Shown here: piece after piece, positions 1 through 34,053 of the stretch
Position numbering within the stretch: the stretch's first letter is position 1
Layout of the letters: the number at the start of each line of letters is the position of its first letter
From: a virus
Direction: 5' to 3' (one strand)
Length of the DNA: 34,053 bases
Virus record (IMG/VR): IMGVR_UViG_3300036045_000043
Location: 1-34,053 of that record
Program-made: the position numbers and the translations under genes
Notes under the pieces: generated by a model
The model's input: the letters and a program-made list of their open reading frames with translations, nothing else
Database searches by the model: none
What the model was told of the DNA's origin: nothing

Positions 1-64
1 TGTTCAGCGGATCGACGAGACGGCCCGTGAACGTGCCGATGTGTCCTTTACTGTAACCAGGCAT
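1..64 (-). CDS. 5' end of a gene leaving the window; possibly an HD-type phosphohydrolase
   Basis: A reading frame opens with ATG at 64 and stays open to the window edge, giving 21 residues that begin MPGYSKGHIGTFTGRLVDPL. The ATG lies inside the last codons of endonuclease I (17-nt overlap). It is preceded by GGAGAGAAGG, a usable Shine-Dalgarno, so the start is credible and continues the tight coupling of this operon. The segment 'TFTGRLVDPLN' resembles the N-terminus of phage HD-domain phosphohydrolases, which often open with a 'TyTGr..dpLnP' stretch. That family call rests on about ten residues and is tentative; only the presence of a gene is well supported. Confidence 0.5.
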   Translation of the reverse strand, partial: MPGYSKGHIGTFTGRLVDPLN

Positions 65-467
65 CCGGCACCTTCTCTCCTACTGCGCACTCGAATCCTT
101 TGGATTTGGCCCACTCGGAATAGCGGATACGCTTCTTAGCCGTCGTGTAGTTGTCCCGCATGAAAAGGAGTCGGAGCTTCACGTCTGCCCGGTTCGCGAC
201 GAACTCGACCAGCTGTGTGCGATTGGCCGACGTGAGTCGTCCCTTTAGTTCTATGAACTCGCCGCGCACTTTCAGGTCCGGCGTGTAGCGAGCCACGCGA
301 CCTACGTCGCGCCCCCCACATGCGCGGCAGTGCGCGGCGCGGACTGGCCGGATGTACGTGAACGTTTCCTTTTCGTACTCGTACTTGACGCCGCGCTTAT
401 CCAAGTCCGCACACACGCGCGACTCGAACCCGGAGCGCTTGCCTTTGGCGCGCTTAAACCGGGGCAT
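48..467 (-). CDS. T7 endonuclease I-like Holliday junction resolvase
   Basis: This 139-residue protein resembles phage T7 endonuclease I (gp3), which resolves branched DNA during replication, recombination and packaging. The order matches: 'RSGFESRV' with the first acidic residue E15, 'RGVKYEYE' (E30/E32), 'RYTPDLKV' with D64, then 'EFIELKGR' with E73 and K75, the PD-(D/E)xK core. The length is close to T7's 149 residues. An insertion between the second strand and the YTPD motif contains 'HCRACGG' (46-52), which T7 lacks. It may be a metal knuckle, but only three candidate ligands are visible. The ATG overlaps the end of the upstream small gene by 14 nt and overlaps the next gene downstream, so it sits mid-operon. 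Confidence 0.88.
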   Translation of the reverse strand: MPRFKRAKGKRSGFESRVCADLDKRGVKYEYEKETFTYIRPVRAAHCRACGGRDVGRVARYTPDLKVRGEFIELKGRLTSANRTQLVEFVANRADVKLRLLFMRDNYTTAKKRIRYSEWAKSKGFECAVGEKVPDAWLQ

Positions 468-654
468 CTTCGATCACTTCCGATACGTCCTCGTAATCCT
501 CCGGACTGCCTACACGGCGCAAGTAGCACTTGCCGCCGTCTACCGCGAAGTCCTTGCCGGCCGCACACTCATGCCAACGAAAATCGTGTACATGAGTAGA
601 CTCAATGACCTTTCCGCAATGGCGGCACTTGGCCGCGTTACGAATGATCTTCAT
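454..654 (-). CDS. small Cys-containing phage protein (DUF7695-like)
   Basis: 66 residues starting MKIIRNAAKCRHCG. The start at 654 is chosen over an in-frame codon at 669 because its ATG overlaps the TGA of the exonuclease gene (ATGA), the usual coupling signal here. The layout is an 'RNAAKCRHCGKVIES' knuckle, then 'HDFRWHEC', then 'AVDGGKCYLRR'. This recalls a widespread family of about 60-70-residue phage and plasmid proteins (DUF7695 in my recollection) of unknown function. The cysteines and histidines could bind one zinc ion. The position between exonuclease and endonuclease I places it in the DNA-processing operon, but no activity can be assigned. Confidence 0.75.
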   Translation of the reverse strand: MKIIRNAAKCRHCGKVIESTHVHDFRWHECAAGKDFAVDGGKCYLRRVGSPEDYEDVSEVIEDAPV

Positions 655-1457
655 GTCGGAGGTACCCACATTTCGTCAGGCTTGCGCCGTACCCACACGA
701 GACGAGCTGTCTCGATGGCGTACGCTTCGGCCTTATCCCCGTATGCTTCTTTATACGCGTCTAGTACGATTCGCCAACAATCTCTACTAGACTTTACGCC
801 GTCAAGTAAACGCTTCGCTCTGGCCGGGCCTATCCCTTCGATTCCAGGCACGTTGTCTGTGCTATCTCCGGACAGAACTTGTCCGTAGAACGCCAGCATC
901 CCCGCCTTCGGCGTTACCGTGACTTCTTCGTCCTTCGTCCAGTCGTAGTGAACTCCGGGGATTTGCAGTAAGTCTTTGTCGAAGGACGCGCCGACAACTT
1001 CCCCCGATTTCCACTTGGACATGTCGATACCGATAGCGTCGTCGGCCTCTTGGCCTTCGGCTATCTGCGCGTTCCACTTGTTGACCAAGTATTCCCTAAG
1101 CGCCTTGTGGTGCTTCGGGCGAGCTGCGGCGTCACGGTTCCCTTTGTACTTGGCCCGAGTCGCTATACGATCACGGAAGTTCCCTACGGATGGGGACAAA
1201 TGAACTCGAATTTGATTCCAATCGTATCTGTTAAACACCTTATCCAGAGACAGCTGTAGCAAGTGAATTGCGTTCTCGACTGGCTCGTATTCCTTGCGGG
1301 ACCAGATGTTCCCGCCGTTCTCGTGGGCGGCAGCTTCCTTGGCCGTATCGTATGGAAAGTAGTCCCCGTTACCTTCCACCAGGTACTTGGTCTTTTCGGC
1401 TGCGAACCCGCACCGATAAATGAACGCGTCGCCGTCAATCGAGAGGATTACTCCCAC
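651..1457 (-). CDS. 5'-3' exonuclease / flap endonuclease (PIN-FEN family)
   Basis: This 268-residue protein has the plan of phage flap endonucleases such as the T5 and T7-group exonucleases, which remove RNA primers and resect DNA. Metal-ligand acids appear at D8/D10 ('SIDGDAF'), E137-D139-D140 ('QEADDAIG') and D160/D162 ('SFDKDLLQ'). The DNA-binding helix-3-turn-helix is 'GDSTDNVPG' followed by 'GIGPARAKRLL' (198-218). The start codon is GTG; it overlaps the end of the SSB gene by 10 nt, and the gene's own stop overlaps the next start. No strong Shine-Dalgarno is visible, so translation is probably coupled. All catalytic acids expected from the family seem present. Confidence 0.9.
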   Translation of the reverse strand: MGVILSIDGDAFIYRCGFAAEKTKYLVEGNGDYFPYDTAKEAAAHENGGNIWSRKEYEPVENAIHLLQLSLDKVFNRYDWNQIRVHLSPSVGNFRDRIATRAKYKGNRDAAARPKHHKALREYLVNKWNAQIAEGQEADDAIGIDMSKWKSGEVVGASFDKDLLQIPGVHYDWTKDEEVTVTPKAGMLAFYGQVLSGDSTDNVPGIEGIGPARAKRLLDGVKSSRDCWRIVLDAYKEAYGDKAEAYAIETARLVWVRRKPDEMWVPPT

Positions 1458-2041
1458 GACTCGTCGGACTCTTCGGTTTCAGTAGCTTCCTCGGACTGTT
1501 CCGACTCTTCCTCTTCGGCCTTCGGAGCAGGCTTGCCCGCGTTGTTCGCGGCTTCCGTATACTTTCCGACCAGGTGCTCGATGTACGCCTCAATCACCTT
1601 GAGGCGATCCGCAGGCTTCGCCTTCTCAAGATTGAACGCACCATTTTCGAGAGCGACGCCAGCGGCCAGAATGGCCCGCTCAAGCGCAGCGAAATACGCG
1701 ATACGCGGCTCTTTGGCTGCGTCGGTCTCTGCCTTCTTGGTCCAGTATTCGTCTCGATTGCTGCCGCCGCTATAAGCTGGCTTCTTGTACGCCGACTTCT
1801 TGGCCGTAGGCGCTTCGTCGTCGCTATCATCGCCCCCCGGACTGTCCTCCAGAACTTCCAGGTCGCCTTTCAGAGTCGCCCACTTTTCGTCCTTGATAAA
1901 GTACGATCCGGAAACAAGATCGCCCTTGCTGACGCCAGGATTCTTCTTGCTTGCGCTGTACCACTTCTCGCCAATCTTGATCGAGTAGAAGCCGTAATCG
2001 TTCTTCTTCACAAACTCGACACGTCCCTTAACCGTAGCCAC
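1448..2041 (-). CDS. single-stranded DNA-binding protein (acidic-tailed)
   Basis: 197 residues. The first ~65 look like a short OB-fold beta barrel ('VKGRVEFVKKNDYGFYSIKI', then 'KKNPGVSKGDLVSG'). A linker and a helical part follow, and the last 25 residues are almost all acidic or polar ('EEEESEQSEEATETEES'). An acidic C-terminal tail that contacts replication partners is the hallmark of bacterial and T7-type SSBs. The position directly upstream of the exonuclease and just downstream of the polymerase in the same operon supports the role. The start is GTG at 2041 preceded by AAAGGAT. The C-terminus lacks the DDDIPF signature of bacterial SSB, so this is a phage-type protein. Confidence 0.75.
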   Translation of the reverse strand: MATVKGRVEFVKKNDYGFYSIKIGEKWYSASKKNPGVSKGDLVSGSYFIKDEKWATLKGDLEVLEDSPGGDDSDDEAPTAKKSAYKKPAYSGGSNRDEYWTKKAETDAAKEPRIAYFAALERAILAAGVALENGAFNLEKAKPADRLKVIEAYIEHLVGKYTEAANNAGKPAPKAEEEESEQSEEATETEESDESWE

Positions 2042-2055
2042 TAGTCGTTATCCTT

Positions 2056-2307
2056 TCAATACACAATTGCTTGAACAATTCCGCCCGCGCCGATGGGAAC
2101 AATTGTCCCGTTCAAGTACGCCTGCGGATTCTTTTCAAAGAATTCGTTTACCTGCCGCTCCAGCACTTCGATGCGCAGAGCTGTTAGGTAAATGACCTTT
2201 TCGGTGCGGGCTACGACAACCTCGCCATTAACCCCAATGGGTTCCGGATTTGATTTCGACTCCGAGTGGAACTCGAATTCGGTAGCCGTATAGTCTTTCG
2301 ATGACAT
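2056..2307 (-). CDS. hypothetical protein translated from inside the polymerase 3' end
   Basis: 83 residues, not recognised. It has a short polar N-terminus, a central 'RTEKVIYLTALRIEVLERQVNEF' helix that may be coiled coil, and a Gly/Ile-rich end. The start lies 80 nt inside the DNA polymerase gene in another frame, a long overlap. It is nevertheless well supported: GGAGGA sits about 8 nt before the ATG, one of the best ribosome-binding sites in the left operon, and no alternative ATG, GTG or TTG start occurs after the polymerase stop. The gene fills the gap between polymerase and SSB and is likely an accessory replication or early protein. Function unknown. Confidence 0.65.
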   Translation of the reverse strand: MSSKDYTATEFEFHSESKSNPEPIGVNGEVVVARTEKVIYLTALRIEVLERQVNEFFEKNPQAYLNGTIVPIGAGGIVQAIVY

Positions 2308-4030
2308 TCTTCACTTCCTCCGTAAAACAAGCATATAGAATTCTAGTGTACTCGTCAACACATTTTGGCGCGACTTCGGCAATGATCGAATCGTGAATAG
2401 TGTTAATGATTTCGACCGGCATATCCTTTATCGCGTGCCACACGAGCACTAGCGTTAGACAAATGATTTCCGCCGACGCGAACGACTGGATCGGGTAATT
2501 GAATATGGATGTCGTGTTGTCCACGTAACCGTCGCGACTGATCTTCGTCCCGGGCCAGTAAAACTTTAGCCCCCAGGGCGTCACGAGCTGGCCCGTCTTT
2601 AGTACCTCGTGTGTCCACGCCGTTTGCTCGGCGTACATCGTCGGGTACTTGTCACGAAACGCTTTGTAATAAGCCTTTTCCTTGTTAGTTCCGGAACGTC
2701 CTCCGTATAGCGGTTTGAACGTGTGTGCCTTGGCGTTCTGGCGGGTTACCCCAAGCACTTGCGCTGTCAGCGCGTGTACGTCGAATCCTTCCGTCGTCAG
2801 GTCTCGCAGCGCGTCCTTGTCCTTGGTCAAGTCCGTCGCTACACGGAACTCAAGTTGTGGCGCGTCGGCTTCAACTATCAGCCGGTCGCCCCGGCTGGCC
2901 TTGAACAGCTTCTTAAACGCTCTCTCGAAATTCTGGAACTGGAACCCGCCTTTACGGCCTGAACTTGATAGCCGGTGGGTAGCGGTTCGCGTTTGGTGAA
3001 ATTGAGCAAAGACATTCGTCTCCCCGCGACCTAGAGTCGCTTGCATCTTCTTGAGATTGTCGAACGGCTTCTTTAGCTTCGCTACTTCCAGCGCTGCTTT
3101 CTTGAATTCCTTCTGTTCTGGGGTAACCGCCTTCAACTCGGAGATAATTCCCTTCGCTGTCGGCAAAGCTCCAGCACCAGTTAGTACCGGCTTTCCGGAG
3201 TAATTCGTAGGCGGCTCGAATTTCAGAGTCCCGTACAGCATTTCGCGCATTTGCTTCGCAGAGCGCGGATTGATACCCCCGGCCAGCTTGTGCAGCTGGT
3301 CCGTAGCTTGAGAAAATTCCACTGCCGCTTTCGCGTACTCCGGGAGGACGCGTTCCGGGTCCGGTGTCATTCCCCGCGATTCGATCTCCGCCAGGCACGG
3401 CGTCACCAGGTTTCTTGAATAGGTAACGGGCAGCAGTCCACCAGCCGATAAACGGCCCCGTTGCTCTAGGAAAATTTTTTCGCATAGGTCTACGTCTCTT
3501 TGGCAATATTCAATAAGAAGGTTCGCAGGTATTTCTGACGGGCAAACGCCCGATCCTATAAGTGCTGATACAACAGATTCCTTCCCCCCATAGCCATATG
3601 ACGTTGCGACGGACTCAAGGCTAAGGGGTCGCTTGACGTTCCCGTTAAGGACGTATTGTCCGATTTGCGTGCAGAATCCGAAGATTGTTCGCAGGTCAAT
3701 TCCGCATCGGGCGAGCCACTGGTACTCAAACTTAAGGTTGTGAGCAACCACGAATTTAGCGCTTTGTATGTCGCTAACAAGTCGGCCTTGCTCAAACTCC
3801 GATCCGAAGCAATGATGATCTCTAGGCCCGAGCTTGGCCCCTGGATGCTCATTGCCGAGACGCCAACAGGCAAGAACGATAGAATTTCGTCCCTCCAAAG
3901 CACTCCCGGAATCGAGACTTGAAGTCTCAAAATCGAGGCACACGTAGCTTCCGGATAGGTAGACATCAGGCTGCGGCTCCGTAACAAATTTCGGCAAACA
4001 CAGCTTTTGTGCGTTCTTTTCCAAGTTCAT
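2228..4030 (-). CDS. family A DNA polymerase with 3'-5' exonuclease domain
   Basis: 600 residues. The N-terminal proofreading domain shows Exo I 'CLDFETSS' (D33, E35), Exo II around 'AHNLKFEYQWL' (96-106) and Exo III 'YCQRDVDLCE' (Y175, D179). The polymerase domain shows motif A 'EADAPQLEFRV' (D389), motif B with R430, K434, F438 and Y442 ('RQNAKAHTFKPLYGG', where most relatives have FG rather than FK), and motif C 'NTIHDSIIAEV' (H546, D547). It is shorter than T7 gp5 (704) but complete. It is the replicative polymerase, working with the helicase, primase and SSB of this operon. The ATG, preceded by GAGGCGG, lies 65 nt inside the ligase gene, and its 3' end hosts the start of the next gene. 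Confidence 0.95.
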   Translation of the reverse strand: MNLEKNAQKLCLPKFVTEPQPDVYLSGSYVCLDFETSSLDSGSALEGRNSIVLACWRLGNEHPGAKLGPRDHHCFGSEFEQGRLVSDIQSAKFVVAHNLKFEYQWLARCGIDLRTIFGFCTQIGQYVLNGNVKRPLSLESVATSYGYGGKESVVSALIGSGVCPSEIPANLLIEYCQRDVDLCEKIFLEQRGRLSAGGLLPVTYSRNLVTPCLAEIESRGMTPDPERVLPEYAKAAVEFSQATDQLHKLAGGINPRSAKQMREMLYGTLKFEPPTNYSGKPVLTGAGALPTAKGIISELKAVTPEQKEFKKAALEVAKLKKPFDNLKKMQATLGRGETNVFAQFHQTRTATHRLSSSGRKGGFQFQNFERAFKKLFKASRGDRLIVEADAPQLEFRVATDLTKDKDALRDLTTEGFDVHALTAQVLGVTRQNAKAHTFKPLYGGRSGTNKEKAYYKAFRDKYPTMYAEQTAWTHEVLKTGQLVTPWGLKFYWPGTKISRDGYVDNTTSIFNYPIQSFASAEIICLTLVLVWHAIKDMPVEIINTIHDSIIAEVAPKCVDEYTRILYACFTEEVKNVIERLYGYRIRVPLGVEIKSGTHWG

Positions 4031-4616
4031 CCGCCTCGAATGTTTTCTTAAGCATTCCGCCGCTGGCCGTGTGATAGATCACTATGCCTTCCGGATTCAT
4101 GTAGCCCGGACTAGCCGTTGATCCGTACTTCTGCAAATCCTGCAACGTTTGCTCTACTTGACACTCACTGAACTTCCCGGCGTACAGCGTAGGCACAAAG
4201 TTCACGCACTCCGGCAGCGAAGCGGGCTTCGCGCCAATGAACAGCGAGAAGTTACGTTTCGTTTGATCGTACCCTCGCTGAATACCGCGTCCCCACCATT
4301 CACCCCGGAACCATCCCGGCCCCATCTGCGCCAGCTCTCCCGCGTTCTCCATGACCCACTTCGCGAACCCGAAGTTGTCGTTCACTTCGGTAAGCCATCT
4401 ATTCCGCGATCCGGCCAGGATTGCTAGCGGCGTATCGCCGTCTCCGAATCCAGGCAGAATGTCCAACACTTCGGCGCTCTCTTTCGCAACAGAAAGCTTC
4501 GATTCGGAATCAAGCGCAACAAGGGCGATGGTTCCGTTAGTGCCGTCGATCTTCTCAGATATGACCATGTTGCTAGTCCACCTGGGTATTTTAGAGAAGG
4601 GCTTGAATTCTACCAT
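3966..4616 (-). CDS. RNA-ligase-family nucleotidyltransferase
   Basis: 216 residues with the ordered motifs of covalent nucleotidyltransferases (RNA ligase family): motif I 'EKIDGTNG' with the predicted adenylylated lysine K22, 'AGSRNRW' (68-74), 'FRGEWWG' (103-109), 'PEGIVIY' (175-181) and 'LKKTF' (189-193) as motif V. The protein is short and has no added OB-fold or zinc domain, so it is a minimal ligase core like the small RNA-ligase-type enzymes of other phages. It may seal nicks in RNA or DNA; the substrate cannot be read from sequence. It sits directly before, and overlaps, the DNA polymerase gene, which favours a role in replication or nick repair. AGGAC lies about 10 nt before the ATG. 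Confidence 0.82.
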   Translation of the reverse strand: MVEFKPFSKIPRWTSNMVISEKIDGTNGTIALVALDSESKLSVAKESAEVLDILPGFGDGDTPLAILAGSRNRWLTEVNDNFGFAKWVMENAGELAQMGPGWFRGEWWGRGIQRGYDQTKRNFSLFIGAKPASLPECVNFVPTLYAGKFSECQVEQTLQDLQKYGSTASPGYMNPEGIVIYHTASGGMLKKTFEADELGKERTKAVFAEICYGAAA

Positions 4617-4633
4617 AGGTTTGTCCTAAATAT

Positions 4634-4987
4634 TTAGCTTGCCGGCGTTCGCGCGACTAACCCGTGCCTATTCGCAAACGCAGCAAGAGCAGATCGCCAT
4701 CGGTACGGCTGGCGGTAATCATGAATGTCCTGCAACTGTTCAAAAAAGCGTATCCCCACTTTGTTGACGTGGAGGTATTGTTCAAGATCGCTGTACTTAC
4801 TTACAAGATCGGCCACGCCGCCGCGGCTGTTCAAAGCAGGATGCCCGTCCGGTATCAGACACCCAATGGCGCATCGCAAACCGTCCGGCGTAATGTACGC
4901 GCACGTGCCGCCATTGGGAAACTGCGCCCGTTTCTTTTGCGCGAGCAAATGATCGCGGACCTTGTTGTAGATTTGTTGCTTGATCAT
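4634..4987 (-). CDS. conserved phage hypothetical protein
   Basis: 117 residues beginning MIKQQIYNKVRDHLLAQ. The start at 4987 is preferred over an upstream in-frame GTG at 5071 because GGGAG stands about 9 nt before it, while the upstream extension reads like noncoding sequence. A central segment 'NGGTCAYITPDGLRCAIGCL' with a Gly-Thr-Cys and an Ala-Ile-Gly-Cys motif is typical of a widely seen phage protein of unknown role that opens with a 'DHLL.Q...' helix. The remainder is helical and basic at its end ('RWRSALAAFANRHGL'). Function unknown. It lies just upstream of the ligase in the same operon, 17 nt apart. Confidence 0.75.
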   Translation of the reverse strand: MIKQQIYNKVRDHLLAQKKRAQFPNGGTCAYITPDGLRCAIGCLIPDGHPALNSRGGVADLVSKYSDLEQYLHVNKVGIRFFEQLQDIHDYRQPYRWRSALAAFANRHGLVARTPAS

Positions 4988-4992
4988 TTCGT

Positions 4993-5067
4993 TCACTCCC
5001 GTTCTGGGATCGTTCGTTCCGAATGCATTTCGCACATCCCGTGCTCGCTCCAGCCTGAATGCAGCAT
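4993..5067 (-). CDS. possible 24-residue micro-ORF
   Basis: Between two clear genes, ATG at 5067 opens a 24-codon frame (starting MLHSGWSEHGMC) ending 5 nt before the next start. GAGGAG sits only about 3 nt upstream, which is too close for an ideal site. It could be a leader peptide that passes ribosomes to the following gene, or chance. Coding character cannot be judged at this length. Confidence 0.22.
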   Translation of the reverse strand: MLHSGWSEHGMCEMHSERTIPERE

Positions 5068-5078
5068 GCACTCCTCGC

Positions 5079-5411
5079 TCACTTCGCCTGCTCCTTCGCG
5101 AGGGCGGCGCGGATGGCGCGGTAATAGCTCTTAATATCGCGCCTGATATGATTCTGGCTCAACTCTTTGAACGCTGCGTCGAATACAGACTCGCTCGGCT
5201 CCTCCGGCATCACGACGGGCGCGGCGGGTATGTTTTCGAAGCGTGAAGCCAAGTCCCAACGAGGGCTACCGTCGCTTAGCGAATCTTTCCGTTTAGCGAC
5301 ATAGGCCACCCAAACTTCGCCTCCAAATATTCTTGTGCCGACCACATCTACGTAGGCGTCGAGACAATCAGCCTCGTCAATGAGTCTCACCGGCTTCGTG
5401 AAATCGGTCAT
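5079..5411 (-). CDS. hypothetical protein
   Basis: 110 residues, not recognised. It opens 'MTDFTKPVRLIDEADCLDAYVDVVG' with a beta-strand-rich first half ('GGEVWVAYVAKR'), then a Pro/Glu-rich linker and a helical, basic C-terminus ('DIKSYYRAIRAALAKEQAK'). Its ATG overlaps the TGA of the upstream gene (ATGA), so it is translationally coupled. It belongs to the run of six small coupled genes between helicase and ligase. No transmembrane segment or signal peptide is visible. Confidence 0.65.
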   Translation of the reverse strand: MTDFTKPVRLIDEADCLDAYVDVVGTRIFGGEVWVAYVAKRKDSLSDGSPRWDLASRFENIPAAPVVMPEEPSESVFDAAFKELSQNHIRRDIKSYYRAIRAALAKEQAK

Positions 5412-5740
5412 GGCGTCTCCCCCTCCCTCTTTTCCCCGATCTCGGTCAGCACTTCGTCAATCACGTCTTTGGCATAGGCCGTGCTGTGTCCGCACACATC
5501 GCAACGATGATCGGCGTCGTACTCGTGTGGTGCTTGCTTTACACAGTGCAGATTCTCGCGTACGGCGCGCAACGCCTTCACGGCGCGCGCGTACTTGTAT
5601 TTCAGATCGGCATCGTCGTCTGGCAACAGCGCGCGGCAACACTTCGCGCACACGAAATCGCCGAGAAAGTCATACGCGACTTGCTGCCCGCAACGGCCGC
5701 ATATCGCGGTCTCGTCTAGAGGCACGGTGCGGTCGCTCAT
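5408..5740 (-). CDS. hypothetical zinc-finger-like protein
   Basis: 110 residues with paired cysteines near the N-terminus (C14xxC17, C31xxC34, within 'CGRCG' and 'CAKCC') that could hold one zinc ion as a ribbon. A helical middle and a second 'HRCDVCGHS' pair (C80, C83, with nearby His) follow. The C-terminal 'VLTEIGEKREG' recurs in the 6272-6706 product ('LLAEIGKKREG'), so the two genes share a tail module. It is coupled on both sides by ATGA overlaps. A nucleic-acid-binding or protein-bridging role is possible but not shown. Confidence 0.65.
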   Translation of the reverse strand: MSDRTVPLDETAICGRCGQQVAYDFLGDFVCAKCCRALLPDDDADLKYKYARAVKALRAVRENLHCVKQAPHEYDADHRCDVCGHSTAYAKDVIDEVLTEIGEKREGETP

Positions 5741-6066
5741 GGCGTTTCTCCCGGCTGCGGAAACGGAAACCCATCGCGCTTACCTTCCGCGCGCAAAACG
5801 GCGTTCTCCGCTTGTAGCTTCTCGTTCTCCGCCTTCAACTCGCGAATCAAGCGCGGCAAATTGTGGTGCTCGTGTACGCAGTCCTCGCCGCACATCGCGA
5901 CGAAAGATTTGCGAACGTAGCCGCGATAGACGTTAAGGCGCTCGATCTCATCGGCAGCTGCTGTCACAGTACCGATGTCCTCGTGGTGATCGTGGACGTA
6001 CAGGTAGCCAACCATCGAGCGCAGAGAAGCCGCAAGGCTTCGGGGCTGTTCAACGAGTGCGATCAT
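5737..6066 (-). CDS. hypothetical coiled-coil protein
   Basis: 109 residues beginning MIALVEQPRSLAASL. The start at 6066 is chosen over ATG 6084 because it forms an exact ATGA overlap with the upstream stop. The middle has 'AAADEIERLNVYRGYV' and a Cys/His patch ('CGEDCVHEHH'), then a long heptad-like helix ('RELKAENEKLQAENAVLRAEG') that should dimerise, and a 'PQPGETP' end. The 'ADEIERLN' block resembles 'ANEIERLN' in the 6272-6706 product, suggesting the two arose by duplication or share modules. Role unknown. Confidence 0.65.
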   Translation of the reverse strand: MIALVEQPRSLAASLRSMVGYLYVHDHHEDIGTVTAAADEIERLNVYRGYVRKSFVAMCGEDCVHEHHNLPRLIRELKAENEKLQAENAVLRAEGKRDGFPFPQPGETP

Positions 6067-6275
6067 TGCGATTGCCTCACGCACGTTGCGATGATTGTTG
6101 GTGGGTAGAACACGTCGCCATTAACAAGCCGTCCAGCAAAACGCGGGGGCGCTGCGTACAGCGCTTTTAGCGCCTGCTCACACTCGCTTGCGGACTGAAA
6201 CAACGTCTGATTACTGCTGACGGCGTTATGCGTACCGGATGACACGACAATCCAAATCAGAATCCATTTGCTCAC
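6063..6275 (-). CDS. small exported or membrane-anchored hypothetical protein
   Basis: 70 residues. The N-terminus 'MSKWILIWIVVSSGTHNAV' is a short hydrophobic stretch after one lysine and reads as a signal peptide or weak anchor. The mature part has two cysteines ('ASECEQALKAL' and 'IIATCVRQS') that could form a disulphide, the pattern of many small periplasmic phage proteins. It is coupled at both ends by ATGA overlaps. A role at the cell envelope (for example superinfection interference) is possible given the early position, but nothing in the sequence proves it. Confidence 0.62.
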   Translation of the reverse strand: MSKWILIWIVVSSGTHNAVSSNQTLFQSASECEQALKALYAAPPRFAGRLVNGDVFYPPTIIATCVRQSQ

Positions 6276-6706
6276 GTTACGCCCTCTCTCTTTTTTCCGA
6301 TCTCGGCCAGAAGCGCGTCAATGCGCGCCCTGAATTGCAATTCCTCTTCCTCCCAGCCGCGCGGATCAATTCGCAAACAGTCCCACACAACGTCATCTTC
6401 AGGCGTCAGGCGCTTACGGCACTCCCGCAGTTCAGACAACAGCCTCACGTTCTCCGCCTTCATCTTGCGCACCGCTTCTTCTAGCGTGTACAGATTGCTT
6501 ATCGCCGGATCGCCCATTGCGGTTGTAACCTCGCGCAATTCCTTACGGCAACCTTCAAGGCATTCGCAAGCGTACGAAAGGTCCTCGTTTAAGCGCTCGA
6601 TTTCATTGGCGGAATCATTCAGCAGCCGTCCAACCGGCAAAAAGCTACTGTCGATCATGTACTCGTTTTGCGCAACAGAACGGCAGTCCTGCGATAGAGC
6701 GTTCAT
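6272..6706 (-). CDS. hypothetical coiled-coil protein
   Basis: 144 residues, mostly helical: 'ANEIERLNEDLSYACECLEGC', then 'AVRKMKAENVRLLSELRECRKRL', both with heptad-like spacing, so an elongated dimer is likely. The end 'ARIDALLAEIGKKREGVT' matches the tail of the 5408-5740 product. The ATG overlaps the stop of a 39-residue upstream gene (ATGA), and its own stop overlaps the next start. Not recognised as a known family. Confidence 0.65.
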   Translation of the reverse strand: MNALSQDCRSVAQNEYMIDSSFLPVGRLLNDSANEIERLNEDLSYACECLEGCRKELREVTTAMGDPAISNLYTLEEAVRKMKAENVRLLSELRECRKRLTPEDDVVWDCLRIDPRGWEEEELQFRARIDALLAEIGKKREGVT

Positions 6707-6822
6707 GGCTGTTCCTTGTAGTACCTGCTACGCCAAAACCAACACACGAAGCAGAAGTAGCACCGATGGCCGGGGAAAACACGGCTTCGTGTTTTCCTAT
6801 TGCAGCATCGGCAAGTGTTCAT
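6703..6822 (-). CDS. 39-residue Cys-rich protein
   Basis: A short frame from ATG 6822 gives 39 residues with six cysteines: C4, C6, C7, then 'HRCYFCFVCWFW' (C21, C24, C27), with basic residues between. The spacing suggests a single zinc-binding knuckle followed by an aromatic segment. Its stop overlaps the next gene's start by an exact ATGA, the same coupling used by the five genes after it, and AGGA lies about 10 nt upstream. Those two facts make a real gene likely despite its size. Function unknown. Confidence 0.55.
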   Translation of the reverse strand: MNTCRCCNRKTRSRVFPGHRCYFCFVCWFWRSRYYKEQP

Positions 6823-6883
6823 TAGCGAATCCTAGCGCGAGTTCTACTAGATGTCAAGACCCCATTGATCCGCCATAGCCTCG

Positions 6884-8080
6884 TCACGAGATTAAGCCGG
6901 TTATAGGATCAAACGATACGGAAAACGTAGCGTGATTCCCCGACAACTTGTTTTTAGGCAGGGACACGCCAAGCAATCCGTTGTTCGTCATGTGATCGTC
7001 TCCGCCTACTCCGATCATCAGGTCTACAGCTGCGGGGATACCTGTCTTTGATCCATCAATGTCGTTCAACGCCAGGTATATCTTTCCGCTCGCCGAGTCC
7101 CCGGCTTGCGTAATGGACAGGACCAGCAGCCCGTACTTCTTCGCCAAGTTCCGGGCCTCCGTCGCGCACGTCTCCAGCTGATTAGTCCGGGACTCGGATT
7201 TAACCGACAGGTTCCGCAACTGATCCAATACCAATACGTCCGGACGCTCTTGTTCCACAAGCGCCGTAATCTCCGGGAACGATCCGGGCGACAAGGCGGC
7301 GATCTTCAATCGCCCTTTCATCTTCTCCTCAAGCTGTTTAGCCGCATCCTTCGGATTCTCCCGAATCTCTGCTTTGGACTTACGGAGCAACCGCATACGG
7401 AACCGTGTACGGATGTCTACCGCCGGCTCCTCGTTACCGATGTACAGCACGGACAAGTTCTGGGCTAGAAACCCGGCGCACATGTTGATCGCGAACGCCG
7501 TCTTTCCTTTCTCAGGCCTAGCCACGATCAGGATGTGGTGTCCCTTCGACGCTCCGCCGTCGCAGTACTCCGTAAGCTGCTTCGGCCACAGCTTTATGAG
7601 CTTGTCTTTAGCTGCGTCCTTGGACTCCAGGTCATCGGTCGCGAACACGTCTATGATTTCGTGCGAGCGACCTTCCTTAGCCGCCAGGACATCCGTAGAC
7701 GAGTAGTCGGCTATAAGCTTGGATATGTCCCGCTCGTCTCCGCCGTTAGCAAGCGCCAACGAGAGCTTGTCTCCGACAGCTTTTCGTCGATTTGCAACGA
7801 TGTCTGCAACAAGGTTGGGTCCGGAAACATCCGCAGGAAATCCTCGCACATATTCAGCAAGTGCGGCCGAATGCTTTGGATTGGGAAGTTGTCGAGCTGC
7901 CCGCTCGATGACAACTTCTCCAGGCACACGTTGTACGCTCGAATCATGCTCTCTGTAGCCTCGGATAAGGCCAAAACAGAGTCGCCCCAGGGGGCTGAAA
8001 TCGGCTTCATTTCCGAATCGTCTAAAGGTCTCATACGCCTCTTTGCTCTCCATCAAAGTTGCCAAAATCCGCTGTTCCAT
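6884..8080 (-). CDS. DnaB-like replicative helicase
   Basis: 398 residues. The C-terminal RecA-like domain shows Walker A 'ARPEKGKTAF' (K193, T194), 'LYIGNEEP' (about 212-219, the H1a-like acidic motif), Walker B 'VLVLDQL' (D286) and 'LLVLSITQAGD' (318-328). The N-terminal ~140 residues are helical and shorter than in bacterial DnaB, whose usual length is 450-470. It should be the hexameric 5'-3' replicative helicase, paired with the separate primase encoded immediately upstream. The ATG, preceded by GAAGG, lies 50 nt inside the primase gene. In T7 the two functions are fused; here they are separate overlapping genes. Confidence 0.9.
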   Translation of the reverse strand: MEQRILATLMESKEAYETFRRFGNEADFSPLGRLCFGLIRGYREHDSSVQRVPGEVVIERAARQLPNPKHSAALAEYVRGFPADVSGPNLVADIVANRRKAVGDKLSLALANGGDERDISKLIADYSSTDVLAAKEGRSHEIIDVFATDDLESKDAAKDKLIKLWPKQLTEYCDGGASKGHHILIVARPEKGKTAFAINMCAGFLAQNLSVLYIGNEEPAVDIRTRFRMRLLRKSKAEIRENPKDAAKQLEEKMKGRLKIAALSPGSFPEITALVEQERPDVLVLDQLRNLSVKSESRTNQLETCATEARNLAKKYGLLVLSITQAGDSASGKIYLALNDIDGSKTGIPAAVDLMIGVGGDDHMTNNGLLGVSLPKNKLSGNHATFSVSFDPITGLIS

Positions 8081-8873
8081 CTTCGATTGCCTTCTCGATT
8101 GTTCGTTCCGTTTCGTACTTCAAATCTCGTGCCAATCTCCACGCTTTCCACGGTACGGATAAGCGTGGCCTGAATCTCTGTACGTACGTTAGGCTTTTCG
8201 AGAACGCGTCTCTATCTAACGCTACGTACACTTGTCTGTGTTGTGCGACGTGTCTGATTTCCTCGAACGCATCGTCCGTGATGTTCGTGCCGTTAAGGGA
8301 AACCCCGACACAATTTGGCACTTGCGACACCTTAAGCGCGCTGATGCAATCCTCCACCAGAACGATTTGATGCGATTCGCTCACATCACCGAACCACCCG
8401 ATGAAAGGCTCTTGCACGGTTTCCCTGTAATTCAGGGTTTTCGGCAAAAGTGTTCCAAAGGATCGCGCCACCCATCCCCGTAGCCCGTAGAACGGACCGG
8501 GACTGCGTACGGGAAACAGCACGCGCCCGGACTCCGGCGCGTACCGCAACGCATCGAGCGATTCCGGAGAAAGGTCGTACGCAAACGAAAGCTTCCGCCG
8601 CAACCGCACTGGCAAGTGCTCCATGATGCCGACAAAGAACATCGGACGCGCCTGGGCGCTAGGAACTACGTGACTGGTCCCGTACGATCTAATGCCGCAT
8701 GACGCGCGCCAGCAGATGTACGAGTACCCGCCGGACAGGCCGCGCGTGACCTTAAGTGACTTCTCTTTGCTATCCCCGCCTCTACACGCTAGGCAAATTC
8801 CTCTAGCTGTTTCCCCAGGCTCTAGCCACGCGTACTCCGTCTCTATGTACGCCGGATTAATTTGTCCCCTCAC
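8031..8873 (-). CDS. DNA primase (zinc-binding + TOPRIM)
   Basis: 280 residues. The N-terminal zinc ribbon has C27xxC30 ('ICLACRGG') and C54/C59 ('YICWRASCG'). A middle region and a TOPRIM fold follow, with the glutamate motif 'VLVEDCISALK' (E174) and the DxD motif 'VALDRDAFS' (D220, D222), which bind the metals for RNA primer synthesis. The order matches T7 gp4 primase and DnaG, trimmed. The start is GTG overlapping the upstream stop (GTGA). It works with the helicase encoded directly after it. The last 30 residues ('TIEKAIEDGTADFG') may bridge to the helicase (inference). Confidence 0.87.
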   Translation of the reverse strand: MRGQINPAYIETEYAWLEPGETARGICLACRGGDSKEKSLKVTRGLSGGYSYICWRASCGIRSYGTSHVVPSAQARPMFFVGIMEHLPVRLRRKLSFAYDLSPESLDALRYAPESGRVLFPVRSPGPFYGLRGWVARSFGTLLPKTLNYRETVQEPFIGWFGDVSESHQIVLVEDCISALKVSQVPNCVGVSLNGTNITDDAFEEIRHVAQHRQVYVALDRDAFSKSLTYVQRFRPRLSVPWKAWRLARDLKYETERTIEKAIEDGTADFGNFDGEQRGV

Positions 8874-9049
8874 GCCGCCTTCTTGGCGACTAGCAGTCGC
8901 CGCTTAAGGTTCTCTCGCAACAATCTCCAGGTCGTTTCAGCCGAGACAACGAACGTTGCTCGGTTCTCCTTAGACTGAAACACGTGCGGGGCCGTCTCTC
9001 GATACCATTCCTCCCAATACGGAGGAAAGTCGTTCTCATTCTTCAACAT
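8870..9049 (-). CDS. hypothetical protein
   Basis: 59 residues beginning MLKNENDFPPYWEEWYRE. The start at 9049 is chosen because GAGGAAGAG precedes it; the longer frame from 9124 runs through the neighbouring 53-residue gene and is probably a shadow. The body is helical with aromatic residues and ends in a basic stretch ('RLLRENLKRRLLVAKKAA'). It overlaps the upstream gene by 14 nt and the primase by a GTGA. Not recognised; the coupling to primase suggests a replication accessory. Confidence 0.6.
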   Translation of the reverse strand: MLKNENDFPPYWEEWYRETAPHVFQSKENRATFVVSAETTWRLLRENLKRRLLVAKKAA

Positions 9050-9197
9050 CAAACTCTTCCTCGCTCTCGTCGTCAAACTCGTACCAGTCGTCGTGCAGCT
9101 CATCTTCCGAAAGGTAGTACGCATCAGGGTCGTTGTACGGGTCGTACTCGGCCCCTACCTGATCGCTGTCTGTAGGTAGAAATCTCTCTATAGTCAT
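9036..9197 (-). CDS. small highly acidic hypothetical protein
   Basis: 53 residues beginning MTIERFLPTDSDQVG. About 40% are Asp/Glu, with runs such as 'SEDELHDDWYEFDDESEEEF' and repeated 'DPYNDPDAYY' tyrosines. AAGGAG stands about 9 nt before the ATG, a strong site. The strong negative charge could mean DNA mimicry or binding to a basic partner, but no family is recognised. It opens the primase-helicase gene group after a 22-nt gap from the preceding gene. Confidence 0.62.
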   Translation of the reverse strand: MTIERFLPTDSDQVGAEYDPYNDPDAYYLSEDELHDDWYEFDDESEEEFDVEE

Positions 9198-9219
9198 AGT
9201 AGACACTCCTTACGTAAAT

Positions 9220-9366
9220 TTAGGCTTCTTCCTCGTAACCGTCGGGCGGAACGTACAGCGGGCACACAATCGCCGCCGTGTCGTCGTCCAGCCAAGCCTG
9301 GGCGCAATTCCCGTCCATGATCTTTGTAAGCCCGCAGACAGAGCACTGCCTTAATCCGTTATCCAT
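9220..9366 (-). CDS. small Cys-containing hypothetical protein
   Basis: 48 residues beginning MDNGLRQCSVCGLTK, with C8xxC11, C21 and C35, possibly a zinc knuckle, and an acidic end 'PPDGYEEEA'. An in-frame ATG at 9477 would add 37 residues with a hydrophobic patch ('LTIGSTLLLVSTGYVG'). That extension crosses the putative left integrase arm sites next to attP, so the short form is preferred, though its ribosome-binding site (AAGG) is weak. After integration this would be the first gene next to the attachment junction. Confidence 0.45.
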   Translation of the reverse strand: MDNGLRQCSVCGLTKIMDGNCAQAWLDDDTAAIVCPLYVPPDGYEEEA

Positions 9367-9447
9367 AGCGATGTGTGCCTTTTTGCGCCCAACGTAACCC
9401 GTTGAAACTAAAAGTAAAGTAGAGCCTATAGTTAAGGTTCTACATAA

Positions 9448-9471
9448 GTTGCGACGTAACTTGTTGATTCT
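9448..9471. repeat. left putative integrase arm sites
   Basis: GTTGCGACGT (9448-9457) and TGTTGATTCT (9462-9471) both recur on the other side of the attP core: the first in the same direction at 9569-9578, the second inverted at 9558-9567. The first lies in a near-palindrome, AAGTT-7 nt-AACTT. Short repeats flanking a core are what tyrosine integrases bind with their N-terminal arm domain; the assignment is inferred from position and symmetry. Confidence 0.55.
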
Positions 9472-9507
9472 ATTCATGGTGCTGGCCTATAGTGGAATTG
9501 CACCTAG

Positions 9508-9547
9508 CATTACGAATGATGTGCTCTACCAGCTGAGCTAAAGCGGC
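9508..9547 (-). other. attP core: 5' half of a tRNA-Thr(CGU) gene
   Basis: On the minus strand these 40 nt read as the first half of a tRNA: acceptor strand GCCGCTT, D-arm GCTC..GAGC with loop AGCTGGTA, then the 5' anticodon stem CATCA and loop TTCGTAA with anticodon CGU (Thr). The 3' anticodon strand starts TG as it should and then departs from complementarity, and no T-arm or acceptor 3' strand follows. It is therefore not a tRNA gene but a copied half gene, the usual identity block between a phage and its tRNA integration site. The core overlaps the last codons and stop of the integrase gene, and the stop TAA is part of the anticodon loop. Confidence 0.85.
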
Positions 9548-10595
9548 TAGTGTCAACAGAATCAACAGGTTGCGACGTTTCCTTAGATTCGGACTTAACG
9601 AGTGTGGGTGAAAGTGTGTTGGCCTTGTTTGCAACATAAACGGCCAAATCGCCGGCGGCAAGGTGAGTGTACTTGTCCACGAGCTGCAAGCTTTTCCATC
9701 CGCCAAGCTCCTTAAGAGCTTTTATAGGCGTACCGGCCAGCACGTGCATAGTGGCCCAATGGTGGCGTAGATCGTGGAACCTGAATCCCACCGCGCCCGT
9801 CTCGGCGCACGCCTTGGCCCAGGACTTCTTGATAGTCCCTACCGGCGCACGCTGATTGTGGTCGGTGAACACGTAGGTGATGTGGCTCCCCACGCACTGC
9901 TCCAAAATGGCCTTAGCTCGCGGAGAGAGCGGCACAACTATGGGCCGTTTACCCTTGGCGGCGGAAGCCGGTATAACCGCCAGGTTATTGGCCAAGTCAA
10001 CCATGCTCCATTTAAGTTTGGTGACGTTAGCTCGGCGCAAACCCGTCTCTACTGCGAACGTGGCGATGCGGCGCGCGTGTTCAGGTAGCGCGGCCATCAC
10101 GCGATCAAGCGTGGCAGGGTCTATAGTGACAGGCTCGAACGCCTCTCCAGTATAGTTAGGCACTCTCCACGGACGGGTTAACCATCCCCACTCGAACGCC
10201 TTGTTTCCCAAGGCTCGAATGACTGCCATATGTCGGCGCACGGTAGTATGCCGATGTTGGCTAATCAAGTCCGTCCCATAGTCGGCAATAGTCGCGTTGC
10301 TGACGCTATCCAGGCGCACGCCTTTGCCTGCGCGAGAAAGGAACGCGTCCAATATAAGGCGATCTACCCACAAGCTTCTCTTTTCTCGCTTCTCTAGCAT
10401 CCAACGAGACGCGGCGTCATCTAACGTACGGTCGGACGTACCTAGTACCATTCCGTTGTACAAGTCCGCGCGAAGCTTCTCTTCGTAACGCTCGGCCTGC
10501 TTCTTGTCAGGCGTTCCGGTAGAGCGGCGAATCTCTTTACCCCTAAAAGTAAATTCGGTTTGCCAGTTGTCGGAGCCTTTACGCTTGTAGAGCAT
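9510..10595 (-). CDS. int: tyrosine recombinase integrase
   Basis: 361 residues. The N-terminal ~60 look like an arm-binding domain ('NWQTEFTFRGKEIRRSTG'), followed by a core-binding SAM-like domain (60-150) and the catalytic domain. Catalytic residues are R187 ('ETGLRRANV'), K214 or K216 ('SAAKGKRP'), H274-R277 ('FRFHDLRHHW'), W300 ('ELGGWKS', replacing the usual His) and the nucleophile Y309 ('VDKYTHLA'). The last residues from R351 ('RFSSAGRAHHS') are encoded by the tRNA-like attP core, so recombination leaves the coding sequence intact. It overlaps the preceding small gene by 17 nt. It should catalyse site-specific integration into a tRNA-Thr gene. Confidence 0.95.
   Translation of the reverse strand: MLYKRKGSDNWQTEFTFRGKEIRRSTGTPDKKQAERYEEKLRADLYNGMVLGTSDRTLDDAASRWMLEKREKRSLWVDRLILDAFLSRAGKGVRLDSVSNATIADYGTDLISQHRHTTVRRHMAVIRALGNKAFEWGWLTRPWRVPNYTGEAFEPVTIDPATLDRVMAALPEHARRIATFAVETGLRRANVTKLKWSMVDLANNLAVIPASAAKGKRPIVVPLSPRAKAILEQCVGSHITYVFTDHNQRAPVGTIKKSWAKACAETGAVGFRFHDLRHHWATMHVLAGTPIKALKELGGWKSLQLVDKYTHLAAGDLAVYVANKANTLSPTLVKSESKETSQPVDSVDTSRFSSAGRAHHS
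9558..9578. repeat. right putative integrase arm sites
   Basis: AGAATCAACA (9558-9567) is the exact reverse complement of the left TGTTGATTCT, and GTTGCGACGT (9569-9578) is a direct copy of the left site. They lie 10-30 bp from the core, inside the integrase coding sequence. Confidence 0.55.
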
Positions 10596-10785
10596 AGTGA
10601 GCTAATGCCTTCGGCCGGTTGATTTCGTCGAACATGTCGGCGCACCCCAGGGCGCGCGCCCTAGCGCGCTGCACCTTGTCTCTATCGCTACGTGAATAGT
10701 AACTCATAGTCTGCGCCCAGTAATCGCCGCTATTGCGGCCTTTTCCTTTTCGGTGCCAGCCGCGCGGCAACTTGTCGGCGCTCAT
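10579..10785 (-). CDS. small basic hypothetical protein
   Basis: 68 residues beginning MSADKLPRGWHRKGKGRNSG. It is rich in Arg and Lys, with a helix 'SRSDRDKVQRARARALGCADMF'. The ATG overlaps the upstream stop (ATGA), and its 3' end overlaps the integrase start by 17 nt. Given the basic charge and coupling to the integrase, it could be a DNA-bending or excision cofactor, but no excisionase fold is recognisable. Treated as unknown. Confidence 0.6.
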   Translation of the reverse strand: MSADKLPRGWHRKGKGRNSGDYWAQTMSYYSRSDRDKVQRARARALGCADMFDEINRPKALAHYALQA

Positions 10786-11057
10786 GCTGCGTTCTGCCTA
10801 TCTGCAATAATGCCAGCCGAGACTTCTTTAAGTCTATCAATCTCATCGTTTGCGGCCGAAAGGTCGATAGCTAATTCCTGTCTGGCCTCTTCGCTATCGT
10901 ACAGTTCGCGATGCAATTCGAGGGTCTCGTTTTCCGTCTCAAACAGCCGCGCTAGCACAGCCTCTATCAGCTCGACCGGCAAGTGTTCTTTCCTGTCCAT
11001 GTACGAGTGCACCCGGTCAACCAGTTCGCTGATAGTGAACACGTTATAGTGTGACAT
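10782..11057 (-). CDS. hypothetical coiled-coil protein
   Basis: 91 residues. A short N-terminal segment 'MSHYNVFTISELVDRVHSYM' is followed by almost continuous acidic helix ('ETENETLELHRELYDSEEARQEL' region) ending 'AANDEIDRLKEVSAGI', which should form a coiled coil. AGGAG lies about 9 nt before the ATG, just after the stop of the upstream gene. It resembles other small phage helical proteins in composition only; no function is assigned. Confidence 0.6.
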   Translation of the reverse strand: MSHYNVFTISELVDRVHSYMDRKEHLPVELIEAVLARLFETENETLELHRELYDSEEARQELAIDLSAANDEIDRLKEVSAGIIADRQNAA

Positions 11058-11061
11058 CGTG

Positions 11062-11304
11062 CTATGCTCCTAGTGTAACATCACGGCGAACACTAAGCAG
11101 GCCGTGTGCAATAAACGCTGGGCTGAACCCTTTGCGCATCATGTAAAGTGCGTGTGTCTCTTCGGATGGTCCGGCAAGGTAGGCTCCGCCTATGTTCTCT
11201 AGCGCTACGTTGACGCGGTTCAATCGCTCCAGGCGCTCCGCTTTCCGCCGCATCGCGGCCGGATCGTCGCCGTATGTTTCAGCTTGCATAGTGGCATTAA
11301 GCAT
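11062..11304 (-). CDS. hypothetical protein
   Basis: 80 residues beginning MLNATMQAETYG. It is helical with a basic first half ('AAMRRKAERLERLNRVNVAL') and then 'GPSEETHALYMMRKGFSPAF'. The first ATG is used, with GGAG about 12 nt upstream; a second ATG at codon 6 is possible. It is the first gene downstream of the divergent regulatory region at 11305-11473 and would be expressed from a leftward promoter there together with the integrase. Confidence 0.55.
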   Translation of the reverse strand: MLNATMQAETYGDDPAAMRRKAERLERLNRVNVALENIGGAYLAGPSEETHALYMMRKGFSPAFIAHGLLSVRRDVTLGA

Positions 11305-11368
11305 AGTCGATGTGTCTCCGTATATCTAGGTATAACCCTAATGAACGTGCGTCTTTGTATCTAGTCCC

Positions 11369-11449
11369 ATAGTCATAGTCAAGTCCTAAATAGATGTTGA
11401 CTATAATCATAGAATGTGATTACACTGCTCTCCCGTTTAACAATAGTCA
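11369..11449. promoter_or_regulatory. cluster of ATAGTCA repeats (putative operators)
   Basis: ATAGTCA occurs at 11369-11375, 11375-11381 and 11443-11449, and its complement TGACTAT at 11398-11404. A variant ATAGTCG is at 11303-11309 and another TGACTAT at 11475-11481 over the HTH start codon. Two copies flank and one overlaps the rightward promoter at 11397-11426. Spaced copies between a regulator-like gene and the integrase operon suggest repressor or activator binding, possibly by the HTH protein. Confidence 0.4.
11397..11426 (+). promoter_or_regulatory. sigma70-type promoter for the HTH gene
   Basis: TTGACT (11397-11402) and TACACT (11421-11426) are separated by 18 bp, and a well-placed gene start follows at 11474. 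The -35 box overlaps a TGACTAT repeat. Confidence 0.5.
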
Positions 11450-11473
11450 GAGAATCGAAAGGGAGCGAGGACG

Positions 11474-11797
11474 ATGACTATTAAGAGCAAGTACAACACC
11501 GGACCTAAGAAGGCTACCCCGTAGCAAATAAACCAGGCTGTCAAGCGTTATCTTGAGGGCGAGCAAGTAGTCGCGCTCGCCAAGGAATACAAGATCAGCG
11601 TGCCGGGGTTTTACCTTTGGATAAAGCGAGCGCGCGAAGCAGCTGCCGCGCAGGCTGCGCTTGTCGACATATCTCCGAAGCAGCAAGAAAAGGATCAAGC
11701 AATCTCCTTGCGGTTACGCGTGGACAAGTTGCAGCAAGAGAACGATCAACTAAAGAAGAAACTCTTTGAGCTGATGCTTAAGCATGGCGAAATCTAA
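11474..11797 (+). pseudogene. HTH regulator gene interrupted by an in-frame amber codon
   Basis: The only rightward gene in the left half. A strong ribosome-binding site (GGGAGCGAGG) leads to ATG 11474. The frame reads MTIKSKYNTGPKKATP, then TAG (11522-11524), then 'QINQAVKRYLEGEQVVALAK', 'EYKISVPGFYLWIKRA' and a C-terminal leucine-zipper-like helix ('LQQENDQLKKKLFELMLKHG'). The post-TAG part is a transposase-type helix-turn-helix followed by a dimerisation helix, giving a 107-codon protein if the TAG is read through. No start codon lies between the TAG and the HTH helices. Relatives I recall have a Glu before 'QI', so GAG to TAG is a simple explanation. Other genes here end in TAG, so the codon is not globally reassigned. 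Confidence 0.7.
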
Positions 11798-11820
11798 TTT
11801 CGCTGCGGGGAGATATGAGG

Positions 11821-11843
11821 ACCGGCCCCATTACGGGGCCGGT
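11821..11843. terminator. bidirectional hairpin between convergent genes
   Basis: ACCGGCCCC and GGGGCCGGT form a 9-bp stem closing a 5-nt loop, placed between the rightward HTH gene and the leftward 64-residue gene. The stop codon of the latter lies in the loop and stem. The T-tracts are poor on both sides (CGTTT rightward), so termination may be partial or need other factors. Confidence 0.5.
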
Positions 11844-12025
11844 ACGCGTTTGACTAACAGCGCGCGAGTCAACTCATCCCGTAATCGCGCGGCTGTATCC
11901 ACCGCTTTATTGTAATCATCTACATTCCAAGTCTCGCGCCCAGCCTTACGCGCGCTTCTGTTTCCGGAATCCTTCCCTGCTGCCATTGCGATGCGGTAGA
12001 TATCCTCTCGCGTAGTAGCTCCCAT
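11831..12025 (-). CDS. hypothetical protein
   Basis: 64 residues beginning MGATTREDIYRIAMAAGKDS, with a 'GNRSARKAGRETWNVDDYN' middle and a helical C-terminus. AAAGGA precedes the ATG, and the gene begins 6 nt after the upstream one ends. Its last codons form one arm of the bidirectional hairpin. Not recognised. Confidence 0.6.
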   Translation of the reverse strand: MGATTREDIYRIAMAAGKDSGNRSARKAGRETWNVDDYNKAVDTAARLRDELTRALLVKRVPAP

Positions 12026-12031
12026 AGTCCT

Positions 12032-12391
12032 TTACTCCAGGTAGATAAGGCCGTCATCGCCCAAGATCGGGCATAGCGGGCAGTACTGTTTGCACGCGAG
12101 CGTAAGGCGCTCGCCTACGTTGCCTAGTCCGCGGTCCCAAAACCCGGCGCCGTGCCCGTTACGGGTTAACCAAAAGTCATGTCCGACTTGTTCGCTGGAC
12201 ATGTTATCCAAATCGACAGCGTTAGCGACATAGAAACGCTCACAATCCGCCAGCGCGGATTCGCGCGAGGACTCGGCAATATCCAAGATGCTGTATTCGT
12301 CTAACGGATCTCCGTAGTCGTCCCGAAGATCGGCCCATAGTGCGGCCTCCAGGTACGCCATAGTCATGGCGTCTAGTTTCTTTGTGCGCAT
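12032..12391 (-). CDS. conserved phage hypothetical protein
   Basis: 119 residues. It contains 'MTMAYLEAALWADLRDDYG' and 'GHDFWLTRNGHGAGFWDRGL', blocks I recognise from a common phage protein family of unknown function, and ends with 'YCPLCPILGDDGLIYLE' carrying a CxxC. Starts MRTKKLDAMTM; the first ATG follows the upstream stop by 2 nt, although an internal ATG at codon 9 is possible. The family is typical of early accessory regions in tailed phages. Confidence 0.72.
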   Translation of the reverse strand: MRTKKLDAMTMAYLEAALWADLRDDYGDPLDEYSILDIAESSRESALADCERFYVANAVDLDNMSSEQVGHDFWLTRNGHGAGFWDRGLGNVGERLTLACKQYCPLCPILGDDGLIYLE

Positions 12392-12393
12392 GG

Positions 12394-12711
12394 TTATTCG
12401 TCCCCATACATGTCGCGAACCTCGCGAACTAGCGCGCGCAAATTAGTTCCGTAACGCCATTCCGTGCAATCAAGGTAACCATCGGCCGAATAGCGCGCCG
12501 CATAGTGCGGTCGCGCGGCCTTGCCGAAGGTTTCCGGATCAGCTGTACCTGAGCACTCGACGCACCGAAGCGTTCCCGCTTCCATTGCGTCACGCTCCTC
12601 ATTGAAATCGCCGCTCGCCCATTCGTGCGCGTACATAGTCGCGCTGCACTTGCAGCAATCCGCAGCGTAAAGTGCGCCCTTCGGAGTCGTGTACAATTCC
12701 ATGAAGCTCAT
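12394..12711 (-). CDS. hypothetical zinc-ribbon-like phage protein
   Basis: 105 residues beginning MSFMELYTTPKGALYAADC, with C19/C20/C22 and C50xxC53 ('RCVECSG') as a plausible zinc ribbon. The segment 'RYSADGYLDCTEWRYGTN' is typical of small phage accessory proteins. The start at 12711 is preferred over 12756 because GAGG is well spaced before it and the longer frame runs into the ArdA gene. A second ATG three codons later (12702) is also possible. Function unknown. Confidence 0.62.
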   Translation of the reverse strand: MSFMELYTTPKGALYAADCCKCSATMYAHEWASGDFNEERDAMEAGTLRCVECSGTADPETFGKAARPHYAARYSADGYLDCTEWRYGTNLRALVREVRDMYGDE

Positions 12712-12724
12712 AGCTATACCTCTA

Positions 12725-13228
12725 CTATACGTTTTGGTTAAACACATAGCCGCCATTAGTCATGTAGTAATCGCTAGTGAACAGATCGCGGGCGAAAGCC
12801 TCGTAGTCGAAGTATCGCGCTACGGTATCAGGCACTCCCAAAAAGAATCCCAGGTCGTCGGCCAGGCACTCGGCGTAAGCTTTCTTGCTTTCCCATTTGC
12901 CGCGATACGCATCGCGGAAACCCTCGATAGTGGCGTAGGCAAGGCCGATATAATCTGCCCATTCGATGAATGCCTCGCAGTCCTCGACTTCGCACAGTAT
13001 CTCTGTGAGCTGCGCGATTTCTTTAATCGAGGTGTACTCGCCGACTAGATCGCCGAAGCCTTCGGTATCGTGAATCGCGAATTCTTCCGCGCCCTCTTCG
13101 GACGACGCGGCCAACATGGCCGCGATCTCTTCGTAAATCTCGTCCGCGCCCTTACCTTCGCAATCGATCCATGAGCCGTGCAACGTGCCGGCGTTATAGC
13201 TGGCGAGACAAGCAACGTAGATTCTCAT
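12725..13228 (-). CDS. ardA: ArdA-type antirestriction protein
   Basis: 167 residues, strongly acidic, opening 'RIYVACLASYNAGTLHGSWID', the recognisable N-terminus of ArdA proteins. Further features are 'IHDTEGFGDLVGEY', 'EAFIEWADYIG', 'FRDAYRGKWESKKAYAE' and 'YFDYEAFARDLF', in the order expected across the three ArdA domains. ArdA mimics bent B-form DNA and blocks type I restriction-modification enzymes, so it would protect incoming phage DNA. The length matches the family (about 165-170). It sits close to the start of the leftward early operon, where early expression is useful. The Shine-Dalgarno is weak. Confidence 0.9.
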   Translation of the reverse strand: MRIYVACLASYNAGTLHGSWIDCEGKGADEIYEEIAAMLAASSEEGAEEFAIHDTEGFGDLVGEYTSIKEIAQLTEILCEVEDCEAFIEWADYIGLAYATIEGFRDAYRGKWESKKAYAECLADDLGFFLGVPDTVARYFDYEAFARDLFTSDYYMTNGGYVFNQNV

Positions 13229-13279
13229 GATGCAATTCTCATATAGGTGCAGGTTAAAGGGGAAGCGCCGTTAGGCGCG

Positions 13280-13315
13280 TCAGCGGATCGTGCCGGTAGT
13301 CTGTAGGGCGCTCAT
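13280..13315 (-). CDS. 11-residue duplicate of a neighbour's N-terminus
   Basis: ATG 13315 overlaps the stop of the 177-residue gene (ATGA) and encodes MSALQTTGTIR before a TGA. The first eleven codons equal those at the start of that same gene because of a 32-bp direct repeat. It is probably a duplication remnant rather than a functional gene. Confidence 0.3.
   Translation of the reverse strand: MSALQTTGTIR
13283..13314. repeat. 32-bp direct repeat, copy A
   Basis: Identical over 32 bp to 13813-13844 (offset 530 bp). This copy covers the stop of the 177-residue gene and the 11-codon remnant. Confidence 0.95.
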
Positions 13316-13845
13316 GATTGCATCTCCTTGCGTACGTAATACTGCCGCTTATTTTTCAACTTCTTGATAGCTGTCTCTGCGCGCCGCAGCTTTTTTTGCC
13401 AACGAGCGGCCGCTGCATCAATCCGTGCGAGTTTCGATAGGGTCGTGTTTTGTAGTGGCTTAAACGCGCTCTTTAGAGAGCCGCGTAGCCAACCACGGCT
13501 CACTGCGTAGATAGCCATCTCGCGTTCGTGGTGGACGTGTCCGGGATCGTGGCCGCTTGCCTCTGGGTGCAAGAGAGAGAACACTAAATGTGACGTGCTG
13601 TGAATCAACTCGCGCCATCCGCGCTCTGGGTTCACGTAGAACACTCCGCCGCGAATGTAGCTGTAGCGGTTGCCGCTGGTAATTCGAAACGTTCCTTTGA
13701 ACGCCTTGCCCATACCGAAGCGATACAGACGCTTTGCGGCGCTCACAGCCTCTTGCGCGGACAGGGCCGGAATGTCGTCCGGCCACGCCGCGGCTACTTC
13801 GTCATACCGATCGCGGATCGTGCCGGTAGTCTGTAGGGCGCTCAC
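13312..13845 (-). CDS. conserved phage hypothetical protein with His-rich motif
   Basis: 177 residues from a GTG at 13845 that overlaps the upstream stop (GTGA). The middle reads 'WRELIHSTSHLVFSLLHPEA' followed by 'GHDPGHVHHEREMAIYAV', a dense His/Glu arrangement reminiscent of zinc-dependent protease folds and of a phage family with 'WrelIH..sH' and a closing 'GWLRGSLK'. The C-terminus is basic helix ('ARWQKKLRRAETAIKKLKNK'). No canonical HExxH is seen, so peptidase activity is not claimed. The gene is bounded by the two copies of the 32-bp repeat. Confidence 0.65.
   Translation of the reverse strand: MSALQTTGTIRDRYDEVAAAWPDDIPALSAQEAVSAAKRLYRFGMGKAFKGTFRITSGNRYSYIRGGVFYVNPERGWRELIHSTSHLVFSLLHPEASGHDPGHVHHEREMAIYAVSRGWLRGSLKSAFKPLQNTTLSKLARIDAAAARWQKKLRRAETAIKKLKNKRQYYVRKEMQS
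13813..13844. repeat. 32-bp direct repeat, copy B
   Basis: Second copy of the repeat, covering the first codons of the 177-residue gene. The repeats bracket the gene exactly at its two ends. Confidence 0.95.
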
Positions 13846-14000
13846 AACGGTCCCGCCGCGATCGGCCGCACGATGTAGCGCACTGCGCCGAACGCGGCAT
13901 CTTTGCGATCGGCGTAGCGGTACGCGGCGCGCGACGAGGTGAACTGGCGGAGCACCTTGCCGGTGCGGCCGTCGACGACTTCGTGAGTGATCTTCGTCAT
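13842..14000 (-). CDS. small basic hypothetical protein, first gene of the left operon
   Basis: 52 residues beginning MTKITHEVVDGRTGKVLRQF, then 'SSRAAYRYADRKDAAFGAVR' and a short tail. GGGAG is about 10 nt before the ATG and the stop overlaps the next GTG start (GTGA), both supporting a real gene. The 'v.dg.tGkvv..f.s...A.ry..rkd..yGa.r' pattern is seen in small phage proteins of unknown function. It lies just below the leftward promoter at 14045-14072. Confidence 0.65.
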   Translation of the reverse strand: MTKITHEVVDGRTGKVLRQFTSSRAAYRYADRKDAAFGAVRYIVRPIAAGPL

Positions 14001-14044
14001 GTCTCTGTTACTCCCGTCGCGCCCATCGCGACTCGATGGGGCGT

Positions 14045-14072
14045 ACTATACTAGAATTTCCGAAAGAAGCAA
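14045..14072 (-). promoter_or_regulatory. leftward early promoter
   Basis: On the minus strand TTGCTT (14072-14067) and TATAGT (14050-14045) are 16 bp apart, about 45 nt before the first gene of the left operon. Repeats CAACGGGTAA and CAACGGGTTA lie just upstream, 36 bp apart. Confidence 0.55.
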
Positions 14073-14127
14073 CGGGTAATTGAAAATATTTATATCCATA
14101 GGAATCAACGGGTTACAACTTTCTCTA

Positions 14128-14155
14128 TTGACGGGGGAGAAAGTCGTGGTATAAT
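14128..14155 (+). promoter_or_regulatory. strong rightward promoter P1
   Basis: TTGACG (14128-14133), a 16-bp spacer and a perfect TATAAT (14150-14155). The sequence from -10 onward (TATAATATTAGG..TACGG) is nearly the same as at P2, 967 bp downstream. No gene follows for more than 1 kb, so the first product is RNA. Confidence 0.8.
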
Positions 14156-14476
14156 ATTAGGGGTACGGGATAAAAACCTTACACCTAAGACCTGGATCGC
14201 AAGAAGCACGGAATAGCGTGCTCCCGACTAGGCCAGCCAAGATAGACATGGGGCTGATTAAACTAGTCTATGCCGCGCTGGACCCCAGCGATCTAGCCTT
14301 GCAAAGCTAGGGCAAACAGGTACAACACTATCCGCACTGTATGGGATAAGTGCCCTGCAAGTAGGCAACGGGACGATGCTAACAGCTGTCCCAAGATATC
14401 AACTATACGGGGTCCGAGATACATCGAGGCTCTTTGACGTAATGTACAGTGCACTAGTAACGTACAGTGTACGTAG
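14156..14476 (+). ncRNA. candidate structured RNA from P1
   Basis: Downstream of P1 no coding frame is supported but hairpins are frequent: AGCACG/CGTGCT (14205-14222), ATAGAC/GTCTAT (14242-14271), CGCTGG-ACC-CCAGCG (14276-14290), CTAGC/GCTAG (14293-14310) and GGGAC/GTCCC (14370-14392). This is either a discrete RNA or a very long leader. No clear terminator was found, so the 3' end is unknown. Confidence 0.4.
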
Positions 14477-14761
14477 AGCGCCCCCAAAGGGCGCTAGCAT
14501 GAAGCGTGTAGGCCGCTAGAGCGGCCAGCTAACAAGGGCGCTACGCGCCAGGTATCACGTACACAGGGCGCGCTCGGGGCGCGCTTGTAACGCGGCTCGA
14601 TTGAGCCGCTATTGATACAGTAACTACATTGTATCACTGTGGATACAGTGCACTGTGAGCGGCGACATCGGTAGATGGCGACGCGATGCCTTATAGTCTC
14701 ATGCACTGCGCGCATATAGCGCGCTATATGCTATACGCATACTGCATATGAACTGCGTATA
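14477..14761. repeat. array of hairpins and palindromes
   Basis: Successive inverted repeats: AGCGCCC/GGGCGCT (14477-14495), GGCCGC-TAGA-GCGGCC (14511-14526), GGCGC-TAC-GCGCC (14537-14549), GCGCG/CGCGC (14568-14584), GCGGCTC-GATT-GAGCCGC (14592-14609), TGATACA/TGTATCA (14613-14636), CACTGT-GGAT-ACAGTG (14635-14650) overlapping palindrome ACAGTGCACTGT (14645-14656), a perfect 20-bp palindrome (14712-14731), and TATACGCA/TGCGTATA (14732-14761). They are symmetric on both strands, so DNA or RNA could be the functional form. Confidence 0.8.
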
Positions 14762-14995
14762 GATCGTGTGGCATAACCTTGGCCATAGCTATATCCAGGC
14801 ACAGGATGATACACACTGATCGCGTAAGTTGTTGATTGTTCGGCGTAGATCACAGCATTGTTAGTGCGGTACAGCTGCGGAACTGCGGTCCTAGGACCTT
14901 TTGGGTGCCACCCCCACCCCCCGGGGGGCTATGAAGAAAACTGTGATACTACTCTCCCCACACGGCACGAAAAAATTCCGGTTCCATCCAGTAAA

Positions 14996-15090
14996 ATCAA
15001 GTACTTACGTAAATAGCGGGTCCCATCTCGTTCCGTTCCCAGGTCCCAGCGAAAAAGAATATCGTTATAGATCAAGCACTTACGATATTT
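14996..15090. repeat. imperfect direct repeat pair upstream of P2
   Basis: ATCAAGTACTTACG at 14996-15009 recurs as ATCAAGCACTTACG at 15071-15084, offset 75 bp. Each copy is preceded by a CGAAAAA stretch. The second copy ends 10 bp before the P2 -35 box. Possible regulator sites. Confidence 0.6.
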
Positions 15091-15094
15091 CTAG

Positions 15095-15122
15095 TTGACA
15101 GTACAGCTTTCCATGATATAAT
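15095..15122 (+). promoter_or_regulatory. strong rightward late promoter P2
   Basis: Perfect TTGACA (15095-15100), 16-bp spacer and perfect TATAAT (15117-15122), followed by the P1-like ATTAGG..TACGG. It lies 200 nt before the first late gene. Confidence 0.85.
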
Positions 15123-15321
15123 ATTAGGTATACGGATTATAGAATCTCGCGCGGGTATAAGAACAACCCTCCTCGGGTAGTTTCTCCACCTACCCGGCCC
15201 GCGCAGTGCGCCCGGTGACGCCAACGTAAGTCACCCCCAGGGGTATCCTCACCGTGGGTCAGCGGGGACACAGCTGACCAAGAGATAGGGCCTGTAAGGC
15301 CCTGTCCGCCTAACACTAAAC
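15123..15321 (+). promoter_or_regulatory. structured leader of the late operon
   Basis: Four consecutive hairpins: CGGGTAG/CTACCCG (15174-15196) enclosed by GCGCGGG/CCCGCGC (15149-15204); GGTGAC/GTCACC (15214-15235); GGTCAGC/GCTGACC (15257-15279); and a 9-bp stem GATAGGGCC/GGCCCTGTC (15284-15306) with loop TGTAA. No Shine-Dalgarno is seen between the last hairpin and ATG 15322. Confidence 0.55.
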
Positions 15322-15840
15322 ATGAAACTTTCGGACAAGATCAAAGACATCCTCGGGGCTATAGCCCCCACTCTAGGCACGGCACTAGGAGGCCCCTTCG
15401 GGGCGCTGGCCGGCACGGTACTGGCTAAAGCCCTTGGCGTAGATAACGCTAAGGCTGCGGAAGATGCGGTACTGTCCGGGAATCCGGAAGCGCTGGCCAA
15501 GGTCCGTATAGCGGAACTTGATTTCCAGAAGCGCCTGGAAGAGCTTGGGATCGAGAAGGAAAAGCTCGCCTACGCCGACACGGATAGCGCCAGAGCGCGC
15601 GAGATAGCCGTCAAGGATAAGACCCCGGCCATGATGGCTTACGGGATTACCATTGGATTCTTCGGCGTACTTGCGTTCATGTTGACCTCTACCGTACCGG
15701 AAACGGGCAAAGACGCCCTGTTGGTTATGTTAGGTGCCTTGGGCACGGCCTGGGCGAACGTAATTGGGTACTACTTCGGCAGCTCTGCCAGCTCTCGTGA
15801 AAAGACAAAGGCTATGGCTGATGCCATCAACAAGTCCTAG
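15322..15840 (+). CDS. holin-like protein (3-TM GTA holin type)
   Basis: 172 residues. The N-terminal 'APTLGTALGGPFGALAGTVL' segment (about 15-34) is the Gly/Ala-rich amphipathic part of 3-TM holins of the gene-transfer-agent type. A charged helix follows (60-100), then two clear transmembrane segments 'MMAYGITIGFFGVLAFML' (103-120) and 'ALLVMLGALGTAWANVIGYY' (131-150), and a Ser-rich tail. It would permeabilise the inner membrane at lysis. It is the first gene behind P2, apart from any endolysin, which is not in the window. No Shine-Dalgarno precedes the ATG, so translation may depend on the leader structure. Confidence 0.78.
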   Translation: MKLSDKIKDILGAIAPTLGTALGGPFGALAGTVLAKALGVDNAKAAEDAVLSGNPEALAKVRIAELDFQKRLEELGIEKEKLAYADTDSARAREIAVKDKTPAMMAYGITIGFFGVLAFMLTSTVPETGKDALLVMLGALGTAWANVIGYYFGSSASSREKTKAMADAINKS

Positions 15841-16006
15841 TCCGGCCCAGGCCCCTAAGCCGGAGCCGCAGCAAGCCCCTCCGAACAGCGGCCCTCAGGC
15901 CGCGAACAGCAGCCTTCCGGCTGCGAAGGTAGGCGCTGTCCAAGCGCCTCCGAAGAAGTGGATTAACGCAACCGATACTAGGTTGCTTCAAGGTTTCAGG
16001 TTCTAG
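15821..16006 (+). CDS. Pro/Ala-rich hypothetical protein
   Basis: 61 residues from ATG 15821, inside the end of the holin gene (20-nt overlap in another frame). The sequence is low complexity: 'PSPAQAPKPEPQQAPPNSG', then 'KWINATDTRLLQGFRF'. AAAGG lies about 12 nt before the ATG. It could be a small linker or virion-associated peptide; no family recognised. The overlap means start choice is uncertain. Confidence 0.45.
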   Translation: MPSTSPSPAQAPKPEPQQAPPNSGPQAANSSLPAAKVGAVQAPPKKWINATDTRLLQGFRF

Positions 16007-16009
16007 TTT

Positions 16010-16255
16010 ATGAAAAGAATGATTCGTGGCCTCGCGGCCGAGCTTGCGGCAAAAAGGGCCGCTACGCGCAAGCCCTACGGAGTAGTGCTTCCTGTTCCCG
16101 CCGCCCAGGAGTACCAGTCCTCCCCCGCCCTCGCAGCGGCTCGGGCCAGATTCCAAGAAGGTTCCCCGCTCGTACGCACGGCAGATACCCGAAACCCGAT
16201 CACACAGCAATGGATCAAACGTCAAGTCAATCCGGTTCTAGTTCCAGGAACTTAA
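16010..16255 (+). CDS. small hypothetical protein
   Basis: 81 residues beginning MKRMIRGLAAELAAKRAATR, a basic helix, then 'QEYQSSPALAAARARFQEGS' and a Pro/Val-rich end. It starts 3 nt after the previous stop, with AGG upstream. Not recognised; possibly a minor virion protein given the late operon. Confidence 0.55.
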   Translation: MKRMIRGLAAELAAKRAATRKPYGVVLPVPAAQEYQSSPALAAARARFQEGSPLVRTADTRNPITQQWIKRQVNPVLVPGT

Positions 16256-16258
16256 TTT

Positions 16259-16486
16259 ATGCCCAAAGGCACACGTTACCCCAACACTCCTAACGCGAAT
16301 CGCGAGCGAGAAGCTACAGCAAATCGTGCGTATTTCTCGGCTAACAAGTCTACGGCCAAGCCTAAAACAAACGCTCCGGTAGAGCGCAACGACGATCAGC
16401 GGTACTCGCCGGACGGCAACCCGTTTTCCGTTCCCGGCGCAGTAGATTCTATCAAGAAGCGCAAGAAACTTTTGGATGAAACCTGA
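16259..16486 (+). CDS. small basic polar hypothetical protein
   Basis: 75 residues, rich in Asn, Lys and Arg ('NTPNANREREATANRAYFSA', 'DGNPFSVPGAVDSIKKRKKL'). AGGAA is spaced properly before ATG 16259. It looks disordered; no family recognised. Confidence 0.6.
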   Translation: MPKGTRYPNTPNANREREATANRAYFSANKSTAKPKTNAPVERNDDQRYSPDGNPFSVPGAVDSIKKRKKLLDET

Positions 16487-16488
16487 TT

Positions 16489-16782
16489 ATGGCTAGTTCC
16501 GGACAATACTTGATTGACTACGCCGGAGGAGCCAGTTTCGCCACTAGTGGAACTAGCGCAAGCGCCTCGCTTCCTGCCAATTCGGAACTTATTCGCGTCT
16601 CGTGTACGGCAGCGTGCAGATTCCGCACAGGAATCGGCGCGACTACGGCGCTGGCGACTGACGCGCTACTTACGTCCGGAGATGCTCTGATCGTTCGTAT
16701 TCCGGCCGGCCACAACACAGTAGCCGCTATTCAGGATTCGGCCGCCGGCAATTTCAATGCCGTTCGAGTGTTCGAGGATTAA
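16489..16782 (+). CDS. beta-rich small virion/decoration-like protein
   Basis: 97 residues with alternating hydrophobic strands: 'YAGGASFATSGTSASASLPA', 'LIRVSCTAACRFRTG', 'ALIVRIPAGHNTVAAIQDSA'. This pattern is common in small phage virion proteins placed near tail and capsid genes ('...RVtcsaacriRfG...a...paG..evvavi...'). It probably decorates the capsid or tail; no enzyme motifs. It begins 2 nt after the upstream stop. Confidence 0.6.
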   Translation: MASSGQYLIDYAGGASFATSGTSASASLPANSELIRVSCTAACRFRTGIGATTALATDALLTSGDALIVRIPAGHNTVAAIQDSAAGNFNAVRVFED

Positions 16783-16784
16783 CG

Positions 16785-16955
16785 GTGGATTTGGTATCCC
16801 TGACGATCCAATTGGGGGCGTGGCTGTCTCCCGTAGTTCTGGCGGCAGGCGCGTACATGTACGTGGGCCGACGTACACGAGCACGTAACAGTCGCCAAGC
16901 GAGGCGCGAAGCGCGCATAACGCGCGAGCTGCTTGCCAAGCCGTACGATCTTTAG
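16785..16955 (+). CDS. small single-TM membrane protein
   Basis: 56 residues from GTG 16785, with GAGG about 9 nt upstream. One transmembrane helix 'LGAWLSPVVLAAGAYMYVG' is followed by a strongly basic cytoplasmic-type tail ('RRTRARNSRQARREARITRE'). Topology would be N-out/C-in by the positive-inside rule. It might assist lysis (holin or spanin partner) or entry. No cysteine for lipid attachment, so not an o-spanin. Confidence 0.55.
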   Translation: MDLVSLTIQLGAWLSPVVLAAGAYMYVGRRTRARNSRQARREARITRELLAKPYDL

Positions 16956-16969
16956 GCACCCGATAAAGC

Positions 16970-17317
16970 ATGCACGTTCAACGCGTTGCGCCGGGCGACC
17001 AAGAGCCTTCTGTAATTGGCCAGCTCATAGAAACTACCGGATCGACGGGGGTTGTGACGCTCGTTGCGGGTGTCACTGGCAGGCGCATACGCCTGTGGCG
17101 CGCGTTCATTCAATTTACTAACGCAGCGGATATAACGTTTCGTTCAGGCTCAACGGATTTGACAGGTTCCATTCCTGTGCCAGCCGGCGCAACTGTGGCC
17201 TTGGATACCTCCCCTATTGCGTGGGCGACCACGGCTTTAGGCGAAGCGCTGAACATCAACGTTTCGGCTTCTACCGACATGTCTGGGATGATCGCGTACA
17301 GCGTGGACGACCGCTAG
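16970..17317 (+). CDS. beta-rich small virion protein
   Basis: 115 residues beginning MHVQRVAPGDQEPSVIGQL. Repeated strand pattern: 'GVTGRRIRLWRAFIQFTNAA', 'ITFRSGSTDLTGSIPVPAGA', 'TTALGEALNINVSASTDMSG'. The phrase 'W.tTAlGEALNinvsas' recurs in small structural proteins near phage tail fibres. A surface or fibre-associated role is likely. The ribosome-binding site is weak. Confidence 0.6.
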   Translation: MHVQRVAPGDQEPSVIGQLIETTGSTGVVTLVAGVTGRRIRLWRAFIQFTNAADITFRSGSTDLTGSIPVPAGATVALDTSPIAWATTALGEALNINVSASTDMSGMIAYSVDDR

Positions 17318-17320
17318 ACT

Positions 17321-17995
17321 ATGAGCGGCATATATCCGCCAACCGGCGGCGGGGGCGGAGGCGGAGAAGCTAATACTGCATCGAACCTTGGTTCCGGTGC
17401 CGGGGTATTTGCATCTAAGGTTGGTGTAGACCTTAGATTCAAGAGCCTGGTGGCCGGAACCAACATCACGCTCACGCCGACCTCGAACGACATTACGATA
17501 GATGCGTCAGGAGGGGGCGGAGGGGCCCCGACAGACGCCACGTACGTCACGCTCACGACGAACGGTACGCTCACGAACGAACGCACGCTCGCCGTAAGCT
17601 CGGCGCTATCGCTAGCGGACGGCGGCGCGGGCAGCGCCGTTACGCTAGGGCGCGCGGCGCTCACGGGCGATGTCACCGCTTCGGCGGACTCGAACGCGAC
17701 GACTATAGCTAACGGCGTCGTCACGTACGCGAAGATGCAAGACGTGAGCGCCACGTCGCGTTTTCTAGGCCGTATCACGGCCGGCGCGGGCGACACGGAA
17801 GAGTTAACCGGCACGCAAGCAACGACGTTGCTCGACACGTTCACGTCCGGTCTCAAGGGCCTCGTACCCGCTTCGGGCGGCGGCACCACAAACTTTCTTC
17901 GCGCAGACGGCACGTTCGCCGCGCCGCCCGGTGGCGCCGGTGGTCCGTCACTTGGACTTGTCGTCGCGACGCACATAAACCTTCTTTACGTTTAG
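17321..17995 (+). CDS. tail fibre-like protein with GDVT repeat modules
   Basis: 224 residues. A Gly-rich start ('[20 protein letters not shown]') and '[20 protein letters not shown]' are typical of trimeric tail-fibre shafts. Then come '[20 protein letters not shown]', '[18 protein letters not shown]' and '[16 protein letters not shown]', all frequent in phage fibres and long tail needles. The 'GDVT...A..TIAN..VT.AK' block recurs in the fibre at 30204-31037. It probably forms a trimeric beta-rich stalk. Base use changes inside the gene, with many ACG/GCG codons after about 17530, which fits a mosaic origin. Confidence 0.75.
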
Positions 17996-18006
17996 AGGAT
18001 TGATTA

Positions 18007-18444
18007 ATGGCCGTTAACACCGCTCCTATTTTTACTCAGTACGGAGAGCAAAGTAATAACTCCGGTACTGGGATGAATCAGGCGATTACTCTCGCCGCCA
18101 ACGATTACACAGGAGCCGGAGCGAACAATTCGCTCGTGTTCACGTCCAAGACGACGGACGGATCGTACGTCCGTTCGCTGCGCCTCAAAGCCGCCGGCAC
18201 GAACGTCGCGTCAGTGATGCGCTTCTTCATCAACAACGGTTCCGCGAACACTACGTCCACGAACAACACGTTTTTCGGCGAAGTGAGCCTTCCCGCCACA
18301 ACTGCCATCGCGACAGCGGCAACGGTCGAGATTGATTATCCCGTCAACTTCGCGCTCAAGCCCGGCTTCCGCATCTACGCCGGCCTTGGTACCGCAGTTG
18401 CGGCCGGATGGCTCGTTACGCCGATTGCCGGAAACTACTCGTAA
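18007..18444 (+). CDS. tail/receptor-binding accessory protein
   Basis: 145 residues, beta-rich: 'MAVNTAPIFTQYGEQSNN', 'LVFTSKTTDGSYVRSLRLKA', 'VEIDYPVNFALKPGFRIYAG', 'GWLVTPIAGNYS'. Proteins of this shape sit next to tail fibre genes in many phages and form a jelly-roll-like domain. GAGG stands 9 nt before the ATG, and the stop overlaps the next start (TAATG). It shares the ACG/GCG-rich codon style of its neighbours. Confidence 0.6.
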   Translation: MAVNTAPIFTQYGEQSNNSGTGMNQAITLAANDYTGAGANNSLVFTSKTTDGSYVRSLRLKAAGTNVASVMRFFINNGSANTTSTNNTFFGEVSLPATTAIATAATVEIDYPVNFALKPGFRIYAGLGTAVAAGWLVTPIAGNYS

Positions 18445-19361
18445 TGACGCTGGCGATTAATCTTCCGCCGCTGCAATCTGCGGATGTGCAGATTTATACC
18501 GGCGTATCCACGGTAACGAACACGCAATGGCGTACGTGGACTAAACCATACGGCCGCTCGATGCTCAACATTCTTTGCATCGGCGGAGGCGGCGGTGGTG
18601 GGGGCGGATTTACCGCTGCGGCAGGAAATGCTCGTGGCGGAGGTGGAGGCGGCGGCTCTAGCGGACAAACGCGCGTGCTAGTGCCGCTACACTTGTTGCC
18701 AGACGTGCTCTACATCCAAGTCGGCGTCGGCGGCGCGGGCGTTGGTTCCGGTGGCGGCACGGCGCCGTCCGGCGTGCTCTCGTACGTCGCCATTGCGCCG
18801 AACACGACCGCCACGAACGTGCTTGCCGTGTCGGGCAACGCCGCCGCAGCGGGCGGCGGTACTGGCACGGGGGCGGCAGTAGGCGCGGCGGGCGTAGCCG
18901 GAACGATTGCGACGATTGCGAACATGCCGCTCGCCGGGCTCGGGCACCACTGGTTTATCGCCGGCCAAATCGGCGCCGCGGGCGGAGCCGTGGCTGGCGC
19001 GATAGGCGGTCCTGCTGTGTTTCCGACGACGAGCGTGCTCACGATGGGCGGAGCGGGCGGAGCGGGCACTACGTCCGCAGACTTCGCGGGCGGAATCATT
19101 ACGGCCATTACTTCCAGCTTTTTGTCAGAAGCGCGCCCGCAAGGCGCGGCGGCAGGATCAAATCCCGGCTCAAGCGGATTTTTGCTTACGCGGCCGTTTT
19201 TTAGCTATTGCGGACTTGGCGGCAGCGCGTCTAACTCCGGCGTAGGCGGTGCTGGTGGGTACGGCGGACCGGGCTCCGGCGGCGGCGGAGGTGGCGGCGG
19301 AACGACGGGCGGCGTGGGCGGGACCGGCGGAGCCGGAATTGTTGTGATGACGGCTTGGTAG
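18444..19361 (+). CDS. glycine-rich tail adhesin
   Basis: 305 residues from ATG 18444. The N-terminal 50 residues ('LPPLQSADVQIYTGVSTV', 'WRTWTKPYGRSMLNILCIGG') are followed by long Gly-rich tracts separated by hydrophobic strands ('LLPDVLYIQVGVGGAG', 'FFSYCGLGGSASNSG') and end 'GGTGGAGIVVMTAW'. That ending and tracts such as 'GGGGGGGGTTGGVGGTGGAG' are typical of glycine-rich fibre-tip proteins whose polyglycine-II helices display receptor-binding loops (as in phage S16 gp38). It is likely the receptor-binding tip for the fibre gene two genes upstream. The internal Met starts before 18444 belong to the previous gene's frame. Confidence 0.78.
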   Translation: MTLAINLPPLQSADVQIYTGVSTVTNTQWRTWTKPYGRSMLNILCIGGGGGGGGGFTAAAGNARGGGGGGGSSGQTRVLVPLHLLPDVLYIQVGVGGAGVGSGGGTAPSGVLSYVAIAPNTTATNVLAVSGNAAAAGGGTGTGAAVGAAGVAGTIATIANMPLAGLGHHWFIAGQIGAAGGAVAGAIGGPAVFPTTSVLTMGGAGGAGTTSADFAGGIITAITSSFLSEARPQGAAAGSNPGSSGFLLTRPFFSYCGLGGSASNSGVGGAGGYGGPGSGGGGGGGGTTGGVGGTGGAGIVVMTAW

Positions 19362-19366
19362 CCCAC

Positions 19367-19759
19367 ATGAACTACGTAACTAAACCTGCCACGAAAATGC
19401 CCGCCCGCCTTTGGCAAAAAGGCCAGTCGGGAAACCCGCTAGGACGCCCGAAGGGCTCCAAGAACAAGATCACGCTCATGAAGCTCCAGCTCGAAGGCGA
19501 GCTGCGGACGCAGATCAAGCGCGATATGCAAGACATCGTAGCCAAGGCCATCACTATGGCCAAGGAAGGCGATGCGCAAATGATTAAGTTGCTTGTGGAC
19601 AAATGTATTTCGCCTGCACGAGCAGATGAATCAGAAGGCGAAGGTGTAAAAGGGGTCAATGTTTTTGTGGGGCGCATGCCCGATACGCCGGAGCCGCGAG
19701 GCAACGGAATCACAATCGACAATGGCTATGACAATAGCGTTCAAGTAGAGCAAGAGTAA
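19367..19759 (+). CDS. terminase small subunit-like protein (DUF5681 type)
   Basis: 130 residues. The basic opening 'WQKGQSGNPLGRPKGSKNK' (about 18-36) is the signature of DUF5681-type DNA-binding proteins, many of which occupy the small-terminase position. A helical region ('DMQDIVAKAITMAKEGDAQM', 'LLVDKCISPARADES') and an acidic tail follow. It should bind the packaging site and load DNA on TerL, encoded three genes later. ATG 19367 is used; the TTG at 19355 lies inside the previous gene and lacks support. The Shine-Dalgarno is weak. Confidence 0.7.
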   Translation: MNYVTKPATKMPARLWQKGQSGNPLGRPKGSKNKITLMKLQLEGELRTQIKRDMQDIVAKAITMAKEGDAQMIKLLVDKCISPARADESEGEGVKGVNVFVGRMPDTPEPRGNGITIDNGYDNSVQVEQE

Positions 19760-19767
19760 CTAGGTAA

Positions 19768-19920
19768 ATGAAAAACACTTACAAGTGTCCGGAAGGCCAG
19801 AAGCCTGGTGGACAGGTCAAAAGCACTCCGGGAGCCAAGCTCTCGGGCGCTAAACTTCTTAAGACGGGCTCCAACCTGATGAAGGGGAACTCTGAAAATC
19901 GCGGCAAAGGGATGAAGTAA
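19768..19920 (+). CDS. small basic hypothetical protein
   Basis: 50 residues beginning MKNTYKCPEGQKPGGQVKST, Lys/Gly/Ser rich, ending 'NSENRGKGMK'. It begins 8 nt after the terS-like stop with AGG upstream and stops just before the next GTG. High lysine with no hydrophobic core suggests a disordered nucleic-acid-binding peptide. Not recognised. Confidence 0.6.
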   Translation: MKNTYKCPEGQKPGGQVKSTPGAKLSGAKLLKTGSNLMKGNSENRGKGMK

Positions 19921-19921
19921 C

Positions 19922-20242
19922 GTGCCGACTCGTAATCGCAGACAGTTTCCGGACGTGTTCGTGGAAATCTTCACGGGCGCAGCCACCACGGACGTTACTT
20001 CGATTGCCGCAGGCGGTCGCGCCACGGTTGCGTTGACGATTCCGGGCGTCGCTCTCGGTGACGTGTTTATCGGGGCATCTACGTCTATCGACGTGGGCAA
20101 CTTGATTCTCTCCGGCAAGGTGACGGCGGCGGATACCGCGCAGATTGTCCTTGAGAACAACACTGCTGGCGCGATTGACCCGGCCAGCTGTACGTACATT
20201 GGCGTGTTCGGTCGTTTGAATCTCCCGCTGCTCGCAACCTGA
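19922..20242 (+). CDS. beta-rich small virion protein
   Basis: 106 residues from GTG 19922. Strand-rich sequence 'GRATVALTIPGVALGDVFIG', 'NLILSGKVTAADTAQIVLEN', 'CTYIGVFGRLNLPLLAT' matches a common phage structural fold ('...vpGa.lGD.v...s...dl.gl...g.Vsaadtv.v...N.tg...'). It is probably a decoration or fibre-head protein. The stop abuts the TTG start of terL. Confidence 0.62.
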   Translation: MPTRNRRQFPDVFVEIFTGAATTDVTSIAAGGRATVALTIPGVALGDVFIGASTSIDVGNLILSGKVTAADTAQIVLENNTAGAIDPASCTYIGVFGRLNLPLLAT

Positions 20243-21562
20243 TTGACGGGCACAACCGATCTCAATTTTGCGCTACACCAAGCGCAGCTTGAGATATTCG
20301 ACCACCAGGCTAGGTTTAAGGTTGTCGCGGCGGGCCGCCGCTTCGGCAAATCTTATCTAGCTGCGGTAACTCTTCTCATCGAGGGACTTAAGAACGAAGC
20401 CGCTAACGGCGCGGACTTGTCCCTCGAAGAAGTCTATTACATCGCGCCTACGTTCGAGCAAGGCAAGAAAATCCTGTGGCCTGTCCTTAAGGCTATGGGG
20501 AAATTCGCGAACGAAGGCGGGGTGATCGAATCGGCGTACGAGAACACAGCGGTTCTCACGCTGATTAACGGGCGGCGCGTGTCGATTAAAGGCGCGGACC
20601 GCCCGGACTCGTTGCGAGGCGTAGGCTTGTCCTACGTCGTGCTAGACGAGTACGCGTTCATGAAGCCGGACGTGTGGGAGCTGATCGTACAGCCAGCGCT
20701 GTCCCGCGCCCAGGGCGGGGCGTTGTTTATCGGCACGCCTGACGGCAAGAATCACTTCTATGACCTTTTCGTAAAAGGCCAGAAGAAGCCCAAAGGGTAC
20801 GAAGATTGGCACTCGTTTCAGTTCGAGTCGCTAAAGAACCCGGTACTTGCCAAGGAAGAAATAGCCCGCGCCGTACAGCGCATGTCCGTCGGTCAAGCGC
20901 GACAGGAGTACGGGGCCAGCTTTAACTCGGGCGGCGGGCTGTTCCTTCGCGAGGAATGGTGGAAGTTCAAGGATGAGCCGAAGGAAGGCGATTACTACAT
21001 CGCCGTAGACCCTGCCGGGTTCTCCAACGCGGGGTCTTTGAAGAAGGGCCAGCTCAAGATCAAAGACGAAACGGCTATCGCCGTCGTCAAGGTCAACACG
21101 GACGGTTGGTGGGTAGCTGACATCATCAGCGGCCAATGGGACGTTCGGGAAACTGCGCTGCGTATCGTGAAAGCGTACGCGGACTATCGCCCGATAAAAT
21201 TGGGCATTGAGAAAGGCGCACTAGGCAACGCTATAGCCCCGTACCTAGAGGACGAAATGAAGCGGCTTAATCGCTACTTCATGGTGTACGACCTCACGCA
21301 CGGCGGAAAGCAGAAGGAAGATCGCATTCGTTGGGCGCTACAAGGCCGGCTGGAAAAAGGCAGATTGCACTTGGCTAACGAGGAACTTGGGGACTTGTGG
21401 CAGCGCAAGCTGATCGAGCAAGCAAATGACTTCCCCTCCCCGCTTGCGCACGACGACTTGTTGGACGCGCTAGCTTACATTGACCAGCTGGCCTCCGTCG
21501 TTTACTACAGCGAAGGCGTCATTGACACCTATCAAACTTATGATCTCGTGGCCGGGTTCTAA
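20243..21562 (+). CDS. terL: terminase large subunit
   Basis: 439 residues. ATPase motifs: Walker A 'AAGRRFGKSYL' (K36), Walker B 'YVVLDEYAFM' (D135, E136) and coupling motif 'GTPDGKN' (164-170). Nuclease acids: D256 ('IAVDPAG'), E323 ('LGIEKGALG') and D404/D405 ('AHDDLLDAL'). All elements of the packaging motor and the RNase H-fold nuclease are present. It cuts and pumps DNA through the portal encoded next. The start is TTG directly after the previous stop with no Shine-Dalgarno, so translation is likely coupled; no ATG or GTG alternative lies before the Walker A motif. Confidence 0.95.
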   Translation: MTGTTDLNFALHQAQLEIFDHQARFKVVAAGRRFGKSYLAAVTLLIEGLKNEAANGADLSLEEVYYIAPTFEQGKKILWPVLKAMGKFANEGGVIESAYENTAVLTLINGRRVSIKGADRPDSLRGVGLSYVVLDEYAFMKPDVWELIVQPALSRAQGGALFIGTPDGKNHFYDLFVKGQKKPKGYEDWHSFQFESLKNPVLAKEEIARAVQRMSVGQARQEYGASFNSGGGLFLREEWWKFKDEPKEGDYYIAVDPAGFSNAGSLKKGQLKIKDETAIAVVKVNTDGWWVADIISGQWDVRETALRIVKAYADYRPIKLGIEKGALGNAIAPYLEDEMKRLNRYFMVYDLTHGGKQKEDRIRWALQGRLEKGRLHLANEELGDLWQRKLIEQANDFPSPLAHDDLLDALAYIDQLASVVYYSEGVIDTYQTYDLVAGF

Positions 21563-21567
21563 TCTAC

Positions 21568-23472
21568 ATGACTGACGTTCTCGCAGACATCGCACAAGAT
21601 ACTGGCGCAGCGCCTAGCGACGAGCTGGCCTCTTGGGTCATGTCCAAGGTAGAGCGTTGGCGCACGCATCGCGATTCCACGTACGAAGCGCAATGGAACA
21701 AGTATTATTCCATTTGGAAAGGCGAATGGACTGCGGAACTCGCCTCGCGTAAGTCGGAACGCTCGCGCCTCATTGCTCCAGCCACGCAGCAAGCAGTTGA
21801 CCAGACTGTAGCGGAAATGGTCGAAGCGACCTTCGGTCGCGGCAACTGGTTCGATATTTCCGACGACGCTACGCCAGAAGAACAGCAAGCGGCTGATTCT
21901 GTGCGTACCGCACTTCTTGAGGACTTTGACAAAGAGCGGGTCCAGCAGAACATCATTCAGTCGTTTTTCAACGGCGCGATCTTTGGTACAGGAATTGCCA
22001 AGCGCGGAGCTAGCGACGCGGGCCGAGTGACGTGGGAAGCCGTGTCCCCGTTCAATTTCGTCATTGACACGGCCGCCACGACAATTGACGAGGCCCTGGG
22101 GTGCGCGCACGAGACTGTGCGCCCCACGCACGAGATTACCGACAAGCAGAAGTCCGGCGAGTATTACCCCGGAGCTGTAGGCACCGTAGCGGGCTTTGGT
22201 TCGATTAACGCGCTTCGCGGCGCTAACGAGGAATCACTAGAAGTCGCACCAGAAGATGGCGTGTACGTGACGGAGTATCACGGCAAAATACCCAGGCGCC
22301 TGTTGACTCCCCCTCTTGACTTGCCTGACACCGGCATCCTGGAAGAAGGCGCGGACACAGGAACTTCGGATGAGCCGGAAGATTACGTAGAGGCCGTCGT
22401 CACCATAGGCAACGGCGCTACGCTACTCAAGGCCGTAGAATCTATTGATCGCGGCTTCGTCGCGTATCAGCACTACACATGCCCGAATCGCTTCTGGGGC
22501 ATCGGCTGCGCCGAGAAGGCGTCTAATTCGCAGGCAGGTCTTGATGCAGAGCTGCGCGCCCGCATCGACACGTTGGCGCTAATCACGTACCCGATGATGG
22601 GCGCAGACGCGACGCGCCTCCCCAAGAACCTTAATTTGGCGGTTGCGCCAGGTAAAGTGTTCATGACCAACGGCCGCCCATCGGAGATTATCGAGGCTAT
22701 CAGGCTTGGCCAGCTCGACCCCGTGTCGTTTCAGCAGTCTGCCGATTTTGAGCGCATGGTCCAGTCCGCCACAGGCGCAAACGACCCGGCTACGCCGGTT
22801 AACGTGAATCGCCGCAACGAGACTAGCTCAGGAGTCTCGATGCAAACCGGCTCGTTTATCAAACGAGCCAAGCTGACGATGCACAACGTAGACACGGATT
22901 TCCTTGACCCGCTTGTACGTAAGTCAATTTCGCTTGGCCGGGAGTTGAATCCGGACAGGTACGCCATCGACCCGGACTTCGTGGTCAACAGTACCATGTC
23001 GATCATGGCTCGCGAATTCGAGCAAATGCAGATGACCAATCTGTTGGCCATCATTCCGCAGGAGTCTGCGGCGTTCCCTGTCGTTCTCAAGGGAATTGTA
23101 GAGAACTACAGCGGCCCGTCCAAGGATGAAATTCTTGCGGCCATAGACGCCATGAGTAAGCCGGACCCCAAGCAGCAAGCTATGCAAGAGCAAATGCAAA
23201 TGCTCACTATGGCCGAAGCCCAAAAGAAGGTGGAAAAGCTCGCGGCGGAGATTCAGGAAATCGTATCTCGTGCCGGATTGAACGCGACCAAGGCTAAGAC
23301 GGAAATCGTTAAGGCGCAGCACGAGGGCCAGCAGATAGACATTCAGGCCGCGCAGGTTGTCGTGTCCGCCAAGCAGGCCGACGTGGCCCGCAGGCAGGTA
23401 GAAGTCCACGCGCAGAAGGTGCAGCAGGACGCGCGGCGTGACGCCGCCAAGCCCAAGAAAGCGGCCGCGTGA
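21568..23472 (+). CDS. portal protein (head-tail connector)
   Basis: 634 residues, the size of podovirus portals. It opens with a helical N-terminus ('WVMSKVERWRTHRDSTYEAQ'), then 'SRLIAPATQQAVDQTVAEM', 'WEAVSPFNFVIDTAAT' and 'GFVAYQHYTCPNRFWGIGCA', and ends in a long charged helix ('TMAEAQKKVEKLAAEIQEIV' and a Gln/Ala-rich tail) as in the barrel region of large portals. Placed between terL and scaffold as expected. It forms the dodecameric ring for packaging and ejection. The tail overlaps the next gene's GTG (GTGA). Confidence 0.92.
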   Translation: MTDVLADIAQDTGAAPSDELASWVMSKVERWRTHRDSTYEAQWNKYYSIWKGEWTAELASRKSERSRLIAPATQQAVDQTVAEMVEATFGRGNWFDISDDATPEEQQAADSVRTALLEDFDKERVQQNIIQSFFNGAIFGTGIAKRGASDAGRVTWEAVSPFNFVIDTAATTIDEALGCAHETVRPTHEITDKQKSGEYYPGAVGTVAGFGSINALRGANEESLEVAPEDGVYVTEYHGKIPRRLLTPPLDLPDTGILEEGADTGTSDEPEDYVEAVVTIGNGATLLKAVESIDRGFVAYQHYTCPNRFWGIGCAEKASNSQAGLDAELRARIDTLALITYPMMGADATRLPKNLNLAVAPGKVFMTNGRPSEIIEAIRLGQLDPVSFQQSADFERMVQSATGANDPATPVNVNRRNETSSGVSMQTGSFIKRAKLTMHNVDTDFLDPLVRKSISLGRELNPDRYAIDPDFVVNSTMSIMAREFEQMQMTNLLAIIPQESAAFPVVLKGIVENYSGPSKDEILAAIDAMSKPDPKQQAMQEQMQMLTMAEAQKKVEKLAAEIQEIVSRAGLNATKAKTEIVKAQHEGQQIDIQAAQVVVSAKQADVARRQVEVHAQKVQQDARRDAAKPKKAAA

Positions 23473-23717
23473 CTCCGGAACAGCAGGAGTATTTTGAAGA
23501 ACTCCAGTTCATGTTTGCCAGCAAAGGCTGGAAACATTTCGTCGGAGACTTCGCTGACTTTCACAAAGCCCTAAAAGATTCCGCGCTCGATCTATCGAAC
23601 GCCGAATCATTCTGGCGAGCCAAGGGACGCAATGATGCGTTCAACCAAGTGCTATCTTACGAACAGTTGATCCGGGACGGCTATAAAGCCATCCAGGAAA
23701 ACGAAACAGATGTTTAG
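23469..23717 (+). CDS. small hypothetical protein between portal and scaffold
   Basis: 82 residues from GTG 23469, translationally coupled to portal (GTGA). Helical, with 'PEQQEYFEELQFMFASKGWK' and 'ESFWRAKGRNDAFNQVLSYE'. Small proteins with this 'lF...gW......D......a....e.lW..kG......il' pattern are common between portal and scaffold in podoviruses; function unknown. Confidence 0.72.
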   Translation: MTPEQQEYFEELQFMFASKGWKHFVGDFADFHKALKDSALDLSNAESFWRAKGRNDAFNQVLSYEQLIRDGYKAIQENETDV

Positions 23718-23952
23718 ATTTTTTGATTTCGAGTGCGCGGCATGTGGCCACGTGTTCGAGGAAATGATTGATGATGATCGCCGCGAGCAGCCGTGCAATG
23801 AGTGCAACGGACCAGCAAAGCGGCAAGCAAGCGCACCCCGCCTCGATTGGCGGCGGATGGGGACCGATCCCGGCTTCCCGACCGCGTACGAACGATGGGG
23901 CAACGCGCAGACAGAGCGAAACAAACAGGCGAGCGAGCGGGCGGCTCTCTAA
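23710..23952 (+). CDS. FmdB-like zinc ribbon protein
   Basis: 80 residues. 'RFFDFECAACGHVFEEMIDD' followed by 'PCNECNGPAKRQASAP' gives C9xxC12 and C29xxC32, the FmdB/CxxC regulatory-type zinc ribbon. The rest is polar ('FPTAYERWGNAQTERNKQAS'). Such ribbons appear often as small phage virion-region genes; regulation or assembly is guessed, not shown. It overlaps the previous gene by 8 nt. Confidence 0.78.
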   Translation: MFRFFDFECAACGHVFEEMIDDDRREQPCNECNGPAKRQASAPRLDWRRMGTDPGFPTAYERWGNAQTERNKQASERAAL

Positions 23953-24019
23953 TCCTGTCTCCATAAATCCGTCCGTTACTTAGAAGCCGTTTCCAAGCGG
24001 CCAAGGAAAGCAATTAATT

Positions 24020-24835
24020 ATGTTGGAAAATCCGTCATCTACGGAGACTCCCGATATTGATTTGGAGTTGGCAGAAGTCACCGGCCAGTCTGAAAAGGCT
24101 GTAACCCAAGAGACTAACGACACGCCCAAGGTTCCCGACAAGTACGCCGGGAAAACCCTTGACGACGTGATCGCGATGCACCAGAACGCCGAGCGCAAAA
24201 TTTCGCAGCAAGGTAACGACCTTGCCGAATTGAAGCGTGCAAGTGCAGTTCTGATCCAAAACAAAAAGGATAACGTCGAACAGGTAAAGGAGCGCAAGCC
24301 GGTCACGGTTGACGCGCTTCTGGATAACCCTGATAAGGTTCTAGCAGACACGCTCCAGGCCAGCCCCATCAAGCGGCAGGCAGACGAAGCGGTAGAGCGG
24401 GTCAATCAGCTCGAATCCAAACTGGCGTACGGAGACTTCGCGAGAAGCTACCCGGACTACAGGAAGGACATCAAGAATCCGGAATTCATTGAATGGATCA
24501 ACCGCAACGGTACGCGCCTGGGTCTCGCCAACGCGGCGGACAAAGGGAACGCAACCGCCGCGTTGGCGCTATGGGACATGTGGGCCGAGTACAGTGAACT
24601 TGTCGGCGGAAACGCAGACAAGGGCAAGGCTCGCGGAGCGGACGCAACCAAGCGGGCCGCGACCGTGAAAGCCGCTCCGCAGGAGCAGCGAGCGAAGCCT
24701 ACATATTCACGAGCCAAGCTCGATGCCTTGAGGTATCGAGCCATGGACGGTGATCCCGTGGCGCAAGCCAAACTCAATGATCCGGAATTCAATGCACGAT
24801 TGATCGAAGCCTACGCGGAAAAGCGTGTGAAGTAG
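24020..24835 (+). CDS. capsid scaffolding protein
   Basis: 271 residues, acidic, mostly helical. The block 'VPDKYAGKTLDDVIAMHQNA' followed by 'ERKISQQGNDLAEL' is characteristic of podovirus scaffold proteins. The centre holds 'YPDYRKDIKNPEFIEWIN', and the C-terminus is basic ('EQRAKPTYSRAKLDALRYRA'), which in scaffolds binds the coat protein. It lies directly before the major capsid gene, as expected. It should direct procapsid assembly and leave before maturation. Confidence 0.85.
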   Translation: MLENPSSTETPDIDLELAEVTGQSEKAVTQETNDTPKVPDKYAGKTLDDVIAMHQNAERKISQQGNDLAELKRASAVLIQNKKDNVEQVKERKPVTVDALLDNPDKVLADTLQASPIKRQADEAVERVNQLESKLAYGDFARSYPDYRKDIKNPEFIEWINRNGTRLGLANAADKGNATAALALWDMWAEYSELVGGNADKGKARGADATKRAATVKAAPQEQRAKPTYSRAKLDALRYRAMDGDPVAQAKLNDPEFNARLIEAYAEKRVK

Positions 24836-24872
24836 ACCTTTAAGGGAAAACATAACTAAAGGTTTTCTTTTC
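24836..24872 (+). terminator. weak terminator or attenuator between scaffold and capsid
   Basis: ACCTTTA (24836-24842) pairs with TAAAGGT (24857-24863) across a 14-nt loop and is followed by TTTCTTTTC. The stem is AT-rich, so partial termination at most; it starts right at the scaffold stop and may separate scaffold and capsid messages. Confidence 0.35.
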
Positions 24873-24886
24873 AAAAGGATAGATAA

Positions 24887-24953
24887 ATGCCCCTTGGTAC
24901 AGGTCAAATTACGACTACCACGGCGGGCGCTGGCTTCGTACCAGACGTTTGGT
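24887..24953 (+). CDS. major capsid protein, exon 1
   Basis: ATG 24887 with AAGGATAG upstream encodes MPLGTGQITTTTAGAGFVPDVW plus one base. This is the conserved N-terminus of podovirus coat proteins ('MalGTghvTtTtA..FIPeiW'). The frame closes four codons later (TAA 24962) if not spliced. The exon ends with GTTTGGT, which pairs with the intron's internal guide GCCAAAC (24975-24981), giving the terminal U-G wobble that marks a group I 5' splice site. Joined to exon 2 it makes a 314-residue protein. Confidence 0.88.
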
Positions 24954-25646
24954 TAACCCGTTAAGGGTACTCAGGCCAAACTAAAACTTCGCTATTTGCT
25001 GGAACCTCCTAAAGTCTACTAGACTTCTAATGTAAAACTTAGTAGAATGTTACAATGGACAATCAGCAGGTAACTCCCTTTGAATTGGGATGGCTAGTTG
25101 GAATAATTGACGGAGAGGGCTCTGTCGGGATCAGTAAACGAAACCGGCAAGGCGCAGCAAAGCTAGGCTTCACGCTTAAGCCCCATATCCAGATATCTAA
25201 TTCCGACCTTGAGCTGATAGCTAAAGCTGCCGACATTCTAAAGCGTCTCGGTGTAGCGTTTCATGTGTCCAATCACACGGGCATTGGCAGACGACGAAAT
25301 CATCAGACGATTGTGATCGCCGGACTTAAGCGAGTCAGCAAAGCTTTACCAATATTCGCGCCGCACCTTACTAACAGGAAAGCAATTGCGGCACGCTACG
25401 TCCAAGAGTTCATAAATTCTAGACTTAGCGATTGGCACGCTGCGCCATTCACCTTCCGCCAACTTGAGCTAGTCAACTTGTGCGCGGAAGCCAATCACGT
25501 AGGTACCGGCGAACACAAAGCGCGACTCAACCTCAGAGACTATACGCGAAGCTTGCGTAGCACTAAACTCTCGGTTCGGAGAGTGCCGCAAGAAGATAGA
25601 GTCCAAACCTCGGCTTAACGGCCAGGACGCAGCTACAAAAGAATTG
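24954..25646 (+). ncRNA. group I self-splicing intron in the capsid gene
   Basis: 693 nt. P1: exon GUUUGGU (24947-24953) with GCCAAAC (24975-24981), ending in U-G. P10: exon 2 CUGA (25647-25650) with UCAG (24971-24974), immediately before the P1 strand. The last intron base is G (25646). Core-like sequences are 'GACAATCAGCAGG' (25058-25070, P7 region), 'AGAGACTATACG' (25535-25546) and 'AAGATAGAGTCC' (25593-25604), plus a P9-like hairpin ACTCTC/GAGAGT (25567-25584). Splicing restores the conserved coat sequence 'FVPDVWSDDVAARYKKN'. Subgroup not determined. Confidence 0.88.
25055..25618 (+). CDS. LAGLIDADG homing endonuclease (intron-encoded)
   Basis: 187 residues with one LAGLIDADG motif, 'LGWLVGIIDGEGSVGISK' (11-28), acidic residues D19 and E21 in the expected places, followed by beta-strand and helix segments ('KPHIQISNSDLELIAKAADI', 'HLTNRKAIAARYVQEF'). 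One motif implies a homodimer. It would cut an intronless capsid gene and spread the intron. The ORF begins in the P7-region sequence and its end runs through the 3' core and P9 hairpin, so protein and ribozyme share bases. No Shine-Dalgarno is seen. Confidence 0.9.
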   Translation: MDNQQVTPFELGWLVGIIDGEGSVGISKRNRQGAAKLGFTLKPHIQISNSDLELIAKAADILKRLGVAFHVSNHTGIGRRRNHQTIVIAGLKRVSKALPIFAPHLTNRKAIAARYVQEFINSRLSDWHAAPFTFRQLELVNLCAEANHVGTGEHKARLNLRDYTRSLRSTKLSVRRVPQEDRVQTSA

Positions 25647-26524
25647 CTGACGACGTAGCGGCCCGCTATAAGAAGAATACGGTTCTCGCGAACCTCGTCA
25701 CGAATTGGGACCACAGTTCCAAGCCCGGCGACGTGGTTCACGTGCCGTCCCCGACGCGTTCCACCGCTACGAACATTTACGGTTCGCAGGGCGGTTCGCT
25801 GACGTTCACGGCTCCGACCGAGAACGAGTTCACGATCACGATCAATCAGCATTGGGTTACCCCGAAGCAGATTCCGGATATTGTCGAGAAGCAGGCGTTG
25901 CCGAGCTATCGCCGGTTCATTACGGATGACCTCGGGTACTCGCTTGCTGTTGCTGTTGACAGCTATCTGTGGACGACTGCCCGCTTCCTCGCGGGCGCGA
26001 CTTCGGACGCAGGTGCGGTTATTGGCGGCGACGGCACCACACTGTGGTCCGCGTCCGGCAACGGTAACGGTACTGCGCTGTCGGATCAGGGTCTCCGCCG
26101 ATTGATTCAGTCGTTGGACGACAACGATGTTCCGGGTAGCGAGCGATTTCTCGTGATCCCGCCCGTCGAGAAGAATCGTCTCCTGGGTAACGCGCGCTTT
26201 ACGGAGCAGGCGTTCACCGGCGAGGCCGGTTCCTCAAACAGCATTCGCACGGGCATTGTCGGCGCGGTTTACGGTATCCCCGTTTACGTGTCGAGCAACA
26301 GCCCGAGCGTTGTGCAGGGCGCGAACACGTACAGGCTCGTGATGCTGGCGACGAAGGATTCCATGATCCTCGTGAACCAGATCAAGCCGCGCGTGCAGAG
26401 TCAGTACAAGCTTGAGTTCCTTTCGGACTGCTTGGTCGCTGACACGGCGTTCGGTGCGGGCGTTGTGCGTACGGAAAACACGGTCGCCCTCGACCGTGGC
26501 CGTATCGCATTTGTTCCGGCCTAA
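25647..26524 (+). CDS. major capsid protein, exon 2
   Basis: From the splice junction (TGG T|CT GAC GAC) the frame continues 'DDVAARYKKNTVLANLVTNW', 'KPGDVVHVPSPTRSTATNIY', 'ENEFTITINQHWVTPKQIPD', 'GIVGAVYGIPVYVSSNSPSV', 'PRVQSQYKLEFLSDCLVADT' and ends 'DRGRIAFVPA'. This is the HK97-fold coat protein of podoviruses: N-arm, E-loop and A-domain features in order. Spliced length is 314 residues, within the usual 310-350. Starts inside exon 2 such as GTG 25733 would delete the N-terminal arm and are not credible. Confidence 0.9.
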
Positions 26525-26532
26525 TGCGGAAC

Positions 26533-26625
26533 AAATCTAGCGAGCTGAAAAGCTCGCATCGTCCCGGCGTAAGGCTGAACTAGATTTAGGGTAGCTAAAT
26601 CCGGCGCATCCCCTCGGGTGCGCCG
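26533..26625 (+). promoter_or_regulatory. set of overlapping hairpins after the capsid gene
   Basis: GCGAGCT-GAAA-AGCTCGC (26540-26557, GNRA loop), GATTTAG/CTAAATC (26583-26601) and CGGCGCA(t)CCC-CTC-GGG-TGCGCCG (26602-26625, followed by TCTTAG). AAATCTAG (26533-26540) can also pair with CTAGATTT (26580-26587), which excludes the second hairpin. The last hairpin is the most terminator-like. No gene lies in this 126-nt gap. Confidence 0.55.
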
Positions 26626-26650
26626 TCTTAGACACCTTGAAGGAAAACAC

Positions 26651-27607
26651 TTGTCAGTAGAACGTCGCTATCCGCTCATTAAGCACAGCCATGTGCAAAC
26701 GGATATAACCGACCTCTTTCCTCTACTGGCGAGCGACGGAACTGCAAGCGCTCCGTCGTACTCGTTTCTAAGCGACAGCGATACAGGCGCTTTCCGAGTA
26801 TCTGCAAATGTCTACGGCATGGCCGCAGGCGGAGAAAAGGTTGCAGAGTTCACTACCGGCGCACAACGGTTTTGTTTGTACGCCGGTCCAACGGCCGACC
26901 ATGTGTACCTAGCGCTATTCGCCGACTCCGCCGCGCAAACCACGCGTTCCGCGTACATAGGATATCCAAGCTCAGGCACCAACGACCTCTACATTACTAA
27001 TGAGCAAGGTAACGGAATTATTGCGCTAGTCCCGGCCGGTACAGGGTACACGCTTACCAACAAGCAATTCTTGAATTCAGCCAATTTCCAGTGTGACACG
27101 TACTATGGGTACAGCGACACCAGCAAGTACCTACAAATAAATAGCAGCACGTTCGCCTATGGCGGGTGGCTTTTAAACGGATCGAGAAACTCCTACTCAG
27201 GGATAACGATTAACGCGGGGACGATAAACCCGACGCTCATGTCCAATGGCGAGGCGGCCGGCGTGTTTAACCACGGCGACGGCAGCTGGTCTTTCTACAG
27301 AGCCTCCTCAACTCGCGTTATCTCCAATTACAGGTGGGGTTTCGACGACGGGACAGTATCAGAGCCAGCAATGTCGTTCTACAACGACACTAACACTGGC
27401 CTGTATCGCCGTGGTGCAGATGATCTAGGGATCGTAATCGGCGGTTCGCTAGCAATGTCCATTAACGGCGTGAGCACAACGGGCACTCAGACTGCTACGT
27501 TTTCGGCCACGAACAAGCCTGGGTCAGGCACAGCCGGCCCTATCTCCTGGCTACCCGTCGTGACCTCCGGCGGAACTACCGGCTACATCCCAATCTTCGG
27601 AGCATAA
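26651..27607 (+). CDS. tail fibre protein with two repeated shaft modules
   Basis: 318 residues from TTG 26651, with GAAGGA about 8 nt upstream; a GTG at 26618 lies in the terminator-like hairpin and is rejected. N-terminus 'ERRYPLIKHSHVQTDITDLF' is followed by 'APSYSFLSDSDTGAFRVSAN' (about 34-53) and, near the end, 'EPAMSFYNDTNTGLYRRGAD'; both are copies of a module ('ps..Fs.DtnTGiyr.ga...g...gg') common in trimeric fibre shafts. The C-terminus 'TSGGTTGYIPIFGA' suggests a small trimer cap. Its location between capsid and tail tube genes is unusual. Confidence 0.72.
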   Translation: MSVERRYPLIKHSHVQTDITDLFPLLASDGTASAPSYSFLSDSDTGAFRVSANVYGMAAGGEKVAEFTTGAQRFCLYAGPTADHVYLALFADSAAQTTRSAYIGYPSSGTNDLYITNEQGNGIIALVPAGTGYTLTNKQFLNSANFQCDTYYGYSDTSKYLQINSSTFAYGGWLLNGSRNSYSGITINAGTINPTLMSNGEAAGVFNHGDGSWSFYRASSTRVISNYRWGFDDGTVSEPAMSFYNDTNTGLYRRGADDLGIVIGGSLAMSINGVSTTGTQTATFSATNKPGSGTAGPISWLPVVTSGGTTGYIPIFGA

Positions 27608-27611
27608 CTAC

Positions 27612-27815
27612 TTGGCTAATAGAGACGAAATTTACGGCGAGATTGCGAAAGAGATTCGAGTACGAATCCAAACGTGGAAAGCCGAAAAGAAAGCACTCCA
27701 AGCTGCCGCAGCCCGTATTGACGAGTTGAACGACATGATCGACGAGGCGCAGATTGAATTGGATGCGTTGAAGCTGCGTAAGCCCGAGTTGACGCAGGAT
27801 CCGGTAGGCCCATGA
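27612..27815 (+). CDS. small coiled-coil hypothetical protein
   Basis: 67 residues from TTG 27612. Nearly all helical: 'YGEIAKEIRVRIQTWKAEKK', 'DELNDMIDEAQIELDALKLR', with a Pro-rich end. A dimeric coiled coil is likely. Its stop overlaps the next ATG (ATGA). Function unknown; possibly a head-completion or chaperone-like helper. The start codon is the least certain part. Confidence 0.55.
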   Translation: MANRDEIYGEIAKEIRVRIQTWKAEKKALQAAAARIDELNDMIDEAQIELDALKLRKPELTQDPVGP

Positions 27816-27979
27816 CGCTAACCAAAGAAGATATTCAGGTCACGCTCGCGTTTCTCGCGCGAGCTGATCTAAAAGGCGCAGAAGCGCCGTCACTGGTACA
27901 TGTCGTGAACCAGTTGAAAGCGTACGCAGATTCCCTAGAGAAGGCCACCAGTGGCGCAGACGAAACTCCAGTTAGTTAA
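27812..27979 (+). CDS. small hypothetical protein before the tail tube gene
   Basis: 55 residues from ATG 27812: 'MTLTKEDIQVTLAFLARADL', 'KGAEAPSLVHVVNQLKAYAD', then a short polar tail. It is coupled to the upstream gene by ATGA and overlaps the next gene by 29 nt. The 'i...l.FL.RvdLkGaEap.l..v...L' pattern is a common short phage protein near tail tubular genes; function unknown. Confidence 0.65.
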   Translation: MTLTKEDIQVTLAFLARADLKGAEAPSLVHVVNQLKAYADSLEKATSGADETPVS

Positions 27980-28664
27980 CAAGGTTCTAGTAAACCTTCG
28001 CGAATCGGTTGTCGGCACGACCTCCGGTTCGTACGCGAGCCTTATATCCGAGTTCGTGAACCAGGCGAAGGAGAAGGTTGAGGACGCGTGGCCGTGGCGC
28101 ACGCTCGCCGTGGACATCACGTTCACCACGATACTAGGCCAGCGATCCTACGATCTCTCGCAGGCGGGCACTACGCCAGTTATCACGACTAGCCCCACAC
28201 AGCGATACCTGACCGAGCGCTCCACGCTCGTCTATGACGACGAGACGGGAGAACCGTCCGCGTTCCTGACTACAGTTTCTCCGGGGCCTCTAGTAGAGGC
28301 ACAGTACGAGGCCATGCTTCGTGAGTCCTCGTACGAAGTGCTTGCAGTCCCTAACACTGCCCCTTCCGAGTTTGCGTACACGTTCGTGGGCACAGTACCG
28401 ACTGTCGTGTTCCGCAATCCTCCGGATGGCGCGTACGGCGTCCGGTTCCGGTTCACTGTTCCGCAAGATGAGCTGACGAACGACGCGACCAATTTGCTAG
28501 TCCCGTACCGTCCAGTTGTCTCCTACGCCACGGCGCTTGCTATGGCCGAGCGCGGCGAGGAACTTGGACCGGGCGCCTTGAACTACGGCGCTATCGGCGA
28601 CAGCGAGCTGACGCGGGCCATCACTAACGACCAGAACCGCACGATTCAAGTCCGGGCGGACTAG
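27951..28664 (+). CDS. tail tubular protein A-like (gatekeeper/adaptor)
   Basis: 237 residues from GTG 27951. 'LQLVNKVLVNLRESVVGTT' and 'FVNQAKEKVEDAWPWRTL' match the N-terminal helices of T7 gp11-like proteins, followed by a beta domain ('GVRFRFTVPQDELTNDATNL') and 'YATALAMAERGEELG'. These proteins form the dodecameric ring under the portal. Position after capsid and before the nozzle supports the call. Confidence 0.82.
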   Translation: MAQTKLQLVNKVLVNLRESVVGTTSGSYASLISEFVNQAKEKVEDAWPWRTLAVDITFTTILGQRSYDLSQAGTTPVITTSPTQRYLTERSTLVYDDETGEPSAFLTTVSPGPLVEAQYEAMLRESSYEVLAVPNTAPSEFAYTFVGTVPTVVFRNPPDGAYGVRFRFTVPQDELTNDATNLLVPYRPVVSYATALAMAERGEELGPGALNYGAIGDSELTRAITNDQNRTIQVRAD

Positions 28665-28667
28665 CCC

Positions 28668-30200
28668 GTGGCGCAGCAGCTTGCTCCGATAATCATCAGC
28701 CCCCCGGGCGCGCTTGGGATGAACCGGCAGAACGCCGGCAACACAACGGACATAGGCCCTGCCTGGGCCTTGGCGGCCGAGAACATGATTATCGACTCAT
28801 CCGGACGCTTGGCGTCTCGCATGGGGTGGGTGGATCAGTCCTCGGTTGCAATCGGCGGAAACCCGCAACTTGCGGTTGTTCACGAGCTGACGAAAGCGGA
28901 CGGCTCCGCCGTCATCGTCTCCGCCACGAACAACAAACTTTACACGGGCGGCGTAGGAGCAACGTTCACTGATCGCACCGGATCGCTGACGCCTACAGGA
29001 AACGATTGGCAGTTCGTTAATTTCGTAGACAAGGTGATTGGAGTCCAGGCCTCGCACGCCCCGATTGTCAGCGACGGCTCCAGCAACTTCGCCGCCCTGG
29101 GCGGCTCTCCGGCGCAACTAATCGCTATTTGTGCCGGATTTGGGCGGTTATGGGGCGTAGATCCGGACGGAGTAACCATCCGGTACACGCAGTTGCTTTC
29201 TGAAACGGGCTGGAGCGGAACTGGCTCCGGTTCGATCAACGTTCGCAACATCTTCACGAACGGCACGGATCGCCTTGTAGGTTTGGCCACGTTCTCCGCG
29301 ACCCTAGTCGCGTTCGGCACGAAGCACATCATCGTGTTCACGGACGGAAGAGGATCGAGCATTGGCCTCGATCCGACTCAAATCTACGTCACGGACACTA
29401 TTGAGAACACTGGTCTCGCAGCGCGCGACTCTATTCAGGCCATCGGCGAAGGCGACCTGTGGTTCCTCGCCAAAACTGGCGTGCAATCACTGGCTCGCGT
29501 CATTCGCGAGCGTAACAACCCTATGGTGTCCATTACGGACCCCATCAGGGATTACTTGCTGACGTACACGAACAACGAGTCGTCGGGCGAGACGAAGATC
29601 AGGAGCTTGTACAGCGCCCCGTTCGGATTCTACTTGCTCATACTGCCGGGGTTCGAGCGTACGTTTTGCATCGATACCCGGCAACTGCTCCAAGACGGGT
29701 CAGCACGCTCAACAGAGTGGACCAGCATTGGCCCTGAATGCGGCGTCGCTAGAAAGAACGGCGACGTACTGTTTGGATTCGACGGCAAAATAGGCAAATA
29801 TTCGGCGTACCAGGATAACGGCGCGGCGTATCGCGCGGTGTATCTGTCCCCGCACATGGACTTTGGCGAGGACTTCAACACCGTCGAGAAAATCCTAAAG
29901 AGGATTTCCGCTGTCATATCAGTAGCGACTACGCAATCCGTAGTAATCAAATGGGGATTTGATTTCAACGGACCTACTTCGTCCGAAACTCTCACGTTCA
30001 TTGGGTCTACCGGCGCCGAATACGGCATAGGCGAATACGGCATAGGCGAGTACGGAGGCGGCAGTGTGCTAGCCAAGAAGTACGTACCAGCTAGCGGTCG
30101 CGGCCAGTATCTACAGATAGGCATAGAGACGGATATTAACGGCGGAGCTGTTGCTATACAGACGGCCGGCATCTTCGCTAAAGCGGGAAGAATGACCTAA
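28668..30200 (+). CDS. tail nozzle protein (tail tubular protein B-like)
   Basis: 510 residues from GTG 28668. 'PGALGMNRQNAGNTTDIGPA' at the start, many beta-propeller-like strands ('VIGVQASHAPIVSDGSSNFA', 'LVAFGTKHIIVFTDGRGSSI'), 'NPMVSITDPIRDYLLTY' and a repeated 'YGIGEYGIGEYGGG' are typical of podovirus nozzle/stabilisation proteins. It should form the hexameric tail nozzle through which DNA is ejected. The order gatekeeper then nozzle is as in T7. Confidence 0.82.
   Translation: MAQQLAPIIISPPGALGMNRQNAGNTTDIGPAWALAAENMIIDSSGRLASRMGWVDQSSVAIGGNPQLAVVHELTKADGSAVIVSATNNKLYTGGVGATFTDRTGSLTPTGNDWQFVNFVDKVIGVQASHAPIVSDGSSNFAALGGSPAQLIAICAGFGRLWGVDPDGVTIRYTQLLSETGWSGTGSGSINVRNIFTNGTDRLVGLATFSATLVAFGTKHIIVFTDGRGSSIGLDPTQIYVTDTIENTGLAARDSIQAIGEGDLWFLAKTGVQSLARVIRERNNPMVSITDPIRDYLLTYTNNESSGETKIRSLYSAPFGFYLLILPGFERTFCIDTRQLLQDGSARSTEWTSIGPECGVARKNGDVLFGFDGKIGKYSAYQDNGAAYRAVYLSPHMDFGEDFNTVEKILKRISAVISVATTQSVVIKWGFDFNGPTSSETLTFIGSTGAEYGIGEYGIGEYGGGSVLAKKYVPASGRGQYLQIGIETDINGGAVAIQTAGIFAKAGRMT
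30018..30062 (+). repeat. 15-bp tandem repeat encoding YGIGE units
   Basis: Two identical 15-bp units (30018-30032, 30033-30047) and a diverged third (30048-30062) in the nozzle gene. Confidence 0.85.
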
Positions 30201-30203
30201 ACC

Positions 30204-31037
30204 ATGTCAAATTACACTCAAATCACTAACTTCACAGTCAAAGACGGACTCATTACAGGCAATCCGTCAAAGCTCGTGAAGGGAGTTGAACTAGATGGCG
30301 AATTCTCGCCTATATCCACGGCCATCGCCTCGAAAGAGGATTTGACCAACAAGAACGCGAACAGTGGGTACGCGGGGCTTGACAGCAACGCGCGTCTGGA
30401 CGCGGCGAGAATGCCAGCCCACACGGGCGACGTTACCTCTACAGCTGGCACGGTTGCGTTGACTATTGCAAACGACGCAGTAACTAACGCCAAGTCGGCT
30501 GACATGGCGGAGAGCACGATTAAAGGCCGCGCTGTGGGCGCAGGTACTGGTGACCCGACGGACCTGACAGCTGCCCAAGTCATCACGCTCATCAACACGG
30601 CGGACGGTGCCGGCTCTCTGCACGACGCGGATTTGCTGGACGGCCAGGAAGGTTCCTTTTACACAAGCGCCAGCAACCTTTCGACCGGCATCATCCCAAG
30701 TGCCCGCGTCACGTCTATTGACGCGTCGGCGACCGTAAACGGAGTTACGGTCGGGTACAGGGACATTCCTCGCAGAACGTCCGGGTTCGCCAGGGGCGAA
30801 AGTCTTGCGACCAGCTCGGGCGTAACCCTCAACACGAGCGACATGGTCGCAGGCTACGCGCTGTCCGTTTACAACGATTCCGGTTCCTCGATCACGATCA
30901 CGCAGGGGAGCGGCGTTACGCTGCGCCTTGGCGGCACAGCCACGACTGGCAGTCGCACCCTTGCGGCTCGCGGTCTCGCTACTATTTGGTGTAACTCGGG
31001 CACAGAAGCAATCATTTCAGGCTCCGGCGTTACCTGA
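30204..31037 (+). CDS. tail fibre protein
   Basis: 277 residues. The opening 'NYTQITNFTVKDGLITGNPS' and 'VKGVELDGEFSPISTAIASK' is the tail-attachment type N-terminus seen in podovirus fibres. The shaft has 'GYAGLDSNARLDAARMPAHT', 'GDVTSTAGTVALTIANDAVT' and 'DLLDGQEGSFYTSASNLSTG'. The C-terminal ~80 residues are a compact beta-domain ('SVYNDSGSSITITQGSGVTL'). It shares the GDVT module with the fibre at 17321-17995. This is the most likely main fibre attached to the tail. Confidence 0.82.
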   Translation: MSNYTQITNFTVKDGLITGNPSKLVKGVELDGEFSPISTAIASKEDLTNKNANSGYAGLDSNARLDAARMPAHTGDVTSTAGTVALTIANDAVTNAKSADMAESTIKGRAVGAGTGDPTDLTAAQVITLINTADGAGSLHDADLLDGQEGSFYTSASNLSTGIIPSARVTSIDASATVNGVTVGYRDIPRRTSGFARGESLATSSGVTLNTSDMVAGYALSVYNDSGSSITITQGSGVTLRLGGTATTGSRTLAARGLATIWCNSGTEAIISGSGVT

Positions 31038-31039
31038 CG

Positions 31040-31465
31040 ATGGGTATACAGCAACTAACTTTGGGTGGCGGAGCGCAGGCAACGGCTAACAACCTACAAA
31101 ACGCCAGCCGAAATTCTCTTAGCCCCACAGATGCTTACGCAGGCGTTCGCCTACACAGTGACGGCACCGTGGATAGGACGCAAGCTACTTCGTTGAGCTG
31201 GGCACTAGACGACGGCCTGTGGCTCTTGAGCGGCGCGAACAGCCAGTTTGAAATGCGATTTACTTTGAATTCGGGTACTGCCCCGTCCGGGGGACTGTCG
31301 TCAGGTACCTGGTATGTCCTTTCTACTACGCGAGAAATGTACTTCGCCAACACGGACGACGCCGTTCAGTCGCTAGACTGCAACATAACTATCGACATCG
31401 GCTATGTAGGCACTTCTACTGCCCTGTCGTCCAAGACCATCACCCTCCACGCCGAAATTCAGTAA
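31040..31465 (+). CDS. fibre-associated hypothetical protein
   Basis: 141 residues beginning MGIQQLTLGGGAQATANNLQ. Beta-rich, with 'SWALDDGLWLLSGANSQFEM' and 'SGGLSSGTWYVLSTTREMYF'. The opening 'GiqqLtLGgGaqAta' is like decoration proteins that cap fibre ends. It starts 2 nt after the fibre gene and is likely part of the same host-contact structure; no enzyme motif. Confidence 0.6.
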   Translation: MGIQQLTLGGGAQATANNLQNASRNSLSPTDAYAGVRLHSDGTVDRTQATSLSWALDDGLWLLSGANSQFEMRFTLNSGTAPSGGLSSGTWYVLSTTREMYFANTDDAVQSLDCNITIDIGYVGTSTALSSKTITLHAEIQ

Positions 31466-31478
31466 AGGAACCTCCATC

Positions 31479-31634
31479 ATGTACGAATCATTCGCGGGCG
31501 CGCTTACGCTTCTCGTTATCTGCGCCGCAATCTACGGCTTCTACAAGTTCACTAAGAAGCGCAAGGACGCCGACGAGACTGAACAGGGTGTCGGCGGAGG
31601 TCCGGGTACTGGCTCTCGCTCGCAGCCTAAATGA
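31479..31634 (+). CDS. small single-TM protein
   Basis: 51 residues from ATG 31479, with AAAGGA upstream. One membrane helix 'FAGALTLLVICAAIYGFYKF', then 'TKKRKDADETEQG' and a Gly/Ser-rich tail. Likely inner-membrane with basic side in the cytoplasm. The position just before the second holin candidate suggests a lysis accessory, but this is inferred only from location. Confidence 0.6.
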   Translation: MYESFAGALTLLVICAAIYGFYKFTKKRKDADETEQGVGGGPGTGSRSQPK

Positions 31635-31660
31635 AGGGCTAATGCTGGAGTCTATTTGAG

Positions 31661-31864
31661 TTGTCCCCGGTTGAATTTGTGATTCCGAAAGCTATTGTGC
31701 AAGAACGTCTAGCCGCAGCGGGCGCTGCGGTATCTCTTACAGCAGGAAGCCTCACTTGGCTCGCTACTATCAACGAAGTAGCGAAGCTCGTCCTTACAGT
31801 CGTCGGCATCGTGGCCGGCATTGCTTCGTACAGGTACTACACGTCAAAACGCAATCAAAGGTGA
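31661..31864 (+). CDS. holin candidate (two TM segments)
   Basis: 67 residues from TTG 31661 (GGAG upstream). Two hydrophobic segments, 'AAGAAVSLTAGSLTWLATIN' (about 19-38) and 'KLVLTVVGIVAGIASYRYY' (42-60), end in a basic tail 'TSKRNQR'. This is the layout of small class II phage holins. If correct, the phage encodes two holin-like proteins, this one and 15322-15840. No endolysin is seen nearby. Its stop overlaps the next GTG start (GTGA). Confidence 0.55.
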   Translation: MSPVEFVIPKAIVQERLAAAGAAVSLTAGSLTWLATINEVAKLVLTVVGIVAGIASYRYYTSKRNQR

Positions 31865-32424
31865 TTGTTGACGGATTCCTGCCGATCTACAAAGAGTTCC
31901 GCGAGTACTGCGACACGCTGGAATACGGAGACGTAACCAGCCCAATTGACTCTGTTGTGTATCCGGGCATCAGCTTGGCGATCCCAGAACACATTAAGGA
32001 CGAGATAATTGAGAGCCTACTGGACGTAGAGGATTGCGACATTACTGTGCGCGCCATGTTCCTAAGGCTGACGCTTTTGGGAATGATATATCCCCACCAA
32101 GCGCACACTGATTCAAGCATGGGCGACTGTTCGTTGATGCTGTACCTGAATCGTCAGGAGCACTGCCAAGGCGGAACAAGTCTCGTGACGCACGTCGAGA
32201 CAGGTATGTACGCCAACCCTCGCACTAAAGGCGAGGAGGACATCTGGCGACGGGACACGAACAATCCGGACAAGTGGCAAGTGACGTACTTAGCGGAAAT
32301 GCAGCCCAATCGCGCATTCATGTTTGACGCAAGGCTAATGCACAGAGCCGAGCCCATTGGCGGTTTCGGTTCGTCGGCCAAGGACGGTCGCCTCGTGCTT
32401 ACGTGCTTTTACGACAGGACTTAA
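31861..32424 (+). CDS. 2-oxoglutarate/Fe(II)-dependent oxygenase
   Basis: 187 residues from GTG 31861, coupled to the holin candidate. The iron triad is H82xD84 ('PHQAHTDSSM') and H161 ('RLMHRAEP'), with R177 ('DGRLVLTCFYD') to bind 2-oxoglutarate. The middle 'LMLYLNRQEHCQGGTSLVTH' is typical of a subfamily seen in phages and bacteria that hydroxylates proteins or small molecules. The substrate is unknown. It is placed between tail and internal virion genes, next to a GNAT enzyme, so modification of virion or host proteins late in infection is possible. Confidence 0.85.
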   Translation: MIVDGFLPIYKEFREYCDTLEYGDVTSPIDSVVYPGISLAIPEHIKDEIIESLLDVEDCDITVRAMFLRLTLLGMIYPHQAHTDSSMGDCSLMLYLNRQEHCQGGTSLVTHVETGMYANPRTKGEEDIWRRDTNNPDKWQVTYLAEMQPNRAFMFDARLMHRAEPIGGFGSSAKDGRLVLTCFYDRT

Positions 32425-32428
32425 CTAT

Positions 32429-32878
32429 TTGAACATCCGCCCTGCCCTAGCTACTGATATTCCGGCTCTAGTAGAAATCGGGCACAAGTTCTTTGCGTTG
32501 AATCCGTTTCGGCACAAGACGAGCATTGACGAAGATTCCCTAGCCGCGTCCCTCGCCGGATTCATTAAGGACCACGTGGTTCTGATGGCGGAGATTGACG
32601 GCAAGGTAATAGGCACGGCCGGGGCCGTGATCGTCCCCCTCTATTGGAACGATAACTATTTTCAAGGCTTGGAGACGTTCTGGTGGCTCGATCCCGAGCA
32701 CCGGGGCAACGGTAACGGAAAAGCCCTTCGGGCTGCGCTAGAGGCTTCTGCGAAAGAAGAAGGCGCGGACTTCTGGGTAATGATGGCTCTAGAGGATTCG
32801 GAGCCGGAGAAAGTTGGCGAAATGTACAAGAAAGCGGGCCTAGTGCCCATTGAGCACAGTTACATGAAGGCACTCTAG
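32429..32878 (+). CDS. GNAT-family N-acetyltransferase
   Basis: 149 residues from TTG 32429 (AGGAC upstream). 'MNIRPALATDIPALVEIGHKF' opens the fold, 'HVVLMAEIDGKVIGTAGAV' is strand 2-3, 'WWLDPEHRGNGNGKALRAAL' holds the acetyl-CoA-binding motif A (RGNGNG), and 'GEMYKKAGLVPIEHSYMKAL' is the closing 'Y.K.Gf' element. All parts of a GNAT are present; the substrate is unknown. Phage GNATs in this position often accompany structural genes. Confidence 0.88.
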   Translation: MNIRPALATDIPALVEIGHKFFALNPFRHKTSIDEDSLAASLAGFIKDHVVLMAEIDGKVIGTAGAVIVPLYWNDNYFQGLETFWWLDPEHRGNGNGKALRAALEASAKEEGADFWVMMALEDSEPEKVGEMYKKAGLVPIEHSYMKAL

Positions 32879-32880
32879 AC

Positions 32881-34044
32881 ATGGCAGTTGCAGCCTCAAT
32901 CGGAGCCGCAGCCAGTATCGGCGGCTCGATGATCCAAAAGCGCAGCGCCAAGAAAGCTGCGGATAAGCAGGCCAAGGCCGCAGCCGCGTACGCGGAAGAG
33001 ACCAAGTTCCGCCCGTTCAATATCAACACGCAGAACGGTAGCGTCGCTGTAGACGGCCAGAACGTCTATTCCAACATGAGTCCGTTCGCGAACGATCTTC
33101 GCGGAGCGTTCGGGGACCTCGCGGGCTTCTCCCTTAACCGCCTTGGGCGGGGATACGAAGGCCCCACGACTAACGGTTTCCGCGGCATCAACCAGGGCGT
33201 GTACGACCAGTACGAGGCGGCCAATCGAGGCCCCGACGACCAGGCGCTGTTCGCTAACCTGATGAGCGGTTACGGCAAGGGCGCCCAGGACTGGTACGAT
33301 CAGGCGCGCTCCATGAACATCGACGAGCGGGCTACGGATCGTCTCGGCTTGCTTCGTCAGCAAGCCGCCGCTAACGAAAACAGATTCTTTAACGCGAACC
33401 TTGAGGACCAGTTCGCGAAAGGCATTCTCGCCTCTACGGCCGGTGCCTACCAGACGCAAGGCGCACTAGATTCGCTGAACCAAGCCGACATCAGTCGTCA
33501 GCTTGCCGCGTACGGCATGGCCGGAGACGACTTCAATCGGCTGTTGCAGGCGTCGCAAGGCTCTCTCGGCAACTACATGGGCATGGACCAGTTGCAATAC
33601 AACCGAGCGAGCGACGCGTTCGGACGCGCGATGGGCATGTTCGGCATGGGCGAGGACAACGCGTTCCGTCAGCAGTCCTACGAAGAAAACGCCGGGTTGT
33701 CCGGACTCGCGGCCGCCATGGGCGGCATGGGGCAGCTGGATCAGCAACAGCAAGAGCTGATTCGCCTCGCGTTCGGAGGCGGTGCGGCGCAGTCCGGAGC
33801 CAACGCATCGGCTTACGAGCCTGGAGTTCAAGCAGCCAACACGGCTGCACAGGGCACGGCCGCGTTCGGCAACGCGCTAGGTGGCGCGTTCGGCCAGCTA
33901 GATGGCGCGTTCGGCCAGCTAGGGGACGCGTTCGGCAACTGGCTAGGGGGCGCGTTCGGCAACTGGCTAGGCGGCAGCGGCGGGACGCCGTACCCGCAAA
34001 TAGCGTCAACTATAGACCCTTCTTCGGGAGCTTACCGTGGCTGA
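32881..34044 (+). CDS. internal virion / DNA-ejection-like protein
   Basis: 387 residues. N-terminus 'MAVAASIGAAASIGGSMIQK' with a Gly/Ala hydrophobic stretch, then a basic helix ('RSAKKAADKQAKAAAAYAEE'), long Ala/Gln/Asn-rich helical regions ('LLRQQAAANENRFFNANL', 'FGRAMGMFGMGEDNAFRQQS') and a repeat-rich tail (five 'AFG' units). This composition is typical of podovirus ejection proteins stored in the capsid (P22 gp7/T7 gp14-like). It ends within the window; the next gene's GTG overlaps its stop. Confidence 0.7.
   Translation: MAVAASIGAAASIGGSMIQKRSAKKAADKQAKAAAAYAEETKFRPFNINTQNGSVAVDGQNVYSNMSPFANDLRGAFGDLAGFSLNRLGRGYEGPTTNGFRGINQGVYDQYEAANRGPDDQALFANLMSGYGKGAQDWYDQARSMNIDERATDRLGLLRQQAAANENRFFNANLEDQFAKGILASTAGAYQTQGALDSLNQADISRQLAAYGMAGDDFNRLLQASQGSLGNYMGMDQLQYNRASDAFGRAMGMFGMGEDNAFRQQSYEENAGLSGLAAAMGGMGQLDQQQQELIRLAFGGGAAQSGANASAYEPGVQAANTAAQGTAAFGNALGGAFGQLDGAFGQLGDAFGNWLGGAFGNWLGGSGGTPYPQIASTIDPSSGAYRG
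33859..33972 (+). repeat. five 21-24-bp tandem repeats
   Basis: Units at 33859-33882, 33883-33903, 33904-33924, 33925-33948 and 33949-33972 share a [G/C]CGCGTTCGGC core and encode AFG-containing units (GAFGQLD, GAFGQLG, DAFGNWLG, GAFGNWLG). Confidence 0.85.
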
Positions 34045-34053
34045 TAGACGCCC
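34037..34053 (+). CDS. start of the next virion gene (partial)
   Basis: GTG 34037 opens MADRR and runs off the window; it overlaps the previous stop by 8 nt in the style of this operon. Too short to identify; by position a further internal virion protein is likely. Confidence 0.35.

Follow-up and report, generated by a model that had tools for sequence, protein, structure and literature searches.

The stretch of DNA analysed here, referred to as the window, comprises the 34,053 bases of virus record IMGVR_UViG_3300036045_000043, which may itself be a fragment. Its minus strand carries a gene for a tyrosine integrase of 361 amino acids, int (9510..10595), which is of the P22/SfII/AP3 type (PF00589, E=1e-24; phrog_1, 2e-51), as well as a leftward run of replication genes at 48..8873 (minus strand; PHROGs matches to primase, DnaB-like helicase, RNA ligase, DNA polymerase, exonuclease and endonuclease); the structural genes are on the plus strand. 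Between int and this run lies a 40-nt block (9508..9547, minus strand), and the first reading frame beyond it (9220..9477, minus strand, with an internal start at 9366) has no family match. Upstream of int, the leftward genes include one for an anti-restriction protein (12725-13228; phrog_2059, E=1e-34), and a perfect 32-nt direct repeat (13283-13314 / 13813-13844, 530 bp apart) brackets an ORF at 13312-13845. A mostly non-coding region of 1.4 kb (13850-15320) separates leftward from rightward genes; it contains three exact IHF-consensus sites (14103-14115, 14825-14837 and 14995-15007) and strong plus-strand sigma-70-like promoters at 15095-15122 (12/12) and 14128-14155 (11/12), and is probably the main control region of the phage.

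The portal protein is only very distantly similar (22–26%) to those of HMO-2011-like phages of marine alphaproteobacteria and, on the basis of this weak protein similarity and of the 40-nt match described below, the host is predicted to be alphaproteobacterial. Virus record IMGVR_UViG_3300021517_000030 (L274) is 100% identical to window positions 19290-33469 over the 14,180 nt compared and ends short of the putative attachment site. Among the portal-protein relatives L274–L279, int is present in two (L278 and L279), with no tRNA half near the int of L278. With int, the 40-mer or the helicase as query, the viral contigs searched yielded no usable relative, megablast of the attP region against phages gave no match, and no second contig with the attP of the window was found.

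Read on the minus strand from 9547 to 9508, the block (GCCGCTTTAGCTCAGCTGGTAGAGCACATCATTCGTAATG) corresponds to nucleotides 1-40 of tRNA-Thr(CGU), i.e. the acceptor 5' strand, the D-arm, the 5' anticodon stem, the anticodon loop and the first 2 nt of the 3' stem. The sequence-only reading had recognized the block as a tRNA 5' half, which holds, and had let it end with the 5' anticodon stem-loop, which is 2 nt too short. Because ARAGORN found no tRNA in the window and the Rfam tRNA model scored the block at 13.2 bits, below the gathering score of 29, it is a tRNA fragment rather than a gene. In genome contigs from one genome per species, the exact 40-mer occurs in 104 genomic stretches, nearly all of them alphaproteobacterial (the genera include Sphingomonas, Caulobacter, Phenylobacterium, Kaistia, Brevundimonas and Hyphomonas) with a few contigs labelled gammaproteobacterial, and in all 23 loci given to ARAGORN a 76-nt tRNA-Thr(CGT) starts at the match. 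In 104/104 stretches, window and host cease to be identical after tRNA nt 40 towards the 3' side (host ATGG..., window CTAG...) and, bar chance extensions of 1-2 nt, before tRNA nt 1 towards the 5' side. Chance does not produce an exact match of 40 nt that is bounded on both sides by tRNA landmarks. In phages, the same search returned mainly the full tRNA-Thr genes of T4-like phages. On both flanks of the block there are phage genes, int on one side and the minus-strand replication run on the other; the block therefore represents the attP of an unintegrated phage and not the end of a prophage.

The integrase gene runs into this tRNA half. Its TAA stop (9512-9510) is located inside the block and within the anticodon loop sequence TTCGTAA, and its last 12 codons overlap the tRNA half, so that, as proposed from the sequence at the outset, the block encodes the integrase C-terminus (tail RFSSAGRAHHS*). 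This tRNA-encoded tail reaches past the C-terminal ends of four aligned relatives. The residue set of tyrosine recombinases (R, HxxR, W/H, Y) is present, and in the alignment of the window enzyme with the four relatives R187, H274xxR277, W300 and Y309 fall in invariant columns. The nearest isolated relatives are the integrases of Burkholderia phages AP3 and Milagro, followed by the P22/SfII group.

On either side of the core there is a site that matches the IHF consensus WATCAANNNNTTR (PMC8942017) exactly: one on the far side of attP (AATCAACAAGTTA; 9457..9469, minus strand) and one on the integrase side, within the int coding sequence (AATCAACAGGTTG; 9560..9572, plus strand), at a position homologous to that of the site in the relatives. 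Altogether the window contains six exact sites versus 0.47 expected. Measured from the middle of the anticodon loop (9513), the centres of the two flanking sites, which are predicted to bind IHF, are at −50 and +53 bp. The integrase-side site is clear in 13 relatives, where 50.5–52.5 bp separate its centre from that of the loop; by the same measure the spacing in the window is 53.5 bp. For a related motif, GTAAGTNNTTGATT, in 52 family loci, 37 occurrences fall within 500 nt of the int stop, compared with 1.1 in shuffled sequences and 2.9 predicted from the density elsewhere in these loci, and the IHF consensus proper shows a 17-fold enrichment close to the int stop in the integrase family (1.12 vs 0.064 per kb). 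Since the site of the relatives sits just outside the tRNA 3' end, its constant spacing may partly reflect tRNA length; the window keeps the spacing, however, although it is without a tRNA 3' end. With IHF-consensus sites about 50 bp to either side, strand exchange would most likely take place in the anticodon loop (TTCGTAA, 9510..9516, minus strand), as in P22/SfII. Arm-type Int sites around attP could not be identified with confidence. Candidate elements are a degenerate third copy of the flanking repeat (9392..9410, plus strand; direct repeat D1, with a motif scan as further evidence; 79% to 9454-9472) as a possible outer arm element, and the repeat GCCTATAGT (9424-9432 and 9485-9493, plus strand), which may represent arm-type sites or plus-strand promoter elements. 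Another repeated motif, GTAANNNGTTGAT, was rejected as an Int arm site or phage operator, its reverse complement being the IHF consensus itself.

Which half of the target tRNA is carried, and in which orientation to int, was scored for those 49 of 80 close viral relatives of the integrase that had enough downstream sequence. In 35/49, the DNA near the int stop held the 3′ half of a tRNA, or the whole tRNA, in antisense to int, in agreement with the original statement that most tRNA-integrating phages carry the 3' part; 12/49 had no recognized tRNA fragment, and one each had an antisense 5′ half (L289, on the same contig as L223) and a sense 3′ half (L312, with the anticodon loop CTTCACA of a tRNA-Val(CAC)-like gene). 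L312 has an exact IHF site at +50, and no IHF-like site was found near L289; on the L223/L289 contig, the far side of the tRNA half looks phage-like, with spanin-like and tail-fibre-like reading frames as judged by eye. Eighteen alphaproteobacterial genome loci, from two orders (those of a Sphingomonas and a Kaistia genome), were scored in addition: seven had an antisense 3′ half or full tRNA, five an isolated antisense 5′ half and six nothing that was recognized. The five (L374, L375, L381, L390 and L397) hold a tRNA-Arg- or tRNA-Pro-like 5' half that is broken at the anticodon stem and faces int directly; from these, 5'-type or tRNA-breaking integration may be common in alphaproteobacteria. 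A sense 5′ half was seen in none of the 67 scored loci (49 viral and 18 alphaproteobacterial). The window thus is the fourth corner beside 3′ antisense, 5′ antisense (L289) and 3′ sense (L312), and an antisense 3′ half is the usual state of the family and not a requirement, with the window, L289 and L312 departing from it. In SfII, AP3 and other relatives, too, the tRNA half breaks at or beside the anticodon loop. The integrase tree joins the window with L289 (support 100/93), a join that is uncertain because both have long branches, within a six-row clade to which L291 also belongs. The tRNA portion of L291 is of the ordinary kind, an antisense 3′ half, and shows the anticodon loop of tRNA-Thr(CGT); related enzymes thus seem to use this target in three geometries.

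Beyond this integrase family, at least 18 virus contigs among the 119 matches listed, which had been selected for a tRNA-Thr(CGU)-like D-arm plus anticodon loop, contain a 5′ half that is not continued into the remainder of the tRNA; in two of these a full copy is present nearby as well. Carriage of a tRNA 5′ half is recurrent, but it is a minority state. In five virus contigs (L136, L148, L163, L166 and L190) a tRNA-Thr(CGU) 5' half is situated between short inverted ACAGAG/CTCTGT-like repeats, and in L190 and L136 an integrase gene seems to start beside the half and to run away from it. In two further loci (L117, positions 97-320, and L183, near the contig end) a broken 5' half is found about 120-155 bp from a complete tRNA-Thr(CGU) on one strand, as if the target had been rebuilt or duplicated.

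As judged from these sequence features, we consider it highly probable that the block is the core of a working-type attP of a P22-class tyrosine integrase and that the target tRNA is reversed with respect to its usual orientation to int. The events that we infer, i.e. recombination itself, its exact exchange point, IHF binding, expression of a rebuilt tRNA and the regulatory effect on phage genes, would be as follows. A complex of Int and host IHF would form on attP, with IHF bending the DNA about 50 bp to either side of the anticodon loop, and would recombine attP with the same loop in the tRNA-Thr(CGU) gene of an alphaproteobacterial host. With the tRNA 5' half supplied by the phage and the 3' half staying with the host, the intact tRNA would be rebuilt at attR, the int end, on the strand of int and immediately behind it (predicted junction: int…TGTTGACACTA-GCCGCTTTAGC…GTAATG-ATGGGGTC). 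The host promoter and the stranded 5' half would end at attL, facing the leftward replication genes (predicted junction: host promoter-tRNA 5′ half-CTAGGTGCAATTCC), and integration would part these genes (48..8873) from int and the genes upstream of it.

In silico, joining the int end of the phage plus the 40-mer to the 3′ halves of six different hosts gave a complete tRNA-Thr(cgt) directly downstream of int at attR in 6/6 cases, and no tRNA in the attL and attP constructs. This supports the early proposal that the intact tRNA would come to lie downstream of int. Its companion, that the host tRNA promoter would point into phage genes, fits with minus-strand ORFs extending from 9477 to 48, of which that at 9220..9477 would be reached first after integration, and with a scan of the minus strand from 9508 to 9200 that found no terminator-like site. 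Since the minus strand shows no promoter-like site shortly before the block, the rebuilt tRNA would depend on transcription through int, and its expression would most likely occur by read-through from the int operon. The int reading frame is unchanged by integration because its stop and last codons are part of the shared 40-mer. Four of the six host genomes contain a tRNA with the anticodon loop TTTGTAA, consistent with a Thr(UGU) isoacceptor. A bolder extension, which we regard as doubtful, is an RNase P switch: only the int transcript of the integrated phage would carry a complete tRNA, cleavage at tRNA nt 1 would leave a nonstop mRNA and shut off int, and the same transcript would supply tRNA-Thr(CGU), with the leftward block split and the replication genes placed behind the host tRNA promoter. 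If true, this cut would remove the last 12 codons and the stop of int.

No prophage junction (attL/attR) was found in any genome or virus collection searched, and duplicated 5′ halves occurred in none of 385 alphaproteobacterial genomes, of which 40 had any match. This lack of an integrated copy, together with the lack of a recognized repressor gene in the window, would suit a tRNA half that is a mere relic, i.e. captured host DNA or a decayed attP no longer serving integration. Such a relic is very unlikely, however, given that the block is identical to present host tRNAs in 40/40 nt, that int is open with its catalytic residues intact, and that both flanking IHF-consensus sites are exact and show the spacing of the family. 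A different role has to be considered for the 23-nt inverted repeat around the core, whose arms (9452-9474 / 9555-9577) are 83% complementary, have an RNA fold z-score of -3.3 and would be parted by integration: it could mainly act as an RNA hairpin at the 3' end of int mRNA, present in the free phage only and lost on integration, similar to retroregulation by lambda sib. Yet the arms are centred on exact IHF-consensus sites that are conserved family-wide as DNA elements and therefore account for most of the repeat, which makes a primary function as an RNA hairpin improbable.

What happens after integration is a separate matter. As no repressor gene was recognized among the genes of the window, stable lysogeny is uncertain, and integration by this attP might be transient or lead to no stable lysogeny, because the host tRNA promoter would drive the replication genes; these come right after attP on the same strand, and the stretch 9508-9200 shows no terminator-like site. 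A precedent is provided by the T7-like cyanophages S-TIP37 and P-SSP7, which integrate at tRNA-Leu and for which no stable lysogens were found (PMC8776855). Repressors often are unrecognizable, however, and a Rho-dependent terminator or repressor-controlled regulation would be invisible to our scans. We regard such transience as possible, if on the unlikely side; since it concerns the aftermath only, it is compatible with the block serving as the attP core of the integrase.

Overall, the arrangement in the window is a rare mirror image of the usual one. Carriage of the 5' half is rare and already known; new are the combination seen here, the int stop inside the tRNA and the predicted splitting of the leftward gene block. 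Members of a single integrase family thus differ independently in the tRNA half that they carry and in the orientation of the target. In many of the family geometries, those of the window and L312 included, the anticodon loop has an IHF-like site at a distance of about 50–53 bp. This lends support to the view that the anticodon stem-loop and the IHF/Int geometry are all that recombination requires, and that the remaining tRNA sequence carried serves target repair. The 5′-sense case moreover offers a testable instance of a tRNA co-transcribed with an integrase gene whose stop codon the tRNA contains.

The closest known systems include the P22/SfII-type phages, with thrW and other tRNA genes as targets: their integrases are related to that of the window (29-39% identity), the anticodon loop TTCGTAA at the break point of SfII is the same, and an IHF-like motif about 52 bp from the loop as well as an int 3' end beside the core are found in both. 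The difference lies in the tRNA portion, which in SfII, AP3 and most relatives is the 3' half in antisense to int, whereas in the window it is the 5' half in sense, with int ending inside it. Integrase genes that extend across attP are known from Mx8 and SSV (Islander, PMC4383910). In the pTN3-like archaeal elements, which are of the 5′ type, the rebuilt tRNA was reported to be expressed from the integrase promoter (PMC8371274). The integrase of the pTN3 type is split on integration, however, whereas that of the window, a P22-type enzyme with a predicted bacterial host, would stay whole; because int is unchanged by integration, it is not a suicidal integrase of the SSV/pTN3 type. Phages with tRNA-dependent lysogeny likewise use a tyrosine integrase at a host tRNA gene in a way that affects tRNA supply, but they have about 10 bp in common with attB and encode a spare tRNA (PMC10865867); the window, with its 40-bp core, a tRNA rebuilt in silico and no encoded tRNA gene, does not belong to this class.

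Recombination with the 5′ part of a tRNA is considerably less frequent according to PMC6563490, citing Zhao & Williams 2002, and of 3,919 islands in Islander, 3,760 have a 3′ tRNA fragment and 159 a 5′ fragment (PMC4383910). In such reversed-orientation or 5'-fragment tDNA islands, as the papers citing Zhao & Williams 2002 describe them, the element carries the tRNA 5' part and the rebuilt tRNA loses its own promoter. The attP of the window is of this kind, as it carries the tRNA 5' part and integration in silico rebuilds the tRNA. It would differ from these islands in placing the int stop in the anticodon loop and in belonging to a phage, the portal of which is distantly HMO-2011-like.

Follow-up and report, generated by a model that had tools for sequence, protein, structure and literature searches.

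A gene for a small DNA-binding protein in a virus genome record is crossed near its start by an in-frame amber codon, and we asked whether this TAG is a nonsense mutation, an error of the consensus sequence or a sign that the gene is read in some other way. The stretch analysed, here called the window, is the whole virus record of 34,053 bases. The regulator gene (11474..11797, plus strand) encodes a lysine-rich tail, a helix-turn-helix (HTH) of the HTH_7 / HTH_Tnp_1-like type and a C-terminal coiled coil. As originally predicted, the TAG is codon 17 of this gene (11522..11524, plus strand), is in frame with the ATG at 11474 and is followed by CAA and then by an open frame up to the TAA at 11795-11797; it is the sole break in the 107 codons and stands at the start of the predicted first HTH helix. 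The translation of the frame reads MTIKSKYNTGPKKATP, then the TAG, then QINQAVKRYLEGEQ...HGEI.

Analysis of codon usage indicated that both sides of the TAG are coding. Codon log-odds, scored against base composition with the 52 other genes of the window as training set, were +0.40 per codon upstream of the TAG and +0.35 downstream, while the other forward frames of the region gave -0.27 and -0.12 and the opposite strand +0.10 or less. The 16 codons upstream of the TAG (11474..11521, plus strand), mostly a low-confidence N-terminal tail, thus share frame and codon signature with the 90 open codons downstream (11525..11794, plus strand), which encode the HTH helices and the coiled coil. The HTH_7 score was 27.7 bits with the residues preceding the TAG and 22.6 bits without them, a gain of about 5 bits; together with the codon signature on both sides, this gain argues for one gene crossed by a stop rather than two unrelated stretches. 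A Shine-Dalgarno-like AGGGAG/GAGG stretch lies upstream of the ATG at 11474, in agreement with the ribosome-binding site that had been proposed. The promoter claimed with it is represented by one sigma-70-like match, TTGACT-18-TACACT at 11397..11426 (plus strand), which is weak, as 0.6 such matches are expected by chance in shuffled sequences. The description of the gene as the only regulator-like one fits the Pfam scans, in which no second HTH domain was detected among the other small genes scanned. Its 3' neighbour is a 64-codon ORF on the opposite strand with no Pfam match, and an ArdA-type antirestriction protein (12725-13228, minus strand; PF07275, E 3e-39) is encoded a few genes away on the same side.

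The AlphaFold model of the unbroken regulator, built with only three sequences (mean pLDDT 76, the first ~10 residues being of low confidence), has helices at residues 16-27, 32-38, 43-64 and 68-103, and the predicted build is that of a tri-helical HTH followed by a long coiled coil. The protein matched PF01527 (HTH_Tnp_1) with 25.9 bits when X was placed at the stop (cut-off 24.1) and PF02796 with 27.7 bits (cut-off 23.8), and the PF01527 match was found in all three family members scanned. The HTH is therefore of the transposase/resolvase-like class and not Cro/CI-like, and a Foldseek search against the PDB returned generic HTH matches only, none with an E-value <0.001. The complete HTH plus zipper frame of the original prediction was thus recovered, with an HTH match in Pfam, a predicted coiled coil and a frame coding on both sides of the TAG. 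As the TAG falls at the first turn or start of helix 1, termination there would leave 16 residues and the whole DNA-binding domain would be lost.

Regulator homologues were found in three other viral contigs (L009, L008 and L264), each beside a divergent integrase, with 38-43% identity to the window protein. All three are unbroken and none carries a premature TAG, the opposite of a TAG shared by all relatives, which had been named beforehand as the outcome that would speak against the prediction. In a comparison anchored on helix 1 the TAG position is occupied by CAC (His), GAC (Asp) and GAT (Asp), while a MAFFT alignment of the four proteins places the TAG opposite Gln, Gln and Pro, with a one-residue gap; the relatives have sense codons under either alignment. 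A profile constructed from the relatives only scored 78.8 bits for the whole regulator protein and 74.7 bits for the part following the TAG. The 90 codons after the TAG contain no second stop and no frameshift, which suggests a recent lesion. In two of the three relatives, L008 and L264, the homologue has TAG as its own terminator, which indicates that TAG is an ordinary stop within this gene family. L002, the first apparent HTH relative, had only ~30 residues in common with the query and was not used, and a tblastn search with the regulator against annotated phages and plasmids gave no match. The frame hence continues past the stop, is homologous to unbroken genes and carries a stop that is absent from the relatives, as in a nonsense-interrupted gene. 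Since the related viruses are unbroken, a single recent mutation or an error in the sequence is the most likely origin of the TAG, rather than a new mode of gene reading. Among the options raised in the original prediction the point nonsense mutation is best supported, with the TAG absent from the relatives, no downstream decay and TAG serving as an ordinary stop; suppression, read-through and a leader peptide gained no positive support. We regard the TAG as probably a real, recent and isolated amber allele of a lysogeny-module regulator.

If the TAG were due to faulty sequencing or assembly, or to a base from a minority strain that entered the consensus, the phage population would carry an unbroken regulator; we consider this unlikely, although it is the main rival reading. 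A single base difference could suffice, the consensus comes without reads, and the relatives are unbroken. An exact DNA scan of the viral contigs around the TAG gave no match, and hence no second sequence over it. Against an error stands contig L184 (IMGVR_UViG_3300021517_000030), the only close match, which is 100% identical to window positions 19290-33941 over 14,652 bases and is the same phage in another contig; it starts at window position 19290 and thus falls short of the regulator gene. Provided that the two assemblies were made independently, the consensus contains fewer than about 1e-4 errors per base; at that rate the expected number of nonsense errors in the window is well below one, and an accidental nonsense is improbable.

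Expression of the regulator at a low or regulated level, through an amber suppressor of the host or of a co-infecting element or through misreading of the TAG, was judged improbable. Past the TAG the frame stays intact and its codon usage is normal, and an unbroken frame is equally expected of a product made by suppression. The sequence UAG-CAA-AUA is also similar to a stop context that is leaky in eukaryotes; that context is not known to have this effect in bacteria. The CAA itself needs no recoding explanation because L008 also has Gln at that place. Stop usage in the 52 genes of the window was TAA 22, TGA 20 and TAG 10, which bears out the earlier statement that TAG is a normal stop elsewhere, and ARAGORN detected no tRNA genes in the window, a contig that may be incomplete. 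TAG is thus not depleted as a terminator, as it would be under genetic code 15, the window holds no phage suppressor tRNA (CUA), and neither the stop nor its context is conserved across the three relatives, as programmed read-through would require. On these grounds both a change of code and programmed read-through fail, and nothing was found in favour of the suppressor host that had been suggested. Two more in-frame TAG junctions, at 17317 and 28664, abut a downstream gene in their own frame and might also have been sites of read-through; this was rejected, since genes abutting in one frame follow other stops too and the downstream genes have starts of their own. We give very little credence to the amber codon as a regulatory switch in which the lysogeny regulator would be made only in hosts, or at times, with UAG suppression and lysogeny would be tied to the decoding state of the host.

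A leader peptide of 16 residues followed by reinitiation, either at ATA 11528 (a near-complete HTH) or at GTG 11600 (half of the HTH plus the coiled coil), is a very improbable reading. An AAGAAGG stretch is present at 11507-11513, and the product from ATA 11528 would keep 71.8 of the 78.8 bits of the relatives-only profile; ATA, however, initiates very poorly, and 14 bases separate it from this Shine-Dalgarno-like stretch, which is not well placed. Downstream of the TAG the frame has no standard start (ATG, GTG or TTG) before GTG 11600; this GTG is not conserved, and a protein begun there would retain just 35.0 bits. The relatives have no leader stop, and no positive evidence was obtained for the leader peptide of the original prediction.

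The role of the regulator was approached through its genomic context. A tyrosine integrase gene (9510..10595, minus strand) is divergent from the regulator gene and is its partner in the putative lysogeny module. The region between the two genes (11305-11480) contains five TAGTCA, each inside an ATAGTCA; the five ATAGTCA copies, at 11369 (+), 11375 (+), 11398 (-), 11443 (+) and 11475 (-), span 11369..11481. They lie in the divergent promoter region on either side of the weak -35 match, and the last of them overlaps the start codon. Only three other copies occur in the window, and five copies of any hexamer were reached in 1 of 2000 dinucleotide shuffles. This operator-like layout is as expected for the operators of an autoregulated repressor; the operator reading is a conjecture, because the repeats are not common to the relatives, each of which has different short repeats at that place.

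An alignment-based scan with the DNA polymerase recovered 79 viral loci, and a separate capsid scan yielded the third HTH relative; scans that used the integrase or the DNA polymerase as a single protein had given no relatives, probably owing to over-specific peptide patterns. An integrase (PF00589) was present in exactly 2 of 46 viral records with this DNA polymerase, and the HTH gene was found in the same two (L009 and L008), in the same divergent order as in the window; by counting alone, with relatedness and fragments ignored, the odds of this co-occurrence are 1 in 1035. On the 18 kb contig found via the capsid (L264/L265) the divergent integrase is cut off by the end of the contig, so that its N-terminal part is present, with the HTH gene next to it; another capsid-derived fragment (G066) ends in a partial integrase, and this piece carries no HTH gene. 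In L009 a MerR/HTH_17-type excisionase-like gene (3829-4014, plus strand) lies directly 5' of the integrase, and no recognisable counterpart was found in the window.

The regulator gene is therefore linked to and divergent from the integrase and occurs only in integrase-bearing relatives, as expected of a lysogeny repressor. Its link to integration makes the unbroken protein most likely a lysogeny-module regulator, and a repressor role is plausible from the strict co-occurrence with the integrase and the five ATAGTCA copies. That the regulator had already become dispensable, the phage turning virulent and the gene being an early pseudogene, is hardly probable: most polymerase relatives lack both the integrase and the HTH gene, but here the integrase, the attP-like site and the remainder of the gene are intact and a single lesion is seen. 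Suppression, reinitiation and an early pseudogene account jointly for a small part of the probability.

The window is best explained as the genome of a temperate, podovirus-like phage in the free, not integrated, state. A likely attP, the 5' half of a tRNA-Thr(CGT)-like sequence whose identity was assigned by eye from the anticodon loop, overlaps the 3' end of the integrase gene (about 9504-9548, minus strand) and matches DNA of Sinorhizobium and Shinella with 95% identity over 40 bases, which weakly suggests an alphaproteobacterial host. Since the site is interior to the contig and the window holds no intact tRNA, the contig is taken to be phage DNA in the free state, from which a repressor-null mutant would be recoverable; this agrees with the nonsense reading without proving it. 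Annotated phages include no close relative of this one: the closest annotated DNA polymerases, those of StenR_269 and of Zobellviridae-type vibriophages, are only 38-41% identical. An RNA ligase-like gene (3966-4616, minus strand) lies beside the DNA polymerase gene and a GNAT acetyltransferase gene (32357-32878, plus strand) among the late genes. The major capsid gene (24888-26524) appears to be interrupted, with a start (MPLGTGQITTTT...) near 24888 and a continuation upstream of 25733. A LAGLIDADG endonuclease ORF (25055-25618; PF14528, PF00961) lies inside it, and the interruption is probably an intron with a homing endonuclease; the full Rfam group I intron model at 24939-25626 scored 15.9 bits, far below the threshold of 50.

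Under the favoured reading of an isolated amber allele, the divergent partner of the integrase operon would normally encode a small HTH plus coiled-coil DNA-binding regulator, and translation from ATG 11474 would stop after 16 residues, ahead of the first HTH helix. A host lacking a suppressor tRNA would then make no functional regulator beyond what basal misreading allows, and the behaviour would be that of a clear-plaque (repressor-null) mutant if the protein represses through the ATAGTCA copies. The push towards lytic growth that had been predicted thus assumes that the protein is a lysogeny repressor. The sequences show the TAG itself, a coding frame on both sides of it, unbroken homologues, the link to the integrase and the use of TAG as an ordinary stop, whereas it is only inferred that the TAG is biologically real, that the regulator acts as a repressor, that the repeats are its operators and that the phenotype would be lytic. 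The allele would be one more case, of a familiar kind, in which the sequenced form of a temperate phage may be missing its lysogeny regulator. Being ordinary in kind, it is less useful than its by-product, the previously unnamed and undescribed integrase plus HTH-zipper module, which splits putatively temperate from integrase-less members of the Zobellviridae-like polymerase lineage and whose candidate operator sites make the role of the regulator directly testable.

The lambda cI amber is a repressor-null nonsense mutant of a temperate phage. Single nonsense mutations in the repressor gene have been found in immunity-escape mutants of Cluster A mycobacteriophages, and the rep nonsense mutants of Bxb1 and Et2Brutus are likewise repressor-null mutants of temperate phages (PMC6550527). 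The window phage resembles these mutants in that it bears an integrase and has a gene for a DNA-binding regulator cut short by a stop; it differs in that the regulator is only a putative repressor with a transposase/resolvase-like HTH and in that the allele is known from a virus contig and not from a phenotype. The succession of an HTH and a coiled coil is shared with the IS3-family OrfA-like HTH plus zipper proteins (PF01527) and with the resolvase HTH (PF02796), whereas no transposase (DDE) catalytic ORF lies beside the regulator, and its position and divergent integrase partner are those of a phage module. Phages of genetic code 15, e.g. crAss-like phages, read TAG as Gln (PMC9523058) and, like the window, have in-frame TAG inside phage genes, while in the window one gene is affected, TAG is otherwise a stop and no suppressor tRNA is present. 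The window shares a related DNA polymerase, a DnaB-like helicase and an exonuclease with the Zobellviridae and StenR_269-like podoviruses, and it is set apart from them by the integrase and the HTH gene, which among the sampled polymerase relatives are present only in L008 and L009.
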